Origin: Albidovulum denitrificans
GTDB taxonomy: Bacteria; Pseudomonadota; Alphaproteobacteria; Rhodobacterales; Rhodobacteraceae
DNA: 64,000 bases
Assembly (NCBI RefSeq): GCF_002973535.1
Contig: NZ_PVEP01000005.1
Coordinates: 124,001-188,000 of the forward strand
Direction of reading: 5' to 3'
The notes beneath the pieces were generated by a model that was given only the letters and a program-made list of their open reading frames with translations, was not told the DNA's origin and did not search any database. Below, one piece after another: positions 1-64,000 of the stretch. Within the stretch, counting starts at the first letter, position 1; each line of letters starts with the position of its first letter. The position numbers and the translations under genes are program-made.

Positions 1-794
1 TCGCCGGTGTCGGTGGAAAGCTGCGGCTGGAAGAAGGCGACGATTTCGCCGGTGTCCAGCGCCCGCTCGATTTCCTCTGTCAGGTCGTCGGTCCGGCGCT
101 GGCGGTGGCGCATGTCGGGGGTGTAGGCACGGATCGCGCCGGGGCCGTTCGACCACGCCTCATCCAGCGCGCCTTCGGCGGCGGCGAGGATCGCCGCCCC
201 ACTGCGTTCGGGCGCGCGCGACGGCAGGCAGAAGCCGACGGAGACCGAACCGTAGACGGTGGTCCCGTCCAGGCTGACCGGCTCACAAAGCCGTTTTTGC
301 AGACGCGCGGCGATCTGGATCGCGGATTCGAGGTCGATGCGCCGGTGCGCCGTGACCGCGACGGCAAAGCGGCCGCCGTCGAACTGGCGCAGCACGTCGC
401 CATTGCGCAGCGCGCCGCGGATACGGTCCTCGAACGCGGCCATGATGCGGTCATAGCCGCTGCGCCCGAACTGGGTCAGGATCAGGTGCGGATCGTCCAT
501 GCAGATGGCGAAGCAGGCCATCCGGTCATGCGTCGCCGCGCCGTTGCGGAAGGCGGTATCGAGGGCGGCGGTAATCACCTCACGCGGGGCGGTGCCAGAG
601 GGCGGCGGCGCAGCGCCGCGCCCGGCCCTGCCGCGTGTCGCGCCGAGAATGGCCAAGGGTATCCCCAGCGCCCCGGCGACGGCGGCGCCTTCGGGGCCGA
701 AGAACCAGCCTCCGGCGGCGACACCCGGACCCAGCGCCAGAACATCCGGCCGGATCAGCCAATGCAACTTTTGCGAAAAGTCTCTCGATGTCAT
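1..794 (-). CDS. GGDEF-EAL domain protein (truncated by window edge)
   Basis: Only the first 264 residues are in the window; the rest lies to the left. A hydrophobic stretch at about residues 18-52 suggests one or two membrane segments. A GGDEF-like domain follows, but the signature is degenerate: D-G-G-R-F at about 139-143 instead of GG(D/E)EF, so diguanylate cyclase activity is unlikely. The visible end (from about residue 239, with the F-Q-P-Q motif near 255-258) is the start of an EAL domain. The protein is therefore probably a c-di-GMP phosphodiesterase or an effector with an inactive GGDEF; the EAL catalytic residues are outside the window. The ATG at 794 is preceded by a GAGGG ribosome site that lies inside an inverted repeat. 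Confidence 0.85.
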   Translation of the reverse strand, partial: MTSRDFSQKLHWLIRPDVLALGPGVAAGGWFFGPEGAAVAGALGIPLAILGATRGRAGRGAAPPPSGTAPREVITAALDTAFRNGAATHDRMACFAICMDDPHLILTQFGRSGYDRIMAAFEDRIRGALRNGDVLRQFDGGRFAVAVTAHRRIDLESAIQIAARLQKRLCEPVSLDGTTVYGSVSVGFCLPSRAPERSGAAILAAAEGALDEAWSNGPGAIRAYTPDMRHRQRRTDDLTEEIERALDTGEIVAFFQPQLSTDTG

Positions 795-799
795 GGTCG

Positions 800-853
800 C
801 CCTCGTCCCTGCGGCAGGATGATCTGCCTGCGGGACCGACATTAGGACGAGGG
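800..853 (-). promoter_or_regulatory. Leader inverted repeat covering the ribosome binding site of the GGDEF-EAL gene
   Basis: Two perfect 9-base arms (800-808 and 845-853) can pair in the minus-strand transcript. The arm next to the start codon reads GGACGAGGG and contains the GAGGG likely used as Shine-Dalgarno, six bases before the ATG at 794. Smaller hairpins fit between the arms. It could be a translation-limiting structure, or simply the terminator of ttcA, which ends at 867 and reads in the same direction; there is no T-run. Confidence 0.4.
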
Positions 854-866
854 TCTGACCGCGAGG

Positions 867-1733
867 TTAACGCAGATCAGGAATGTTCCCGTCCCGTTCC
901 TTTTCCGGCTGGCGCGCGAGTCCTGCGAAATCGAAGAGCTTCGGGTCGAGAAGATGGGAGGGCCGCGCGTTCATCAGCGCCCGGAACATCACCTGTCTGC
1001 GGCCGGGGCTGCGCGCCTCCCACCCGTCGAGGATCTGCTTGACCTGCTGGCGCTGAAGCCCGTCCTGGCTGCCGCAGAGGTCACAGGGGATAATCGGATA
1101 GGCCATGGCCCTGGCGAACTTCTCGCAATCCGCCTCGGCCACGAAGGCCAGCGGGCGGTAGACGAACAGGTCGCCATCCTCGTTCAGAAGCTTCGGTGGC
1201 ATCGTCGCCAGTCGCCCGCCGTGGAAGAGGTTCATGAAGAACGTCTCAAGAATATCGTCGCGGTGATGGCCGAGGACGACGGCGGAACACCCCTCTTCCC
1301 GCGCGATGCGGTAAAGGTTGCCGCGCCTGAGGCGGGAGCAGAGCGAACACATCGTGCCGCCGGGCGCGATCTTGTCGGTGACGATGGAATAGGTGTCGGC
1401 ATATTCGATGCGATGCTCGACGCCCATCTTGGTCAGGAAGGCGGGCAGCACCGTCGCCGGAAAGCCCGGCTGGCCCTGATCGAGGTTGCAGGCCAGAAGA
1501 TCGACCGGCAAGAGACCGCGCCATTTCAGCTCATGCAGCACGGCCAGCAGGGTGTAGCTGTCCTTGCCGCCCGACAGGCAGACGAGCCAGCGGGCGCCGC
1601 GTTCGATCATGCCATAGGCCTCGATCGCCTCGCGCACTTCGCGCACGATCCGCTTGCGAAGCTTCTTGAACTCTGTCGTCGCAGGCGCGCCGTGAAACAG
1701 CGGGTGGATGTCGTCGGTATCGTCGTCAAGCAT
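867..1733 (-). CDS. ttcA: tRNA 2-thiocytidine biosynthesis protein TtcA
   Basis: This 288-residue enzyme thiolates cytidine 32 of some tRNAs. The ATP-pyrophosphatase loop S-G-G-K-D-S is at residues 54-59, and two CxxC pairs (C129/C132 and C217/C220) are placed as in the family for the [4Fe-4S] cluster. Length is typical. I chose the ATG at 1733 because GGAGAG sits about eight bases upstream; the frame stays open to a TTG at 1793, which would add 20 unconserved residues. It is the last gene of the rpmH-rnpA-yidD-ttcA run on the minus strand. Confidence 0.93.
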
Positions 1734-1802
1734 CGGGCGGCTCTCCGGGGCCGGGTGGGCCTTGGCATAGGCAAGGCGCCGTGTCGTCGTCAAGGCGCGG
1801 GG

Positions 1803-2054
1803 TCAGTCCTTCGGCCCGTGGTCGTGTCCGTCCGCCCCCGGCACCGGATCATAGCCCGATCCGCCCCAGGGATGACAGCGCCCGATCCGGCGGGCCGCCA
1901 GCCAGCTTCCCTTGATCGCGCCATGCTTTTCCAGCGCGTCAAGCGCATAGGCCGAACAGGTCGGCTGATAGCGGCAGGAATGGCCGATCCACGGGCTGAG
2001 GAGAAGCCGGTAGGCGCGGACGGGCAGGGCGACGAGGTGGGCAAGCGGGGTCAT
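1803..2054 (-). CDS. yidD: Membrane protein insertion efficiency factor YidD
   Basis: An 83-residue YidD family protein (formerly DUF37), a small peripheral membrane protein thought to help YidC-dependent insertion. The family core is visible: Y-R-L-x-x-S-P, then C-R-Y-x-P-T-C-S-x-Y near residues 27-36, and the R-x-x-R-C-H-P-x-x-x-x-G-x-D-P end. The start overlaps the rnpA stop by four bases, the usual arrangement, so the two are translationally coupled. The acidic, His-containing tail is not conserved. Confidence 0.93.
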
Positions 2055-2473
2055 GTCCGCCCGCCATGTATCTTCTGAAGCGCGCGCGAGAGATCGCCCT
2101 TCATCGCGGCGAAGTCGCGGGTCGCGGTGGCCTCGGGGCGGCCAACCAGGACATAGTCCCAGCCGTGCTGGCCTTCCGAGGTCAGCACCAGCCGCGCGAT
2201 CTCCCTCAGCCGCCGTTTGGCGCGGTTGCGGGCGACGGCATTGCCGACCTTCTTGGAACAGGTGAACCCGACCCGGATCGCGTCGGGGGCGGTCGCTTCG
2301 CCATCACGCCGCGCGCGCGCCTGAAGCAGAAAGCCCGGCGTTCCCTGACGCCGGGCCTGTGCCGCGCGCAGGAAATCGGCGCGCTTTGTCAGTTGCTGCA
2401 AAACGACCACCGCCGGAGGCGCCTCCGCCGTCCGGCCCATGGGGCCTTGCGCGGGTGCCTCCGGCGGTGTCAT
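2051..2473 (-). CDS. rnpA: Ribonuclease P protein component
   Basis: The 140-residue basic protein subunit of RNase P, which matures tRNA 5' ends with the M1 RNA. The diagnostic [10 protein letters not shown] helix is present near residues 82-91, preceded by the F-x-x-S-K-K-V-G-N-A type strand. The first 25 or so residues are a non-conserved Pro/Ala-rich extension; an internal ATG at 2440 is an alternative start. It lies 23 bases after rpmH and overlaps yidD, as in most bacteria. Confidence 0.93.
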
Positions 2474-2496
2474 GCCGTGTGCCTTGGTGTCTGGCC

Positions 2497-2631
2497 TCAG
2501 GCCGACAGAACCTTGCGGCCCTTGGCGCGACGGGCGTTCAGCACCTTGCGGCCAGCCTTGGTCGCCATGCGGGCGCGGAAGCCGTGACGGCGGGCGCGAA
2601 CGAGGTTCGACGGTTGGAACGTGCGCTTCAT
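2497..2631 (-). CDS. rpmH: 50S ribosomal protein L34
   Basis: A 44-residue, very basic protein beginning M-K-R-T-F-Q-P-S and ending K-G-R-K-V-L-S-A, the universal L34 pattern; it is a structural protein of the large ribosomal subunit. The start codon at 2631 is preceded by CCGGAG. It is the promoter-proximal gene of the rpmH-rnpA-yidD-ttcA operon. Confidence 0.97.
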
Positions 2632-2703
2632 CGCTTCAACTCCGGTTGGGGGCGGCCCAAACCCTTCGGACGGATTCGAAGGCCGCGGTCATTCGAAGCC
2701 CGG

Positions 2704-2732
2704 CTCATAGAGGGCAGTAGCGCCCAAGTCAA
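2704..2732 (-). promoter_or_regulatory. Sigma-70-type promoter of the rpmH operon
   Basis: On the minus strand the -35 is TTGACT (2727-2732) and the -10 is TATGAG (2704-2709), with an ideal 17-base spacer. It lies about 75 bases upstream of the rpmH start codon, with no competing gene. Position and match quality make this one of the better promoter calls in the window. Confidence 0.75.
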
Positions 2733-2878
2733 CTCGCCCCTGCGGATTTTTCGCGTGCCGCGCCGGGCAAGACAGAGGTTTAAAGCCCGCCCCCGAATGC
2801 ATATTGTCATGCGGACCGGACGATCCGGGACCGGGCCACCCATATCAGGGATGGAACGGGGAAGCACGGGGCATTTGG

Positions 2879-4297
2879 ATGTTCTTCAAAACGCTGTCAG
2901 GACGGTTCCTGCTGCTGACGACGCTGTTCGTCATGCTGGCGGAAGTTCTGATCTTCGTGCCCTCCGTCGCGCGGTTCCGCGAGGACTATATCCTGTCGCG
3001 TCTGGAACGGGCGCAGATCGCCTCGCTCGCGCTCTTGGCGACCGACGGCATGATCGACGCGCAGCTTGAGAAGGAGCTGCTTGAGAATGCCGAGGTCTAT
3101 AACGTCGTCCTGCGCCGGGACGAGGTGCGCCAGCTTGTCCTGTCCTCGCCGATTCCGGCACCTATCATGGCGACCTACGATTTGCGCGACGTCCCGGCGT
3201 GGCAGTTGATCCGCGACGCGATCGGCACGCTGCTGCATCCCGAGGCACGGGTGATCCGGGTGATCGGCGACCCGGTCAAGCAGGCGGGCCTCTTGATCGA
3301 GGCGACGATGGATACCGGCCCCTTGCGGGTGGCCATGCTGGATTACGGTCTGCGCATCCTTGGCATGTCGGCCATCATCTCGGCGGTGACGGCGGTCTTG
3401 CTGTTCCTTGCGGTGCGCAGGCTTTTCGTCCTGCCGATCCGCCGCGTCATGCAGGGGATGAGCCTTTATGCCGAGGCCCCCGAGGATGCCCGCCGGATCA
3501 TCGAACCCGGCGCCACGATCCTGGAACTGCGCGAGGCCGAGGAAGCGCTGAAATCCATGCAGCAGCAGTTGACCGGGTCCCTGCGCCAGAAAGAGCGTCT
3601 GGCCCAGCTTGGCAGCGCGGTCGCCAAGGTCAGCCATGACCTGCGCAACATCCTGACCACGGCCCAGCTTTTCGCTGACCGGATGGAGGACAGCGACGAC
3701 CCGATGGTCAAGCGCGCGACGCCGAAGCTGGTGAACTCCATCAGCCGCGCGGTCGGGCTTTGCGAGGCGACGCTGGCCTTCGGCAAGGCCGAGGAGCCGC
3801 CGCCCACGCTGACCCGCTTCATGCTTTCCGCGCTGGTCGATGACGTGATCGAGGGGGAGAAGGCGGCGGCGGGCGATTGCGGGGTGGACTTCATCACCGA
3901 TGTCGCGCCGACCCTGGCCATGCGGGCGGATTTCGAGCAGCTCCACCGCGTCCTGACCAACCTGATCCGCAACGCGCGGCAGGCGATCGAGGCGACGCGC
4001 CGCCCCGGCACGATCGAGATCGCGGGCGGCGAGAGCGAGGATGGCTGGTGGATTCGCGTCGGCGACACCGGCCCCGGCCTGCCCGAGCGCGCGCGCGAAC
4101 ACTTGTTTCAGCCGTTTCAGGGCGGGATTCGCAAGGGCGGCACCGGCCTTGGCCTTGCCATCGCGGCCGAACTGGTCCGCGGCCATGGCGGCCAGCTTGA
4201 GCTGTTGAAGTCCGGCGAGGACGGGTCCGAATTCCTGATCCGCCTGCCGCGCGACATCATTCCCGCCCCCGCACGGGCGCCTGAGGGGGCGCACTGA
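2879..4297 (+). CDS. Membrane-bound sensor histidine kinase
   Basis: A 472-residue two-component sensor. Transmembrane segments at about 10-30 and 157-180 bracket a periplasmic domain of about 125 residues. A short linker leads to the HisKA helix with H253 in S-H-D-L-R-N, then the N box (N-L-I-R-N-A-R-Q-A), the G1 box D-T-G-P-G-L-P and the G2 box G-G-T-G-L-G-L-A. All catalytic boxes are intact. No response regulator is encoded next to it, so the partner is unknown. The frame is open upstream to 2804, but the hydrophobic N-terminus fits the ATG at 2879. It is divergent from rpmH. Confidence 0.9.
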   Translation: MFFKTLSGRFLLLTTLFVMLAEVLIFVPSVARFREDYILSRLERAQIASLALLATDGMIDAQLEKELLENAEVYNVVLRRDEVRQLVLSSPIPAPIMATYDLRDVPAWQLIRDAIGTLLHPEARVIRVIGDPVKQAGLLIEATMDTGPLRVAMLDYGLRILGMSAIISAVTAVLLFLAVRRLFVLPIRRVMQGMSLYAEAPEDARRIIEPGATILELREAEEALKSMQQQLTGSLRQKERLAQLGSAVAKVSHDLRNILTTAQLFADRMEDSDDPMVKRATPKLVNSISRAVGLCEATLAFGKAEEPPPTLTRFMLSALVDDVIEGEKAAAGDCGVDFITDVAPTLAMRADFEQLHRVLTNLIRNARQAIEATRRPGTIEIAGGESEDGWWIRVGDTGPGLPERAREHLFQPFQGGIRKGGTGLGLAIAAELVRGHGGQLELLKSGEDGSEFLIRLPRDIIPAPARAPEGAH

Positions 4298-4340
4298 CCG
4301 GGCGCCGTGCCGCCGCGCCGCAAATTCTTGGCAAGGCCCC

Positions 4341-4369
4341 TTGCATTGCCCCGCGCCGACGGCTAAATG
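4341..4369 (+). promoter_or_regulatory. Promoter of tRNA-Arg
   Basis: TTGCAT (4341-4346) and TAAATG (4364-4369) are separated by 17 bases and end 11 bases before the first base of the tRNA, the expected geometry for a sigma-70 promoter of a stable RNA gene. Confidence 0.6.
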
Positions 4370-4379
4370 CCTCACCCAC

Positions 4380-4456
4380 GCACCCGTAGCTCAGCTGGAT
4401 AGAGCACCAGACTACGAATCTGGGGGTCAGGAGTTCGAATCTCTTCGGGTGCGCCA
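4380..4456 (+). tRNA. tRNA-Arg(ACG)
   Basis: A 77-base cloverleaf. The acceptor stem GCACCCG (4380-4386) pairs with CGGGTGC (4446-4452). The D arm has GCTC/GAGC, the anticodon stem is CCAGA/TCTGG with loop CTACGAA (anticodon ACG), and the T loop is TTCGAAT. The discriminator is G and the CCA end is encoded (4454-4456). The ACG anticodon, edited to ICG in bacteria, reads CGN arginine codons. No integrase or att duplication is visible beside it. Confidence 0.96.
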
Positions 4457-4519
4457 TTTTCCATTGTCAGACGGTGCCAGATCCCAAGCCTCCCGCCGAC
4501 CCTTGGTATGCGGCTGCCT

Positions 4520-5173
4520 TCAGATGCTGTCCTTGACCCGTTCCCAGGTCTTTCTGAGATGGCTGGACATCGCTTCACCAAGGCGCTGGCCGTCGCGTTT
4601 TTTCAGCGCGGCGACCATGTCCTCATGATCGGCGACGGCGCCGGCCCATGACTCCGGTTGCTGATTGCCGATATAGCGGATGCGCTTCAGCCGGGCCTGG
4701 ATGTTCGACTGAACCTCTTGCAGTGTCCCGTTGCCGGAGAGGCTTGCCAGGCGCGAATGGAATTCCTGGTTCAGCTTGTAATAGGGCATCCGGTCGCGGA
4801 GCCGGTAGCACGCCATCATCCGTTCGTGCAGATCCACAAGCGATTGGATGTCCTCGTCGCTCGCCCGCGCGCAGACCAGTTCGCCCGCCAGCTTCTCAAG
4901 ATGGCCCAGCACCTCAAGCATTGAAAACACATCCTCGGGTGTCAGTTTCCGCACGATGCTGCCCTTGGACGGGCGCACGATGACCAGTCCTTCGGCCGCC
5001 AGGGTGCGCAGCGCCTCGCGGAACGGGGTGCGGGAGACGCCCAGTTCCTCGATCAGATGGGCTTCGTCGATTCGGCTTCCGGGCTCAAGCGTTCCCTCGA
5101 TGATCAGGTCGCGGACCCGGCTGACGACCTGATCGTGAAGCGAGCGGTTCGTGATGGCAATCGACGCGTCCAT
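4520..5173 (-). CDS. GntR-family (FadR subfamily) transcriptional regulator
   Basis: A 217-residue regulator: an N-terminal winged helix (about 10-75, with the typical G-V-S-R-T-P-x-R-E-A-L-R recognition helix) and a C-terminal all-helical FCD ligand domain whose conserved His residues appear in E-F-H, the D-H-E region and the final S-H-L-R-K. It is divergent from the TRAP transporter operon, and a palindrome overlaps that operon's -10, so it probably represses the operon until a small acid ligand binds. The ATG at 5173 starts the conserved protein; the frame continues open upstream across the TRAP genes, but that extension has no family features. Confidence 0.9.
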   Translation of the reverse strand: MDASIAITNRSLHDQVVSRVRDLIIEGTLEPGSRIDEAHLIEELGVSRTPFREALRTLAAEGLVIVRPSKGSIVRKLTPEDVFSMLEVLGHLEKLAGELVCARASDEDIQSLVDLHERMMACYRLRDRMPYYKLNQEFHSRLASLSGNGTLQEVQSNIQARLKRIRYIGNQQPESWAGAVADHEDMVAALKKRDGQRLGEAMSSHLRKTWERVKDSI

Positions 5174-5226
5174 GTCCAACCTTCTGTCTTTGCGCCATTT
5201 TTTACGCAGATACGCGGGGCCTGTCC

Positions 5227-5255
5227 AATATAGGGATTCACCGATTGCAAGTCGA
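5227..5255 (-). promoter_or_regulatory. Putative promoter of the GntR regulator gene
   Basis: On the minus strand TCGACT (5250-5255) and TATATT (5227-5232) are 17 bases apart, about 54 bases upstream of the regulator start codon. The -35 overlaps the end of the -35 of the divergent promoter, so the two transcription units share control DNA. Confidence 0.4.
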
Positions 5256-5274
5256 TACTTTCGCCATGTATACA
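5245..5274 (+). promoter_or_regulatory. Putative promoter of the TRAP-catabolic operon
   Basis: TTGCAA (5245-5250) and TATACA (5269-5274) with an 18-base spacer lie about 55 bases upstream of the dctP-type start codon. The -10 is inside the palindrome at 5266-5282, a classic repressor arrangement. Confidence 0.5.
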
Positions 5275-5282
5275 AAATACAT
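5266..5282. promoter_or_regulatory. Palindromic operator for the GntR regulator
   Basis: ATGTAT (5266-5271) and ATACAT (5277-5282) form a perfect 6-base inverted repeat around a 5-base AT-rich centre. FadR-subfamily regulators usually bind short palindromes of this kind, often with a GTATAC-like core. It is the only clear dyad in the divergent intergenic region. Confidence 0.6.
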
Positions 5283-5329
5283 TGAGCGGAAATGCAATGC
5301 TGCATTCCGACAGGAGAGGAGACCAATCC

Positions 5330-6313
5330 ATGAAACCGCTTCAGAACGGCGTTCTCGCGGGTCTGCTGGCTTGCACCGCAACGCTTGCCGCTGCGCCGGT
5401 TGTGGCCGAAACCTACATCGTGGCCGTGGGCGCCGCCTCCAACAGCCTTCAGGGTCGGAGCGCGGCCAAGTTTGCCGAAGACCTTCAGGCCAAACTCGGC
5501 GATGCCGACACGGTCGAGTTCTATGCCGACGGTCAGCTTGGCGATGAAAAGGAACTGATGCAGAAGCTGCGGCTCGGCACGGTCCAATTCACGCTGATCT
5601 CCTCGATCATGACGAATGTCGCGCCGGAATTCGCGCTCTTCGACATGCCCTTCCTCGTCAAGGATCGCGCGCATCTCAAGGCGATCGACGCCGAGATTGT
5701 CCAGCCTGAGCTTGCCCCCAAGGCCGAGGCGCAGGGCCTCCACGTTCTGTCGACCTGGGAAAATGGCTTCCGCCAGATCACCAACAACACCCGTCCGATC
5801 GACAAGCCCGAGGATCTTGCCGGCCTGAAGATCAGGACGCCGTCGTCGGAATGGCGCGTCGCGATGTTCAAGGAGTGGGGCGCCAACCCCACGCCGATGG
5901 CCTTTTCCGAGGTCTTTGTGGCGTTGCAGACCGGCACGATGGACGGGCAGGAAAACCCGCTGACCAATATCGTGGGCGCGAACTTTCAGGAGGTACAGAA
6001 GTATCTCAGCCTGACGGGCCACGTCTATTCGCCGACCTACCTGACCAGCGGTGCCGCAACCTGGGCCGACCTGCCCGACAATGTGAAGGCCGCCGCGGTG
6101 GAAGTTGCGGCCGGGGTTCAGGACTGGTCGCTCGCCGAGGGCGAGAAGGCGGATAACGAGCTTGTCGACAAGGTCAAGGCCGCGGGCGTCGCGGTCAACA
6201 CCGCCGACAAGGCGGCTTTCATCGCGGCCTCCGCGCCGGTCTACGCCGCTTTCGCCGAACAGGTTCCGGGCGGGGCAGAGCTTGTCGCCAAGGCGCAGGC
6301 GCTGGCCAAGTAG
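5330..6313 (+). CDS. TRAP transporter solute-binding protein (DctP family)
   Basis: A 327-residue periplasmic binding protein for a carboxylate-type substrate. A Sec signal peptide ends near residue 26 (V-V-A before E-T-Y). The family's central G-L-K-I-R-T-P region, with the arginine that normally clamps the ligand carboxylate, is present near residues 165-171, followed by a G-T-M-D-G-Q-E-N-P segment. The ATG at 5330 has AGGAGAGGA ten bases upstream. It is the first gene of an operon continuing through DctQ, DctM, an isomerase and a kinase, so the substrate is probably an acid or polyol degraded by those enzymes. Confidence 0.93.
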   Translation: MKPLQNGVLAGLLACTATLAAAPVVAETYIVAVGAASNSLQGRSAAKFAEDLQAKLGDADTVEFYADGQLGDEKELMQKLRLGTVQFTLISSIMTNVAPEFALFDMPFLVKDRAHLKAIDAEIVQPELAPKAEAQGLHVLSTWENGFRQITNNTRPIDKPEDLAGLKIRTPSSEWRVAMFKEWGANPTPMAFSEVFVALQTGTMDGQENPLTNIVGANFQEVQKYLSLTGHVYSPTYLTSGAATWADLPDNVKAAAVEVAAGVQDWSLAEGEKADNELVDKVKAAGVAVNTADKAAFIAASAPVYAAFAEQVPGGAELVAKAQALAK

Positions 6314-6326
6314 GCCATTGCACTCC

Positions 6327-6353
6327 GGTTGGCCGGGACAGCCCCGGCCGACC
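6327..6353 (+). terminator. Stem-loop between TRAP binding-protein and membrane genes
   Basis: An 11-base stem (6327-6337 with 6343-6353, one G-T pair) and a 5-base loop follow the stop of the binding-protein gene. There is no T-run, so it is better read as an RNA stabiliser or attenuator that leaves more binding protein than permease, a common design in transporter operons. Confidence 0.5.
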
Positions 6354-6376
6354 GTCACGGGGGGGAGGAACCAGCG

Positions 6377-6940
6377 ATGATCGCCTGGATCGAAAGAACC
6401 ATTCTGCGCGTGATCGAGACGATCTGCCTGGCCCTTCTGGTCGTGCTGGCGGTCTCGGTCGTCTATTCGACCACCATGCGCTATCTCGGCGCGTCGCCGA
6501 CCTGGTATGATGAGGTCGCCAGCGTCCTTCTGGCCTGGCTGACCTATTTCGGCGCCAGCTATGCGATGTTCACACGCTCGCACATGGCCTTTGCGGGGCT
6601 TGTCTCGGCCTTGCCGCGCCGCTTTGCCGTGGCGCTTGCGATCCTCTCGGAAGTCCTCGTGATCGCCTATTTCGCGCTGGTCGGGTGGTATGGCGCCGCG
6701 GTCCTGAAGGTTGCCGCCTTCGACGCGCTGCTCAGCCTGCCATGGCTGACGCTCGACATCGTGCAATCGGTGATCCCGATTTCGGCCATCCTGATGATCC
6801 TCGGCACGCTCCTGACCATGCCGCGCGCGATCCGCGATGCGGCCGAAGGGGTCGACCGGGAACATGCGGAGATCGAACAAGCCATCGCCGAGGCCGAGAA
6901 AGACGCCGGTGCGCTGGCCCAGAAGGAGGCCCGGCCATGA
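6377..6940 (+). CDS. TRAP transporter small permease subunit (DctQ family)
   Basis: A 187-residue membrane protein with four hydrophobic helices, the size and topology of DctQ. The T-x-x-R-Y motif at the end of helix 1 and a W-x-x-x-x-S-x-x-L-L-A-W-L-like second helix entry are visible. GGGGGAGGAA lies just before the ATG at 6377. The stop codon overlaps the DctM start by four bases, so the two membrane subunits are made together. The tail is charged and cytoplasmic. Confidence 0.92.
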   Translation: MIAWIERTILRVIETICLALLVVLAVSVVYSTTMRYLGASPTWYDEVASVLLAWLTYFGASYAMFTRSHMAFAGLVSALPRRFAVALAILSEVLVIAYFALVGWYGAAVLKVAAFDALLSLPWLTLDIVQSVIPISAILMILGTLLTMPRAIRDAAEGVDREHAEIEQAIAEAEKDAGALAQKEARP

Positions 6941-8217
6941 TCCTTCTGCTGACCACCATCGCGCTGATTTCACTGATCCTCATCAACGTTCCCATCGCGA
7001 TCGCCATCGGTATCGTATCGGTCGGCGGCTTTTACCTGACCTCCGGCAGCGGCCGTTTCTATGACATGGTGATCGCGCTCTATTCCGGGGCGACCTCTTT
7101 TCCGCTGATTGCGATCCCGCTTTTCATCCTGGCGGGCAACCTGATGAACACCTCGGGCATCTCGGTCCGGCTTATCAACTTCGTCACCGCGCTGATCGGC
7201 TTCGTGCGGGGCGGTCTGGGGATGGTCAATATCGGCGTGTCGATGGTCTTTGCCGAGATTTCGGGGTCGGCCGTCGCCGATGTCGCGGCGACCGGGACGG
7301 TACTGATTCCCGAGATGAAGAAGCGCGGCTATTCCCGCACGCTGGCCGCCGCGATCACCTCATCCTCGGCCTCGCTCGCCATCATCATTCCGCCCTCGAT
7401 CCCGATGATCCTTTACGGCGCGATTGCCGAAACCTCGGTGCTGAAGCTTTTCGTGGCGGGGGTGATACCGGGCGTTCTGGGCGGCGGGCTCTTGATGCTG
7501 GTGACTTATTTTCTGGCGATCCGATACGATCTGCCGCGCGCCGAGGGCTTTGACCTTGGCCATATCTGGAAAAGCTTCAAGGAAGCGTTCTGGGCGCTGA
7601 CCATGCCGGTCATCATCCTTGGCGGCATCTTTTCGGGCATCGTGACCGCGACCGAAGGGGCGGGGCTTGCGGTGCTGGCCGCGCTTGTCATCGGCATTTT
7701 CATCTACCGTGACCTCGACCTGAAGCGTCTGCGCGCAACGATGCTGGACGGGATCAGCCAGACCGGCGTGGTCATGCTTCTGGTCGCGACCTCTGCCGCG
7801 CTGGGGCTGTTCCTGACCCAGGCGCAGGTGCCGCAACAACTGGCGGCGCAGATCACCCATGTCACGACCAACCCGCTGATCGTGCTGGCGCTTCTGAACC
7901 TGCTTCTTCTGGTCCTGGGCATGTTCCTGCATGGTGCGGCGGCGATCATCCTGGTGGTGCCGGTCGTGATGCCGCTGGTCACCGCGGTCGGGATCGACCC
8001 GGTGCATTTCGGGATCATCGTGACGCTTAACCTTGCCATCGGGCAGCAGACGCCCCCGGTCGCCTCGGTCCTGATCACCTCCTGCTCGATCGCCAAGGCG
8101 GGGATCTGGGAGACCTCGCGGACCAACCTGCCGTTCATCGGGGTGCTGGCCTTCATCCTGCTTCTGGTCACCTATGTCCCGTCGGTGTCGCTGGCGCTGA
8201 CCGAGTACATCAAATGA
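6937..8217 (+). CDS. TRAP transporter large permease subunit (DctM family)
   Basis: A 426-residue polytopic protein, the sodium-coupled transport subunit. It shows the repeated DctM pattern: an early N-x-x-N-x-S-G hairpin region, the G-S-x-x-A-D-x-x-A-x-G-x-x-x-I-P-E-M segment, the I-P-P-S-I-P-M-I loop and a matching G-Q-x-T-P-P-V-x-x-x-L loop near the end. Length is normal for the family. The ATG is embedded in the dctQ stop and its own stop overlaps the next start, so the transporter and enzymes form one unit. Confidence 0.94.
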   Translation: MILLLTTIALISLILINVPIAIAIGIVSVGGFYLTSGSGRFYDMVIALYSGATSFPLIAIPLFILAGNLMNTSGISVRLINFVTALIGFVRGGLGMVNIGVSMVFAEISGSAVADVAATGTVLIPEMKKRGYSRTLAAAITSSSASLAIIIPPSIPMILYGAIAETSVLKLFVAGVIPGVLGGGLLMLVTYFLAIRYDLPRAEGFDLGHIWKSFKEAFWALTMPVIILGGIFSGIVTATEGAGLAVLAALVIGIFIYRDLDLKRLRATMLDGISQTGVVMLLVATSAALGLFLTQAQVPQQLAAQITHVTTNPLIVLALLNLLLLVLGMFLHGAAAIILVVPVVMPLVTAVGIDPVHFGIIVTLNLAIGQQTPPVASVLITSCSIAKAGIWETSRTNLPFIGVLAFILLLVTYVPSVSLALTEYIK

Positions 8218-9203
8218 CGCAGGCAAGTTCAGGTCAGTCCCCCACGCGCCAAGGCGCCCGCTGGTCCGCGCGGGACTGGCCGATTGCCGCGGCCATGATC
8301 CCCTTCCCCGGCACCCTGCCGGACGGGCGCGCGGTTCAGGGCGCGGGACCGGAAGTCTGGGCGAAAAGCCTGAGGGAGGTTGCGGCAGCGGGGTTCGATG
8401 CGGTGGACCCGACCGATTCCTGGTTGCGCATCGCCGATCTGGCCCCGGCGGCGCGCGCGGAATTCCTTGCCATCTGCGCCGGGCTGAACCTGTCCATCCC
8501 CGCCATCTCCACCTCGCGCCGCAGCGTCATCGACCCGGAGCATGGCGCTTCCCATCTGGCCTATTGCCACCGGGTGATCGACACCGCCGCCGAGCTTGGG
8601 ATCGGCCATGTCAGCATCGGCCTTTTCGGCCCGCTGACCGACGCGCAGCAGCGGGCGACCTGGTTCTGGACCCAGCCGGGTGTCCGTAACCCGGACGATC
8701 CGGCGATCTACGACCTCGCCCTGACCCGTATCCGCGACCTGGCGGACCATGCGGGCGGTTGCGACATCCAGCTTTCGCTTGAGATGTATGAGGATACATA
8801 TCTCGGAACCGCGCGCGATGCCGTGCGCTTCATGACCGATCTGGATCACCCCGCCGCGCGGCTGAATATCGACATCGGCAACCTGATCCGCCTGCACCGG
8901 CCGGTGGAGCCGTGGGCCGAGATGATCGCGCTTTGCGCCCCCTTCGCGGGCTACTGGCACGTCAAGAACTACACCCGGATGGAGGACAGCGCCTCAGGTC
9001 AGGTGATGACTCATCCCGCGCCGCTTCTGGGCGGCACGATCAACTGGCGGGCCGCGATCTGGACGGCGCTGGAGCTTGGCTTCGACAGCCCGTTTCTGGT
9101 CGAGCATTACGGCGGCGACGGCCTGTGGGTCTGCGCCCGGAACCGCGACTACATCCGCGAGGTTCTCGCGGCCAAGGAGAAGGTCGATGACCAAGGTATT
9201 TGA
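8214..9203 (+). CDS. Sugar-phosphate isomerase/epimerase family protein (TIM barrel)
   Basis: A 329-residue AP-endonuclease-2-like barrel, a family of metal-dependent sugar isomerases and epimerases. The four expected metal ligands are visible: E190 in S-L-E-M-Y-E, D220 in N-I-D-I-G, H249 in W-H-V-K-N and E297 in V-E-H-Y-G. The start overlaps the DctM stop (ATGA) and the end overlaps the kinase start by 17 bases. From context it should convert an imported polyol-derived ketose or sugar acid into the kinase substrate or a phosphorylated product into its isomer. The exact substrate cannot be read from the sequence. Confidence 0.85.
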   Translation: MTQASSGQSPTRQGARWSARDWPIAAAMIPFPGTLPDGRAVQGAGPEVWAKSLREVAAAGFDAVDPTDSWLRIADLAPAARAEFLAICAGLNLSIPAISTSRRSVIDPEHGASHLAYCHRVIDTAAELGIGHVSIGLFGPLTDAQQRATWFWTQPGVRNPDDPAIYDLALTRIRDLADHAGGCDIQLSLEMYEDTYLGTARDAVRFMTDLDHPAARLNIDIGNLIRLHRPVEPWAEMIALCAPFAGYWHVKNYTRMEDSASGQVMTHPAPLLGGTINWRAAIWTALELGFDSPFLVEHYGGDGLWVCARNRDYIREVLAAKEKVDDQGI

Positions 9204-10893
9204 CGCCCCCGAAGACTTCGCCGCGACCGCGCTGGCGGGCTTTTGCGCCGCGCACCGGGACCGTGTGGCGGCGGTTCCGCATGGCGCCGTCCGGGCCGCG
9301 CCGGGGGCGAAGGACAAGGTCGCGCTGGTGGTCGGGGGCGGCTCGGGCCACTACCCGGCCTTTCTGGGCTATGTCGGTGCGGGCCTTGCCGATGCGGCGG
9401 TGGCAGGCGATGTCTTCGCCTCGCCCGCGACCAGCGCGGTGGCGACTGTCGCGCGGGCCGCGAACCGGGGCGGCGGCGTGATCCTGGGTTTCGGCAACTA
9501 CGCGGGGGACGTGCTGAATTTCGGCGCCGCCGCGCGCCGGTTGCAGGACGAAGGTATCGACGCCCGCATCCTCGCCGTCACCGATGACGTCGCCAGCGCG
9601 CCCGCCGATCAGCGGGACAAGCGGCGTGGCGTGGCGGGCGATCTTCTCGTTTTCAAAATCGCCGGGGCCGCCGCCGAGGAAGGCCGGGACATCGACGCCG
9701 TCGATGCCGTCGCCCGTGCCGCGAATGCGGCGACCGTGTCCTTTGGCGTGGCCTTCGACGGCTGCACCCTACCGGGGCAGGTGGCACCGCTGTTCACTGT
9801 TGAGGCAGGCGCGGTCGCGCTCGGCCTCGGGATTCACGGTGAGCCGGGGATCAGGACCGAGGCGATGCTCCCCGCCGCCGATCTGGCGCGGATGCTGCTT
9901 GCGCCGCTGCTGGCGGAGCGTCCCGACGGGCATGACGGCCGGGTGGCCGTGGTCCTGAACGGGCTGGGCGCGACCAAGTATGAGGAGCTTTTCGTCCTCT
10001 GGCATCACATCGCCGGGCGGCTTGAGGCCGAGGGGCTGACGGTGGTCGAGCCGGAGGTGGGCGAGTTCGTCACCAGCCTCGACATGGCGGGCTGTTCGCT
10101 GTCGATTACCTGGCTTGACGACGATCTTGAGCGGCTTTGGCGCGCCCCGGCGGATGCACCGGCCTTCCGCAAGGGGGTGGTTCAGCGCGGCATCGCCGAA
10201 GCGCCCGTGGTCGAAGAGGCATCGCAGGCGATCGCGACAGGCAGCCCCGCCTCGCAGAAGACGGCGGGCTGCATCGTCACGCTGATGGAGAGGCTGGCCG
10301 ATGCCCTCGCCGAGGCGGAGGAGATGCTGGGCCGGATCGACGCGCAGGCCGGGGACGGCGATCACGGGCAGGGTATGGCGCGCGGCTCCCGCGCCGCTGC
10401 GGGGGCCGCAAGGCAGGCCGCCGATGCGGGCGCGGGGGCTGCCACGACGCTCGGGCTGGCGGGCGATGCCTGGGCGGACCGGGCGGGCGGCACCTCTGGC
10501 GCGCTTTGGGGCGTCGCGCTGCGGGCCTGGGCAGCGGCGCTGGGGGATGCGCAGGAGGGCGACGCGCAGGCGGTGGCCGATGGCGCGGCGGCGGCGCAGA
10601 AGGCGATCACGGACCTTGGTGGTGCCAGGGTCGGCGACAAGACGCTGGTCGATGCGCTGGTGCCTTTTGTCGAGACGCTGCGCGCCGAGGTGAAGGCCGG
10701 TCACCCGCTGGCAGAGGCCTGGGCGAAAGCGGCCACCGATGCCACCGCCGCCGCCGAGGCGACCGCCGGGCTGCTGCCCCGGCTTGGCCGCGCACGGCCG
10801 CTGGCCGAACGCAGTCTGGGACACCCGGATGCAGGTGCCATCTCTCTGGCGCTTTGTGCGCGGGTCGTCGGGGAAGAGCTTTCCGCGCGGTAA
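9187..10893 (+). CDS. Dihydroxyacetone kinase family protein (DAK1-DAK2 fusion)
   Basis: A 568-residue ATP-dependent kinase with the substrate domain (DAK1, about 1-325) fused to the nucleotide domain (DAK2, about 365-560). The residues that hold the ketose are conserved: H55 in G-G-G-S-G-H, D108 in G-D-V-L and the covalent-binding H217 in G-I-H-G-E-P-G. The DAK2 magnesium cluster D385/D390/D392 is also present. Relatives of this single-chain type include dihydroxyacetone, D- and L-erythrulose and apulose-type kinases. In this operon a C4 or branched ketose is more likely than dihydroxyacetone itself. The ATG at 9187 is inside the isomerase gene. Confidence 0.9.
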   Translation: MTKVFDAPEDFAATALAGFCAAHRDRVAAVPHGAVRAAPGAKDKVALVVGGGSGHYPAFLGYVGAGLADAAVAGDVFASPATSAVATVARAANRGGGVILGFGNYAGDVLNFGAAARRLQDEGIDARILAVTDDVASAPADQRDKRRGVAGDLLVFKIAGAAAEEGRDIDAVDAVARAANAATVSFGVAFDGCTLPGQVAPLFTVEAGAVALGLGIHGEPGIRTEAMLPAADLARMLLAPLLAERPDGHDGRVAVVLNGLGATKYEELFVLWHHIAGRLEAEGLTVVEPEVGEFVTSLDMAGCSLSITWLDDDLERLWRAPADAPAFRKGVVQRGIAEAPVVEEASQAIATGSPASQKTAGCIVTLMERLADALAEAEEMLGRIDAQAGDGDHGQGMARGSRAAAGAARQAADAGAGAATTLGLAGDAWADRAGGTSGALWGVALRAWAAALGDAQEGDAQAVADGAAAAQKAITDLGGARVGDKTLVDALVPFVETLRAEVKAGHPLAEAWAKAATDATAAAEATAGLLPRLGRARPLAERSLGHPDAGAISLALCARVVGEELSAR

Positions 10894-11007
10894 TCGCGCG
10901 GCTGAGGACATGGATCGGATGCGGGCTGCCAGGGCTGCCCGGCGATCCGCAAGGACGCAATCTTGCGCGGATGACAGGCGCGCGACAGGAAACGGAAGGA
11001 ACGCGCG

Positions 11008-12069
11008 ATGCGGCTGGCTTTGGCAATCGGAGATGGCGGGGGCGTTGGCCCCGAACTGGCGGCAAAGCTCTTGTCGCACCCCGAGATGCGGGACCGCGAT
11101 GTGATCGTTCTGGGCGATGCGCGGCTTTTGCGCATGGGGGCGGAACAGGCCGGGGTCCGGCTTGACCTGCCGGTGGTCGCGGCTGGGGACCTACCGCGAG
11201 ATCTTCCCGCTGGACAGGCCATCGTCGATCTTGCGAACTGCGCGCCCGCTTCGTTTGCGCCGGGGCAGTCCAGCGCCGAAACGGGCGCGGCATGCTTGCA
11301 GAATTTCGCCGCCGTGCTGCGGCTTGCGCAGGCGGGTATCGCCGATGCCGCGATGTTCACGCCCTTCAACAAGCATTCCATGCGCCTGGCCCGCCCGGCC
11401 TATGTCGATGAAATCGGCTTTATCGACGCCACCCTTGGCGCGACCCGCAGCGGGCGAGAGTTCAACGTTCTCGATGAGGTCTGGAACGCCCGCGTGACGT
11501 CCCATATCCCGCTGCGCGAAGTGGCCAACCGGCTAAGCACGGAACGCATCCTGTCCAGCATCCGCCTGACCGTCGAGGTGATGGAAGGCGCCGGGAAACC
11601 CGCCCCCCGGATTGGCGTCGCCGCGCTGAACCCGCATGCGGGCGACGGGCGCAACTTCGGCGAGGAGGATGAGGATATCATCGCCCCCGCGGTCGAGGCC
11701 GCGGCCGCCGAAGGATACCGCGTGAGCGGCCCCATTCCGTCAGACACCGTCTTTGTCCGCGCGACGCGGGGAGAATTCGACGCGGTTCTGACGATGTATC
11801 ACGATCAGGGCCAGATCGCGATGAAGCTGATGGGCTTTGACCGGGGCGTGACCCTGATCGCGGGCTATGGCTTTCCCATCGTCACCCCGGCCCATGGGAC
11901 CGCTTTCGACATCGCCGGTCAGGGCAAGGCCGATCTTGGCGCGACGCTGGCCGCCGCGCGGCTTGGCCTTGCCCTTGCCAAGCTTAACCCGCCCCGCAAG
12001 CGGCAGGGGGCCTTGGCCCGGGACTGGGCAACCGCGCCGGTCGGCGATGCGCCTTTGGTCGAGGCGTGA
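11008..12069 (+). CDS. PdxA-family 4-phospho-hydroxyacid dehydrogenase (non-canonical)
   Basis: A 353-residue NAD-dependent oxidative decarboxylase of the PdxA family. The three metal-binding histidines are in register (H166, H210 in N-P-H-A-G-D-G, H265 in Y-H-D-Q-G). The N-terminal GDPxGIGPE motif is altered to G-D-G-G-G-V-G-P-E, and the substrate-binding G-H-T-E of vitamin B6 enzymes is replaced by Y-V-D-E at about 132-135. This argues against pyridoxine synthesis and for a catabolic PdxA2-like role on a phosphorylated C4 acid, giving dihydroxyacetone phosphate and CO2. It follows the kinase after a 114-base gap. Confidence 0.85.
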   Translation: MRLALAIGDGGGVGPELAAKLLSHPEMRDRDVIVLGDARLLRMGAEQAGVRLDLPVVAAGDLPRDLPAGQAIVDLANCAPASFAPGQSSAETGAACLQNFAAVLRLAQAGIADAAMFTPFNKHSMRLARPAYVDEIGFIDATLGATRSGREFNVLDEVWNARVTSHIPLREVANRLSTERILSSIRLTVEVMEGAGKPAPRIGVAALNPHAGDGRNFGEEDEDIIAPAVEAAAAEGYRVSGPIPSDTVFVRATRGEFDAVLTMYHDQGQIAMKLMGFDRGVTLIAGYGFPIVTPAHGTAFDIAGQGKADLGATLAAARLGLALAKLNPPRKRQGALARDWATAPVGDAPLVEA

Positions 12070-12079
12070 CACGGGCGCC

Positions 12080-12101
12080 GGGCCGACCGATGTTTCGGCC
12101 C
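12080..12101. terminator. Hairpin between convergent pdxA-like and glxA-like genes
   Basis: GGGCCGA (12080-12086) and TCGGCCC (12095-12101) can form a 7-base stem in the 37-base space between two converging genes. No clear T-run is present, so termination is suggested by position only. Confidence 0.4.
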
Positions 12102-12106
12102 CTGCG

Positions 12107-13177
12107 CTATGCCTCCCCGCCCTTGCCGCGCCGTCTGTGATGCACCCTGCTCGGCGGGCTGCCGAAGCGGCGGGTGAAGACCTTGGAGAAGTGGGACTTG
12201 GTGTTGAAGCCGCAGGCGGCGGCGATCTCGAACAGGGTCAGGTCGGTGTCGGTGATCAGGCTGCGGGCGTGGTCAAGGCGCAGGTTCTGGTAAAACCGCG
12301 TCGGCGTCACGCCAAGGCAGCGCTGGAACTGGCGTTCGATGTGGCGCATCGTGTAGCCGACCCTTTCGGCCAGTTCCTCCATCGTCAGGGGCGTTTCGAT
12401 ATTGTCGGTCATCAGTCGGACGATCTCGATCAGGCCGGGGTTGCGGGTGTGCAGGACCGAGCCGATCGAGGTGCGCTGGGCGAGGTTGGCGCCCGCATCG
12501 TCGCGCAGCAGGCACATGTCGGCGACGATGGCGGCGAAGGCGTCGCCGTGATCCTTGCGGATGATGGAAATGGCCATGTCGGCCGAAGCCGCGCCGCCGC
12601 CGCAGGTCATGATGCGGCCGTCGATCTCGAACCGGCGTTTTGACGGGGGCAGGTGTTCGAAGCGTTCGGCAAAGCCCGGATGGCATTCCCAATGCAGCGT
12701 GAAGGTACGACCGTCGAGAAGCCCCGCCTGCGCCAGCGCCACCGCGCCGGTGCAAATCCCCCCCAGCGCGCCGCCGGTCCGGTTGTGGCGGTGCAGGAAG
12801 GCCAGCGTGGATTTCGCCGGGTTACCGCCGGACAGATTGCCGGAGCAGGCGAAGATCACGGTGTCCTTGCCGGTACTGGACAGCGCCGCATCGGCCGCGA
12901 TCTCCACGCCCGAGGAACTGCGGACGGGGCGGCCATCCTCGGACACGACGGACCAGCGGTAAAGCGGCTTTTGCGAAAGCTGGTTGGCGATGCGGAAGGG
13001 CTCGATCGCGGCGCTGAAGGCGAGGAGGGTGAAATCCTTCAGAAGCAGGAAGGCATAGCTTTGCGTCTTCACGACCTCGCCCACCGGAAAGAAGGCCGAG
13101 CCAAGCGGGATCAGCGCGCGGGACAGGTCCATGATCGCGTCGTCGCTGTCGGTCGTCGGGGGTGTCTTGTCCGTCAC
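12107..13177 (-). CDS. GlxA-type AraC-family transcriptional regulator
   Basis: About 356 residues: an N-terminal DJ-1/PfpI-like domain (about 40-215) and a C-terminal AraC double helix-turn-helix (about 235-335, ending with the G-F-x-x-x-S-H-F-S-K-x-F-x-R-x-F signature). Relatives control amine, betaine or carnitine-type catabolism in proteobacteria. It lies 64 bases downstream of the G3E GTPase in the same direction, so it may be the last gene of the imide/hydantoin gene set. The start is uncertain: GTG at 13177 has AAGGA upstream; ATGs at 13132 and 13237 are alternatives. Confidence 0.82.
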   Translation of the reverse strand: MTDKTPPTTDSDDAIMDLSRALIPLGSAFFPVGEVVKTQSYAFLLLKDFTLLAFSAAIEPFRIANQLSQKPLYRWSVVSEDGRPVRSSSGVEIAADAALSSTGKDTVIFACSGNLSGGNPAKSTLAFLHRHNRTGGALGGICTGAVALAQAGLLDGRTFTLHWECHPGFAERFEHLPPSKRRFEIDGRIMTCGGGAASADMAISIIRKDHGDAFAAIVADMCLLRDDAGANLAQRTSIGSVLHTRNPGLIEIVRLMTDNIETPLTMEELAERVGYTMRHIERQFQRCLGVTPTRFYQNLRLDHARSLITDTDLTLFEIAAACGFNTKSHFSKVFTRRFGSPPSRVHHRRRGKGGEA

Positions 13178-13198
13178 GGGGGGCCTGTCCTTGTACCA

Positions 13199-13224
13199 CC
13201 GGCCCGCGTGATCCTGCGGGCCGG
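13199..13224 (-). terminator. Hairpin between the G3E GTPase and GlxA-type genes
   Basis: CCGGCCCGC (13199-13207) and GCGGGCCGG (13216-13224) form a perfect 9-base stem with an 8-base loop. There is no T-run, so it may attenuate rather than stop transcription into the regulator. Confidence 0.45.
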
Positions 13225-13241
13225 GTTGGCGGATCATAGCG

Positions 13242-14231
13242 TCACGGATCGTCCCGCGCGATCCCCTCTGCGCGGCCCTCATGGCCCAGCACGAAACGGT
13301 CCCAGGATGCCTGCAAGCGCACCGGGTCGATGCCGCGGCCGATGAGGACGATGAAGTCGCCTTCGCCCTCCTGCGGCTGCTCCCTCTCCGGCAGGATCTC
13401 CGGCGGTTGGACGTGACGGCGGACGGATTGCAGCAGAAGGCGCCCGGCCGGGCTTCGTACCGCGCCCTTGACGCGGACGATGCTGTCGCCCCGCGCGAAG
13501 AGAAGGGCCGAAAGCCAGGCCGACAGCGCCCACCAGCCGCCCGCCGATCCGGCGTCAAGCCGGTGGGCCTGGATCGGGCCGCTGTCCTCCGCCACCGGGC
13601 CAAGATCGAAGGGCAGGGCGTCGGGGTCGGTTTCGACCTTCGTCTCGACGCCGAAATCGGCCCAGCCGAGGCGGGCATCGGGGGCAAGCCCGCGCAGCGT
13701 GGCGGCAAGTCGGGATCGGTTCGGGGCAGGGGCCTCTGCTGCCTTGGTCACGACGATCTCATCCGCGGCCTCTGCCTGCGCGCGGGCGAGGTGTTCGGTC
13801 GCCAACTGCCCCGGCCCCTCTAGCGCGTCGACAAGGACGATGGTCCGGGTCAGGACGATCCGGCGCACCAGCACCGGGTCCTCCATGATCGCGCGGGCGA
13901 TGGCGGCGGGATCGGCGATGCCGCTGGTTTCAAGCACGATGGTGTCGAGCGCCACGGCGCCCGCGTCACAAATCCGGCGCAGCGCGGCCAGCAGGTCGGC
14001 ACGACCGCTACAGCAGGCGCAGCCGCCTGCGAGGACATCCAGCCGTTCGGCCCGGCCCAGCAACAGGTCATCGACCGGCATTTCCGCCGCCTCGTTGACC
14101 AGCACATGAACCCGGCCGAAGCGGCGGGTGAAAAGCTGATGGCGGAGCCAGGTGCTTTTGCCCGCGCCAAGGAAGCCGCCGACGATGACCAGCGGCAGAA
14201 GGCCGTCCTGCCGTCCCGTCGCCTCAGCCAT
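13242..14231 (-). CDS. G3E GTPase (CobW/COG0523 metal-chaperone family)
   Basis: A 329-residue P-loop GTPase with Walker A G-G-F-L-G-A-G-K-S-T at 18-27 and the G-C-A-C-C metal-binding motif at 70-74, typical of COG0523 chaperones that deliver zinc, cobalt or nickel to enzymes. The C-terminal CobW domain is shorter and ends without a His-rich tail. It is transcribed after a zinc-type hydantoinase and an imidase-like enzyme and overlaps the small CxxC gene by eight bases. My inference is that it loads or tunes metal in those hydrolases. Confidence 0.88.
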   Translation of the reverse strand: MAEATGRQDGLLPLVIVGGFLGAGKSTWLRHQLFTRRFGRVHVLVNEAAEMPVDDLLLGRAERLDVLAGGCACCSGRADLLAALRRICDAGAVALDTIVLETSGIADPAAIARAIMEDPVLVRRIVLTRTIVLVDALEGPGQLATEHLARAQAEAADEIVVTKAAEAPAPNRSRLAATLRGLAPDARLGWADFGVETKVETDPDALPFDLGPVAEDSGPIQAHRLDAGSAGGWWALSAWLSALLFARGDSIVRVKGAVRSPAGRLLLQSVRRHVQPPEILPEREQPQEGEGDFIVLIGRGIDPVRLQASWDRFVLGHEGRAEGIARDDP

Positions 14232-14517
14232 GGGTCAGCGCGCGGTCCGACATCGGATCGACCGGCCCGCGCGCCATTCGCGACGCCTCGCGCCACAGTG
14301 CGTCGAGGTCGGGGACCAGCACCCATTCGCCACCCGGCGCGAAAAGTTGCAGCCCCGGCGTCGCCCCGTCATCGCGGGCGCTGAGGCCATAGGGCGCCAG
14401 CAGACGGTTGACCACCGCAAGGCGCGCGAAGCGCAGCCGCAGCCGGTCACCGGCGCTGCTCGCGCCGGCGTCGGTCCAGTGGCCGGGGGCGGCGGGAAAG
14501 CCGCAGGCGTTGCACAT
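14224..14517 (-). CDS. Small CxxC protein of unknown function
   Basis: A 97-residue protein starting M-C-N-A-C-G, which leaves a Cys at the very N-terminus if Met is removed. No domain is recognised. The rest is a leucine/arginine-rich helix region followed by an L-F-x-P-G-G-E-W-V-L-V-P-D-L strand region. It overlaps the G3E GTPase start by eight bases and sits nine bases after the imidase-like gene, so it belongs to that operon. A zinc-binding accessory or metallochaperone partner is possible but unproven. Confidence 0.7.
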   Translation of the reverse strand: MCNACGFPAAPGHWTDAGASSAGDRLRLRFARLAVVNRLLAPYGLSARDDGATPGLQLFAPGGEWVLVPDLDALWREASRMARGPVDPMSDRALTHG

Positions 14518-14526
14518 GGCGCGCCC

Positions 14527-15432
14527 TCAGATCACCTCGGGCCGCTTGCCGCTTTCGAAGGGGAAGCGTTCGCGGAAGTCGTCGGCGATCTCCTCGAAGG
14601 TGGCCCATTCGATGCCGTCATGGCCGTTGATATGCTCGATCAGACGCTCCAGCATCAGCAATACCTGCGGCCGACCGGAGACGTCGGGGTGGATGGTAAA
14701 GGCGAAGACGCCGTAATCCATCTCGCGGTAGACCCAGTCGAACTGGTCGCGCCACATCTCCTCGATGTCGCGCGGGTTCACGAAGCCGTGGCTGTTGGGC
14801 GACTTCTTCATGAACATCATCGGCGGCAGGTCATCGACATACCAGTTGGCAGCGATATCGACGAGGTCGATCTCCTTGCCGTGCTTCAGCGGGTGCATCC
14901 AGTCCTTCGCCTTCTTGGTGTAGTCGATGACGTTCCATTCGTCGCCGACACGCGCATAGAAGGGCTGGAAGTCGCGGTATCCCTGAGAGTGGTCATAGCT
15001 GAAGTTGTACTTCTTCAGCAAAGCAGCCGTCGCGGCGGACATTTCCCACCAGGGCGCGACGTAACCGCGCGGCGCGCGGCCGGTCAGCTTTTCGATCAGC
15101 TCGATCGACTTGACCAGAACGTCCTCTTCCTGCTGCGGCGTCATGGCCACGGGGTTTTCGTGCAGGTAGCCATGGGCGCCGATCTCATGCCCGGCATCCA
15201 CGATCATCTGCATTTCCTTCGGAAAGGTCTCAAGCGAATGACCGGGGATGAAGAAGGATGTCTTCATGTCGTATTTCTTGAACAGCCGCAGCAGGCGCGG
15301 GATGCCGACCTCGGTCGCGAAGATGCCGCGCTGGATGTCCGAGGGGCTGTCGCCGCCGCCGTAGGAACCGATCCAGCCGGCGACGGAGTCGATGTCTGTG
15401 CCGAAGGCGCAGTAGATCTTTTTCTTGGCCAT
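14527..15432 (-). CDS. Polysaccharide-deacetylase-fold amidohydrolase, probably a cyclic imidase
   Basis: A 301-residue NodB-homology enzyme with no signal peptide, hence cytoplasmic. Metal residues are visible: D13/D15 near the N-terminus and the H-x-x-x-H pair H87/H91 in [10 protein letters not shown]. Cytoplasmic members of this type act on small ring amides (PuuE-type allantoinase, cyclic imide hydrolase) rather than on sugars. Its position next to a hydantoinase and an asparaginase-like amidase supports ring opening of imides or related compounds. Substrate is inferred; peptidoglycan or chitin deacetylation is unlikely. Confidence 0.8.
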
Positions 15433-15460
15433 GGTCTTCCTCCTGATCTTGTTGCGCGGC

Positions 15461-16921
15461 TTAGACGCCGCTGGGAATGTTTTGCGGGTCCCGGTGGACG
15501 AACCGGGGGGAGTTGAGGTCCTTCCACACCGATAGCGCGCGGTTCACGGACGGGAAGGCGGGGCGTGGGACGTAGACGCCATGGCCCGCGCGGGGGCGTT
15601 CGTTCTGCCCGTGGCTCCACACCACCTTGCCACGCGACAGCGTGTGGCGCGCCTGGGCCGTGACCTCGATCCCCTCAAAGACGTTGTAATCGAGGATCGA
15701 AAGCTGGTTGGCGGCGCGGATGGTCTTTTTCAGCTTCGGGTCCCAGACCACGATGTCGGCATCCGCACCGGGGACCAAAGCGCCCTTGCGCGGGTAGATG
15801 TTCAGGATGCGGGCGATATTGGTCGAGGTGACGGCGACGAATTCCTCGGGCGTCAGCCGCCCGGTTTCCACGCCGGTGGTCCAGAGAACCGCCAGACGGT
15901 CCTCAAGCCCGCCGGTGCCGTTCGGGATCATCGGGAAGCCTTTCAGACCCATGCGCTTCTGATCGGTCGTGAAGGCGCAGTGATCGGTCGCCACGACCTG
16001 AAGGCTGCCCGCCGTCAGTCCGGCCCAAAGGCTGTCCTGATGCGCCTTGTTACGGAACGGGGGCGACATCACGCGCTGCGCGGCGTGGTCCCAGTCCTTG
16101 TCGAAATACTCGCTTTCATCCAGCGTCAGGTGCTGGACCAAGGGTTCGCCAAAGACACGCATCCCCTTCTGCCGCGCCCGGCGGATCGCCTCATGTGCCT
16201 GCTCGCAGGACACATGGACGACATAAAGCGGCACCCCCGCCGCATCGGCGATCATGATGGCGCGGTTCGTCGCCTCGCCCTCCACCTCGGGCGGGCGGGA
16301 ATGGGCGTGGCCCTCGGGGCCGATCTGGCCCGCCTCCATGAACTTCTTCTGCAATTCGGCGATGATGTCGCCGTTTTCGGCATGGACCAGCGGCAGCGCC
16401 CCAAGTTCAGCGCAGCGGGTGAACGAGGCGTACATCTCGTCATCCTCGACCATAAGCGCGCCCTTGTAGGCCATGAAATGCTTGAAGGAGTTGACGCCCA
16501 TCTTCACGACCTCGGCCATCTCCTGCCAGATCGTCTGGTTCCAGCCGGTGATCGCGACGTGCCAGCCGACGTCGATGCAGATCTTGCCGTCCGCCTTGCG
16601 GTGCCAGTCCTTGACCGCGTTCACCAGCGACCCGTCCGGGCCGGGCAGGACGAAATCGACGATCATCGTCGTCCCGCCGGACGCGGCGGCGGCGGTGCCG
16701 CTTTCGAAGGTCTCGGCGGCGGTGGTCCCCATGAAGGGCATTTCCAGATGGGTGTGGGGGTCGATCCCGCCGGGGATGACATAGGCGCCGCCTGCGTCGA
16801 TCACGGTGTCGCCCTTCAGGTCCGGCCCGACGGCGGCGATCTTTTCGCCCTCGATCAGGATGTCGGCCTCCCACATGCGGTCGGCGGTGATGAGGGTTCC
16901 CCCCTTGATGACGGTGGTCAT
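15461..16921 (-). CDS. Hydantoinase / dihydropyrimidinase
   Basis: A 486-residue zinc amidohydrolase that opens hydantoin or dihydropyrimidine rings. The full metal set is in register with known enzymes: H56 and H58 in D-P-H-T-H, the carboxylated K147 in [10 protein letters not shown]180 in V-H-A-E-N, H236 and D313 in A-T-D-H. The start at 16921 overlaps the amidase stop (ATGA); an upstream in-frame extension to 16963 is unlikely. No N-carbamoylase or beta-ureidopropionase gene is visible nearby, so the ring-opened product must be finished elsewhere or by the neighbouring amidases. Confidence 0.92.
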
Positions 16922-17907
16922 TCTCCGGTCCTCCACGATAGGTCGGCATGGTCGGCGAAACACTCGGCCCGACCCGCCATCAGAAGCAGCGTCAGAAGCA
17001 GCCGCGCCTTGAGAGCGTCGAGATCGCCCGCGGGCAGAAGGCCGCGCCCGATCAGGTCGATCTCGGCCCCGGTCTGGCCGTAGGTGCGGTTCAGGACCCG
17101 GCCACCGCGGGTTCGGCTGGTGAAGACGACGGGGATGTCCCCCGCGGCGCCTTCAAGCGCATCGGCCCAGGCGGCGCTGGCATGGCCACCGCCCGAAAGC
17201 TCGGCCACGATGCCCTCCGCGCCAGAGGCAACGGCGGCAGTAACAAGGTGTGGCGGCTCCCCCAGTCCCGGTTTCAGGATCGGCACATGGGGAACCTCCG
17301 CGCCCTTCGGGACAAAGATCGGTGTCCGGCGCGGGCGGCGGAAGCGCAGCGCGGGGCGCCCCTCGGCCATCCAGCCCAAAGGCGCGGGCGACCAGAAGGC
17401 GCCGACAGAACTCGTGTCGCGCTTCTGCACCCAGTCGGCGGCGTGGATGTCGTCGTCAAAGACCACCAGCGCCCCCTGATCGCGGCAGGCGGGATCGGCG
17501 GCGCAGGCGATGGCGGCGTAGACATTGGCGGGACCGTCGGGGCCGGGGAGCGAGGGGTTGCGCATCGCCCCGGTCACGATGACCGGCGAAGACCCGGTGT
17601 GCAGAAGGTCCAGCAGATAGGCCGTTTCCTCGATCGTGTCGGTGCCTTGGGTAATGACGAAGCCCGCCGCACCTTCGCCCTCCAACTGTTGGATCAGGTC
17701 CGCAAGGCGCATCAGAAGCGGCAGGTCGATCTCCACGCTCGGGACATTGACCAGTGTGCGGGCGCGGATCTCGGCAAGGTCGCGCGCGGCGGGGACGGCG
17801 GCCAGCAGATCCTCGGCCGTCAGGCCCGGCACGACACCCTTGCCGTCGGGGCGCGGCGTGCTGGCGATGGTGCCGCCCAATGCGATGACTTCGACCCGGC
17901 CCGCCAT
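16918..17907 (-). CDS. Asparaginase-family amidohydrolase
   Basis: A 329-residue L-asparaginase/glutaminase fold protein. The catalytic threonines are present: T13 in A-L-G-G-T-I-A-S and T89-D90 in T-Q-G-T-D-T-I-E-E-T-A; K160 follows in the expected place. No signal peptide, so it is cytoplasmic. It sits between the transporter ATPase (one base gap) and the hydantoinase (four-base overlap). In this setting it may hydrolyse half-amides released by the imidase-like enzyme rather than asparagine. Confidence 0.88.
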   Translation of the reverse strand: MAGRVEVIALGGTIASTPRPDGKGVVPGLTAEDLLAAVPAARDLAEIRARTLVNVPSVEIDLPLLMRLADLIQQLEGEGAAGFVITQGTDTIEETAYLLDLLHTGSSPVIVTGAMRNPSLPGPDGPANVYAAIACAADPACRDQGALVVFDDDIHAADWVQKRDTSSVGAFWSPAPLGWMAEGRPALRFRRPRRTPIFVPKGAEVPHVPILKPGLGEPPHLVTAAVASGAEGIVAELSGGGHASAAWADALEGAAGDIPVVFTSRTRGGRVLNRTYGQTGAEIDLIGRGLLPAGDLDALKARLLLTLLLMAGRAECFADHADLSWRTGE

Positions 17908-17908
17908 C

Positions 17909-19027
17909 TCAATCCTCGTAGGGTGTGCCGGTGGAGTTGTTGGCCCCGACAAGGATATGGTTGACCTTCGGCGCCCAGCTTGCATGGACCTTGTCGCCCA
18001 CGGCCTTCGGTGCGGCGTAATAGGCATCATCGTCGAGATAGACGATGAACTCTTCCCGCGTGCCGGTCTCAAGCGCGAGTTTCACGAAGGTCCCCTGGTA
18101 TTCGATGTTGACGACCGTGCCTTCGGTACAGTTGCGGCCATCGCCCTTCGTGTCGGAAATCTGGATGCGATCCCGGCGAACCGAGAAATTGGCGGTGTCG
18201 CCCGGTTTCGCGCCCTCGATCGGGGGCAGGTCATAGAGGTTGCCATCCTTGCTTTCGACGACGGTTCCCTCTGCCCCGGCCGACTGGACCGTGCCGGTCA
18301 GCACGTTCTGACCGCCCATGAAGCGCGCGACATAGGGGCTGTGGGGGCGGTTGTAGATGGTCCGGGGGCTTGCGGCCTGCTCGACGACGCCGTGATCCAT
18401 GACCACCACCTGATCGGCCAGCGCGATCGCCTCGGGCTGGGTATGGGTGACGTGGATGAAGGTGATGCCCAGCTGGTTCTGAAGCCGCTTCAGTTCCACC
18501 CGCATCCTCAGGCGCAGGAATTCGTCCAGCGCCGAAAGCGGTTCGTCCAGAAGCAGCACCTTGGGGTTGGTGATCAGCGCGCGGGCCAGCGCGACGCGCT
18601 GCTGCTGGCCGCCCGAAAGCTCGGACGGGACCCGGTCGGCGAGGTGAAGAAGCTGCACCCGGTCCAGCATCTCGCGCGCCTTGTCGCGCCGCTCGGAGGC
18701 AGCCACGCCGTTGACCCGCAGGCTGAAGGCGACGTTGTCGGTCAGCGACAGATGCGGGAACAGCGCGTAGTTCTGGAACATCAGCGCGGTGCCACGGCTG
18801 CCGGTCCTGACCGTGGTCATATCCTCACCCCCGATGGAGATGGTGCCGGATGTCGGCGTCTCATGCCCCGCGATCATGCGCAAAAGCGTGGTCTTGCCGC
18901 AGCCCGAGGGGCCGATCATGCAGCAATAGGCCCCGCCGTCGATGGTCAGGTCGACGTCGTTGACCGCGCGGACCGCGCCGTAAAGCTTGGTGACGCTGCG
19001 AATGTCGATACGGCTCTGCTCGGTCAT
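17909..19027 (-). CDS. ABC transporter ATP-binding protein (PotA-like)
   Basis: A 372-residue ATPase with Walker A G-P-S-G-C-G-K-T-T near 38-46, the L-S-G-G-Q-Q-Q-R signature, Walker B V-L-L-L-D-E-P and a C-terminal TOBE domain from about 280. It resembles spermidine/putrescine and iron(III) importers, the group used for many small amine or amide substrates. It overlaps the permease start by four bases and leads directly into the amidase genes, so transport and degradation are coupled. Confidence 0.93.
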   Translation of the reverse strand: MTEQSRIDIRSVTKLYGAVRAVNDVDLTIDGGAYCCMIGPSGCGKTTLLRMIAGHETPTSGTISIGGEDMTTVRTGSRGTALMFQNYALFPHLSLTDNVAFSLRVNGVAASERRDKAREMLDRVQLLHLADRVPSELSGGQQQRVALARALITNPKVLLLDEPLSALDEFLRLRMRVELKRLQNQLGITFIHVTHTQPEAIALADQVVVMDHGVVEQAASPRTIYNRPHSPYVARFMGGQNVLTGTVQSAGAEGTVVESKDGNLYDLPPIEGAKPGDTANFSVRRDRIQISDTKGDGRNCTEGTVVNIEYQGTFVKLALETGTREEFIVYLDDDAYYAAPKAVGDKVHASWAPKVNHILVGANNSTGTPYED

Positions 19028-19866
19028 GCGGACTTTCCTTTGGCGCGGGCTCGTCTCTTCTGGACGATGGCGATGGTGATGAACGCGGTCGCGATGACCA
19101 GGAAGCTGACGGCGGAGGTGACGGTCCCGATGGCGTAAAGCGCGGGCGTGGTGACATTCGTCGTCATGTTGGAGATCTCGATCGGCAGCGTGTTCTTCGC
19201 GCCGACCGTCAGCAGGGACCGGGGCATCTCGTCATAGCTAAGCGTGAAGCCGAAGAGCGCGACCGCGATCAGGCCGGGGAAAAGGATCGGCACGGTGACA
19301 TAGGACAGCACCTGCCGGGGCGAGGCACCGGCATCGCGCGCCGCCTCTTCCCACGATCCGTCGAAACGGTTCAGGACGGCAAACATGATGAGAAGGCCAA
19401 AGGGCAGGGTCCAGCTCAGATGCGCGCCAAGGCCCGAAAGCCACCAGGCCAGCCGCAGGCCAAGAAGCTGGAACAACTGGCTGATCCCGAGACCAAGAAG
19501 GATGCCCGGCACCACAAGGCTGACGATGGAGAGGTAAAAGATCGGCCCCGCGCCCCAGAACCGGCGCCGGAAGGCCAGCCCCGCGAAGAGGCACACCACC
19601 GCCGTGATGGCCAGAGACAGCCCGCCAAGGACCAGCGACCGGCGGAAGGCGCCGCCAAGGTCGCCGTAGCGGCTTGAGGTCCAGAGGTCGTGGAACCAAT
19701 GGGTCGAGACCCCGCGCATCGGAAAGGTCAGGCCACCGGTCGGGCCCTGAAAGCTGAGGATGAAGATCATCAGCATCGGGCCGTAGAGGAAGATCACGAA
19801 AAGCGCGAAGAAGGTCGCGAGAAGGTAGAAGGCGGCGCCGCGGCGGTTTGTGGTGCTTTGCGACAT
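19024..19866 (-). CDS. ABC transporter permease (PotC-like)
   Basis: A 280-residue inner-membrane protein with six predicted helices and the E-A-A-x-D-A-G-A-S EAA loop that docks to the ATPase, located near residues 178-190. It pairs with the PotB-like permease encoded just upstream (three bases apart) and the PotA-like ATPase overlapping downstream. Confidence 0.92.
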   Translation of the reverse strand: MSQSTTNRRGAAFYLLATFFALFVIFLYGPMLMIFILSFQGPTGGLTFPMRGVSTHWFHDLWTSSRYGDLGGAFRRSLVLGGLSLAITAVVCLFAGLAFRRRFWGAGPIFYLSIVSLVVPGILLGLGISQLFQLLGLRLAWWLSGLGAHLSWTLPFGLLIMFAVLNRFDGSWEEAARDAGASPRQVLSYVTVPILFPGLIAVALFGFTLSYDEMPRSLLTVGAKNTLPIEISNMTTNVTTPALYAIGTVTSAVSFLVIATAFITIAIVQKRRARAKGKSA

Positions 19867-19869
19867 GAC

Positions 19870-20745
19870 CTACCTCGCCAGTTCCGAGCGGATGTCGACC
19901 ACCCTGAGGATCGCCGTCACCATCAGCAGGACGACGATGATGAGAAGGACCGCCATCGCCGAGGCGACGGGGTAGTAAAGCTGGTCGATGTTGTTCTTCA
20001 TCGCCGAGACGACGGATGCGCTTTGCCCGCCGCTCATCACCCGGACGACGAAGAAATCGCCCATCACCAGCGTCACGACGAAGATCGACCCCAGCGCGAT
20101 CCCGGTCTTGGACAGCGGCACGATGACGCCCCAGAGGATCTGCCATCCGCTTGCGCCCGCGTCCCGCGCGGCCTCGATCAGGTTCGGGTTGATCTTGGCC
20201 ATGCTGTTGAAGATCGGCACGATCATGAAAAGCGTGAAGAGGTGGATATAGGTCAGCACCACCGCGAAATCCGAATAAAGCAGGATGTCGAGCGGCTGGT
20301 CGATGATGCCCGCCTGCATCAGGAGGCTGTTGAAAAGCCCCTCACGCCCCAGAAAGGGAATCCAGCTGACCATGCGGATCACGTTCGATGTCCAGAACGG
20401 GATCGTGCAAAGCAGGAACAGCGCGATCTGCACGCGCAGGTCGCGGACATGGAAGACGAGGAAATAGGAGCAGGTGAACCCGACTACCGTCGTCGCGATC
20501 AGGGTCATCAGCGCGTATTTCAGCGTAGAAAGAAACAGGCTGAGCGTGACGGGGGAGCTTAGGACCTCCTTGTAGTTGGCCCAGGTAAAGGCCGGATAGA
20601 CGGCGATCCCGTCGAATTCCCAGAAGCTCAGAAGCACGACCGTCAGAAGGGGGATGCCCACCATCGTGATCATGAGGAAGGCCAGCGGCGCGACCTGGAG
20701 ATAGGGCGCGAGCGATCCGCCGGATGGAGACGACCTCCCGGACAT
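19870..20745 (-). CDS. ABC transporter permease (PotB-like)
   Basis: A 291-residue permease with six helices and the EAA loop E-A-A-R-D-A-G-A-S near 192-200. It is the first membrane gene after the binding protein, separated by 82 bases that hold a strong hairpin. Together with the PotC-like protein it forms the channel of the importer. Confidence 0.92.
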   Translation of the reverse strand: MSGRSSPSGGSLAPYLQVAPLAFLMITMVGIPLLTVVLLSFWEFDGIAVYPAFTWANYKEVLSSPVTLSLFLSTLKYALMTLIATTVVGFTCSYFLVFHVRDLRVQIALFLLCTIPFWTSNVIRMVSWIPFLGREGLFNSLLMQAGIIDQPLDILLYSDFAVVLTYIHLFTLFMIVPIFNSMAKINPNLIEAARDAGASGWQILWGVIVPLSKTGIALGSIFVVTLVMGDFFVVRVMSGGQSASVVSAMKNNIDQLYYPVASAMAVLLIIVVLLMVTAILRVVDIRSELAR

Positions 20746-20789
20746 TAGGCACCTCTTTCAGGGCTGAAACGTGGTCTTTGCGGGTGGAT

Positions 20790-20818
20790 GGCCCGGCGCG
20801 ATCCTTCCGCGCCGGGCC
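20790..20818 (-). terminator. Strong hairpin between binding-protein and permease genes
   Basis: GGCCCGGCGCG (20790-20800) and CGCGCCGGGCC (20808-20818) form a perfect 11-base stem with a 7-base loop ten bases after the binding-protein stop. Without a T-run it probably slows transcription or protects the upstream mRNA, giving an excess of binding protein. Confidence 0.6.
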
Positions 20819-20827
20819 GGGTCCTTA

Positions 20828-22132
20828 TCAGGAGGCGATGAACTCGTTCCAGCGCTGGATCATGTAGCGATCTTCATCCATCACCGCGTTCCAGCAGGCG
20901 ATGTTGCCCATGCGCTGTTCAAAGCTGCCGCCGTCGCGGCTGGCACCGGCCTTGTCCATGATGTTGCCGTAGGGGTCCATGATGTCCTCGGTCGCGGGCT
21001 TGCCTTCATACCAGTAGCCGCGCTCATTCTCGCTGAGATCGGCCATGGCGGTCGTGGGGACAGAGGAGTAATAGCCCTGCCGCGCGATGAAGGCGCCCTG
21101 CCAGCCGGTCAGGTACCAGTTGAGGTATTCGTAGGCGGCCTCAAGCTTGATGCCTTCGAGATGGCGCATCAGGCCCATGCCAAGACCCCAGCCGCGATAG
21201 CCCTGCGACAGGCCCTGATAGACGCAGTTGATGCCGCGCGATTTCACGGCGGTCACGGCGGGCGACCACATCGACTGGATCACCACCTCACCGGCGGCCA
21301 TCAGGTTGACGCTTTCGTCGAAGGTGGACCAGAAGGCGCGGAACTGGCCGTCCTTCTTCAGCGCGATGAGGGCGTCGATCGTCTTGTCGATCTCTTCCTT
21401 CGTCATGTTGCCCTTGTCGCCATAGGTCAGGTCGCCGCGCGCCTCAAGCGCCATGGCGGCGTCCATGATGCCGATGGAGGGGATGTTGACCAGCGCCGTC
21501 TTGCCCTTGAATTCCGGGTTGAACAGCTCTGCCCAGCTGGTGATCTCGCGCCCCGTCAGGTCGGGGCGGATGCCCAGCGTGTCGGCGTTGTAGATCGTCG
21601 GCATGACCGTGGCGAGGTCGGTGGCCCCGGTCGCGAAGGCCGTCGACTCCGCGCTGTCGGTATACAGCACCTCGAAGGGCAGGGTTCCCTGACGGCTCAG
21701 GTCGGCGCCGTCGAAATTCTTGCCGTCGCGCATCAGCGGCGTCATCTCGCCCCAAAGCTTGATCTTGCTGATGTCCACCGGCTGAAGGTTGCCCGCGCGA
21801 TAGACCTTCTGAAGGCCCCAGAACTCGAAATCCGCGATGTCCACGGTTTCGGGCTGGTTCACCACCTTGGCCATCAGTTGCGTCGTCTCGGCGGTCTGCG
21901 GGACGATCTTGAAGCCAAGATCGGCACTGGCCTTTTCGCAGATGTCGGCGATCACCGAATAGGACGGGCCGACCTGGGTCAGCGTCACGTCCTTGATGTT
22001 CTGCGCCCAGATCATCGGCGCCCCGAGGATGCCGGACCCGACGCCCGCGCCCGCCACGGCGGCGGAGCCCTGCAAGAGTTGCCGACGTGTCACACCGGCG
22101 CGTGTCTTGGTCGGAGAAGTTGGTCGTGTCAT
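20828..22132 (-). CDS. Extracellular solute-binding protein with Tat signal
   Basis: A 434-residue periplasmic binding protein of the PotD/family-1-like type. The N-terminus carries a twin-arginine signal (T-R-R-Q-L-L-Q near residues 15-21, then a hydrophobic A/G-rich core), so it is exported folded. ATG at 22132 has GGGAGA upstream; the frame is open further to 22180. It feeds the PotBCA-like transporter. A clear paralogue without any signal peptide is encoded across the divergent intergenic region at 23423-24601; the last 120 residues align well, including the A-R-Q-G-Y-Y and W-Y-x-G-K-P-A-x-E-D segments. Confidence 0.92.
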   Translation of the reverse strand: MTRPTSPTKTRAGVTRRQLLQGSAAVAGAGVGSGILGAPMIWAQNIKDVTLTQVGPSYSVIADICEKASADLGFKIVPQTAETTQLMAKVVNQPETVDIADFEFWGLQKVYRAGNLQPVDISKIKLWGEMTPLMRDGKNFDGADLSRQGTLPFEVLYTDSAESTAFATGATDLATVMPTIYNADTLGIRPDLTGREITSWAELFNPEFKGKTALVNIPSIGIMDAAMALEARGDLTYGDKGNMTKEEIDKTIDALIALKKDGQFRAFWSTFDESVNLMAAGEVVIQSMWSPAVTAVKSRGINCVYQGLSQGYRGWGLGMGLMRHLEGIKLEAAYEYLNWYLTGWQGAFIARQGYYSSVPTTAMADLSENERGYWYEGKPATEDIMDPYGNIMDKAGASRDGGSFEQRMGNIACWNAVMDEDRYMIQRWNEFIAS

Positions 22133-22211
22133 TTCCGTCTCCCTGTTGATCGTCGCAAACGTAGCTGTTGGTGCCGTCACGCCTTCTTTTCGGGGCGTTT
22201 TCGGATGGAGT

Positions 22212-22247
22212 CTTCGACTCGAAGCCTAAGTCAAAGTGTTCTTCGAA
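22212..22247. promoter_or_regulatory. Possible operator in the divergent SBP/regulator region
   Basis: CTTCGA and TCGAAG (22212-22217 and 22219-22224) form a 6-base dyad around one base, and a second CTTCGAA core lies at 22241-22247. The 182-base region is AT-rich compared with the genes around it and separates the transporter operon from the double-winged-helix regulator. These dyads are the best visible candidates for its binding sites. Confidence 0.35.
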
Positions 22248-22314
22248 TGCAATAAGCAATTCTGACTTGTTGAAAGGCCTGAATGGTGAAAAAAATAGCG
22301 ATTAGAGAAGTATC

Positions 22315-23412
22315 ATGTGGCCCATTGTATTCGATGGACAATTTCTGATGGCAGAATCGCGTCTCTCCGCCGACAGCCGCAACGGGGCGGCCGACCACCC
22401 GGCCGCGCCGCGCGATGCGGATATGCCGGGCGCCGGCGAAGGGGCCGGGGCTGCCTTTCTTTATGATTCCGTGCGCAACCTTCTTGAGCAGAAGATCGCG
22501 GTGGGGGAGGTGCCGCCCGGCGCGCTTCTGAAAGAGGCCGCCGTCGCCACCCATCTGGGCGTCAGCCGCGCGCCGGTGCGCCGGGCGATGGCGATGCTGG
22601 CGGAACAGGGGCTGATCCGGCCTGCCGACGGGCAGGGCTATATCGTCGGCGCGGCGCGGGCGCGTCGCCTCAGCCCGCGTGAGTTGCACGACATCCTCGC
22701 GCCCTCGACCGAGGACATGAACCGCAGCGCGACGTGGGAGAGGATCTTTGCCCGCGTCTCGGATGAGATCACGGCGCTGCTGCCCTTCGGCACCTACCGT
22801 ATCCAGGAGGCGGAGCTGGGCGATTACCACGACGTCAGCCGCACCGTCGCGCGCGAGGTGCTGTGGCGGCTGATGGATGTGCGGCTGATCGAGAAGGACC
22901 GCAAGTCGCACTGGATCGTCGGCCAGATGACCGCCCGCGACGTGCGCGATTCCTTCGAGATGCGCCGACTGTTGGAGCCGCAGGCGCTGGCCAATGTCGC
23001 GCCGTCGCTGGACCTTGCCTGGCTTGAGGGGCTGGCCGGGCGGATCGACGCGGCCATCGCCTCCTTTCCCGCTTGCGGCGCGGGTGAGATTGATGCCATC
23101 GAACATGACATGTTCGAGGCGATGTATCAGGGGGTGCGGAATGCGCGGATGCTTGGCTCGATCCGGCGTAACCAGATCGCGCTGAACGTGCCGCGCCTTT
23201 TCCGGCAGCATTTCCCGATCCGCGACGACCTTCCGGCGCTGACGCTTTACAGCCAGATCGTCCGGCTTCTCTCCACCGGCTCGATCAACGCGGCGCAGGT
23301 GCTGTTGCGGACCCATCTGGAGCGCGCCGAACCCCTCGTCCTGGCGCGGCTGAGGGTGCTGGCGATGCTGCCCGCGCCCGCGACCGTACCTTATATCGTC
23401 GCCGTTCACTGA
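22315..23412 (+). CDS. GntR-type regulator with two winged-helix domains and an FCD-like domain
   Basis: A 365-residue regulator. A standard GntR winged helix spans about 48-112 (G-V-S-R-A-P-V-R-R-A recognition helix). A second winged-helix-like segment spans about 141-203 (V-S-R-T-V-A-R-E-V-L-W-R-L then a wing ending H-W-I-V-G). The C-terminus (about 210-340) resembles the FCD helical ligand domain, with E263-H264-D265 and H334 as possible metal or ligand residues. Ordinary FadR-type proteins have one winged helix and about 230 residues. It is divergent from the transporter operon and ten bases upstream of the cytosolic binding-protein homologue. Confidence 0.85.
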   Translation: MWPIVFDGQFLMAESRLSADSRNGAADHPAAPRDADMPGAGEGAGAAFLYDSVRNLLEQKIAVGEVPPGALLKEAAVATHLGVSRAPVRRAMAMLAEQGLIRPADGQGYIVGAARARRLSPRELHDILAPSTEDMNRSATWERIFARVSDEITALLPFGTYRIQEAELGDYHDVSRTVAREVLWRLMDVRLIEKDRKSHWIVGQMTARDVRDSFEMRRLLEPQALANVAPSLDLAWLEGLAGRIDAAIASFPACGAGEIDAIEHDMFEAMYQGVRNARMLGSIRRNQIALNVPRLFRQHFPIRDDLPALTLYSQIVRLLSTGSINAAQVLLRTHLERAEPLVLARLRVLAMLPAPATVPYIVAVH

Positions 23413-23422
23413 AAGGCCGCGC

Positions 23423-24601
23423 ATGACAGAGCTTACGCTTCGCGTGATCGGAACCAGCGCCACGCTGACCGAGGACCTGCGCCGCCGCGCCGCCGCCGAT
23501 CTGCCCTTCAGGATCGCTTTCGAGGTGCTGGACGGTGTGGCCTGCCTGCGCCGGGGTGTCATGAACCCCGAAAGCTATGACGTCTACGATCAATGGTTCT
23601 ATTCGCTCGACGTGCTGTGGACCGCCGGGTCGATCCAGCCCATCGACACGGCCCGCATCGACCGTTGGACCCAGGTCCGTGTCGCCGGGCAGCTTCCCGG
23701 TGTCACCGCCGGGCGCAGCCATGGCGCGGAGCCTGCCGCGCAGATGTTCGTCCAGCCTGACGGCACCCTTGGCCCAAAGCCGGTCTTCGGCAGCGCGCCG
23801 CAGGTCGGGATGCTGCCGACCAGCTACAACGTCGACGGCTTTGCCTACGGGCGGGAATTGCTGTCCGACACCGCGCCGGGTGAGGTCGAAAGCTGGGCCT
23901 GGCTTCTGGACGACCGCTGGCACGGGCGCTGCACGCTCGGCCTCGACCCGGCGGGGACGGCGGTGGAACTTGCGCTGGCGGCCCGTGCGGCCGGACTGGT
24001 CGATCTGAACGATCCCGGCGACCTGACGATCGAGGAGATTGACGCGCTGTTCGACATCCTCATGTCGCGCAAGCGGCGCGGCCATTTCACCCGGTTCTGG
24101 GGGACGAGCGAGGATTCCGTCGGCCTGATGGCGGCGCCGAACTGTGTGATCGGCTCGCTCTGGTCGCCCGCGTTCTACACGCTGCGGGGCATGGGCAAGG
24201 ACGTGATCTATGCCGCGCCGAAAGAAGGCTATCGCGGCTGGCACAGCGGACTATGCCTGTCGGCGCGCGCCGATGATGAGGTGCGCGATGCGGCCTATGC
24301 CTACATGAACTGGTGGCTTGGCGGCGAACCCGGCGCGATCATGGCGCGGCAGGGCTATTACATCTCGGTCGTGGAGCCGTTGAAGGACACGCTGAGCGAG
24401 GCGGAGTGGCAGTATTGGTATGACGGCAAACCGGCCAGCGAGGACCTTCTGGGCGCCTCCGGCACCGTGGCCGTCCGGCGCGGGGAATGCCGCGAGGGCG
24501 GGACCTATCAGGACCGCGTGTCCAAGGTCGCGGTCTGGAGTACCATCATGCCGGAACACAACTACCTGTCCCGGCGCTGGCGCGAATTGCTTGAGATGTG
24601 A
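23423..24601 (+). CDS. Solute-binding-protein homologue without signal peptide
   Basis: A 392-residue homologue of the periplasmic binding protein at 20828-22132, colinear over its whole length. It starts M-T-E-L-T-L-R-V-I-G, which aligns with the mature region of the exported protein, so the signal peptide is absent and the protein should stay in the cytoplasm. The reading frame is intact, and the ATG sits ten bases after the regulator stop, arguing against decay. It may bind the imported compound inside the cell, as a sensor for the regulator or as a carrier for the hydrolases. This is inference. Confidence 0.85.
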   Translation: MTELTLRVIGTSATLTEDLRRRAAADLPFRIAFEVLDGVACLRRGVMNPESYDVYDQWFYSLDVLWTAGSIQPIDTARIDRWTQVRVAGQLPGVTAGRSHGAEPAAQMFVQPDGTLGPKPVFGSAPQVGMLPTSYNVDGFAYGRELLSDTAPGEVESWAWLLDDRWHGRCTLGLDPAGTAVELALAARAAGLVDLNDPGDLTIEEIDALFDILMSRKRRGHFTRFWGTSEDSVGLMAAPNCVIGSLWSPAFYTLRGMGKDVIYAAPKEGYRGWHSGLCLSARADDEVRDAAYAYMNWWLGGEPGAIMARQGYYISVVEPLKDTLSEAEWQYWYDGKPASEDLLGASGTVAVRRGECREGGTYQDRVSKVAVWSTIMPEHNYLSRRWRELLEM

Positions 24602-24612
24602 GGGGCGCGGGG

Positions 24613-24849
24613 TCAGGCCGTCAGCCAGGTTTCCAGCTTCGCGGCATCGGGCAGGCCACCGGCATGGACCAGCTTGCCATCGACGGAAATGCCGGGCGTC
24701 GACATGACCCCCGCCATGGCTATGGCGCGCGGATCGGTGACCTTTTCCACGTCGATGGCGATCCCCAGTTTCGCCGCGGCGTCGCGGACCATCGCCTCGG
24801 TCGTGTCGCAGCGTTTGCAGCCGGGGCCGTAGACCTTGACCGTTTTCAT
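24613..24849 (-). CDS. Thioredoxin-fold small redox protein
   Basis: A 78-residue glutaredoxin/thioredoxin-like protein with C11-x-x-C14 in G-P-G-C-K-R-C and the cis-proline segment S-T-P-G near residue 51. This short type is often encoded beside ArsP/DUF318 permeases, as here (11 bases downstream of arsP). It may reduce the permease or its metalloid substrate. The ATG at 24849 has AAAGGACGT upstream. Confidence 0.88.
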   Translation of the reverse strand: MKTVKVYGPGCKRCDTTEAMVRDAAAKLGIAIDVEKVTDPRAIAMAGVMSTPGISVDGKLVHAGGLPDAAKLETWLTA

Positions 24850-24860
24850 GTGACGTCCTT

Positions 24861-25919
24861 TCAGAAGATGAGGTTGAAGAGGAACCCGACGGCAAGGATG
24901 CCGCTGGCCACCACGCCGATGAAGACGGCAATCAGGCGCAGGGTCAGGACCTGCCGCAGGATGATCATTTCGGGCAAGCTCAGCGCGATCACGCTCATCA
25001 TGAAGGCCAGCACCGTGCCAAGCGCCGCGGCCTTGCCCAGAAGCGCCTCGACGATGGGGATGACGCCCGCGGCGTTGGTGTACATCGGAACGCCCATCAG
25101 CACGGCGGCGGGAACCGACCACCAGGCATCCGCGCCCATGATGCGGACCATCAGATCCTGCGGCACATAGCCATGGATCAGCGCGCCCGTGCCGATGCCG
25201 AGGATGATCCAGAGCCAGACCTTGGCGAAGATCTCGCGCACCGCCGCGATGCCAAGGCGGTAGCGGTCGGTCATGGTCGGACGCTCCCCCTCCGCCAGCT
25301 CTTGGGTGTTGGCGCCGGAATGGATGTCGCGCACCCAGTCCTGCAACCAGCCCTCAAGCCGCAGCTTGCCGATGACGAACCCGGCCACCACGGCGATGCC
25401 GAGGCCTAAGACCAGATAGGTCACGGCCACCTTCCAGCCGACCAGCCCGAAGAGCAGCACCAGCGCCACCTCGTTTACCATCGGCGCCGCGATCAGGAAG
25501 GAGAAGGTGACCCCCAGCGGCACACCGGCCGAGACGAAGCCGATGAACAAAGGCACCGCCGAGCAGGAGCAGAAGGGCGTCAGCACGCCAAGCCCGGCGG
25601 CAAGGACGTTGCCGACCCCCTCGCGCTTGCCCGACAGGACCGCGCGGGTCTTCTCGGGCGAGAAGAAGCTGCGCACCACGCCCATCGCGAAGACGATCAG
25701 CGTCAGAAGCATCATCACCTTCGGCACGTCGTAGAGGAAGAAGGCGATCGCCTCGCCGGTATGGCTGTGACGGTCCACCGGCATCAGGCCGACCAGCCAT
25801 TCCGACAGCGGGATCAACTGGCGATAGACCAGCCACCAGAGCGCCGCGAAGGCAATCACGCCCAGATGCCAGGTCCAGTCGGGCCGCGCGGGGCGGGGGG
25901 AGGTGTGGGCGACGCTCAT
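24861..25919 (-). CDS. arsP: ArsP/DUF318-family permease
   Basis: A 352-residue membrane protein with about eight to ten helices and the family motif T-P-F-C-S-C-S-A-V-P-L near residues 115-125, plus the second-half G-V-P-M-Y-T-N-A-A-G-V repeat. Members export methylarsenite and other organoarsenicals or act as uncharacterised permeases. The start overlaps the arsR stop by four bases. The symbol rests on family and context; substrate was not inferable. Confidence 0.85.
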   Translation of the reverse strand: MSVAHTSPRPARPDWTWHLGVIAFAALWWLVYRQLIPLSEWLVGLMPVDRHSHTGEAIAFFLYDVPKVMMLLTLIVFAMGVVRSFFSPEKTRAVLSGKREGVGNVLAAGLGVLTPFCSCSAVPLFIGFVSAGVPLGVTFSFLIAAPMVNEVALVLLFGLVGWKVAVTYLVLGLGIAVVAGFVIGKLRLEGWLQDWVRDIHSGANTQELAEGERPTMTDRYRLGIAAVREIFAKVWLWIILGIGTGALIHGYVPQDLMVRIMGADAWWSVPAAVLMGVPMYTNAAGVIPIVEALLGKAAALGTVLAFMMSVIALSLPEMIILRQVLTLRLIAVFIGVVASGILAVGFLFNLIF

Positions 25920-26206
25920 GCGGCCTGCCTCTCCTGCCGGGCCGCCGCCGCGATCACTGCGTCCACGATGGCGCGGATATGCGGCGGCATGTCGGGGTTG
26001 AGGCGGTAGCGCACCCATTGCGCGTCGCGCCGGTCCACCACCAGCCCCGCCTGCCTGAGGACCTGCATATGCCGCGACATGCGGCTTTGGGTGACGCCAA
26101 GCGCCTCCATCAAGGCGCAGACGCAATGTTCCGACCCATCCGCCAGAAGCGGCATGACCGCAAGGCGGGTCGGTTCGGCAAGGGCGGAAAGGACGTGGAT
26201 CGGCAT
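25916..26206 (-). CDS. ArsR-family metalloregulator
   Basis: A 96-residue winged-helix repressor with the sensor motif E-H-C-V-C-A-L on the DNA-binding helix region (the ELCVCDL-type arsenite site) and the S-R-M-S-R-H recognition helix. It should release DNA when trivalent arsenicals bind the two cysteines. The ATG at 26206 is preferred because AAGGGGA lies about seven bases upstream; the ATG at 26212 is too close to it. It leads the arsR-arsP-thioredoxin operon. Confidence 0.88.
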   Translation of the reverse strand: MPIHVLSALAEPTRLAVMPLLADGSEHCVCALMEALGVTQSRMSRHMQVLRQAGLVVDRRDAQWVRYRLNPDMPPHIRAIVDAVIAAAARQERQAA

Positions 26207-26218
26207 GGGCATTCCCCT

Positions 26219-26238
26219 TTATGCGCATCTGCGCATAA
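26219..26238. promoter_or_regulatory. ArsR operator palindrome
   Basis: TTATGCGCA and TGCGCATAA form a perfect 9-base inverted repeat around two bases, directly in front of the arsR ribosome site. ArsR/SmtB proteins bind AT-ended dyads of this size, so self-repression is the simplest reading. Confidence 0.7.
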
Positions 26239-26254
26239 GCGGAAGGCCCGCGCC

Positions 26255-26268
26255 TTGATCTGCGTCAA
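26255..26268. promoter_or_regulatory. FNR/Anr-type binding site
   Basis: The 14-mer TTGATCTGCGTCAA fits the TTGAT-N4-ATCAA consensus of FNR-family regulators with one mismatch. It lies about 50 bases upstream of the arsR start and 20 bases beyond the stop of the LLM oxidoreductase gene. It would place the arsenic operon under oxygen or nitric-oxide control. Confidence 0.55.
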
Positions 26269-26287
26269 CGGGCGGGTGCGGCCAACC

Positions 26288-27289
26288 TCAGGCGGTCGGG
26301 GCCGTGGTCAGACCGTCCAGAACCTCGGCCGCGATGGTGACGGATTTCAGCCGCGCGGCGTGGTCGTGGATCATGCCGGTGATCATCACCTCATCCGGCC
26401 CATACCTCTCGATCAACGCGGCCAGTTCGCGCCGGATCGTCGTGGCCGATCCGGTGGCCGAACAGGACAACGCCTGACGGACCTGCGCCATCACCGGCGC
26501 GGGAATTTCCGACAGATCGTCGGTCGGGCGGGGCAGCTTGCCGGGCCGCCCGGTCCTGAGCCGCGCGAAGGCGAGGATCTGCGAGGATCGCAGCAAAGCG
26601 GCCTCCTCATCCGTATCGGCGGCGGTCACGCCGACGGCCATCATCGCGTAGGGCCGGTCCAGCCATTTCGAGGGCCGGAACGTCTGCCGATAGGTCGCGA
26701 GCGCATCGCCCAGAAGGTCCGGCGCGAAGTGTGACGCGAAGGCGTAGGGCAGGCCCAGATAGGCGGCCAGTTGCGCGCCGTAGAGGCTTGACCCCAGCAT
26801 CCAGACCGGCACATGCGTTCCCGCCCCCGGCACGGCGCGCACAGGTGCCGCCGGGTCGGGATCGTCCAGATAGGACAGAAGCTCGACCACGTCTTGCGGA
26901 AAGCTGTCTTCGGGCGCCATGTGGCGGCGCAGGGCGCGGGCGGTCTGCATGTCGGTTCCCGGCGCGCGGCCAAGGCCAAGGTCGATCCGGTTCGGGAACA
27001 GGGTGGCCAGCGTCCCGAACTGTTCGGCCACCATCAGCGGCGCATGGTTGGGCAGCATGATCCCGCCCGCCCCGATCCGCATCCGCGAGGTTGCCGCCGC
27101 GACATGGCCGATCACCACCGCCGTCGCCGCGCTGGCGATGCCCGGCATGTTGTGATGTTCGGCCAGCCAGAAGCGGTAAAAGCCCAGCCCGTCCGCCGTC
27201 CGCGCCAGATCGCGCGTGTTGGCCAGCGCGTCGGCGGCGCTGCCACCCTCTGGCACAGGCGACAGGTCGAGAAGCGAATAGGTCTGCAC
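26288..27289 (-). CDS. LLM-class flavin-dependent oxidoreductase
   Basis: A 333-residue luciferase-like TIM barrel of the YhbW-like subgroup: an opening S-x-L-D-L-S-P, W-L-A-E-H-H near 41-46, the G-G-I-M-L-P-N-H strand and [11 protein letters not shown]. It should use reduced flavin to oxidise an unknown substrate. It converges with nothing and shares the 132-base upstream space with the divergent lyase gene at 27422. Confidence 0.88.
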
Positions 27290-27421
27290 GGGTCTGTCCT
27301 TTCTTGGGGCGCCGATGGTCAGGAAGTGTGGTCTTGGCGCGGAATGTCAATCGTGCGGGCCGGGCTGGAGCGTTCAACCTTGCGCTTGACGGTCGCCCTG
27401 CGCTGTGCAGCACTGCCCGGC

Positions 27422-28468
27422 ATGAAAATCCTTGCCAACCCCCACCGCCATCTTGGTCTTGGCGATCCGGCGCTTGCCGATGTGCCCTGGCCCGTCGCCG
27501 ATGCCAGCGCCGCCCGGTCGCTCGTTTCCCGCTGCCCTCGGGCCGGGGTCACGCCGTTGACCGATGCGCCGGACCTGGCGGCTGGGGCCGGGGTCGGGGC
27601 GCTTCTGGTCAAGGATGAACGGGGCCGGATGGGGCTGGGCAGTTTCAAGGCGCTTGGCGCGGCCCATGTCATCGCGCGGGAGGCGGCGGAGGGCCGTGCG
27701 CGCGGGCGGACCTATGTCACCGCGAGCGCGGGGAACCACGGGCTGTCGGTCGCGGCCGGGGCGGCGGCGTTCGGCGCCCGCGCGCGGATCTATCTGGCCG
27801 AAACGGTGCCGGAAAGTTTTGCCGACCGGCTGCGCGCCGAAGGGGCCGAGGTCGTCCGGGCGGGCGCCATCTATGAGGAAAGCATGCGCGCGGCGGCCGA
27901 GGCGGCACGGGCCGAGGGGCTGGAGCTTCTGTCCGACAGTTCGTGGCCCGGATACATGGAGCGGCCAAGGGTGCTGATGGAGGGCTACCTGATCCTTTTC
28001 GCCGAGGTCGCGGACCAGATCGACGCACCGCCGACCCATGTCTTCGTGCAGGCCGGTGTCGGCGGGCTGGCGGGTGCGGCGGCGGCTTTTGTCCGCGCGA
28101 CCTGGGGCGATGGCCCGCGCGTGGTGGTGGTTGAGCCTGAGGCTGCGCCTGCGCTTTATGCCTCGGTCACGGCGGGCAGGGCGGTGGTCGCGCCGGGGCC
28201 GGTGTCGATCATGGGGCGGCTTGATTGCAAGGAACCCTCGCTGATCGCGCTGAAGGGGCTGGCGCGCGACGCGGACGATTTCGTGACCCTGACCGAGGCG
28301 GAGGCCGCGGCGGGAACCGCGCGGGCGGCGGAACGGGGGCTGGCCTCCACCCCATCCGGCGCGGCCGGGATCGCGGCACTGCTGGCGGCCGGGGACGGGC
28401 GCGCCGCGCTGGGCCTGACGCCCGCGTCAAGGGTGCTGACGATCCTGACAGAGGCGCCCGCGTCATGA
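27422..28468 (+). CDS. PLP-dependent lyase, diaminopropionate ammonia-lyase-like
   Basis: A 348-residue fold-type II PLP enzyme. K76 in G-S-F-K-A-L-G-A is the Schiff-base lysine, the S-A-G-N-H-G loop binds the carboxylate and V-G-G-L-A-G holds the phosphate. The N-terminal pattern (long lead, T-P-L near 44-46) fits DpaL-type lyases better than threonine dehydratase, but it is about 50 residues shorter than typical DpaL. It starts a four-gene run with four-base overlaps, so it probably removes ammonia from a diamino- or hydroxyamino-acid intermediate. Confidence 0.8.
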   Translation: MKILANPHRHLGLGDPALADVPWPVADASAARSLVSRCPRAGVTPLTDAPDLAAGAGVGALLVKDERGRMGLGSFKALGAAHVIAREAAEGRARGRTYVTASAGNHGLSVAAGAAAFGARARIYLAETVPESFADRLRAEGAEVVRAGAIYEESMRAAAEAARAEGLELLSDSSWPGYMERPRVLMEGYLILFAEVADQIDAPPTHVFVQAGVGGLAGAAAAFVRATWGDGPRVVVVEPEAAPALYASVTAGRAVVAPGPVSIMGRLDCKEPSLIALKGLARDADDFVTLTEAEAAAGTARAAERGLASTPSGAAGIAALLAAGDGRAALGLTPASRVLTILTEAPAS

Positions 28469-29622
28469 CCCCGCGCGGCTTTCCGGTTGAGGAGTTCCGC
28501 ACCCGCACCGCACGGGCGCAGGACGCCATGGCCAAGGCGGGTCTTGATGCGCTTTTGCTGACGACCGAGCCGGAGCTGCGCTATTTCACCGGCTTCCTGA
28601 CCCGGTTCTGGGAAAGCCCGACGCGGCCCTGGTTCCTGATCCTGCCCCGGACGGGCGATCCCGTCGCCGTCATCCCCGCGATCGGGGCGGCGCTGATGCG
28701 CACGACCTGGATCGCCGATATCCGCACCTGGCGTTCGCCGGATTATGAGGATGACGGTGTCTCGCTGCTGGCGGGGGCGCTTTGCGATCTGGTGGCGGAG
28801 CGCGGCGCCATCGGCGTGCCAAGCGGGGCAGAGACGCATCTGCGGATGCCGCTGGCGGACTGGGAGGTGTTGAAACGCCGCACCGGCGGGCGGGTCTTTC
28901 GCGACGATGCCGGGGTGATGCGCCGCCTGCGCATGGTGAAGTCCGGGGCGGAGATCGAGAAGATCCGCGAAAGCTGCGCCATCGCCAACCGCGCCTTCGC
29001 CCGCGTGCCTGAGATCGCCCGGCAGGGCGTTTCGCTCGCGCAGGTCTTTCGCGACTTTCAGCGGCTTTGCCTTGAGGAAGGCGCCGACTGGGTCCCTTAT
29101 GTCGCGGGCGGCGCCGCGCCGGGCGGCTATCCCGATGTCATTTCGCCCGCGACAGAGCGGCCTTTGGCGCCGGGCGATGTGCTGATGCTGGACACCGGGC
29201 TGGTGCGTGACGGCTATTTCTGCGACTTCGACCGGAACTATTCCGTCGGCCCGGCCGCGCCGGAACTGATCCGTGCGCATGACAGGCTGATCGCGGCGAC
29301 GCTGGCCGGGTTCGACCGCGCCCGCCCCGGCGCCACGGCGGCGGAGGTGTTCGCCGCGATGGACCATGTGCTGACCGGCGGTTCCGGCGGATCGGATGCG
29401 GGGCGCTTCGGCCACGGGCTTGGGATGCAACTGACCGAACCGCCCTCGCTGATCCCCGCCGACCCTACGGTGCTGGAACCGGGGATGGTGCTGACGCTGG
29501 AACCGGGGGTGGAGCTTGGGCCGGACCGCTGGCTGGTGAACGAGGAAGACATCGTGATCGGCGAGGGCGGGGCGGAGTGGCTGTCGGACCCGGTGCGGCG
29601 CTTGGCGGAACTGCCGCTGTGA
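28465..29622 (+). CDS. M24-family metallohydrolase (Xaa-Pro-peptidase-like)
   Basis: A 385-residue creatinase-N plus pita-bread protein. All five metal ligands are present: D243, D254, H317, E346 and E360, so it is a metalloenzyme, unlike the creatinase at 61164. Relatives include proline peptidases and ectoine hydrolases (DoeA/EutD). Overlapping starts place it between the DpaL-like lyase and the EutA-like protein, which favours a catabolic role on a small cyclic or amide compound over general peptide turnover. Confidence 0.85.
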   Translation: MTPRGFPVEEFRTRTARAQDAMAKAGLDALLLTTEPELRYFTGFLTRFWESPTRPWFLILPRTGDPVAVIPAIGAALMRTTWIADIRTWRSPDYEDDGVSLLAGALCDLVAERGAIGVPSGAETHLRMPLADWEVLKRRTGGRVFRDDAGVMRRLRMVKSGAEIEKIRESCAIANRAFARVPEIARQGVSLAQVFRDFQRLCLEEGADWVPYVAGGAAPGGYPDVISPATERPLAPGDVLMLDTGLVRDGYFCDFDRNYSVGPAAPELIRAHDRLIAATLAGFDRARPGATAAEVFAAMDHVLTGGSGGSDAGRFGHGLGMQLTEPPSLIPADPTVLEPGMVLTLEPGVELGPDRWLVNEEDIVIGEGGAEWLSDPVRRLAELPL

Positions 29623-30383
29623 CCGCCGCCTTTCCCTATCGCCTGAGTGAGGTTTCGGCCCCCCGCATCGGGCTGATCGTCCTTCAGGCCGATGAGACGA
29701 TCGAGGTCGATTTCCGCCGCCTGATCCCGCCGGGTGTTGAGCTTCTGGTCAGCCGGGTCCCGTCGGGGGCCGAAGTGACGTCGGAAACGCTGGCGGAGAT
29801 GGCGGGCCATCTGACGGCGGCCGCCGCGCTCTTCCCCGGCTCTGTCAACTTTGCCGCCGTGGGCTATGCCTGCACCTCCGGCACCGCGCAGATCGGTGCG
29901 GCGGAGGTGGCGCGCCTCGTCCGCGCGGGAACGACGACGGCCGCGGTCACCGACCCGGTCACGGCGCTGATCGCCAGTTGCCGCGCGCTTGGTCTTGGCC
30001 GTCTTGCGCTTCTGTCGCCCTATGTCGCGCCGGTTTCGGAACGGTTGCGCGACACGCTGGCGGCGGCGGGGATCGACACGCCCGCCTTCGGCAGTTTCGA
30101 CGTCGCCGAAGAGGCGCGCGTGGTGCGGATCGACGGCCCTTCCATTATCGGCGCGGCCGAGACGGTGGCCGCCCGCGCGCCGGTCGACGGGCTCTTTCTG
30201 TCCTGCACCAACCTGCGCACTTTGGACGTGATCCCCGCGCTTGAGGATCGGCTGGGCATCCCGGTCCTGTCCAGCAACCTCGTGCTGGCCTGGCATCTTC
30301 TGCGCCTTGCCGGTGTGCCGATACCCGATGCCCCGCCCTCGCGGCTGATCGACCAGACCGCGCGTAAATCACTGAGGACCTGA
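29619..30383 (+). CDS. Asp/Glu-racemase-superfamily protein, EutA/maleate-isomerase-like
   Basis: A 254-residue protein with two family cysteines, C85 in Y-A-C-T-S-G-T and C196 in L-S-C-T-N. The D-E-T-I-E-x-D-F-R-R-L-x-P and V-S-R-V-P-S segments resemble EutA of hydroxyectoine utilisation and arylmalonate decarboxylase/maleate isomerase relatives. The start is a GTG at 29619 overlapping the M24 stop by four bases, so it is translationally coupled. Substrate unknown. Confidence 0.8.
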   Translation: MTAAFPYRLSEVSAPRIGLIVLQADETIEVDFRRLIPPGVELLVSRVPSGAEVTSETLAEMAGHLTAAAALFPGSVNFAAVGYACTSGTAQIGAAEVARLVRAGTTTAAVTDPVTALIASCRALGLGRLALLSPYVAPVSERLRDTLAAAGIDTPAFGSFDVAEEARVVRIDGPSIIGAAETVAARAPVDGLFLSCTNLRTLDVIPALEDRLGIPVLSSNLVLAWHLLRLAGVPIPDAPPSRLIDQTARKSLRT

Positions 30384-30384
30384 A

Positions 30385-31227
30385 ATGAAACTGATGAGAG
30401 TTGGCCCTGCCGGGTCGGAGATACCGGCGATCCTCGATGCGGCCGGGACGGTGCGCAGCCTTGAAGGGATGGTGCCCGACATCGCGGGGGATGTGCTGAC
30501 GCCCGAGGGGCTGGCGCGGATCGCGGCGCTTGATCCGGCGCAGCTGCCCGCGGTCACGGTGGACCGGATCGGGCCTTGCGTGGGCCGGGTGGGCAAGTTC
30601 CTGTGCATCGGCCTCAACTATGCCGACCATGCCGCCGAAAGCGGCCTGCCGATCCCGGAAGAGCCGGTGATCTTCACCAAGACGACCTCCTCCATCGTCG
30701 GGCCGGATGACGACATCCAGATCCCGCGCGGGTCGACGAAGACCGACTGGGAGGTCGAGCTTGGCATCGTGATCGGCAAGGGCGGGGTCTATATCGACGA
30801 GGCGGACGCGATGGACCATGTCGCGGGCTATTGCGTCATCAACGACGTCTCCGAACGCGAATTCCAGATCGAGCGGGGCGGGACCTGGGACAAGGGCAAG
30901 GGCTGCGACACGTTCGGGCCGATCGGTCCCTGGCTGGTGACGCGGGATGAGGTTGCCGACCCGCAGGCCCTGTCGATGTGGCTTGAGGTCGATGGCCACC
31001 GCTATCAGGACGGATCGACCGCGACGATGATCTTCCCGGTGCGCGTTCTGGTCTCTTACGTCTCGCAGTTCATGAGCCTTCAGCCGGGCGACATCATCAG
31101 CACCGGTACCCCGCCGGGTGTTGGCATGGGGCAAAAGCCGCAGGTCTACCTGAAGGGCGGAGAGCGCATCCGGCTGGGCGTCGAGGGGCTTGGTGTGCAG
31201 ACGCAGAACGTACGTCCGGCGCTCTGA
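30385..31227 (+). CDS. Fumarylacetoacetate-hydrolase-family protein
   Basis: A 280-residue FAH-fold enzyme. The C-terminal catalytic domain starts near residue 70 (C-I-G-L-N-Y-x-D-H-A), the metal ligands lie in the E-V-E-L-G-I-V-I-G strand and the D-x-S-x-R/E-x-Q region, and it ends with G-D-I-I-S-T-G-T-P-P-G-V-G. Relatives cleave or isomerise diketo acids in sugar-acid or aromatic catabolism. One base separates it from the EutA-like gene, so it is the fourth gene of the cassette. Confidence 0.88.
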   Translation: MKLMRVGPAGSEIPAILDAAGTVRSLEGMVPDIAGDVLTPEGLARIAALDPAQLPAVTVDRIGPCVGRVGKFLCIGLNYADHAAESGLPIPEEPVIFTKTTSSIVGPDDDIQIPRGSTKTDWEVELGIVIGKGGVYIDEADAMDHVAGYCVINDVSEREFQIERGGTWDKGKGCDTFGPIGPWLVTRDEVADPQALSMWLEVDGHRYQDGSTATMIFPVRVLVSYVSQFMSLQPGDIISTGTPPGVGMGQKPQVYLKGGERIRLGVEGLGVQTQNVRPAL

Positions 31228-31303
31228 CAGGCGGCCCGGTGCCGATTGACAGGGGCGCGGCGGCGGGCGACAAGATCGGCCGAGGTCAAGGGGAACCTGC
31301 CCG

Positions 31304-31633
31304 GTGCGCAAGCTGGTGCTGATGCTGATCGTTGTGCTTGGCGCGGCCGTCTCGTTGGGGACGGGCGCGGTGGCGGTTCACCATGCGGATGGCGTGCCGG
31401 GCGTTTCTGCCGTCGCGACGATGGCGCATGACTGCCCCGATTGCGCGGATGGCATGGGCGGGGCGGATCATGGCCGCTGCGCCGATGGCATGATGTGCGG
31501 CGCCTCGGCCGTGCTTCCGGTGGCGCCGGTTCTGGCGCAACCCGTCGTGCGGGCGGACCTGATCGTGCTTGTGCCGCCAGCGCGGCTGACCGGCCTTGTC
31601 CGCACGCTCGACCCGCCACCGCCGCTTCTCTGA
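31304..31633 (+). CDS. Small secreted Cys/His-rich protein (copper-set)
   Basis: A 109-residue protein with GTG start, a signal peptide to about residue 24 and a metal-rich middle: C44, C47, C59, C65 with H26, H27, H42, H56 and several Met. The C-terminus is proline-rich (D-P-P-P-P-L-L). No named domain is recognised. Its composition and position before a cytochrome c and a multicopper oxidase suggest periplasmic copper binding. Confidence 0.7.
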   Translation: MRKLVLMLIVVLGAAVSLGTGAVAVHHADGVPGVSAVATMAHDCPDCADGMGGADHGRCADGMMCGASAVLPVAPVLAQPVVRADLIVLVPPARLTGLVRTLDPPPPLL

Positions 31634-31708
31634 TCGTTCTGCATCGCCGCCATGGTGCCTGCCATGGCCAAGGGGGCCTTGCGCCCCGATCGGACCATCG
31701 AGAGATAC

Positions 31709-32149
31709 ATGAAAATCTTACCAATCCTGACCGGCGCCGCCGTCCTGGCCGCCGGAATTGCCGCCTGGGTCGCGACCCGGCCCAACCCGCAGGCCCCGGC
31801 GCCCGCGCCCGCCGCCGCCATGCCCGGTGAGGCGATGGTGCAGGTCACCCTGCCCGAAAGCCTTTCCCCGGAAGAGCAGCTTGGCCAGCGCGCCTTCGAC
31901 GCGGTTTGCGCAAAATGCCATGGCCCCGACGCCGCCGGGCGCGAAGGCATGGGGCCGCCGCTGGTTCATGACTATTACAAGCCCTCGCACCACGCCGACA
32001 TGGCCTTTGTCATGGCGGTGCAGAACGGTGTGCGGGCGCATCACTGGACCTTTGGCGACATGCCGCCGCAAAGCGGCCTGACAGGGGCGGACGTGAAGGC
32101 GATCATCGCCTATGTCCGCGCCGTGCAACGGGCCAACGGGATCAGGTGA
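31709..32149 (+). CDS. Cytochrome c (class I, membrane-anchored or secreted)
   Basis: A 146-residue monohaem cytochrome. An N-terminal hydrophobic segment (about 4-22) is followed by a Pro/Ala linker, then C67-A-K-C70-H71 and a probable axial M118 in G-D-M-P-P. The linker suggests a tethered periplasmic electron carrier. It may exchange electrons with the multicopper oxidase or the respiratory chain. The ATG at 31709 has GAGAGA upstream. Confidence 0.88.
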   Translation: MKILPILTGAAVLAAGIAAWVATRPNPQAPAPAPAAAMPGEAMVQVTLPESLSPEEQLGQRAFDAVCAKCHGPDAAGREGMGPPLVHDYYKPSHHADMAFVMAVQNGVRAHHWTFGDMPPQSGLTGADVKAIIAYVRAVQRANGIR

Positions 32150-32225
32150 GAGGGGCGGGCGCCGTGTCGGGCAGGTGACGCATATGTCACCTGACGCAGG
32201 CACGGCGCCGCGCTATGCTGGTGCC

Positions 32226-32543
32226 ATGACGGTGCTTGCCAGATTTCTGCGGGTGATGCTTGTCGTGGCCCTTGGCCTCGGGCTGCCCGGCACCGCCATG
32301 GCGTTTACGATCGTACCCGCGACCGACGGCCATGCGGTGCATATGGCCACCCATGCCGCGGCCACCCCGGCCCAGCCGGGCGAACCCTGTCGCATCCATT
32401 GCGCCGGAGTTCCGCTGACGCCGGACCTTGCCGCCCTTGCCGCGCCTGTGATCGGGCGGGTGACCCGCCTTCATACCGACGCGGGCGAGGTCGATGCGCC
32501 CTCGCTCTGGCCGCTGCCGCTGGGGCATCCGCCGCGCCGCTGA
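32226..32543 (+). CDS. Second small secreted Cys/His protein (copper-set)
   Basis: A 105-residue protein with a signal peptide (about 1-26), H36, H39, H43, then C55-R-I-H58-C59 and a proline-rich end (L-G-H-P-P-R-R). The overall plan (signal, His cluster, Cys pair, short amphipathic region, PP-rich tail) matches the protein at 31304, suggesting distant paralogues. It is 48 bases upstream of the multicopper oxidase. Confidence 0.65.
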   Translation: MTVLARFLRVMLVVALGLGLPGTAMAFTIVPATDGHAVHMATHAAATPAQPGEPCRIHCAGVPLTPDLAALAAPVIGRVTRLHTDAGEVDAPSLWPLPLGHPPRR

Positions 32544-32591
32544 TCTCCGTCCCGATCGACCCTTGTCGACCCTTTCTTATCGGAGATCGAA

Positions 32592-34055
32592 ATGACCCAG
32601 TTGACCCGTCGCGGCTTCCTTGCCGCCTCTGCGGCCGGTGCCGCATCAATCCTTCTGCCTGCCACCGCGCGCGCCGCCGTTGCCGGACCCGCCGCGCTGC
32701 GGGCCACCACCCGCGTGATCGAGGTGAACGGCAAGGCCGCCACCGTCATGGGGCTGGTGAACGCGCAGGGCGGGCTTGGCCTGACGCTCGACCCCGCTTC
32801 GCGCTTCCGGGCCGAGTTGACCAATACGCTCGATATCGAGACCATCGTGCATTGGCATGGCCAGATCCCGCCCAACGCGCAGGACGGGGTGCCGAACACC
32901 AACCCGATGCTGAGGCCGGGCGAGACCCGCGCCTATGACTATGTCGCGCGCCCCGGCACCTTCTGGATGCACAGCCATATCCCGGAACAGGAGATCGGGC
33001 TGCTCGCCGCGCCGCTGATTGTGCTGAGCGAAACGGACCTGCGCGCCGACCGGCAGGAGGTGGTGCTGTTCCTGCACGATTTCACCTTCCGCACGCCCAA
33101 GGAGGTGCTGGCCGAGGTGACCGGCGGCATGGCGATGGACCACGGCGCCATGGATCATTCGGCACCCGCGGCGGGCGGCATGATGGGAGAGATGCCGGGC
33201 ATGACGATGGGCATGACGCACGACATGGGCGGCATGGTCATGGACCTGAACGATTTCAACTTCGATGCCTACCTTGCCAATGACCGCACGCTTGACGACC
33301 CCGAGGTGATCGCGGTCGAGAAGGGCGGGCGCGTGCGGCTGCGGGTCGTCAACGGCGCCTCGATGACGGCGTTCTGGATCGACCTTGGCGCGCAGGCGGG
33401 GCGGCTTGTCGCGGTCGATGGCGAACCCGTCCTGCCGCTGGAGGGGCGCCGCTTCCCGCTCGCCCCGGCGCAACGGCTCGACATCGAGGTCGATCTGCCC
33501 TTGGACGGTGCCGCGCTGCCCGTCCTTGCGCTGCGCGAAGGCGCGCGAGAGCGGACCGGGATCATCCTTGCGCCCCAAGGCGCCGATGTGCCGCGTCTTT
33601 CACCGCTGTCCGGGGCCGACCACCCGGCGGTGTCGGGCGACATGACGCTGGAACTGGCGCTTCGTGCCGCCACGCCCTTGCCCGAACGGCCCTTGGATAA
33701 CGGGCAAATGGTGATGCTGATGGGGGCGATGCAGCCCTATCTCTGGACCATCAATGGCCGGACCTGGGACAACCGCATTCCGGTCGCGGCGCGAAGCGGT
33801 GAGCGGGTGGAAATGATGTTCCACAACATGTCGATGATGGCCCATCCCATGCACCTGCACGGCCATGTCTTTCAGGTCGTCGGCATCAACGGCAGCCGTT
33901 TTTCCGGCGCGAAGCGCGATACGGTTCTGGTGCCGCCGATGGCCAGTGTCACCATCGCCTTCGATGCAGGTGAAGCCGCGCCCTGGATGCTGCATTGTCA
34001 CCAGATGGGCCATCTGGCCGCCGGGATGATGACCGAACTGGCCGTCACGGCCTGA
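32592..34055 (+). CDS. Multicopper oxidase (CopA/CueO type) with Tat signal
   Basis: A 487-residue three-cupredoxin oxidase. A twin-arginine signal (T-R-R-G-F-L) opens it. Copper ligands appear in four clusters: H-W-H-G, W-M-H-S-H, H-P-M-H-L-H-G-H and the H-C-H-x-x-x-H-x-x-x-G-M type-1 site near the C-terminus. A Met/His-rich insert (about 176-218) resembles the cuprous-ion loop of CueO. It should oxidise Cu(I) in the periplasm. No copper P-type ATPase or CueR gene is in the window. Confidence 0.93.
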   Translation: MTQLTRRGFLAASAAGAASILLPATARAAVAGPAALRATTRVIEVNGKAATVMGLVNAQGGLGLTLDPASRFRAELTNTLDIETIVHWHGQIPPNAQDGVPNTNPMLRPGETRAYDYVARPGTFWMHSHIPEQEIGLLAAPLIVLSETDLRADRQEVVLFLHDFTFRTPKEVLAEVTGGMAMDHGAMDHSAPAAGGMMGEMPGMTMGMTHDMGGMVMDLNDFNFDAYLANDRTLDDPEVIAVEKGGRVRLRVVNGASMTAFWIDLGAQAGRLVAVDGEPVLPLEGRRFPLAPAQRLDIEVDLPLDGAALPVLALREGARERTGIILAPQGADVPRLSPLSGADHPAVSGDMTLELALRAATPLPERPLDNGQMVMLMGAMQPYLWTINGRTWDNRIPVAARSGERVEMMFHNMSMMAHPMHLHGHVFQVVGINGSRFSGAKRDTVLVPPMASVTIAFDAGEAAPWMLHCHQMGHLAAGMMTELAVTA

Positions 34056-34062
34056 GGGCGCG

Positions 34063-34087
34063 AAGGGTCGGCCCGATGCCGACCCTT
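34063..34087. terminator. Hairpin between convergent multicopper oxidase and GMC genes
   Basis: AAGGGTCGG (34063-34071) and CCGACCCTT (34079-34087) form a perfect 9-base stem with a 7-base loop eight bases after the oxidase stop. No T-run follows, but the location between converging genes fits termination. Confidence 0.55.
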
Positions 34088-34116
34088 CCGAGTCGGCTCC
34101 CGTCCAAACGGGGATG

Positions 34117-35724
34117 TCAGGATTTCGCCGCCCGCCTGATAAGATCGCTGGCGCGTTCTGCGATCATGATCGTGGGGGAATTGGTGTTGCCGGAGGTGAT
34201 GCGCGGCATGATCGACGCATCCACGACACGCAGCCCGGAAACACCCCTGACGCGCAGGTCCGCATCGACGACCGCGCGGTCGTCCGCGCCCATCCGCGCC
34301 GTCCCGACCGGATGAAAGATCGTCGAGGCGATCTGGCCCGCGCCGGTCACAAGCTCTTCGTCGCTTGTAAAGGTGGGGCCTGGCTTGAACTCTTCGGGCC
34401 GGTACCGGGCCAGCGGGGCCTGCGCCATGATCCTGCGGGTCAGGCGGATCGCGCGCGCCGCCGAAAGCCGGTCCTGCCCGGCCGACAGGTAGTTTGGCTG
34501 GATTTCTGGATGCGCCCGCGGATCGGGCGAGGTGATGTGGACATGGCCGCGGCTTTCGGGGCGAAGCTGGCAGACGCTGGCGGTGATCGCGGGGAAGTCG
34601 TGGGGGGCCTGTCCAAAGGCCTCAAGCGTCACCGGCTGGACGTGGAATTCCAGATCCGGGGTCGCGACACTTTCATGCGAACGGGCAAAGGCCCCAAGCT
34701 GGCTTGGCGCCATGGACATCGGGCCGCTGCGCTTCAGCACATATTCCAGCCCGATCATCGCCTTGCCCCAAAGCGACGCGCTCATCGTGTTCAGGGTTTT
34801 CGCGCCCTGCACGCGGTAGGCGCAGCGGATTTGCAGGTGGTCCTGAAGGTTGCCGCCAACGTCCGGTGCCTCATGCAGGACGTCGATGCCATGGGTTTGC
34901 AGCAAGGCCCCCGGCCCGATGCCCGAAAGTTGCAGCAGCTGCGGCGATCCGATGGCGCCCGATGAGAGGATGACCTCGCGCCGCGCGGTGGCGCAGGCGG
35001 GCTGGCCCTGGCGCAGGAACTGCACCCCCTTGGCGCGTTTTCCGGCGAACAGGACCTTTTCGGCCTGCGCGTGGGTCAGGACGGTCAGGTTCGGGCGCTG
35101 CCGTGCGGGGCGCAGGAACCCCTTCGCCGTACTCCAGCGCCAGCCCTTGCGCTGGTTCACCTTGAAATAGCCAACGCCGGAATTGTCCCCGCGATTGAAA
35201 TCGGCGGTTTCGGGGATGCCCGCCGCGATGGCGGCCTGTTTCCAGGCGTCGAGGATTTCCCACTTCAACCGCTGTTCTTCGACCCGCCATTCGCCGCCTT
35301 CGCCATGCGCCTGGGAGGGGCCTTCGAAATAATCCTCGGACTTGATGAAATAGGGCAGGACATCGTCCCAGCCCCAGCCGGTATTCCCCATCTGGCGCCA
35401 GCCGTCGTAATCGGCCGACTGCCCGCGCAGGTAGAGCATCCCGTTGATCGAGGAGCAGCCGCCCAGAACCCGCCCGCGGGGATAAAGCAGCGACCGCCCG
35501 CCAAGCCCGTCGCAGGGCGCGGTGGAAAAGCCCCAGTCGGTACGCGGATTTCCGATGCAGTAGAGATAGCCGACGGGAATGTGAATCCAGGGATAATTGT
35601 CCTTTCCGCCCGCCTCCAGAAGCAGGACGCGGGTGTCGTGATCCTCGCTCAGGCGGTTGGCCAGAACGCATCCCGCCGAACCGGCGCCGACGATGATATA
35701 GTCGAATTCACCGCAATCCTGCAT
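34117..35724 (-). CDS. GMC-family FAD oxidoreductase (choline-dehydrogenase-like)
   Basis: A 535-residue flavoenzyme. The FAD fingerprint V-G-A-G-S-A-G-C-V-L-A-N-R-L is at about 12-25, the GMC signature follows G-G-x-S-S-I-N-G-M-L-Y near 88, the active-site His lies in F-H-P-V-G-T and the C-terminal N-T-N-S-P-T loop carries the second catalytic residue. It oxidises an alcohol to an aldehyde or ketone. It is divergent from the second TRAP system (188 bases apart) and could act on the imported compound or its precursor. Confidence 0.9.
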   Translation of the reverse strand: MQDCGEFDYIIVGAGSAGCVLANRLSEDHDTRVLLLEAGGKDNYPWIHIPVGYLYCIGNPRTDWGFSTAPCDGLGGRSLLYPRGRVLGGCSSINGMLYLRGQSADYDGWRQMGNTGWGWDDVLPYFIKSEDYFEGPSQAHGEGGEWRVEEQRLKWEILDAWKQAAIAAGIPETADFNRGDNSGVGYFKVNQRKGWRWSTAKGFLRPARQRPNLTVLTHAQAEKVLFAGKRAKGVQFLRQGQPACATARREVILSSGAIGSPQLLQLSGIGPGALLQTHGIDVLHEAPDVGGNLQDHLQIRCAYRVQGAKTLNTMSASLWGKAMIGLEYVLKRSGPMSMAPSQLGAFARSHESVATPDLEFHVQPVTLEAFGQAPHDFPAITASVCQLRPESRGHVHITSPDPRAHPEIQPNYLSAGQDRLSAARAIRLTRRIMAQAPLARYRPEEFKPGPTFTSDEELVTGAGQIASTIFHPVGTARMGADDRAVVDADLRVRGVSGLRVVDASIMPRITSGNTNSPTIMIAERASDLIRRAAKS

Positions 35725-35912
35725 CGTGGCTCCTCCAGTTCAAGCCTCGGTCCGCCGCCAGAAAGAGGTCGGCGCCGCCCGAGCGAAAGCACCGATTTCG
35801 CACATCGGCTGTCGAATAACAGTCATAGGGCCGTGGGAGGTCTTCGCACTAGGCTCCCCCTGCCGCAAGCGGTTCGAAAACCGGCACGCGGCAGGATAGG
35901 GAGGAAATACGA

Positions 35913-37013
35913 ATGAATATCAAGCACATGCTCAAATCGGGCGTGAGTATTGCCTGTTTTGCGGGTCTTCTTGCGACCGTGACCGCACCCGCCCATGCAG
36001 AAGAGGTGGAAAAGCTGAAATGGGCCGTTCCGATCAGTTTCTCGTCGAACCTGACGGCGCTGGGGGATACGCTGCCCTGGGTCGCCAAGCAGCTCGACCG
36101 CGCGTCTGGCGGCAATATCGTTCTTGAGGTGTTCGAGCCGGGCAAGATGATCCCCGCGCTGGCGGTCTTCGAAAGCACCGCGACGGGGCAGATCGAGGCG
36201 GGCTATAGCTGGATGGGCTATGAACGCGGTCAGGTTCCCGCATCGGCCCTGTTCGGCGCCACGCCCTTCGGCCTGGAACCGGCCGAGTTCATCGCCTGGA
36301 TGTATGAAGGCGAAGGCAACACCCTGCTTCAGGAGTTGTTCGAGCCCTACAATGTGCATCCGATCCTCTGCGGCGTCATCAGCCCCGAGGCGGCGGGCTG
36401 GTTCAAGTTCCCGATTGAGAGCGTCGATCAGTTGAACGGGCTGAAGTTCCGCGCGGCGGGCCTTGGCGGCGAGATCATGAAAGAGGTCGGCATGTCGGTC
36501 ACCGTCCTGCCGGGCGGAGAGCTTTACCAGGCGCTTGAGACCGGGGTGCTGGATGCGACCGAGTTCTCTCTGCCCACGGTGGATGAACAGCTTGGCTTCT
36601 ATCAGGTGGCGAAATACTACCACCTGCCGGGCTGGCATCAGCCTTCGACCTCGCAATACCTCTATATCAACGGCGACGTCTGGAACGGGCTGAACCCGAC
36701 CACGCAGGCCCTGATCGAGACGACCTGCATGGCGGGTGTGACCTATGCCATGGCCCGCGCCGAGGCCCTTCAGGGCGCGGTGCTGGAAACTTTTGCCGAA
36801 AAGGGCGTTTCGGCCGAACGGCTGCCCGACGAGGTGCTTCAGAAATTCCGCGACGCGACCGAGGTCGTGATGGCCCGCGAATCCGCGGCCGATCCCCAGT
36901 TCGCGAAGATCTACACCTCGATGAAGACCTTCCAGGCGCAGAACGCCGAATGGCATTCGCTGGGCTACCTGCCACGCGACTGGAAATGGGCGAACGAGCC
37001 TGCCGCGAAATGA
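35913..37013 (+). CDS. TRAP transporter solute-binding protein (TakP-like)
   Basis: A 366-residue binding protein with a signal peptide ending near residue 29 (A-H-A before E-E). The length and the G-L-K-F-R-A-A-G-L-G-G motif place it with the larger TakP-type proteins that bind 2-oxo acids, lactate or related monocarboxylates. The arginine in the F-R-A motif is the usual carboxylate clamp. GGGAGG is located 11 bases before the ATG at 35913. Confidence 0.9.
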   Translation: MNIKHMLKSGVSIACFAGLLATVTAPAHAEEVEKLKWAVPISFSSNLTALGDTLPWVAKQLDRASGGNIVLEVFEPGKMIPALAVFESTATGQIEAGYSWMGYERGQVPASALFGATPFGLEPAEFIAWMYEGEGNTLLQELFEPYNVHPILCGVISPEAAGWFKFPIESVDQLNGLKFRAAGLGGEIMKEVGMSVTVLPGGELYQALETGVLDATEFSLPTVDEQLGFYQVAKYYHLPGWHQPSTSQYLYINGDVWNGLNPTTQALIETTCMAGVTYAMARAEALQGAVLETFAEKGVSAERLPDEVLQKFRDATEVVMARESAADPQFAKIYTSMKTFQAQNAEWHSLGYLPRDWKWANEPAAK

Positions 37014-37063
37014 CCGGCGCTTTCCCGCTTTAGCCTCTGCGAAACCGGACGGGAGTGCCGCCG

Positions 37064-37618
37064 ATGCCACATCTTGTCGAAGACACCCCGACGGCGGGGC
37101 ATGCGCATCTTGAGGGGCGTCTGCCCCTCATCTCGCGCATCCTTGACGGCATGGTCAGGGCCATCGCCGTCACCGCGCATCTCAGCTGGCTTGTCCTGAT
37201 CGCCGTCATCATCGCCAATGTCGTGCTGCGCTATGTCTTTGCCGACAGCCTTGTCGCGCTGGAAGAGATGCAATGGCATCTCTACGCCTATGCGCTGATG
37301 ATCGGGGTGGCCTATTGCCTGGTCGAGGATCAGCACGTCCGGGTCGATGTGATCTCGGAACATTGGCCGGTGAAGCGGCGCGCGCTGATCGACCTGCTGG
37401 CGATGGTCATCCTCGTGATGCCGTTTGCCTATGTCATCGCGCGTGACTCGATCCCGTTCGTCGAGTTTTCCCGCAAGCTGAACGAGGTGTCGCGCTCGCC
37501 CGGCGGGCTGTCGCACCGATGGCTTCTGAAGGCGGTGATCCCCGGCGCGATGGGTCTTGTCTTTCTTGCGGCCCTGTCGCGCGCCCTGCGAATGGTCGGC
37601 CTGCTGCGCGACCGTTGA
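37064..37618 (+). CDS. TRAP transporter small permease subunit (DctQ family)
   Basis: A 184-residue membrane protein with four helices and the conserved N-x-x-x-R-Y at the end of helix 1, E-E-M-Q-W-H-L in the loop and H-V-R-V-D before helix 3, as in DctQ of TakP-type systems. The ATG at 37064 has GGGAG upstream; the GTG at 37055 is less likely. It forms one unit with the genes on either side. Confidence 0.9.
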   Translation: MPHLVEDTPTAGHAHLEGRLPLISRILDGMVRAIAVTAHLSWLVLIAVIIANVVLRYVFADSLVALEEMQWHLYAYALMIGVAYCLVEDQHVRVDVISEHWPVKRRALIDLLAMVILVMPFAYVIARDSIPFVEFSRKLNEVSRSPGGLSHRWLLKAVIPGAMGLVFLAALSRALRMVGLLRDR

Positions 37619-37657
37619 TCCCCCAAATTCCCATCAGCCGCCCACAAAGGAGCGCCA

Positions 37658-39028
37658 ATGTTCGGTCTCGCGGTAAACGAACTGCTGGTCATCAGCATGC
37701 TGGTTGGCTTTATCGCCCTCCTGTTCCTTGGCGTCCCGGTGGTCTGGTCGCTGGCCGGAACTTCGCTGGTCATCGCCATCCTCGCACTGGGTCTTAACGA
37801 ATATCTTGGTTCCGACACCTATTTCCTCGACAGCTGGCGGGATTACGCGGTGATCGTGCAGCGTATCTGGGCGATCATGGAAAACGCCGTTCTGGTCGCG
37901 TTACCCCTGTTCATCTTCATGGGGCTGATGCTTGATCAGTCGGGGTTGGCCGAAACGCTGATGAAGGAATTCGCCAACACCCTTGGCCGCTTCAATGGCG
38001 GGCTGGCGGTGGCAGTGATCCTGATCGGCATCCTGCTGGCGGCATCGACCGGGATCGTCGGCGCCTCGGTCGTGCTGCTGACCACGATCGCGATGCCGAT
38101 CATGCTGGAACAGGGCTATGACAAGCGGCTGGCGGCGGGGGTGATCGCCTCGGCCGGGACGCTCGGCATCCTGATCCCGCCTTCGATCATGCTGATCATC
38201 ATGGCCGATCAACTGGCGCTTTCGGTGGGCGAGTTGTTCATGGGCGCGCTGGTGCCTGGCATCCTGCTTGGCCTGGCCTATCTGGTCTATGTGGTGGTGA
38301 TCGTCACCCTTAATCCGGCACTGGCGCCGCGCCCCCGCAACCTTGCGCCGCTGACCGCGGGCAGCCTTCTGCGCACGGTGTTGGCCGTACTACCGCCGCT
38401 GGGGCTGATCGTTGCCGTCCTCGGCTCTATCTTCGCAGGGATCGCGACCCCGACAGAGGCCGCCGGGATCGGCGCGCTGGGGGCAAGCCTTCTGGCGCTG
38501 GCCAACGGAAGGCTGAGCCTTTCGGTGCTGTATGAGGTGTCCCGGCGCACGACGCTGACGACCGCTTTCATCTTCGGCATCTTCATCGGCGCCACCGCCT
38601 TCGCGCTTGTCATGCGCGCCCTTGGCGGGGATGAAATGATCGCGGCCGGGCTGAACGCCATCCCGTTCGGCGACATGGGCGTGATTATCACGATCCTTGC
38701 GTTTTCCTTCATCGCCGGGTTCTTCCTCGACTGGCTGGAGATCACCCTGATCTTCCTGCCGCTGGTCGGTCCGGTCGTGGTCAACGATCTTGGCCACGAT
38801 CCGATCTGGTTCGTGATCCTGTTCTCGGTCGCGCTTCAGACCTCCTTCATCACGCCGCCGGTTGGCTTTTCTCTCTTCTATCTCAAGGGGGCTGCCCCGA
38901 AAGAGGTTGCCACGAAAGACATCTACAGGGGGATCGTACCTTTCGTGCTGATCCAGCTTTCCATCGTGGCCCTGATCCTGATCCTGCCGGAAATCGTGAC
39001 CTGGCTGCCGCAATTGGTCTACGATTGA
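37658..39028 (+). CDS. TRAP transporter large permease subunit (DctM family)
   Basis: A 456-residue DctM-type transporter, longer than the first one because of an extended first loop (about 50-75), which is usual for the TakP subgroup. The A-S-T-G-I-V-G-A-S-V segment, I-P-P-S-I-M-L-I and the matching I-T-P-P-V-G-F-S-L motif of the second half are visible. It ends 20 bases before the LysR gene, read in the same direction. Confidence 0.93.
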   Translation: MFGLAVNELLVISMLVGFIALLFLGVPVVWSLAGTSLVIAILALGLNEYLGSDTYFLDSWRDYAVIVQRIWAIMENAVLVALPLFIFMGLMLDQSGLAETLMKEFANTLGRFNGGLAVAVILIGILLAASTGIVGASVVLLTTIAMPIMLEQGYDKRLAAGVIASAGTLGILIPPSIMLIIMADQLALSVGELFMGALVPGILLGLAYLVYVVVIVTLNPALAPRPRNLAPLTAGSLLRTVLAVLPPLGLIVAVLGSIFAGIATPTEAAGIGALGASLLALANGRLSLSVLYEVSRRTTLTTAFIFGIFIGATAFALVMRALGGDEMIAAGLNAIPFGDMGVIITILAFSFIAGFFLDWLEITLIFLPLVGPVVVNDLGHDPIWFVILFSVALQTSFITPPVGFSLFYLKGAAPKEVATKDIYRGIVPFVLIQLSIVALILILPEIVTWLPQLVYD

Positions 39029-39048
39029 ACCGGGGCGGAGGGGTCGGC

Positions 39049-39948
39049 ATGCAGTTCAACTGGGACGACGTCAGGATCTTTCTTGAAATCGAACGGACGG
39101 GGCGGCTTAGCCGCGCCGCCAAGAGGCTTGGCGTCAGCCACACAACGATTGCCCGTCGCATACGGCAGATGGAGGCCCGGTTCGGCTGCCATCTTTTCGA
39201 GCCGACGGATGACGGGCTGATCCTGACCGCCGCCGGGTCGCAGGTTCTGCAAAAGGCGACGGAGATGGAGAACGCCGCCGTCGACATCTCTGACCGGCTG
39301 GCACGGTTGGAAGGCAAGAACAAGGGGCGCGTTCGGGTGGGGGCGCCCGACGGGTTCGGCAATGCCGTCCTCTCCCATATCCTGCCGGAACTGGTGAAGG
39401 AGAATCCGGGAACCGAGGTGGAGTTCGTGCCGGTGCCTGCGTCACACAAGCTTTGGCGGCGCGATGTCGATATTGCGGTCAGCCTGGACCGGCCGCTCTC
39501 TGGCCAGGTGATCATGCGCAAGCTGACCGATTACGATCTGCGGCTTTATGCCGGGCCGGGGTTCTTTGACGGAAAGAACGTCCCGACCTGTCGTGAAGAG
39601 CTTCGGGAATACCCGTTTGTGGGGTACATCGACGAATTGCTCTATACGCCGGAACTCGATTTCAACCGCGCCATTCTGCCGGGGCTGAACGTCGTTTACC
39701 GCGCCGCCACCGTCAAGGCGCAGTTCGACGCCGTGAAGAACAACGCGGGCCTTGGTGTCCTGCCCTGCTTCATGACGCGAAATACCAACCTCCTGCCGAT
39801 CATGCCGGAAGAGATCAACTTCGTCCGCACCTACTGGCTGCTGTACCCCGAGGAATATCGGCTGCTGTCGCATATCCAGCTGGTCAGCAATTTCATACAT
39901 AACCGAACCCGCGAGATGTACGATATCTTCCGCTGCCCCGCGACCTAG
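39049..39948 (+). CDS. LysR-family transcriptional regulator
   Basis: A 299-residue regulator: winged helix at about 4-62 (R-L-S-R-A-A-K-R-L-G-V-S-H-T-T-I-A-R-R) and an effector domain of two lobes from about 88. The ATG at 39049 has CGGAGGGG upstream. Unusually for LysR it is downstream of and co-directional with the TRAP genes rather than divergent; it may respond to the imported acid. Confidence 0.9.
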   Translation: MQFNWDDVRIFLEIERTGRLSRAAKRLGVSHTTIARRIRQMEARFGCHLFEPTDDGLILTAAGSQVLQKATEMENAAVDISDRLARLEGKNKGRVRVGAPDGFGNAVLSHILPELVKENPGTEVEFVPVPASHKLWRRDVDIAVSLDRPLSGQVIMRKLTDYDLRLYAGPGFFDGKNVPTCREELREYPFVGYIDELLYTPELDFNRAILPGLNVVYRAATVKAQFDAVKNNAGLGVLPCFMTRNTNLLPIMPEEINFVRTYWLLYPEEYRLLSHIQLVSNFIHNRTREMYDIFRCPAT

Positions 39949-40097
39949 GCGCTTTGTCGATGGCCCCGCGTCAAAGCCCTTGTGTTTGGCGTGGCGGTGT
40001 CGGTTTTCGGCCGTCCCTTGCCGTTTCATAAAGCACTTTCAGAGCGGAAGGTCAGAAGTTTGCTCCGTTGGCGCTGCGCATCCTTCGAAGGGCTGCT

Positions 40098-40712
40098 ATG
40101 AAGGGCCGAACCGTTCCTGACCCGATGATCGCGATGCCCCGTCCGGCTATTACCGCCTATCCGCTTCTGCCCGGCCGCGTTCACGAGGTGTCCGGCCCCG
40201 GTGCCGTGGCCTTCGTGCTGCGGGCCGCGCGGCAGGCGGGGGCGGATCTTCTGTGGGTGCGCGAAGACTGGCAGGCCGACATGCTGCACCCGCTTGGGTT
40301 TGCGGGCTTTGATCCGGCGCGGCTGGTAATGGCGATGACCGGGGATCAGAAGGACACGCTGGCCGTCGCCGAAGAGGCCCTGCGCGACGGGGCCGTCGCC
40401 ATGGTGGCGCTTGAGATCACCGCCCCCCTCAGCCTGACCGCCGGGCGGCGCTTGCAGCTTGCCGCAAGGGCCGGGGGGACGACCGGGCTGTGCCTGATCC
40501 CCGAGGGCATGGGCAGCAATGCGGCCGAGACGCGCTGGCACTGTGCGCCGGTCTTCGATCCGGGCGACTCGACTCTGCAATGCTGGCGGCTTATCAAGAA
40601 CAAATCGGGAACTCTTGGGTCTTGGCATGTTCGATGGGATGCAGAGACGGGTCGTGTCGCTGTGGTTCCCCCGGCTGGCGACAGACCGGGTGCTGAGGAC
40701 ATGCCTGACTGA
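40098..40712 (+). CDS. imuA: ImuA-like protein of the mutagenesis cassette
   Basis: A 204-residue RecA/SulA-superfamily protein without an intact Walker A motif, as in ImuA proteins. It keeps the H-E-V-S-G-P-G-A opening and L-x-W-V-R-E strand typical of the family. It is required with ImuB and DnaE2 for damage-induced mutagenesis. No LexA box of the alphaproteobacterial type (GTTC-N7-GTTC or GAAC-N7-GAAC) is visible in the 149 bases before it. Its last 86 bases overlap imuB. Confidence 0.88.
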   Translation: MKGRTVPDPMIAMPRPAITAYPLLPGRVHEVSGPGAVAFVLRAARQAGADLLWVREDWQADMLHPLGFAGFDPARLVMAMTGDQKDTLAVAEEALRDGAVAMVALEITAPLSLTAGRRLQLAARAGGTTGLCLIPEGMGSNAAETRWHCAPVFDPGDSTLQCWRLIKNKSGTLGSWHVRWDAETGRVAVVPPAGDRPGAEDMPD

Positions 40713-42081
40713 TCGGCCCTTTGTCCTGACGCTGAAGGACAGCAATGCCAACCGGATCCATTGCCTGAATGCGGCGGCGGGGCGGCAGGGGCTTTATCGC
40801 GGGATGAGCTTTTCCGACGCGCGGGCCTTTTGCCCCGATCTGATCAGCCGCCCGGCGCGGCCCGATCTGGACGCGCAGTTCCTGACCGCCCTGCGCCGCT
40901 GGGCGCTGCGCTGGTGTCCCTGGGTCGCGCGCGACGGCGCGGACGGGCTGGTGCTGGACATCACCGGATCGGCGCATCTGTTCGGCGGGGAAGAGGCGAT
41001 GCTGGCGGCGATGGGCCAGCGGCTGGCCCGTGCCGGGCTGTCGGTGCGGCCGGGGCTGGGCGATACGCGCGGGGCGGCCTGGGCGCGGGCGCATTACGGC
41101 GCGGACGCGGCGCTGGCCGATTTGCCGGTCGAGGCGCTGCGGCTGGATGCCGAAACCGCCGCCGGGCTGAAGCGCATGGGGCTGCGCCGCATCGGTGATC
41201 TGTCCGGCACCCCGCGCGCGCCCTTGGCGCGCCGTTTCGGGCCGGGCCTTCTGCTGCGGCTGGATCAGGCGCTGGGGCATCAGCCCGAGCAGATCAGCCC
41301 CGAGACCGAGCCGCCGCATTACGGTATCCGCATGACCCTGCCTGAGCCCATCGGGCTGGAAAGCGACGTGATGGCGGCGGCGGATCGGCTGCTGACCCGG
41401 CTTTGTGACAAGCTCTGCGCGCAAGAGGCCGGGGCGCGGGTCCTGTGCCTGACGCTGCGCCGGGTCGACAGCAATGCCCAGCAGGTCGAACTGCGCCTGG
41501 CCCGCCCGATGCGCGACCCGGCCCGTATCCTGCCGTTGTTTCAGCGCGGCATCGCACAGGTGGAGGCCGGTTTCGGCATTGATCAGGTCCGGCTGGCGGC
41601 GGTGCAGGTCGCCCCCCTGCCGGCCGAACAGATCAGCAGCGCCCGCAGCCGCGATCCGGGGCGGCTGGACGACCTGATCACCCGGATCGGAACGCGGATC
41701 GGGCTGGAAAACGTGCAGCGCTTCCTGCCCGCCGACAGCCACATCCCGGAGCGCAGCTTCATTATCGCGGCGGCCGCCTGTTCCGAGCCGGACAGCACCT
41801 GGATCAGCCCGAACCCGCGGCCGGTACGGATTTTCCCGCCCGAACCGATCGCCGCGACAGGCAATCGGCCGCCCGAACGGTTCCGCTGGCGGCGGATGGC
41901 GCTGACCACGGGCCGCGCGACGGGGCCGGAACGGATCGCGCCGGAATGGTGGCTGGATGACCCGAACTGGCGCAGCGGTCTGCGCGATTACTGGCGCGTC
42001 GAAACCTTGCAGGGGCGGCGGCTGTGGCTTTTTCACACGCCGCAGGAACCGGGCTGGTTCGTGCAGGGGGAATTCGCGTGA
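40627..42081 (+). CDS. imuB: ImuB, Y-family polymerase-like protein
   Basis: A 484-residue DinB-related protein. It has the Y-family fold (R-V-V-S-L-W-F-P-R start, L-D-I-T-G-S-A-H-L-F-G-G near 110-121, then a helix-hairpin-helix around 185-200) but lacks the acidic triad of active polymerases, as ImuB proteins do; it acts as a hub between the beta clamp and DnaE2. Start codon choice: ATG at 40627 or 40639. Its stop overlaps the dnaE2 GTG. Confidence 0.9.
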   Translation: MFDGMQRRVVSLWFPRLATDRVLRTCLTDRPFVLTLKDSNANRIHCLNAAAGRQGLYRGMSFSDARAFCPDLISRPARPDLDAQFLTALRRWALRWCPWVARDGADGLVLDITGSAHLFGGEEAMLAAMGQRLARAGLSVRPGLGDTRGAAWARAHYGADAALADLPVEALRLDAETAAGLKRMGLRRIGDLSGTPRAPLARRFGPGLLLRLDQALGHQPEQISPETEPPHYGIRMTLPEPIGLESDVMAAADRLLTRLCDKLCAQEAGARVLCLTLRRVDSNAQQVELRLARPMRDPARILPLFQRGIAQVEAGFGIDQVRLAAVQVAPLPAEQISSARSRDPGRLDDLITRIGTRIGLENVQRFLPADSHIPERSFIIAAAACSEPDSTWISPNPRPVRIFPPEPIAATGNRPPERFRWRRMALTTGRATGPERIAPEWWLDDPNWRSGLRDYWRVETLQGRRLWLFHTPQEPGWFVQGEFA

Positions 42082-45000
42082 CCGAACCTTTTCGCGCCCC
42101 CGCCGATGTCGCGCCGCCCGGCCTGCCCGGTCGGCGCGAGGCGTATGCGGAACTCTGCGTTACCTCGAATTTCACCTTCCTGACCGGCGCCTCGCATCCC
42201 GAAGAGATGGTGACACGGGCCGCCGAACTGGGGCTGGCCGCCATCGCGATCACCGACCGCAATTCTCTGGCGGGCGTGGTGCGGGCCTATCGCGCCCTGC
42301 AAATCCTGCGCGAAAAGGCCGAAGACAGCGTCCGCATCCGCTCGCGACATCGGGTGGACAGTTGTTCGCGCCAGGAAATCGGCACCCCGCAGGACCTGCC
42401 CCGTCCCGAGGTCCCGCATCTGCCGAAGCTGATCGTCGGCTGCCGTCTGGTCTTGCGTGACAGCGCCGTCGAATGGCTCGCCCTGCCGACCGACAAGGCG
42501 GCGTATCGGCGGCTGGCCCGGCTTTTGACGCTTGGCAAGCGGCGGGCGGGCAAGGGCGACTGCCATCTGGACATGGCCGATCTGCTGGCGGGATGCGACG
42601 GCATCCTCCTGATCGCGCTGCCGGGCGATATGATCCGCGCGGCACAGGATATCGGCCGGGTTCGCCGCCGCTATCCCGGCAATACCTTCACCGGGGCGGC
42701 GCCGCGCTATGACGGGCAGGACCGCGGCTGGCTGAACCGATGCGCGCGGCTGGCGGCGCTGACATCGGCGCCGATGGTCGCGGTCGGGAATGTCCTGATG
42801 CACCGCGCCAGCCGCCGGCAACTGGCCGATGTGCTGACCTGCATGCGGCTGGGCTGCACCATCGACCGGATCGGCCGCCACGCCCTGCCCAATGCCGAGC
42901 GTCGGTTGAAGGGCGCCGCGGATATGGCGCGGATGTTCGCCGATCATCCCGCCGCCATGCGCCGCACGATCCAGATCGCGGATCGCTGCTGCTTCGATCT
43001 GGGCCAGCTCAGCTATGATTACCCCGACGAGATCGCGGATGGTGGCGAGACCCCGATGGAGCGCCTGACCCGGCTGGCTCATGAGGGTCTCACCCGCCGC
43101 TATCCGCAGGGCGCGACCGAGAAGGCAAGGACCTTGATGGCCAAGGAACTGGCCGTGGTTCAGGAGCTGAACTTTCCTGCCTATTTCCTGACCGTCCACG
43201 ACATCGTGCAATATGCCCGGTCGCAGGGGATCCTGTGCCAGGGGCGCGGGTCTGCCGCCAATTCGATCCTGTGCTATCTGCTGGGCATCACCGATGTGAA
43301 GCCCGAGATGATCGGCATGGTGTTCGAACGCTTCGTGTCGCGCCATCGTGGTGAACCGCCCGACATCGACGTGGATTTCGAACATGAACGCCGCGAAGAG
43401 GTGATCCAGTGGATCTACCGGAAATACGGCCGCCACCGCGCGGGTCTTTGCGCCACGGTGATCCATTTCCGCTCCCGCGCCGCGATCCGCGAGGTCGGCA
43501 AGGTCATGGGGCTAAGCCAGGACGTGACCGCCGGGCTGTCGGGGCAGATCTGGGGCTATTCCAGTGATGGCCCGAACCCGGAGCGTATCCGCGAACTGGG
43601 CCTTGATCCGGCAGACCGCCGCCTTGCCCAGACCCTGCGCCTGATTGGCGAGATCATCGGCTTTCCCCGCCATCTCAGCCAGCATGTTGGCGGTTTCGTC
43701 ATCACCAAGGGGCGGCTGGATGAACTGTGTCCCATCGAGAATGCCGCGATGGAGGATCGCACCATCATCGAATGGGACAAGGACGACATCGACGTGCTGA
43801 AGATCCTCAAGGTCGATGTGCTGGGGCTGGGGATGCTGACCTGCATCCGCAAGGCATTCGGACTGCTTGAGGACCATGAACAGCGCGCCCTGACGCTGGC
43901 CACCGTCCCGCCCGAGGATGCCGCGACCTATGAGATGTTGCAGGTGGCCGATGCGGTCGGTGTCTTTCAGGTCGAAAGCCGGGCGCAGATGAATTTCCTG
44001 CCCCGGATGAAGCCGCGCGAGTTCTACGATCTGGTGATCGAGGTCGCCATCGTCCGTCCCGGCCCGATCCAGGGCGGCATGGTCCAGCCCTATATCCGCC
44101 GCCGCCAGGGGCTTGAGGCGCCCGAACCCTTCGGCCCCGCGCTGGAGCAGGTGACGCGCCGCACGCTGGGGGTGCCGCTCTTTCAGGAACAGGCCCTGCA
44201 AATCGCCGAGGTGGGCGCCGGGTATAGCGCCGAAGAGGCCGACAAGCTGCGCCGCTCGCTTGCCAGCTTCCGCCGCATGGGGACGATCGGCGAACATCGC
44301 GACAAGTTCATCGCCGGGATGGTGGCGCGCGGCTATGCCCCGGAGGTCGCCGCCCGCTGTTTCGGCCAGATCGAGGGCTTTGCCGATTACGGCTTTCCCG
44401 AAAGCCATGCGGCGGCCTTCGCGCTTCTGGTCTATGTCTCGGCCTGGCTGAAACGCCATCACCCGGCGGTCTTCGCCTGTGCATTGCTGAACAGCCAGCC
44501 GATGGGCTTTTACGCCCCGGCCCAGATCGTGCGCGATGCCCGCGACCACCGGGTCGAGGTGCGCCCGATCTGCGTCAATGCCAGCGCCTGGGACAATAGG
44601 CTGGAACGCCGCCCCGACGGCGCGCTGGCCCTGCGGCTGGGCTTTCGCCAGATCAAGGGGTTTCGTGAAGAGGATGCCGCCCGGATCGCCGCCGCGCGTG
44701 GCAATGGCTATCGCGACCCCGAAAGCGTCTGGCTGCGCGCAGGCGTCGCCCCCGCCGTTCTGGAGCGCCTGGCCGAGGCGGACGGTTTCGCCGCCATCGG
44801 CCTGACCCGCCGCGATGCGCTCTGGCAGGTGCGCGCCATCCGCGCCCCCGCCGCCCTGCCGCTGTTTGACGACCCGATTGACGGTGAGGCGATTATTGAG
44901 CCCGCCGTCACCCTGCCGCAGATGCAGATCGGCGAAGAGGTGGTGGAGGATTACGTCGCCACCCGCCTGACCCTGCGCGCCCATCCGATGGAGCTGCTGC

Positions 45001-45443
45001 GCCCGTCGATGCCGGGCCTGACCCGCCATGATGCCCTGATCGCCGCGCCGCTGCGCCGGACCACGGTCTGCGGCCTTGTCATCACCCGCCAACGCCCCGG
45101 CACGGCCTCGGGCGTGATCTTTCTGACGCTTGAGGATGAAACCGGCGTCTCGAATATCGTCGTCTGGCGCAAGGTGTTCGACCGCTTCCGCCGTGCCGTC
45201 ATGGGTGGCCGCCTGCTGCGCGTCACCGGCACGCTGCAACGCGAAGGCATCGTCACCCATCTGATCGCGCAAGAGATCGAGGACGTCTCGCACCACCTCT
45301 CGGACCTCGGTCACCCGATGGATGCCGCCATCGGTCAGACCACGGCCAAGACCGACAGCGCCCCCAAACCCCTGCCTGCGCCGCGCGCCATGCACCCCCG
45401 CGATCAGGCCAAACGCCTTTTCCCCAGCCGGGATTTCCATTGA
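42078..45443 (+). CDS. dnaE2: Error-prone DNA polymerase DnaE2 (ImuC)
   Basis: A 1121-residue C-family polymerase. An N-terminal PHP domain (F-T-F-L-x-G-A-S-H-P near 34) leads to the palm with P-D-I-D-V-D-F near 427-433, the finger and a C-terminal OB fold (V-I-F-L-T-L-E-D-E-T-G). The clamp-binding C-terminus of replicative DnaE is missing, the mark of DnaE2. GTG start inside the imuB stop. It performs lesion bypass with ImuA and ImuB. Confidence 0.95.
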   Translation: MTEPFRAPADVAPPGLPGRREAYAELCVTSNFTFLTGASHPEEMVTRAAELGLAAIAITDRNSLAGVVRAYRALQILREKAEDSVRIRSRHRVDSCSRQEIGTPQDLPRPEVPHLPKLIVGCRLVLRDSAVEWLALPTDKAAYRRLARLLTLGKRRAGKGDCHLDMADLLAGCDGILLIALPGDMIRAAQDIGRVRRRYPGNTFTGAAPRYDGQDRGWLNRCARLAALTSAPMVAVGNVLMHRASRRQLADVLTCMRLGCTIDRIGRHALPNAERRLKGAADMARMFADHPAAMRRTIQIADRCCFDLGQLSYDYPDEIADGGETPMERLTRLAHEGLTRRYPQGATEKARTLMAKELAVVQELNFPAYFLTVHDIVQYARSQGILCQGRGSAANSILCYLLGITDVKPEMIGMVFERFVSRHRGEPPDIDVDFEHERREEVIQWIYRKYGRHRAGLCATVIHFRSRAAIREVGKVMGLSQDVTAGLSGQIWGYSSDGPNPERIRELGLDPADRRLAQTLRLIGEIIGFPRHLSQHVGGFVITKGRLDELCPIENAAMEDRTIIEWDKDDIDVLKILKVDVLGLGMLTCIRKAFGLLEDHEQRALTLATVPPEDAATYEMLQVADAVGVFQVESRAQMNFLPRMKPREFYDLVIEVAIVRPGPIQGGMVQPYIRRRQGLEAPEPFGPALEQVTRRTLGVPLFQEQALQIAEVGAGYSAEEADKLRRSLASFRRMGTIGEHRDKFIAGMVARGYAPEVAARCFGQIEGFADYGFPESHAAAFALLVYVSAWLKRHHPAVFACALLNSQPMGFYAPAQIVRDARDHRVEVRPICVNASAWDNRLERRPDGALALRLGFRQIKGFREEDAARIAAARGNGYRDPESVWLRAGVAPAVLERLAEADGFAAIGLTRRDALWQVRAIRAPAALPLFDDPIDGEAIIEPAVTLPQMQIGEEVVEDYVATRLTLRAHPMELLRPSMPGLTRHDALIAAPLRRTTVCGLVITRQRPGTASGVIFLTLEDETGVSNIVVWRKVFDRFRRAVMGGRLLRVTGTLQREGIVTHLIAQEIEDVSHHLSDLGHPMDAAIGQTTAKTDSAPKPLPAPRAMHPRDQAKRLFPSRDFH

Positions 45444-45560
45444 AGGGGAAAGGAGTGGGGATGCGCGGATAAGGCGAAGGGCCGCGATGACCGGCCCCGC
45501 CGGATGCTGTCCCCGCGCGGGCGCAGGGTCCGGCAGGGTCTGGTTGCCTGCCCGCCGACC

Positions 45561-45655
45561 CTATAGCGTTTCGGGTTTGCGCTGACTCAGAATTCGAACT
45601 TATTTCGTTCGAATTCCGATACTTGCTTTCCTAACGAAAACCCGAAACGCTTTAG
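45561..45655. repeat. Nested palindromic intergenic element (MITE-like)
   Basis: Outer arms: the 14-mer at 45565-45578 (AGCGTTTCGGGTTT) is the exact reverse complement of 45638-45651; extended to 21 bases (45561-45581 and 45635-45655) there are two mismatches. Inner arms: GAATTCGAAC (45590-45599) with GTTCGAATTC (45607-45616), perfect, around a 7-base loop. The interior is AT-rich compared with its surroundings. The right end contains the stop codon of the von Willebrand gene. No transposase or target duplication is evident. The rest of the 45444-45560 gap shows nothing clear. Confidence 0.8.
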
Positions 45656-47637
45656 CGTGACAGGCTTTGGGCCAGCCGCATCAGGCGCACCGCCTCGGCC
45701 CTGTAGCCGAAGGGATCGTTGCCCCGCGCGTCATTGGCCAGCGCGATGGCCTGATCCCAGCCCCAACCGCCAAGGTATTTCGGATCGCTAAGGAGTTGGC
45801 CCATCCCGGCGATGGCGGCCGCGAAGCGGGCGTCGGTATCCGGCGTGGCGGGCGTGGCGGGGATCGGCGTTTCGATCAGGGTCGAGGTCGCGGTGCCGGG
45901 CGCTTTGTAGCGCAGTTTCAGGAAGGCAAGCTCATCGCTGCCCGTGCTTTCCGGGCTGGCCGCATAGCGCAGCGCGTCGGTCCGTTGCGCGGGAGAGCCG
46001 ACGGGGGTGATTTCGTACAGTGCCGTTACCTGATGGCCCGCGCCGATCTCGCCCGCATCGACCTTGTCGTTGTTGAAATCCTCGCGCGCCAGCGCCCGCG
46101 TCTCATACCCGATCAGGCGGTATTCGGCGACGGTGGCGGGGTTGAACTCCACCTGGATCTTCACATCGTCGGCGATGGGAAAGAGGGCGCCCGCAAGCTG
46201 GTCGGAAAGCGTCTTTTGCGCCTCGGACAGCGTGTCGATATAGGCGGCGGTGCCGTTGCCGTTCTGCGCCAGCGCCTGCATCGTCGCATCGTCCAGATTG
46301 CCGCGCCCGAAGCCCAGGACGGAAAGGTAGATGCCGCTGTCGCGTTTCCTGGCGATGTAGCTTTTCAGCGCCTCGGGGTCGGAGAGGCCGACGTTGAAAT
46401 CCCCGTCCGTGGCCAGAAGGATGCGCCCGGTGCGGCCGTCGGCGGCCATGTCTTCGGCGACCGCATAGGCCTGTTCCAGACCGGCCTGCCCCGCGGTGGA
46501 GCCGCCCGCGCCCAGCCGGTCGAGCGCGGCGAGGATCTTTGTCGTCTCGGAGGCGGCAGTGGGGTCAAGGACCAGCCCGGCCGCGCCCGCATAGGTGACG
46601 ATGGCCACGCGATCCTCAGGGGCAAGCTGGCCCAGCATGAGGCGGAAGGACTGCTTCAAAAGCGGCAGTTTCTGCGGGTCGTCCATAGACCCTGACGTGT
46701 CGATCAGGAAGACAAGGTTCAGGGGCGGGCGGTCCTGCACGGCGGGCATCGCGCCCTGAATGCCGATCCTGAGAAGCTGGGTGTCCTTGTTCCATGGGGT
46801 CGGGAACAGGCTGACCGAGGCGCGGAAGGGGCCGTCGCCTGCCTGCGGCGCGGGGTAGTCATAGGGGAAGTAGTTCACCATCTCCTCCACCCGCACGGCG
46901 CCGTCGGGCGGCAGCGTGCCGCGCGTGAGAGAGGATCGGATGACGGCGTAAGAGGCGGTATCGGTGTCGATAGAGAAGGTCGAAACGGGGTCCTCTGCCG
47001 CGATCTTCAGCGGGTTCGGGGTGGCACTGGCATAGGCTTCGGTATCGCGCGTGGGAAGGGCGGCATCGCCGGGGTAAAAGCTTTCGGTCTGGGCGAGCGC
47101 GTCCATCGCCGGGGCGGGGGTGGCGGGGGCGGCCATCCGGGCCGCGCCTTCGACGCGCAGGCGTTGCTTGGCCAGCGGCGGGGCGCTTTGCGCGTTGCCT
47201 TGCGCAAGCGGCTCGGCCAGCATCATGTCCTGCGCGGGCTGGGGCGCGGGCGCCGCCTGATCGGCCATCTCGGTCTTGACCGCCGCAGTTTCCGCGGCGG
47301 GTGCCGCCTTTTCGACCGACAGGGTGGCGGGCTGCACCGCCGCAGGCTCCGGCCGGGTGCGAAGGTCGGGATAGATCACAAGGGCGATGCCGATGGCGGC
47401 GACAGAGGCGGTCGCGGCAAGGCCCGCGCGGGTGGTCAGTTTCGAAAGCATCAGGCGTACTCCTCTCAAACGGCCCGCCGGTTCGGGGCGGTCGTTGATA
47501 GGACGTGTGGTCGGGGCCGATGCTTGGTGGCGGTCGAAATTTTCCAGCGCCAGCCGCAGCGCACGGGCCTTTGCCCCGCCCTCCGGCGCGGGGGCCGGTT
47601 GCAGCGCCTGGCGGAGTTGTTCGAGATCGTCGGTCAT
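45652..47637 (-). CDS. Membrane-anchored von Willebrand factor A protein (YfbK-like)
   Basis: A 661-residue protein. The first 70 residues are cytoplasmic, a single membrane helix spans about 72-90, then a Pro/Ala/Gln-rich linker leads to the vWF_A_N domain, the von Willebrand domain with MIDAS D-T-S-G-S near 312 and a C-terminal DUF3520 region. It overlaps the ECF sigma gene by four bases, so the cytoplasmic tail may act as an anti-sigma module. Its stop codon lies inside the end of the palindromic element at 45561-45655. Confidence 0.88.
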   Translation of the reverse strand: MTDDLEQLRQALQPAPAPEGGAKARALRLALENFDRHQASAPTTRPINDRPEPAGRLRGVRLMLSKLTTRAGLAATASVAAIGIALVIYPDLRTRPEPAAVQPATLSVEKAAPAAETAAVKTEMADQAAPAPQPAQDMMLAEPLAQGNAQSAPPLAKQRLRVEGAARMAAPATPAPAMDALAQTESFYPGDAALPTRDTEAYASATPNPLKIAAEDPVSTFSIDTDTASYAVIRSSLTRGTLPPDGAVRVEEMVNYFPYDYPAPQAGDGPFRASVSLFPTPWNKDTQLLRIGIQGAMPAVQDRPPLNLVFLIDTSGSMDDPQKLPLLKQSFRLMLGQLAPEDRVAIVTYAGAAGLVLDPTAASETTKILAALDRLGAGGSTAGQAGLEQAYAVAEDMAADGRTGRILLATDGDFNVGLSDPEALKSYIARKRDSGIYLSVLGFGRGNLDDATMQALAQNGNGTAAYIDTLSEAQKTLSDQLAGALFPIADDVKIQVEFNPATVAEYRLIGYETRALAREDFNNDKVDAGEIGAGHQVTALYEITPVGSPAQRTDALRYAASPESTGSDELAFLKLRYKAPGTATSTLIETPIPATPATPDTDARFAAAIAGMGQLLSDPKYLGGWGWDQAIALANDARGNDPFGYRAEAVRLMRLAQSLSR

Positions 47638-48182
47638 AGCATGTCCTCCGCCCGCGCGATGGTCCGCAGGCGCTTTTTCACCTCGCTCATCCGCCAGGCG
47701 ATGGTGCCTTCGGAGACGCCGAGAACCTCGGCGGCGTCCTTCTGGCTCAGCTCCTCGCCCAGCGTCAGGGCAACCGTATCCCTCAGTTCCGGCGGCAGCT
47801 GGCGCATGGTCCGGGTCAGCCAGTCCTGCGCCTGGGTTTCCTCGGCCATCGCCGCACGCCGGTTCACCTCCCAGTCGCCCCAGCCCCCGGCGGCGCGGGC
47901 ATGGCTGGCGGCGCGGCGGCGGCGGTCATGGGCGGCGTTGACGGTGACGCGGTAAAGCCAGGTGGTAAAGCGCGCCTCGGCCCGGTAGCTGCCAAGCTTC
48001 GCGGGCAGGGCAAGGCAGATGTCCTGGGTCAGGTCCTCTGCCTCGCTCCGCTGGCCGGTCAGGCGGAAGGACAGCGCGTGAATACGGTCGTAATGGCGCG
48101 CGACAAGGGCGGCGAAGGCCGGTCTGTCACCGTCCCGCGCGGCCTGGGCCAGATCTTCATCTGCGGTTTCCATGCGCATCAC
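47634..48182 (-). CDS. ECF-type RNA polymerase sigma factor
   Basis: A 182-residue sigma-70 family factor with region 2 (about 12-85; Y-D-R-I-H-x-L-S-x-R-L-T-G, E-D-L-T-Q-D and T-W-L-Y-R-V-T-V-N) and region 4 (about 120-175; L-P-P-E-L-R-D-x-V-x-L and the G-V-S-E-G-T-I-A-W-R-M helix). Three Met codons near the start leave the exact N-terminus open. The stop overlaps the start of the vWA protein, the standard position for the cognate regulator. Target promoters are unknown. Confidence 0.9.
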   Translation of the reverse strand: MMRMETADEDLAQAARDGDRPAFAALVARHYDRIHALSFRLTGQRSEAEDLTQDICLALPAKLGSYRAEARFTTWLYRVTVNAAHDRRRRAASHARAAGGWGDWEVNRRAAMAEETQAQDWLTRTMRQLPPELRDTVALTLGEELSQKDAAEVLGVSEGTIAWRMSEVKKRLRTIARAEDML

Positions 48183-48224
48183 GACTGATTGGACGCGCGC
48201 CGCCCGTCAATCCTTGGCGGGGTG

Positions 48225-49613
48225 TTACGTTTTTTCCGTCACGGTGAAATGCGGCGCGGGGATCGAGATCGACCAAAGCACACCGGCGGTGGTGAAATTA
48301 TACGTCACCTCGGCATCGAGAAGCGAAACGGCAAGGCGTGTCAGCACCGTGTTGCCAAAGCCGCGATGGCGGGGCGGGGCGTCGAAGCTTGGCCCGGTTT
48401 CCACCCATTCGATGAAAAGCGCGGGCTCCCCGCCGTCCTCGGCCGGGGTCAGCCGCCAGCGGATTGCCACATCGCCCCCATTGTCGCCAAGCGCGCCGTA
48501 TTTGGTGGCGTTGGTGCCAAGTTCGTGCAGCGCCATGCCGATGGTCTTGACCGCCTGCGGGCGCAGTTCCACCGCCGGGCCGCCCACCGTCAGACGGGTG
48601 TCATCATGCGCGAACAGCGCAAGCTGGGACCGGATCAGCGCGTCGAGGGAGACGGTCGCCCAATCCTCTGACGTCAGGAAATCCGCCGAGCGGGAGAGCG
48701 AGGCGATGCGTTCGCCGAACTTCTCGTTGAACTCTTCCATCGACCTGGCCGAGGCGGCGGTCCGGCGATGGATCGCGCTGATCACGGTCAGCATGTTCTT
48801 GGCGCGGTGGATGACCTCCTGGGCGACGATCTGGCGCGAGTCCTGATGTTTGCGGATCTCGGTTATGTCGCGGTGGATGTTCGACACCGCGATGACCCGG
48901 CCTTCGCTGTCGCGGATCGGCGCGGCGGTGATCCAGACAAGGCGTGGCTTGCCGGTGCTGGTCATCCGCGTCGCCTCGAAGCTGGTCAGCTTGCCTGCGA
49001 TGATCTCATCCCGGTAGTCGCCGATGCGCTTGGTGAACCCGTCGGGGTAGAGGCGTTCCATCGACTGGCCGATGATCTGCTCCGGGGTGTAGCCGTAAAG
49101 CGCCTCGGCGGCGGCATTCCACGTCCTGACCCGGCCGTCGAGGTCATAGCTGATGATCGCGTCGGAGGAGGTCTGAACCAGCGCGCCCAGAAGCTCTGAA
49201 TCGATCTTCGCGGCGCTGGCAAGGGTCGCCATGGCCCGGCGCGGGGTGATGTCGCGATGGCGCAGCATGACCAGGCGCTGTTTCGGGCTGGGCAGCCGAT
49301 CGACCTGAAGCTCGAACCAGCGTTCCTCGCCGTCGATGGGGCAGGGGTATTCAAGCGTACTGCCCCGGCCGCTTTCGATTGCCTGCTGGAGTGCGGCGGC
49401 GACATGGTCCGCCCCCGCGCCGGGGGCGCGGCAGACGTCAAGGTAGTTCACGCCCAGAAACCCGTTCGTGTCGCCCGCGCCGCCCCGGTCGGCAAAGGCG
49501 CACCAGGCGGCATTGACCGCGACGATTTTCCCGTCGGCGTCGATCACCGCGATCTCGTCCTCAACGGCATCCACGATGAGCGAGGGGTCAAAGTCCAGAA
49601 ACGTCTTCAGCAA
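48225..49613 (-). CDS. PAS-domain HWE-family sensor histidine kinase
   Basis: About 462 residues: two PAS domains (about 10-120 and 150-265) and an HWE kinase core with the phosphorylated His in V-I-H-R-A-K-N-M-L near 272, H-E-L-G-T-N-A-T-K-Y-G-A-L and the W-V-E-T-G-P box. No membrane segment, so it is a cytoplasmic sensor, perhaps of light or redox if a cofactor binds a PAS. I chose the TTG at 49613 with GAGAG upstream; the frame is open to 49664. No response regulator is adjacent. Confidence 0.85.
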   Translation of the reverse strand: MLKTFLDFDPSLIVDAVEDEIAVIDADGKIVAVNAAWCAFADRGGAGDTNGFLGVNYLDVCRAPGAGADHVAAALQQAIESGRGSTLEYPCPIDGEERWFELQVDRLPSPKQRLVMLRHRDITPRRAMATLASAAKIDSELLGALVQTSSDAIISYDLDGRVRTWNAAAEALYGYTPEQIIGQSMERLYPDGFTKRIGDYRDEIIAGKLTSFEATRMTSTGKPRLVWITAAPIRDSEGRVIAVSNIHRDITEIRKHQDSRQIVAQEVIHRAKNMLTVISAIHRRTAASARSMEEFNEKFGERIASLSRSADFLTSEDWATVSLDALIRSQLALFAHDDTRLTVGGPAVELRPQAVKTIGMALHELGTNATKYGALGDNGGDVAIRWRLTPAEDGGEPALFIEWVETGPSFDAPPRHRGFGNTVLTRLAVSLLDAEVTYNFTTAGVLWSISIPAPHFTVTEKT

Positions 49614-49760
49614 GCCGGTATCTCTCGTGCAAGTCGGGCGCCACCGGGCGAAACATTTAGCCAAATCCGGGCGCGGTACAATCTTTCTTCGCGCATGGCC
49701 CGTTTTCCGTCCGGGTGGCGGTCGCCGGGCCTTGTCAGACCCGGCGCCTGCCTTCCCCTC

Positions 49761-50294
49761 TCAGGCGCGCAGGATCGCGTCGTAGAAGTCGAACGCCCCG
49801 CCAAGGGTCGAAAGCTTGTCCGCCCCCGTCGAATCGCGCGAGATCGCCATGACCGCATTATAGGTCATCGGGCCGAAGGCGCCGTCGATGGCGCCGTTGT
49901 AATAGCCCGCGCGGGCCAGGCGGGACTGGATGTTGCGCCGCTCGCTCAGCGAATAGGTGTTGAAGGCGCGGCCCGCCGGGGTCGTCGAAACGCCCTGCGG
50001 GATCGGTTGGGCCGCGGGCGGCTGATAGCGCGGGGTGTCGTAGCTGGGCGTCCCGTAGCGCGACGTTCCGTAATTGGGGCCGGTATAGGTCGGCACGGTG
50101 GAGCGCGTGACGGGTGCGGCGCGGTGGCGCTTGTTGTTTTGCACGATCAGCGTTCCGATGGCCCCGGCGGCGAGAAGTGCGACAAGCGCGTTCTGCTCCC
50201 GCTCCCCCCAGGCATGGGCCGGTGCGGGCAGCGCGACGGCAAGCGACAGGGTGGCGGCGATGGCCGTGGCGGTGGTGCGAAGGTTGTTCAGCAT
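49761..50294 (-). CDS. Secreted peptidoglycan-binding-like protein
   Basis: A 177-residue protein with a signal peptide (about 1-28), a second short hydrophobic stretch (about 38-51), a Tyr/Pro/Thr-rich repeat-like linker (P-S-Y-D-T-P-R-Y) and a C-terminal PG_binding_1-like helix bundle (I-Q-S-R-L-A-R-A-G-Y-Y-N-G-A-I-D-G-A-F-G-P near 122-142). It probably attaches to cell wall in the periplasm. No catalytic domain is present. Confidence 0.8.
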   Translation of the reverse strand: MLNNLRTTATAIAATLSLAVALPAPAHAWGEREQNALVALLAAGAIGTLIVQNNKRHRAAPVTRSTVPTYTGPNYGTSRYGTPSYDTPRYQPPAAQPIPQGVSTTPAGRAFNTYSLSERRNIQSRLARAGYYNGAIDGAFGPMTYNAVMAISRDSTGADKLSTLGGAFDFYDAILRA

Positions 50295-50403
50295 CTGTCT
50301 TTCCCCAGGCAGTGTTGACGTGATGGGGCAAAGATGGCGACGGGGCGGGTGATAGGCAAAATCGGCCGGTGGCTATCCGATAACGCGCCCCTCAGCCGCA
50401 GCG

Positions 50404-50429
50404 AAAAGGGGGCTGCGCGGCCCCCTTTT
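50404..50429 (-). terminator. Rho-independent terminator of gabD
   Basis: AAAAGGGGGC (50404-50413) and GCCCCCTTTT (50420-50429) form a perfect 10-base stem with a 6-base loop. Read on the minus strand it lies 27 bases after the gabD stop and ends in TTTT. It would also work from the other side. Confidence 0.8.
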
Positions 50430-50455
50430 ACGTTCGATATGTGCAAATCCGGCGG

Positions 50456-51934
50456 TCAGACCGACAGGCAGATGTATTTCATCTCAAGGTAATCCTCGAC
50501 GCCGTGATGGCTGCCCTCGCGGCCAAGGCCCGACTGCTTGACGCCGCCGAAGGGTGCGACCTCGGTCGAGATCAGGCCGGTATTGACGCCGACCATGCCG
50601 TATTCCAGCGCCTCCTGCACGCGGGTAATCCGGCCGATGTCGCGGGCGTAGAAGTAGGAGGCGAGGCCGAAGATCGTGTTGTTGGCCAGCCCGATCACCT
50701 CTTCCTCCGTGTCGAACTTGAACAAGGGCGCGAGCGGGCCGAAGGTTTCTTCGGTCGAGACCTTCATGTCGGGCGTGATGCCGGTCACCACGGTGGGTTC
50801 GAAGAACGTCCCGCCAAGCGCGTGGCGCTTGCCGCCGGTCACGATCTTGCCACCGCCCGACAGCGCGTCGGCGATATGTTCCTCAACCTTCTCCACCGCC
50901 GCTTCGTTGATGAGCGGGCCGGTGGTGACGCCATCGTTCAGCCCGTCGCCGACGTTCAGCTTCTTCACCGCCTCGGCCAGCTTGGCGGCGAATTGGTCAT
51001 AGACGCCCGCCTGAACGTAGATCCGGTTGGCGCAGACGCAGGTCTGGCCGTTATTGCGGAACTTGGAGATCATCGCGCCCTCGACGGCGGCATCCAGATC
51101 GGCGTCGTCGAAGACGATGAAGGGCGCGTTGCCGCCAAGCTCCATGGAGCATTTCATGACCTGGTCGGCGGCCTGACGCAGCAGGATGCGGCCCACCTCG
51201 GTGGACCCGGTGAAGGTCAGCTTCCGCACCGCGTGGTTTTCGCAGAACTCCTTGCCGATGGCCGAGGACTTGGTCGATGTCACGACCGAGAAAAGCCCCG
51301 CCGGAACGCCCGCCCGTTCGGCAAGAAGCGCCATCGCCAGCGCCGACAGTGGCGTTTCCGCCGCGGGCCGCGCGACGAAACCGCAGCCGACGGCCAGCGC
51401 CGGGGCGACCTTGCGCGCGATCATCGCGTTCGGGAAATTCCACGGCGTGATGGAGGCCGCAACCCCGATCGGCTGCTTGATGACAGTGATGCGCTTGTCG
51501 CGCTGGTGGCCGGGGATGGTCTCGCCATAGACGCGCTTTGCCTCTTCCGCGAACCATTCCACGAAGGAGGCGCCATAGAGGACCTCGCCCTTGGCCTCGG
51601 CCAGCGGCTTGCCCATCTCGGCGGTCAGGATCGCGCCAAGATCGTCGGCATTGGCGACCATCAGGTCATACCACTTGCGCAGCACGGCGGCGCGTTCCTT
51701 GCCGGTCCGCGCGGCCCATTCGTGGCGCGCCGCATCGGCCGCCGCGATGGCGCGGCTGGTTTCGTCCCGGCCAAGGTCGGGCAGCTTGCAGATCACGTCG
51801 CCGCGTGCCGGGTTGGTCACGGCAAAGGTCGCGCCGTCATCCGCGTCGACCCATTGCCCGGCGACATAGGCCTTTGTGACCAGAAGCGACGGGTCTTTGA
51901 GAAGCGACCGAAGATCGGTTACGGAATCAAGCAT
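50456..51934 (-). CDS. gabD: Succinate-semialdehyde dehydrogenase
   Basis: A 492-residue NAD(P)-dependent aldehyde dehydrogenase of the GabD group. The catalytic Glu in E-L-G-G-N-A-P-F is near residue 264 and the catalytic Cys in G-Q-T-C-V-C is near 298; the C-V-C doublet is usual in GabD. It converts succinate semialdehyde to succinate for the citrate cycle. It stands alone; no GABA transaminase is adjacent. Glutarate semialdehyde dehydrogenase is a close alternative. Confidence 0.88.
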   Translation of the reverse strand: MLDSVTDLRSLLKDPSLLVTKAYVAGQWVDADDGATFAVTNPARGDVICKLPDLGRDETSRAIAAADAARHEWAARTGKERAAVLRKWYDLMVANADDLGAILTAEMGKPLAEAKGEVLYGASFVEWFAEEAKRVYGETIPGHQRDKRITVIKQPIGVAASITPWNFPNAMIARKVAPALAVGCGFVARPAAETPLSALAMALLAERAGVPAGLFSVVTSTKSSAIGKEFCENHAVRKLTFTGSTEVGRILLRQAADQVMKCSMELGGNAPFIVFDDADLDAAVEGAMISKFRNNGQTCVCANRIYVQAGVYDQFAAKLAEAVKKLNVGDGLNDGVTTGPLINEAAVEKVEEHIADALSGGGKIVTGGKRHALGGTFFEPTVVTGITPDMKVSTEETFGPLAPLFKFDTEEEVIGLANNTIFGLASYFYARDIGRITRVQEALEYGMVGVNTGLISTEVAPFGGVKQSGLGREGSHHGVEDYLEMKYICLSV

Positions 51935-52014
51935 GGGAATCCTCCTCTATCCTGATTTGATCAAATGCCGGGGCAAGGCGGCAGAGTCCAGCCCGGCGGC
52001 AAGGGAAGCTGGCC

Positions 52015-52803
52015 ATGAGATATGACGAGGCCTTCGCCAATGCAAAGCATATTCCTGGCGGTGAAAGCTATGCCGGCCGCTGGGCCGGGGCGGCGGCGGC
52101 GTTCCGGGACGGCCCTGGCAACCGCGCCCGGCTTGGGCTGCGCTATGGCGGGCCCGAGGCGGAGTGGTTCGACCTTTTCCTGCCGGAGGGGGCGGCCGTG
52201 GGGCTGATGGTCTTCGTCCATGGCGGCTACTGGATGGCTTTCGGGCCGCGCGACTTCTCCCACCTCGCGCGCGGCGCGCTGGCGCGCGGCTGGGCGGTGG
52301 CGATGCCCGCCTATACGCTCGCGCCCGATGCGACGATCCCCGCCATGACGCGGCAGATCGCCGCCGCCGTCACCGCCGCTGCGGCAGAGGTCGTCGGGCC
52401 TGTCGTCCTGACCGGGCATTCGGCGGGCGGGCATCTTTCCGCGCGCATCGCCTCGGCCGATGTGGCGCTTGCCCCGGATGTCGCCGCGCGGATCGCCCGC
52501 GTCGTCCCGATCTCCCCCCTCTCGGACCTGCGCCCGCTGCGGGAGACGTCGATGAACGCCACGCTGCGGATCGATGCCGCTACGGCCCGTTCCGAAAGCC
52601 CGGTCCTTCTGCCAAGGCGCCGGGGCGTTGCGGCCCATGTCTGGGTCGGCGGCGCAGAACGACCCGCCTTCCTCGATCAGGCCCGGCGTCTTGGCAATGC
52701 CTGGGCCTGCCCGGTGACGGTCGAGGGCGGGCGGCACCATTTCGACGTGATCGAGGGGCTTGAGGACGCGACCAGCCCGCTGATGGCGGCCCTTCTCGGC
52801 TGA
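52015..52803 (+). CDS. Alpha/beta hydrolase, kynurenine-formamidase-like esterase
   Basis: A 262-residue serine hydrolase. H-G-G-Y-W at 69-73 is the oxyanion motif of the AFMID/arylformamidase-type esterases, the nucleophile is S136 in G-H-S-A-G-G, and the final His is in R-H-H-F-D-V. No signal peptide. No tryptophan-degradation genes are adjacent, so the natural substrate may be another small formamide or ester. It converges with the methyltransferase gene, only three bases apart. Confidence 0.8.
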   Translation: MRYDEAFANAKHIPGGESYAGRWAGAAAAFRDGPGNRARLGLRYGGPEAEWFDLFLPEGAAVGLMVFVHGGYWMAFGPRDFSHLARGALARGWAVAMPAYTLAPDATIPAMTRQIAAAVTAAAAEVVGPVVLTGHSAGGHLSARIASADVALAPDVAARIARVVPISPLSDLRPLRETSMNATLRIDAATARSESPVLLPRRRGVAAHVWVGGAERPAFLDQARRLGNAWACPVTVEGGRHHFDVIEGLEDATSPLMAALLG

Positions 52804-52806
52804 CCC

Positions 52807-53556
52807 TCAGGCAAGGCGGCAGATCGGGATGAACTCCGGGCTGTCCTCCGCCAGCGCCGCCCCCGTCCAGTCGCCCAGCCATGTCTCGACCGCAAGCCCG
52901 GCTGCGGCGATCTGCGCGGTCAGATGGTCCAGCGCGGGAAACGCGATCCGCGCCCCGGCGGTGAACTCTTGCCCGGTGGCGGCCACGCGATAGCTGGTCC
53001 GGTAGGCCAGAACCCCGCTCTTCTCGTCCCAATCCACGTCATCCCACGCCGTGATGGGGCCAAGCTCCGGGTCGTCGAAGCCGCGCCGCGACAGGTCGGG
53101 ACGCCAATCCTCCCATTCCCGGCGCGCAGGGTTGCGGCTGTCAAAGACGAAGCAGCCGCCGGGCGCCAGATGCCGCGCCACCGCCGCCAGCGCCAAGGCC
53201 CGGTCCTGATCTGTCAGCAGCGCCTGAAACGCATGGCCGGTCATCACGATCAGGTCGAAGCGCTGGCCAAGGTCCAGCCAGCGCGCATCCGCCTCTACCC
53301 AGCGCACCCGCGCGGCCCCGGCCTTCCGGCGCGCGATCTCCAGCATGGCTCGCGCCGGATCGGCACCCGTCACCGCCGCCCTCTGCTCTGCCGCGATATG
53401 GATCGCCAGATCGCCGGTCCCGCAGCCAAGGTCGAGGACCGCCGCCTTGCCCGCCGCCAGCCTCAGACAGAAGGTCCGGTCCGCGGTCCAGCCATTATCG
53501 AGGTCATAGAACCGCGCCAACGCCGCGTCGCGGTAAAGCCCCTCATCCATCGCCAA
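52807..53556 (-). CDS. Class I SAM-dependent methyltransferase
   Basis: A 249-residue Rossmann methyltransferase; motif I is L-D-L-G-C-G-T-G near 41-48, the acidic residue after strand 2 is in G-A-D-P-A, and motif IV is F-D-L-I-V-M-T-G-H-A-F. Substrate unknown. It overlaps the P1 peptidase stop by 14 bases and is the last gene of the SDR-cupin-peptidase-methyltransferase run. An ATG at 53550 is an equal start option. Confidence 0.85.
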   Translation of the reverse strand: MAMDEGLYRDAALARFYDLDNGWTADRTFCLRLAAGKAAVLDLGCGTGDLAIHIAAEQRAAVTGADPARAMLEIARRKAGAARVRWVEADARWLDLGQRFDLIVMTGHAFQALLTDQDRALALAAVARHLAPGGCFVFDSRNPARREWEDWRPDLSRRGFDDPELGPITAWDDVDWDEKSGVLAYRTSYRVAATGQEFTAGARIAFPALDHLTAQIAAAGLAVETWLGDWTGAALAEDSPEFIPICRLA

Positions 53557-54538
53557 ACCGCGCCGCCCAGGCGGGCGTCACATCGCCGGGCCGCGGGGCG
53601 GCAAGGTAGACCCCCCGCGCGATGGCCCGCGCAAGGCAGACCGCCGCCGCGTGGCCGATCAGGAACGGCTCCGTCACCGGGTCCTTCAGCGCCCGCGCCC
53701 CGGTTGCGGCGGCAAAGACCAGATCACCGTCGAAGGGCGTGTGCGAGGGCACGATGGCGCGCGCCATCCCGTCATGCGCGGCGATTGCCATCCGCTGCGC
53801 CTGCGCCTGCGTCAGCGCCGCGTCGGTCGCCACGATGGCGATGGTCGTCGCCTCGCCCGCGCGCTTCATCAGCATCGGCTCCGCCGCCGGATCGTGGGCG
53901 CGCGCGGTTCCAAGCCCGCCGAACTCACCCCCCATCTCCCAGGGCGCGGCCCAGAATTCGGGTCCATCGCCCACCGTCACCCGGCCCAGCGCATTGACCG
54001 CGACCAGCGCGCCCACCGTGACGCCGCATTCCAGCACGACAGAGGCCGACCCCAACCCGCCCTTCAGGTCATGCACCATCGCCCCGGTCCCGGCCCCGGC
54101 GGTTCCCAGCGCGAACTCCTCCCCCGCCGCTGCCAGCGCGTCTTGGCCCAGCCGCTTGTAGGGGTTCTCCACCCAACCCTTGTCACCCCCGTTCAGCAGA
54201 TCGAACAGGATCGCCCCCGGCACGATCGGCACCCGCTGCCCGCCAACCTCGAACCCGCGCCCCAGCGCCCGCAACCCGTCCGCCACGCCCGAAGCCGCGT
54301 CCAACCCAAAGGCCGAGCCGCCCGACAGGACCAGCGCGTCCACCTCCTGCACCAGCTTGTCGGGCGCCAGCAGATCCGTCTCCCGCGTCCCCGGCGCGCC
54401 GCCCATGACATGCACGGCGGCGGTAAAGGGCCGCTCCCCCACCAGCGCCGTCACCCCGGTGTGGATGGTGTGATCCTCGGCATTGCCGACCCGCAGGCCC
54501 GCCACGTCGGTGATCAGGTTCAGCGCGCCCGGCCGCAT
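53543..54538 (-). CDS. P1-family aminopeptidase (DmpA/BapA-like)
   Basis: A 331-residue N-terminal-nucleophile hydrolase of the peptidase S58 family. The L-S-G-G-S-A-F-G-L-D-A-A motif is near 74-85 and the self-cleavage/nucleophile region G-G-L-G-S-A-S is near 160. Members act on beta-amino-acyl, D- or L-aminoacyl amides. Its ATG shares one base with the cupin stop. No signal peptide is seen. Confidence 0.88.
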   Translation of the reverse strand: MRPGALNLITDVAGLRVGNAEDHTIHTGVTALVGERPFTAAVHVMGGAPGTRETDLLAPDKLVQEVDALVLSGGSAFGLDAASGVADGLRALGRGFEVGGQRVPIVPGAILFDLLNGGDKGWVENPYKRLGQDALAAAGEEFALGTAGAGTGAMVHDLKGGLGSASVVLECGVTVGALVAVNALGRVTVGDGPEFWAAPWEMGGEFGGLGTARAHDPAAEPMLMKRAGEATTIAIVATDAALTQAQAQRMAIAAHDGMARAIVPSHTPFDGDLVFAAATGARALKDPVTEPFLIGHAAAVCLARAIARGVYLAAPRPGDVTPAWAARFGDG

Positions 54539-54888
54539 CAGATCCGGTCCTTCCGTGCGGCCGTCGCGGCATCGCCGGTATTGGGCGTGCCGCGCGGCTC
54601 GATCAGCAGCAGCGTCGCCTCCCTCTCTGCCCTCGGCCGGTGTCGGACCCCCTTCGGCACGACGAACAACTCGCCCGGCCGCAGCACATGGGTCCGGTCC
54701 TCCACGTCCAGCAGCACCTCCCCGTCCAGCACCAGGAAGAAATCGTCGGTGTCGGGATGGTCGTGGAACGGAAACTCCCCCTCGACCTTCACCACCATGA
54801 TGTCATTGCCGTTATACTCCGCCACGACCTTCGGGTCCCAATGCGTCGCGAAAAGCGCCAGTTTCTCGGCGAGGTTGACGACCTTCAT
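54538..54888 (-). CDS. Cupin-domain protein
   Basis: A 116-residue single-domain cupin with the metal-binding His pair in F-H-D-H-P-D-T-D-D-F and the second motif P-x-G-E-L-F-V-V-P-K-G-V-x-H. Its role (isomerase, dioxygenase or storage) is unknown. The ATG at 54888 follows an AAGGACAAGGG ribosome site supplied by the downstream part of a hairpin repeat. Confidence 0.85.
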   Translation of the reverse strand: MKVVNLAEKLALFATHWDPKVVAEYNGNDIMVVKVEGEFPFHDHPDTDDFFLVLDGEVLLDVEDRTHVLRPGELFVVPKGVRHRPRAEREATLLLIEPRGTPNTGDAATAARKDRI

Positions 54889-54927
54889 CCCTTGTCCTTC
54901 TTCGTTGCTGAAATACTCCACGGGGGT

Positions 54928-54948
54928 CCGGGGGTGTGAAACCCCCGG
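54928..54948 (-). repeat. Hairpin repeat between SDR and cupin genes
   Basis: CCGGGGGT (54928-54935) pairs with ACCCCCGG (54941-54948) around a 5-base loop. Read on the minus strand the motif runs GGGGGTTTCACACCCCCGG followed by a second C-run and a TGGAGTATTT stretch. From memory this combination is widespread between genes of Rhodobacteraceae, so it may be a family-specific terminator or REP-like element. Confidence 0.55.
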
Positions 54949-54956
54949 CGCCGCCC

Positions 54957-55706
54957 TCAGATGCAGCGCCCGCCATCGACCTCCATCGCCACGCCCGTCA
55001 CCATCGACGCCTCGTCCGAACACAGGAAACAGGCCGCGTTGCCCATGTCCTCGGGCGTGGAAAAGCGCCCGATCGGGATGGTGGACAGGAACTTCGCCCG
55101 CATCTCCGGCGTGTCCTCGCCCATGAAGCTTTTCAGAAGCGGCGTGTCGCCCGCGACCGGGCAGATCGCGTTGACGCGGACGCCCTCGGGCGCGAGTTCC
55201 ACCGCCATCGTCTTCGTGGCGGTGATCATCCAGCCCTTCGAGGCGTTGTACCAGTTCAGCCGCGGCCGGGGCGACAGGCCCGCGGTGGAGGCGACGTTCA
55301 GGATCGCGCCGCTTCCCCTTGCCTTCATCCCCGGCACGAAGGCGTGCGCGGTCAGAAAGACGGATTTGCAGTTGACGGCGAAGACGCGGTCGAACTCCGC
55401 CTCATCCACCTCTTCCATCGGTGCGGGCAGGTGGGTGATCCCGGCATTGTTCACCAGAATATCGACCGGGCCAAGCGCGTCGGCCGCCCGCGCCATTGCC
55501 AGAACGCTGTCGCTGTCAGAGATATCGACCCCGCAGGCCACCCCGCCGATCTCCTCCGCCACGGCCCGCGCCGCCGTCTCGTTCAGGTCCGCCACCAGCA
55601 CCCGCGCGCCCTCGGCGGCGAATTTCCGCGCGATGCCCGCGCCAAAGCCGGACCCCGCGCCGGTGACAATCGCCGTCTTTCCCGAAAGCCGCATCCGCCC
55701 CTCCAT
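54957..55706 (-). CDS. Short-chain dehydrogenase/reductase (SDR)
   Basis: A 249-residue classical SDR: T-G-A-G-S-G-F-G-A-G cofactor loop near 14-23, N-N-A-G near 87-90, catalytic Ser in S-T-A-G and Y-N-A-S-K near 156-160. D37-type residue after strand 2 suggests NAD(H). Start at 55706 has GGAGG eight bases upstream. It is the first gene of the four-gene set; probably a 3-oxoacyl or polyol-type dehydrogenase, substrate unknown. Confidence 0.9.
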   Translation of the reverse strand: MEGRMRLSGKTAIVTGAGSGFGAGIARKFAAEGARVLVADLNETAARAVAEEIGGVACGVDISDSDSVLAMARAADALGPVDILVNNAGITHLPAPMEEVDEAEFDRVFAVNCKSVFLTAHAFVPGMKARGSGAILNVASTAGLSPRPRLNWYNASKGWMITATKTMAVELAPEGVRVNAICPVAGDTPLLKSFMGEDTPEMRAKFLSTIPIGRFSTPEDMGNAACFLCSDEASMVTGVAMEVDGGRCI

Positions 55707-55822
55707 CTTCAATCCTCCGACACCCTGCCCGATCCTTGCGCAAACGCAAGCCCGCCGCCGCATCGCCGCTGGGCAGGGGGCACGGCCCGGTCTAGACTTG
55801 TGATCGCAGCAGGGAGGGTCCC

Positions 55823-56617
55823 ATGACCGGCAAGATCCATATCGGCATCGGTGGCTGGACCTACGCGCCGTGGCGCGGGACGTTCTACCCGGCGGACCTT
55901 ACGCAGAAGCGGGAGTTGGAATACGCGGCCACCCGCCTCAGCTCGATCGAGATCAACGGCACTTACTACGGCTCGCAAAAGCCCGAGAGCTTCGAGAGAT
56001 GGCGCGACGAGACGCCCGACGGTTTCGTCTTCGCGGTGAAGGGGCCAAGGTTCGCGACCAACCGCCGGGTTCTGGCCGAGGCAGGCCCCTCTATCGAGCG
56101 CTTCTTCGACAGCGGTGTGATGCGGCTGGGCGAGAAGCTTGGCCCGGTGAACTGGCAGTTCATGGCGGCCAAAAAGTTCGACCCCGAGGATTTTGCCGCC
56201 TTCCTGGCGCTTTTGCCGAAAACGGTCGAGGGGCGGGCCATCCGCCACGCTGTCGAGGTCCGCCACGACAGCTTCCGCGCGCCGGAATTCGTGGCACTTG
56301 CCCGCGCGCATGGGGTGGCCGTGGTGACGGCGGGGGACAGCGGTTTTCCCCAGATCGCCGATGCCACCGCGCCCTTCGCCTATCTCAGGATCATGGGGAC
56401 GACCGAAACGGAGCCTGCGGGCTATTCCGACGCCGCGCTTGAGGTCTGGGCAGCGCGGCTGCGGGCCATCGCCGGGGGAAACCCGCCCGAGGGGCTGGCG
56501 ACCGTGACCGAACCGCCCGCGCACCCCGCTGCCCGCGACGTGTTCCTTTATGTCATTTCGGGCCACAAGGTCGCCAATCCCGCCGCTGCGATGCGGCTTC
56601 TCGACCTGCTCGGCTGA
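55823..56617 (+). CDS. DUF72 family protein
   Basis: A 264-residue member of the DUF72 TIM-barrel family, recognisable by the start G-I-G-G-W-x-Y-x-P-W-R-G-x-F-Y-P near 8-23, E-I-N-x-T-Y-Y and the later V-E-V-R-H-x-S-F. The biochemical role of the family is not established. It stands alone between a divergent SDR operon and a convergent transporter gene. Confidence 0.88.
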   Translation: MTGKIHIGIGGWTYAPWRGTFYPADLTQKRELEYAATRLSSIEINGTYYGSQKPESFERWRDETPDGFVFAVKGPRFATNRRVLAEAGPSIERFFDSGVMRLGEKLGPVNWQFMAAKKFDPEDFAAFLALLPKTVEGRAIRHAVEVRHDSFRAPEFVALARAHGVAVVTAGDSGFPQIADATAPFAYLRIMGTTETEPAGYSDAALEVWAARLRAIAGGNPPEGLATVTEPPAHPAARDVFLYVISGHKVANPAAAMRLLDLLG

Positions 56618-56629
56618 CCGCGCCATCCG

Positions 56630-58219
56630 TCACGCGCTGTCCTGCCATGCCGCCGGAATGACTGGCGTCGCGGCGATAAGGCGCTGCGTATAGGGATGCT
56701 CTGGCCGGGCAAAGACAGCCTCGGTCGCGCCTTCCTCGACGATCCGGCCCGCTTTCATCACCAGCACCCTGTCGGTGATGGAACGCACGACCGACAGGTC
56801 ATGGCTGATGAACAGGTAGGCAAGGCCATGGCTTTCCTGCAACCGGGCCAGAAGGTCCAGCACCTGCGCCCGCACCCGCACGTCAAGGGCCGATACTGCC
56901 TCATCCAGCACGATCAGGTCGGGGCGGATGATGAGGGCGCGGGCGATGGCGATCCGCTGGCGCTGCCCGCCGGAAAATTCGTGGATATATTTGCCCATGT
57001 CGGCGGGTGACAGCCCGACCTCTTCCAGCGCCGCCGCGACGCGGTCGCGCGCGTCCTTCGGTTGGCCCGTCAGGTGGAACGGCTCGGCCACCAGCCGTTC
57101 GACACGGTGGCGCGGGTTGAAGCTGCCATAGGGGTCCTGAAACACCACCTGCATCTTCGCGCGCAGGTCGTGCGGCATGGTGTGGCCGGGCGTGACCTCT
57201 TGCCCGTCCAGCCGGATCGTGCCGCCCTGGATCGGATCGAGACCGAGGATCGCGCGGGTCAGCGTGGACTTGCCGCAGCCGCTTTCGCCCACAAGGCCAA
57301 GGCTTTCGCCCCTGCGGATCGTCAGGCTGACCCCGTCGACGGCGCGCAGGACGGGCGGCTTGGCGAAAGGCGAGGGGCGCGGAAGGATATATTCGCGCAC
57401 GGCCCCTTCGACCGACAGCAGCGTTTCGGGGCGGGTCTGCGCCCTGCGCTGTGGCTGATGGGCGGAGGCGGCGAACAGGCGGCGGGTATAGTCCTGCGTC
57501 CGCGTGCGAAACAGCGTCTCTGTCGCCCCTTGCTCCACGATCCGGCCGTTCTGCATGACCGCGACACGCGCCGCCATGCCCGCCACGACGGCAAGGTCAT
57601 GGGTAATCAGCATCAGCGCCATCCCCTCATCCCCGGTCAGCCCTTTCAGCAGGTCGAGGATCTGCGCCTGTGTGGTCACGTCCAGCGCCGTGGTCGGTTC
57701 ATCCGCGATCAGAAGCTTCGGGCGCAGCGCGATGGCCATGGCGATGGCGACCCGCTGGCGCTGCCCGCCCGACAGTTCATGCGGGTAGCGCGACAGCGGA
57801 AAGCGATCCTCGGGCAGGCCCACGCGGGCCAGCTTTTCCCGCGCCACGTCGCGCGCCTCTGCCCGGCTGGCGGCACGGTGGATCAGCAGCGTTTCGGCCA
57901 CCTGATCGCCGATGGTCTTCATCGGGTTCAGCGCCGTCATCGGTTCCTGAAAGATCATCCCGATCTCATTGCCGCGCAGGCCGGTCAGGGCACGTTCGGG
58001 CAGGGTCAGAAGGTCCCGGCCCATGAACTCCGCCCGCCCGGATGTCGTGGCGCCGGACGGCAGAAGCCCCATCACCGCCAGCGCGGTCATCGACTTGCCC
58101 GACCCGCTTTCGCCGACAAGGCCGAAGATCTCCCCGCCCGCGATGTCGAAGGCCACCCCCGACAGGATCGGCTTGCCGTGGATCGCAAGCGAGAGGTCAT
58201 CAAGGCGCAAAAGGCTCAT
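56630..58219 (-). CDS. Fused dipeptide/opine-type ABC ATPase (DppD-DppF like)
   Basis: A 529-residue protein with two complete ATPase domains: Walker A G-E-S-G-S-G-K-S near 36-43 and again G-E-S-G-C-G-K-S near 315; each half has an L/F-S-G-G-Q-R-Q-R signature and Walker B (L-L-I-A-D-E-P and L-I-V-L-D-E-A). Single-chain versions of the two-ATPase pair are common in alphaproteobacterial peptide importers. Overlaps the DppC-like gene by four bases. Confidence 0.92.
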
Positions 58220-59028
58220 CCCGCGCGCCTCAGCCTTGGGTCGAGATGGTCGCGCAGCCCGTCGCCCAGCAGGTTCAGCCCCAGCACGGTCAGAACGATG
58301 GCAAGGCCGGGAAAGATCGCGACATGGGGGGCCAGCGTCACCATCGTCTGCGCCTCGGCCAGCATCCGGCCCCAGCTTGGCGTGGGCGGCTGCGCACCAA
58401 GGCCGACATAGCTGAGCCCCGCCTCGGCAAGGATGCCGAGCGAGAACTGGATCGTCCCCTGCACGATCAGAAGGTTGAGGATATTCGGCAGGATATGTTC
58501 GGCCGAAATGCGGGTGCGGCCCTTGCCCGCGACCTCTGCCGCGCGGATGAAATCGAGCGTCCAGAGCGACAGCGCCCCGCCCCGTGTGACACGGGCGAAG
58601 ACGGGGATGTTGAAGATGCCGATGGCGATGATCGCGTTGGTGGCGGAGGGGCCGAAAACGGCGGTGATAAGGATCGCGATCACCAGCGAGGGGAAGGCAA
58701 AGATCAGGTCATTGCCGCGCATCACGACCTCATCGACCAGACCGCCCCGGTTGGCGGCGGCCAGCAGGCCCAGCGGCACCCCCAGCCCGACCCCGATCCC
58801 GACCGCGACAAGGGCCACTGCGATCGACGTCCGGGCGCCTGCCATCAGCATCGACGCGATGTCGCGGCCGAAGTGATCGGTGCCAAGCCAATGCGCGGGC
58901 GAGGGCGGTTTCAGCTTGTCCGCGATGGAAAGCGCGGTGACGTCGTAGGGCGTCCAGACCAGCGACACGAGCGCCGCGATCAGGGCCGCCAGAGACAGGA
59001 TCAGGCCGAGGAAAAAGGCGACCCTCAT
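58216..59028 (-). CDS. ABC transporter permease (DppC-like)
   Basis: A 270-residue inner-membrane subunit with about six helices. The G-T-D-x-x-G-R-D-I motif of DppC-type proteins is near 49-57, and the EAA loop (A-A-E-V-A-G-K-G) lies near 165. Four-base overlaps on both sides join it to DppB-like and the fused ATPase. Start at 59028. Confidence 0.92.
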   Translation of the reverse strand: MRVAFFLGLILSLAALIAALVSLVWTPYDVTALSIADKLKPPSPAHWLGTDHFGRDIASMLMAGARTSIAVALVAVGIGVGLGVPLGLLAAANRGGLVDEVVMRGNDLIFAFPSLVIAILITAVFGPSATNAIIAIGIFNIPVFARVTRGGALSLWTLDFIRAAEVAGKGRTRISAEHILPNILNLLIVQGTIQFSLGILAEAGLSYVGLGAQPPTPSWGRMLAEAQTMVTLAPHVAIFPGLAIVLTVLGLNLLGDGLRDHLDPRLRRAG

Positions 59029-59972
59029 GCCCGTTTCCTCAGCCTTGGGTCGATGGCGGCATAGGCGAGGTCGACAAGGAAGGTCACCAGGATCACCGCG
59101 AAGACGAGGATCATCACGACCGATTCCACCACGATCAGGTCGCGCTGCGTGATCGCCTGAAAGATCAGCCGCCCAAGCCCCGGAAGATAAAAGACATTCT
59201 CGATGATGATCGCGCCGGCGAGGAGGAAGGAAAACTGCATGCCCATGATCGTCAGCACCGGGATCAGCGCGTTGCGCAAGCCGTGGCGCAGCAGGGTCTG
59301 GCCGCCGGTCAGACCCTTGGCGCGGGCGGTGCGGATATAGTCCTGGCCCAGCGTCTCGATCAGGGCGGAGCGCAGGACACGGGCGAGGATGGCGGCTTGT
59401 GGCAGGGCGAGGGCGATGGCGGGCAGGGTGAGGGCGCGCAGGCCGGGCCAAAGCCCCTGATCCCAGCCGGGAAATCCCCCCGCGGGGAAGATCTGCCAAT
59501 GCAGCGCGAAGGCCAGCACCAGAAGCATCGCGAACCAGAAATTCGGCAGCGCGATGCCGACCTGCGTCGCCCCCATCACCGCCGCATCCGCCACCTTCCC
59601 ACGCCGCGCGGCGGCCATCAGCCCGGCCGGAAAGGCGACCAGCACGGCCAGCGCAAGGGCATAGAGCGCAAGCGGCAGGGAAACGGCAAGGCGCTGGATA
59701 ACCAGTTGGGAAACCGGCGTTTTATAGGTATAGGACAGGCCGAAATCGCCCTGCACCATGCCCGTTATCCAGTTCAGGTAGCGCACCGGCGCCGGGGCAT
59801 TCAGCCCTAACTGGTCCTTCAGCGCGGCGACGGTTTCGGGCTTGGCGTTCAGGCCCAGCATGTAGGACGCCGGATCGCCCGGCACCACCTCGATCACCGC
59901 GAAGATCACCAGGCTCGCGACCACGAGACTGAGCGCGAGAGAGATCAGGCGTCTGAAGAGATAGCGAGTCAT
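59025..59972 (-). CDS. ABC transporter permease (DppB-like)
   Basis: A 315-residue inner-membrane subunit. The DppB-type N-terminus (V-V-P-G-D-P-A) and EAA loop (Y-I-R-T-A-R-A-K-G-L) are seen. It starts the permease-ATPase run. No binding protein is directly upstream; the family-5 protein ending at 63703 is the best candidate but is 3.7 kb away with genes on the other strand in between. Confidence 0.92.
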   Translation of the reverse strand: MTRYLFRRLISLALSLVVASLVIFAVIEVVPGDPASYMLGLNAKPETVAALKDQLGLNAPAPVRYLNWITGMVQGDFGLSYTYKTPVSQLVIQRLAVSLPLALYALALAVLVAFPAGLMAAARRGKVADAAVMGATQVGIALPNFWFAMLLVLAFALHWQIFPAGGFPGWDQGLWPGLRALTLPAIALALPQAAILARVLRSALIETLGQDYIRTARAKGLTGGQTLLRHGLRNALIPVLTIMGMQFSFLLAGAIIIENVFYLPGLGRLIFQAITQRDLIVVESVVMILVFAVILVTFLVDLAYAAIDPRLRKRA

Positions 59973-60084
59973 CCGGCCCCTTCCTTGCGCGAGGCTAGGG
60001 GGAAGCGGGCGGGCGGTCCAGAGGGTCGGAGGGGGCGTCGGGACGGTGTCGGGATGCTGTAGGGGGCGCGTAGGGTTTTTGTAG

Positions 60085-60627
60085 CTACGGGCGCGCGTCG
60101 GGCTTGAAGCGGATTTCCGGGTCTGCGACGCGCAGGCCGATCTCGCTCAGCCCGAAGTAGCTTGTCCGGGCGGTCGCGGTGAGGAGGTCGCCGGGGAAGA
60201 CGGTATGCTCCACGAGTGGTTGGTCCGGCGGGGCGGCCGCCTGTCGGTAGGGGCGATAGGCGAGGCCGGGCAGGATGAAGGCCAGCGTGTAGAGCAGCGC
60301 AAAGCCGAGGCAGAGCGCAAGGCCGGTGCGCGACCCTATGAGCATGACCGCCGGGAACAGGATCAGGAACAGGACCAGCGTTGCAAGAAAGGCGATCAGC
60401 CCGCGTGTGCCGGACCGGGAGGTTTGCCGCAGGATTGCGCGGCGCAAGGTCGGCACGGCAAAGACGCTGGCGCAGACGAGATAAACGGGCGCCGCGATCG
60501 CGGCGAAGGTTGTGAACCCGGTGGGGTCTGACAGCCCGGCGACGGCCTTGAAGGCGAACCTGAGCCCGAGCAGGGCGAGGGATAGCGCGCTGAGGATCGT
60601 GGCAAGCCGGATGATCGTTGAAGACAT
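60085..60627 (-). CDS. Hypothetical membrane protein with four helices
   Basis: A 180-residue protein with hydrophobic segments at about 8-28, 38-58, 78-100 and 103-125 and a soluble C-terminus. Not assigned to a family by inspection. It lies upstream of the DppB-like gene with a 112-base gap and may be independent. Codon use looks normal. Confidence 0.6.
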   Translation of the reverse strand: MSSTIIRLATILSALSLALLGLRFAFKAVAGLSDPTGFTTFAAIAAPVYLVCASVFAVPTLRRAILRQTSRSGTRGLIAFLATLVLFLILFPAVMLIGSRTGLALCLGFALLYTLAFILPGLAYRPYRQAAAPPDQPLVEHTVFPGDLLTATARTSYFGLSEIGLRVADPEIRFKPDARP

Positions 60628-60762
60628 GCCTTGCGCCGGTGAAGTTTCTGACCGGGATGGGTTTCGCCGCCGGTCTGTCCGGGCCTTGATGGCGGTCGGG
60701 GACGCGGGGTGTCAAGCTTGGGGTATCGCCCCAGCCCGGAACAAGGCGCGGTACGCGCCGCC

Positions 60763-60897
60763 GGGCCAGCGCCCGACCGCCCCGGAGGGCGGGCGCTTTT
60801 GCGAGGTTGCATGGCCAGACCGGCGTCGGAGGTGGTCGGCACCATAAAGTGCTGTCCTCGACCGTTGCGGCGCCCGCCCGCGGTCGGGCGCTGGCCC
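60763..60897. repeat. Long inverted repeat
   Basis: An 18-base arm (60763-60780) is the exact reverse complement of 60880-60897. Just inside, 60787-60796 is the reverse complement of 60870-60879, so the left arm differs only by a 6-base insertion (60781-60786). The 73 bases between carry no gene. The left arm alone also makes a hairpin (60769-60775 with 60790-60796) followed by TTTT, so it may end transcription. Confidence 0.7.
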
Positions 60898-60910
60898 TTT
60901 ATTGTGCGGT

Positions 60911-60948
60911 TGGTGGGGATGGTGGGGATGGTGGGCTGAAGGCCCACC
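60911..60948. repeat. 9-base tandem repeat ending in a hairpin
   Basis: TGGTGGGGA occurs twice (60911-60928) followed by a near copy TGGTGGGCT. The last unit begins a hairpin, GGTGGGC (60930-60936) with GCCCACC (60942-60948), loop TGAAG. The GGTGGGCTGAAGGCCCACCCTACG pattern resembles common bacterial intergenic palindromes. Confidence 0.6.
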
Positions 60949-61051
60949 CTACGGTGATCCCCGAAGCGCGGTCGTTCCTCCGCCGACACCGTCCTGTCGC
61001 TTTCCGGCTAGTCTCCCCCGCCGCCGCCCGCTACAACGCGCTTGAGCCCGC

Positions 61052-61141
61052 GGCGATGGCGTCGCCGCAGGGGCCTTTCGCGCCCCGAGGCTTGCGGAGA
61101 GGTCCGCCTGAAGTCCTGTACGCCGGGACCTTTCGGGGTCC
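61052..61141 (+). promoter_or_regulatory. Hairpin-rich leader before creatinase
   Basis: Four short stem-loops follow each other within 90 bases: 61052-61056 with 61062-61066, 61070-61074 with 61082-61086, 61094-61098 with 61103-61107, and 61126-61130 with 61137-61141. The last ends 22 bases before the creatinase ATG. This could be a structured mRNA leader, but such stems are easy to form in GC-rich DNA. Confidence 0.35.
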
Positions 61142-61163
61142 GGGCTGTCTCCAGACCCCCGCC

Positions 61164-62378
61164 ATGAGGTCTGATATGGAACGTCCACAGCAGTACAAAT
61201 TTCATCAGGGCGACCGCGTCCTGCCGTTCGAGCGCGCCGAATACGATCTGCGGATCGGCGGGCTGCGCGTGATGATGGATGCGATGGATGTGGAGGCAGT
61301 GGTCTTCACCTCGATGCACAACATCGCCTATTACTCGGGCTTTCTCTATTGCTCCTTCGGGCGGCCCTATGCGCTTGTCGTGACGGCGAGCGAGGATGTG
61401 ACGATCAGCGCGGGGATCGACGCGGGCCAGCCGTGGCGGCGCTGCCATGGCGACAACATCACCTATACCGACTGGACCCGCGACAATTACTGGCGCGCGA
61501 TCCTGTCGGTGACGGGGCCGGGCCGGGCGATTGGCTATGAGGCGGACCATCTGACGTTGATGCAGGCGGAGAAGCTGAAGGCGTTCCTTGCGCCGTCGAA
61601 GCTGGTTGATATCGCCCCGGCGACGATGCGGCAGAGGATGATGAAGTCACCGGCGGAGATCGCGCTGATCACGCACGGCGCCAATGTCGCCGACGTGGGC
61701 GGCCATGCGATCCGCGAGGCGGTGAAGGAAGGCGCGCGGGAGATCGACGTGGCGATGGCGGGCCGTGACGCGATGGAGCTTGAGATCGCGAAGCGCTTCC
61801 CCGAGGCGGAGTATCGCGATACCTGGGTCTGGTTCCAGTCCGGGATCAACACCGACGGGGCGCATAACCCGGTGACGGCGCGGGCGTGCCAGGTGGGCGA
61901 TATCCTCAGCCTGAACACCTTCCCGATGATCTCGGGCTATTACACCGCGCTGGAACGGACGATGTTCCTGCGCGAGGTGGACGCCGCCAGCCTGAAGATC
62001 TGGGAGGCGAATGTGGCGGCGCATGAGCTGGGGATGAGCCTTCTGAAGCCCGGTGCGCGCTGTTCGGACGTCACCGCGCAGATCAACGCCTTCTTCGAGG
62101 ACCGCGACCTTCTGCAATACCGGACTTTCGGCTATGGCCATTCCTTCGGGGTGCTTTCGCATTACTACGGCCGCGAGGCGGGGCTGGAGCTGCGCGAGGA
62201 TATCGACACGGTGCTGGAACCCGGCATGGTGATCTCCATGGAGCCGATGCTGACGATCCCTGAAGGGCAGCCGGGCGCGGGCGGCTACCGGGAACATGAC
62301 ATACTTGTGATCACCGAAGAGGGCGCCGAGGACATCACCGGCTATCCTTATGGGCCGGAATTCAATGTGGTTGGCTGA
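61164..62378 (+). CDS. Creatinase (creatine amidinohydrolase)
   Basis: A 404-residue enzyme that hydrolyses creatine to sarcosine and urea. Similarity to known creatinases is strong along the whole chain, including Y-Y-S-G-x-L-Y-C near 56-63, D-N-I-T-Y-T-D-W near 97-104 and I-N-T-D-G-A-H-N-P near 228-236. The catalytic H234 and E264, E360 match the Pseudomonas enzyme with an offset of two. The metal Asp of other M24 proteins is replaced (L-S-L-N-T), as expected for this metal-free enzyme. No creatininase, sarcosine oxidase or urease is in the window. ATG at 61176 is an alternative start. Confidence 0.93.
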   Translation: MRSDMERPQQYKFHQGDRVLPFERAEYDLRIGGLRVMMDAMDVEAVVFTSMHNIAYYSGFLYCSFGRPYALVVTASEDVTISAGIDAGQPWRRCHGDNITYTDWTRDNYWRAILSVTGPGRAIGYEADHLTLMQAEKLKAFLAPSKLVDIAPATMRQRMMKSPAEIALITHGANVADVGGHAIREAVKEGAREIDVAMAGRDAMELEIAKRFPEAEYRDTWVWFQSGINTDGAHNPVTARACQVGDILSLNTFPMISGYYTALERTMFLREVDAASLKIWEANVAAHELGMSLLKPGARCSDVTAQINAFFEDRDLLQYRTFGYGHSFGVLSHYYGREAGLELREDIDTVLEPGMVISMEPMLTIPEGQPGAGGYREHDILVITEEGAEDITGYPYGPEFNVVG

Positions 62379-62472
62379 TTTGCAACGCTTGCCGGGGCCG
62401 GGCTGCGGGGCGGTTGCAACCGCCCCCAGTGATGATAGGGATGAAGACAGGCAACCGCGCGTGGATTCCCCG

Positions 62473-63264
62473 ATGATTGATCTTACCCAGAACCGCCGAG
62501 CCTTCCTTGGCCTGGCTGGAACCGCCCTTCTGACGGCCTGCGCCCCGCGCACGCCGAGCGACGTGTTCTCCCAGACCTCGCCCGAGGGGACGACCGAGAG
62601 TTTCACCCCGGTCGAGGGCTATGGCACGATCGTGGATAACGGCTACACGCTGCCTGCGGTGCCGCCGCAATACCTGCAATGGCCGAACCGGCGGCAGGTC
62701 GTCTATTACGAAGGCAGCGCCGTGCCGGGGGATATCGAGATCGACCCCTATGCCAAGTTCCTGTACTACGTCATGGATAACGGCACCGCCTGGCGTTACC
62801 CGATCGCGGTCGGGCGCGCGGGTCTCAGCCTGAAATCGACGACGGTGATCCGGCGCAAGAAGGAATGGCCGGGCTGGCAGCCGACGCGCAACATGCTGCG
62901 CACCCAGCCCGATGTCTACGGCCCTTTCGCGGGCGGGGTTCCGGGCGGTCTGGCCAGTCCCCTGGGCGCGCGGGCGCTTTATCTCTACCGGGGTGGCAAG
63001 GACAGTTATTACCGTATCCACGGCACCAATGACCTTGGCTCCATCGGCAATTCGGGGTCGGCCGGGTGCATCCGGCTTTTCAACCACGACATCATCGACC
63101 TTTATGACCGCGTCTCGGTCCCGACGACGGTGAAGATCCGCAGCCAGGAAGAATCGCTGCGCATCGTCGGGCCGGAGTTCAGCCCGCGCGGCGTGGAACT
63201 GCCGCCCAAGATCGTGTCGCCGGAATCGATCTACGGCGCGACGGATATCGCGCTGGATCAGTGA
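62473..63264 (+). CDS. L,D-transpeptidase lipoprotein (YkuD domain)
   Basis: A 263-residue protein with a twin-arginine-like start (N-R-R-A-F-L-G-L) and lipobox L-T-A-C with C23. The YkuD catalytic set is intact: H183 in I-H-G-T-N and C199 in G-S-A-G-C-I-R. It forms 3-3 peptidoglycan cross-links or attaches proteins to the wall in the periplasm. Start at 62473 by lipoprotein signal; upstream in-frame codons extend into untranslated DNA. Confidence 0.92.
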   Translation: MIDLTQNRRAFLGLAGTALLTACAPRTPSDVFSQTSPEGTTESFTPVEGYGTIVDNGYTLPAVPPQYLQWPNRRQVVYYEGSAVPGDIEIDPYAKFLYYVMDNGTAWRYPIAVGRAGLSLKSTTVIRRKKEWPGWQPTRNMLRTQPDVYGPFAGGVPGGLASPLGARALYLYRGGKDSYYRIHGTNDLGSIGNSGSAGCIRLFNHDIIDLYDRVSVPTTVKIRSQEESLRIVGPEFSPRGVELPPKIVSPESIYGATDIALDQ

Positions 63265-63273
63265 ACCGCTGCT

Positions 63274-63615
63274 TCATAGCCGGATGACGTAGTCCTTCCG
63301 GGTGGTCTCGATCACCTCCCATGTCCCGGAAAATCCGGGGCGCAGGATGAAGCTGTCACCGGCCTTCAGCGGATATTCCGTGCCGTCGGCGGCGGTGATG
63401 AGCGAGCGCCCGGCAAGGATGCGGCAATATTCCCATTCCTCGTAGCTGACCCGCCACTTGCCGGGGGTGGATTGCCAGATGCCGCAGTAAAGCCCGTCCC
63501 GCTCCTCGACATTCCACGTCGTGTGGACCGGGTCGCCGGAGATCACCTTTTCGGGCGCGGGGCGTTCGACCTCCGGTTCGGCGGCGGAGGGGGTGAGGTA
63601 GAGGAAGTCGGGCAT
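63274..63615 (-). CDS. Cupin_3 family protein (DUF861)
   Basis: A 113-residue single-domain cupin of the DUF861 type seen beside amine and ureide catabolic genes: T-x-W-x-x-E-E-R-D-G-L-Y-C-G-I-W, then Y-E-E-W-E-Y-C-x-I-L-x-G and F-x-L-x-P-G-F-S-G-T-W. Function unknown. It follows the family-5 binding-protein gene in the same direction and ends nine bases from the convergent transpeptidase. Confidence 0.85.
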   Translation of the reverse strand: MPDFLYLTPSAAEPEVERPAPEKVISGDPVHTTWNVEERDGLYCGIWQSTPGKWRVSYEEWEYCRILAGRSLITAADGTEYPLKAGDSFILRPGFSGTWEVIETTRKDYVIRL

Positions 63616-63638
63616 GGTTGGTCCTGTAAATAGGGGGA

Positions 63639-63666
63639 AACGGCCGCGAACCCACTCGCGGCCGTT
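63639..63666 (-). terminator. Hairpin terminator after the binding-protein gene
   Basis: AACGGCCGCGA (63639-63649) and TCGCGGCCGTT (63656-63666) form a perfect 11-base stem with a 6-base loop, 36 bases past the binding-protein stop on the minus strand, followed by a pyrimidine-rich run. Partial read-through to the cupin is possible. Confidence 0.65.
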
Positions 63667-63702
63667 GGTCGTGTCGGTCAGTTGGTTGTGCCGGTCAGCG
63701 CC

Positions 63703-64000
63703 TCAGTCAACCCAATGCACCGCCGTCAGGTCGTTGGCCTGGGTGGGCGAGTTTTCCCACAGCCCTTCGATCTTCGCGTTCGCCACACCGGTCTTGGCAA
63801 GCTGGAAGAGGTAGGCGTTGACGTAGTCCTTGGCGATCATCTCCTGCGCCTGTTTCAGAAGGTCGGAGCGCGCCGCCGGGTCGGTGGTTTTCGTCAGCGT
63901 CTCCATCAGCGCCACGAAATCCGGCTTGCCATAGCCGAAATAGTAATCGGGGCGGGCGTAGATGTTGATGTCCATCGGCTCGGTATGGCTGACGATGGTC
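63703..64000 (-). CDS. Family-5 extracellular solute-binding protein (C-terminal part)
   Basis: Only the last 98 residues are inside the window; the gene begins to the right. The Y-A-R-P-D-Y-Y-F-G-Y-G-K-P-D segment, the helix D-P-A-A-R-S-D-L-L-K-Q-A-Q-E-M-I-A-K-D and the Y-L-F-Q-L strand are typical of the C-terminus of peptide/opine/nickel-type SBP_bac_5 proteins. It is likely the binding protein of a Dpp-like importer, possibly the one at 56630-59972. Confidence 0.85.
   Translation of the reverse strand, partial: TIVSHTEPMDINIYARPDYYFGYGKPDFVALMETLTKTTDPAARSDLLKQAQEMIAKDYVNAYLFQLAKTGVANAKIEGLWENSPTQANDLTAVHWVD

Follow-up and report, generated by a model that had tools for sequence, protein, structure and literature searches.

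A leaderless solute-binding protein clade linked to tandem winged-helix GntR/FCD regulators

In a 64,000-nucleotide stretch of Albidovulum denitrificans DNA, hereafter the window, a solute-binding protein (SBP) lacking a leader, denoted as TWIN, is encoded next to a tandem winged-helix GntR/FCD regulator, denoted as REG. Based on the phylogeny of TWIN, its co-occurrence with REG and the correlated divergence of the two, we favor with moderate confidence a reading in which TWIN serves REG as a cytosolic ligand receptor and REG regulates a cluster for the uptake and catabolism of a cyclic amide or hydantoin. SBPs are usually read as parts of importers, and several members of the leaderless clade are annotated as 'extracellular'; one widespread SBP clade nevertheless seems to act as a sensor inside the cell. 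On this reading, if true, a separate binding protein can lend its ligand specificity to a soluble regulator, and a comparison of the exported clade with its leaderless sister would directly test how a receptor moves between signalling partners and compartments. The TWIN-REG pair might also be used as a modular biosensor made of two proteins. A preliminary description of the locus had called the design one without a known precedent, and a search of the available text of mostly non-subscription papers likewise found no description of a cytosolic SBP paired with a GntR regulator.

The TWIN locus and the exported sister clade

TWIN (23423..24601, + strand), an SBP_bac_8 protein, was analyzed by its frame, domain, alignment, AF2 model and PDB folds. 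Its frame of 392 residues is intact and has its first possible start at the ATG at 23423, as the 23 further in-frame codons that are open upstream include no ATG, GTG or TTG. No signal peptide of the Sec, lipoprotein or Tat type was detected, where leaders were called by a script that scored an RR motif and hydrophobicity, and from its sequence TWIN probably stays in the cytosol. The alignment of TWIN with the mature portion of the exported SBP encoded nearby (20828..22132, - strand) covers almost the full length, with 132 of 394 positions identical (34%, E 2e-78), in agreement with the preliminary description of an intact, leaderless homologue. REG (22315..23412, + strand), which may alternatively start at the ATG at 22348, aligned with an ATG of relative L046, ends ten bases before TWIN and is oriented divergently to the transporter operon, as had also been described. 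The same layout recurs in nine loci of other genomes (L045-L053) and on one plasmid (L142), whose TWINs show 57-71% identity and are leaderless. A leader in related strains was looked for in the 11 loci of window type, and none was found.

The genes opposite REG and TWIN all lie on the - strand. The exported SBP carries a Tat-type leader, with RR in the n-region and a stretch of hydrophobic residues, and domain searches identified it together with ABC permease 1 (PotB-like, 19870..20745), ABC permease 2 (PotC-like, 19024..19866) and an ABC ATPase (PotA-like, 17909..19027); this transporter has its own exported SBP. The cluster continues with an asparaginase-family amidohydrolase (16918..17907, start inferred; searched as 16918-17964), a dihydropyrimidinase/D-hydantoinase (15461..16921, start inferred; searched as 15461-16924; TIGR02033 575.6 bits against a cut-off of 393.25), PDAC, a polysaccharide-deacetylase-family hydrolase (14527..15432, PF01522), F12, a 97-residue MCxxCG...HW protein (14224..14517), and a CobW-family GTPase (13242..14231, PF02492 and PF07683). 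A Pfam scan of the L056 copy of F12 assigned it to no family.

Given the hydrolases in this cluster, the compound that the ABC importer would bring in is probably a cyclic amide, an imide or hydantoin-like. We infer that TWIN would close on the imported compound, and that loaded TWIN would contact REG and alter, in one direction or the other, how firmly REG binds at the divergent promoters. A candidate operator with a putative motif, ATGCAATAAGCA, is located in this intergenic region (22247..22258, + strand). It has one site in the window, where 0.04 are expected, and is present in 11/11 window-type loci and in 3 other sequences (147 scanned), the motif having been read from those same 11 loci.

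In a tree of 122 rows, the leaderless proteins form one clade (54 rows, SH-aLRT 95) whose sister is a clade of 44 exported proteins (SH-aLRT 100) with Tat-type leaders. A histidine kinase gene lies directly downstream of the binding protein gene in all 44 sister-clade loci, with gaps of -26 to 140, and 38 of these kinases have at least two hydrophobic segments, separated by about 275 residues. Next to the exported proteins, no permease of this type was found in the stretches fetched around the 44 loci, and the extracytoplasmic part of the L060 kinase gave no match in the PDB. TWIN and the exported SBP beside it belong to different clades, so that TWIN as a local duplicate of its neighbor was rejected; the preliminary term 'twin' of the adjacent transporter protein was mistaken in this respect, the sister of TWIN being the exported, kinase-linked family.

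TorT and LuxP are periplasmic SBPs that serve the sensor histidine kinases TorS and LuxQ. In such systems, as with CuaD, for which a signalling role is given in the available text of PMC10384115, an SBP receives the ligand on behalf of a signalling protein. This layout of SBP and kinase recurs in the sister clade of TWIN, whereas TWIN is leaderless and its partner is a soluble GntR/FCD factor. With neither a leader nor an adjoining histidine kinase, TWIN is not itself part of an SBP-dependent two-component sensor of the TorT/TorS-like kind. An ancestral Tat-exported SBP would have given rise to two sister lineages, of which one would have remained exported and come to provide the input to a membrane histidine kinase, and the other would have lost its leader and come to provide that to a cytosolic tandem winged-helix GntR/FCD transcription factor. 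We give about even weight to a more specific proposal, in which the leader was lost beside a sensory, kinase-linked SBP lineage and the freestanding cytosolic SBP became a dedicated co-receptor of the GntR/FCD factor; the receptor family would have been switched between two partners, a kinase in the membrane and a soluble repressor or activator, and the regulator would have given up its own metal/ligand site in two clades.

Linkage of TWIN with REG

Of the 54 leaderless rows, 52 could be assigned a regulator of the tandem family, the exceptions being L054 and L162. The preliminary description had proposed a check of co-occurrence, and its outcome was favorable: among 394 family genomes, the 15 with TWIN (305 bits or more) are the 15 highest-scoring REG genomes (429.7-269.5 bits), a match that is partly circular since TWIN-linked REGs were the source of the REG model. 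At 1e-50, REG was absent from 7/7 exported-clade genomes tested. The divergence of TWIN follows that of REG with a partial rank correlation of 0.62 over 33 loci, compared with 0.01 for CobW, 0.07 for PDAC and 0.21 for F12, and 0/2000 permutations were as high as the TWIN-REG value. For the 22 loci in which REG is not near TWIN, the corresponding values were 0.67, -0.12, -0.06 and 0.35. Correlated divergence could also stem from similar rates.

A REG match lies within 200 bp of TWIN in 29/54 loci, some of them convergent, and in other loci it is kilobases away or on a separately fetched stretch; adjacency as a universal rule, and with it co-transcription with the regulator as generally supposed at first, was discarded. 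CobW lies within 200 bp of TWIN in 23/54 loci, and considering both counts, TWIN sits among catabolic genes in many operons. An amidase or asparaginase is directly downstream of TWIN in several loci. F12 is present in 13/16 TWIN genomes tested, which weakens the view of REG as the sole constant neighbor; in six genomes of the PxpABC group, F12 and TWIN are 9-12 kb apart, and in G239 they are on different contigs. These neighbors would suit TWIN as a cytosolic substrate carrier, buffer or accessory subunit that passes a compound to hydrolases or to a CobW/F12/deacetylase module. We consider this unlikely, because with REG allowed for the divergence of TWIN does not follow CobW or PDAC, the sister clade is kinase-linked, and three genomes keep TWIN and REG where F12 was not found at 1e-5 (G395, with 150/168 candidates scored, G437 and G508). 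As such, of the two roles first suggested for TWIN, sensing fits the co-occurrence and the correlated divergence, and ligand delivery is the less likely one.

The regulator and its metal site

REG belongs to the GntR/FCD family, with PF00392 at 64.1 bits and PF07729 at 32.8 bits, both above cut-off. Its GntR winged helix spans residues 49-111, and residues 137-347, comprising the second winged helix and FCD, align with PDB 2hs5. TM0439, DgoR and CitO likewise combine a winged helix with FCD, and REG matches TM0439 (3sxy_A) with a TM-score of 0.82, normalised by target length; unlike these, REG has an extra N-terminal winged helix and an SBP link, and in the window clade it has lost the metal triad of FCD. 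SgrR-type regulators join a winged helix and an SBP-like domain in one chain. They too have a solute-binding fold serving a transcription factor in the cytosol, while REG and TWIN are two proteins in separate frames, set apart by a stop and 10 bases, and REG combines tandem winged helices with FCD.

The FCD metal residues, [D/N/E]-x3-H, H and H, were defined from the available text of PMC4746285 and PMC7674646. In their place, the window REG has E263, F267, Y-S instead of the second His, and H334. Since FadR itself is without a metal site, according to the same part of PMC7674646, the missing triad does not remove REG from the family. The triad is intact in 10/10 REG relatives without a TWIN link and is kept in 25 or 26 of 52 TWIN-linked REGs, with 26 losses by script and 27 by eye, as the script scored L053 as intact via an out-of-register His. 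About half of the TWIN-linked REGs, with the triad, could sense unaided. In the TWIN tree the losses fall in two clades, of 11 and 16 rows, one being the window clade, so a Fisher test on them is not independent evidence and triad loss was not retained as a strong statistic. The REGs with an intact triad would accord with REG itself being the sensor, like ligand-bound FCD regulators, and TWIN merely modulating it by sequestering ligand. This seems quite improbable to us, as TWIN is kept in both clades in which the triad is gone.

Fold and conservation of TWIN

TWIN scores 45.2 bits against PF13416 (cut-off 27), and its AF2 model (pLDDT 92.7, pTM 0.91) and Foldseek agree on an SBP fold. The fold is of the PotD/PotF type, with YdcS, PotD and PotF as top PDB folds among the best 50 of 1437 matches; 6nlp, 7xjm and 7oyv gave E values of 1.4e-18 to 3.3e-17 and TM-scores of 0.69-0.72 by query. 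TWIN shares the fold of these proteins but differs from them in its low identity (15-17%) and its lack of a leader. Between the leaderless, exported and window-type SBP groups, 55 positions are conserved at 85%, and therefore the binding apparatus seems to be kept in TWIN. Enzymes on the SBP fold exist, such as MqnA and Thi5, and the placement of TWIN in catabolic clusters would allow it to be one, working in a cyclic-amide pathway. Considering that the conserved positions are shared with kinase-linked and transporter proteins and that those top folds are solute-binding proteins, we rate an enzymatic role as slightly less probable again than REG sensing by itself.

A functionless, decaying leaderless duplicate of a transporter binding protein, to which the absent leader and one remnant relative would point, is hardly credible and was rejected on clade structure, given that 54 different open frames group in one clade apart from the transporter proteins, that 33 columns, the one with the start Met among them, are invariant in 45 rows, and that 11 loci have the same layout. 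The proposed check for pseudogenes thus found open frames in every leaderless tree row, and the remnant alone stood out: the relative in L088 (Paracoccus benzoatiresistens), removed before tree building, has a mere 47 residues, so the TWIN gene can decay, and no regulator was found on its contig of 8,170 bases. The TWINs of L059 and L073 fall just below the hydrophobicity limit used for leaders. Among the 40 plasmid matches listed, four (H15, H27, H31 and H40) bear the product name 'signal peptide prediction'; L146 and L147, which are among these, have no hydrophobic stretch, and L146 does carry RR.

The leaderless binding protein and its regulator

The solute-binding protein TWIN belongs to a clade of leaderless, sensory-looking proteins that partners the tandem GntR/FCD regulator REG and is sister to a clade of exported, kinase-linked relatives. 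The TWIN gene (23423-24601, +) is an intact frame of 392 aa, and its product matches SBP_bac_8 in a profile search. As the preliminary description had held, its first start codon sits at the mature region; no ATG, GTG or TTG precedes it in the frame read in the window. Aligning the two proteins also bore out its homology to the exported binding protein SBP (20828-22132, -), with 34% identity over 394 columns, and the REG gene (22315-23412, +) does end ten bases before TWIN starts. In REG, residues 49-111 form a GntR winged helix and 212-336 an FCD domain, and its residues 137-347 align with 2hs5, a GntR/FCD protein in the PDB. A second winged helix is predicted at about 138-202, although the pTM of the AF2 model (0.66) makes domain placement uncertain.

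Past the transporter, the divergent operon encodes an asparaginase-family hydrolase, a D-hydantoinase, a polysaccharide-deacetylase-family hydrolase (PDAC), F12 (a 97-aa MCxxCG protein) and a CobW GTPase. These pathway genes suggest that the ligand would be a cyclic amide, imide or hydantoin. The last three form a trio (13242-15432) that recurs in relatives; its small MCxxCG...HW proteins have 94-113 aa, gave no Pfam family in the one member scanned, and may be metal-handling partners of CobW. Just after CobW, in the same orientation, comes a gene for a DJ-1/PfpI plus AraC-type regulator (12107-13264), and an ArsP-type permease gene (24861-25871) is convergent to TWIN.

A candidate operator, ATGCAATRNRCA, occupies 22247-22258, its sole site in the window (0.04 expected). 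It is common to the intergenic regions of all 11 loci with the window's layout and, among 147 sequences, recurs in three others (L184, L199, L217). At L217 it lies at 7589-7600 and precedes the match to a REG relative that has no TWIN by about 120 bp. Since the motif was derived from the 11 regions, its independent support consists of its rarity elsewhere and L217.

Co-occurrence and correlated divergence

A search of genome contigs found TWIN relatives encoded at 44 loci. Our sample of 98 rows comprised the window, 42 of these loci (L087 and L088 left out), 14 other genomes from a 394-genome family search plus one from a separate search, 31 of 36 further genomes (G816, G896, G919, G823 and G1116 left out) and 9 of 143 plasmid records. 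In L087 the frame is partial and a kinase comes next. L088 (Paracoccus benzoatiresistens, 2294-2443) is a 47-residue piece of a leaderless TWIN, matching residues 36-82 at 70% identity; it looks like a remnant, because the match is short and the 8,170-base contig has neither a REG nor a transporter match.

The divergent transporter/REG-TWIN layout is kept in L045-L053 and plasmid L142, with TWIN identities of 57-71%. In L049 (Paracoccus mutanolyticus, 3644-5362) both permease genes match piecewise, and SBP, REG and TWIN match whole. Other leaderless relatives, 35-50% identical, occur in Rhodobacterales, Rhizobiaceae, Burkholderiaceae, Halomonadaceae, Pantoea, Grimontia and others. Their clusters variously include CobW, F12, deacetylase, amidase or asparaginase, SDRs, PotABC-type ABC genes, PxpABC or HyuAB. 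In plasmid cluster L146, REG-TWIN adjoins a racemase-family protein, a Zn-dependent hydrolase and HyuA/HyuB, a set reminiscent of hydantoin utilisation. Among 21 other searched genomes of the window's genus there was no TWIN-like match; 20 gave weak partial or SBP-type matches and one gave none.

REG was located for 52 of the 54 leaderless rows, from the fetched flank (38), extended flanks (9) or a genome search (5: L055-L057, L059, L073). The REG and TWIN contigs agree in size in L055-L057, and REG is on a different contig from TWIN in L059. It was not found in L054 (a MAG), nor in L162 (a short contig), whose genus-mates L161, L165 and L168 do have it. Within 200 bp of TWIN lie REG in 29, CobW in 23 and both in 4 of the 54. 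Fifteen of the 394 family genomes score at least 305 bits for TWIN; the match after them is at 254, in a range where the fetched loci were of SBP type. These 15 are also the top 15 for REG (429.7-269.5 bits), with weaker REG relatives (260-220 bits) in ten more genomes. Because TWIN-linked REGs, including those of ten of the 15, went into the REG model, only G148, G205, G337, G349 and G359 are free of circularity. At 1e-50, REG was found in none of seven exported-clade genomes.

Rank partial correlations of TWIN distances over 33 loci having all five proteins were 0.62 for REG, 0.01 for CobW, 0.07 for PDAC and 0.21 for F12. The REG value was matched in 0 of 2000 permutations, stayed at 0.58-0.65 on dropping any single locus, and was 0.71 and 0.64 in sets thinned to 18 and 11 loci. 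In 22 linkage-reduced loci, where REG is more than 1.5 kb from TWIN or in a separately fetched stretch and CobW mostly lies within 200 bp, the values were 0.67, -0.12, -0.06 and 0.35, respectively; thinned to 11 loci, they were 0.74, -0.04, 0.00 and 0.28 (0 of 2000 permutations as high for REG in both sets). Because similar rates could add to the correlation and rows share ancestry, this is support rather than proof. As the best reading of the mechanism, we propose that loaded TWIN would act on REG, which we consider moderately probable.

Probable leader loss and the exported sister clade

The upstream frame was read by script in all 98 rows, and export leaders were called by motif and Kyte-Doolittle mean rather than by a signal-peptide program. 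Exported rows show RR or KR with a hydrophobic stretch; L059 and L073 fall marginally below the hydrophobicity limit, and L146 has RR without the stretch. Five labels were hand-assigned before the tree: L064, L178 and L180 as exported, and L098 and L161 as leaderless because close relatives begin at the short ATG. In a tree of 122 rows (post-leader part only, IQ-TREE quick search, SH-aLRT as sole support), leaderless proteins (54), exported relatives (44) and transporter SBPs (24) each fall on one side of a branch, with supports of 95, 100 and 95. As both other groups are exported, a single loss of the leader would account for this most simply. About 15 leaderless proteins retain an APAVH-like stretch directly before the core, resembling APFVHA of the exported ones; the pattern count is 18, including chance matches (e.g. 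L046, L092).

In all 44 exported-clade loci the next gene downstream, in the same orientation, matches the kinase family (gaps -26 to 140), and no match to either permease was found within the stretches fetched; thus members of the exported clade resemble periplasmic sensors more than components of a transporter. Its kinases have at least two hydrophobic segments, about 275 residues apart, in 38 of 44 and a single one in six, among which L185 is a short piece. Pfam confirmed HisKA, HATPase and HAMP in one member, L060. Among L060-L086 and L160-L190, the exported rows show a Tat-type SBP with a histidine kinase immediately after it; they come from Gammaproteobacteria, Planctomycetota, Acidobacteriota and other groups.

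The FCD metal site and possible ligand positions

FCD regulators are described as holding a metal via [D/N]-x3-H, H, H (PMC4746285, PMC7674646). The three histidines are kept in 10 of 10 TWIN-unlinked REG relatives with a complete region (nine from TWIN-less genomes and a second copy in G239; L224 left out as partial). Among TWIN-linked REGs, the triad is lost in 26 of 52 by script and 27 of 52 by eye, the difference being L053. On the TWIN tree the losses are confined to two clades, one of them that of the window, and would fit a handover of sensing to TWIN in those clades, as two events only.

Across leaderless, exported and 10 window-type SBP rows, 55 positions are conserved at 85%. The leaderless and exported clades differ at 8 positions, and the leaderless proteins agree with window-type SBPs at 6 of them. 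Two of the eight, D56 and F59, lie at most five residues from those aligned with PotF 87-88, which, by entry titles, were varied among PotF/D entries; their position may point to the ligand site.
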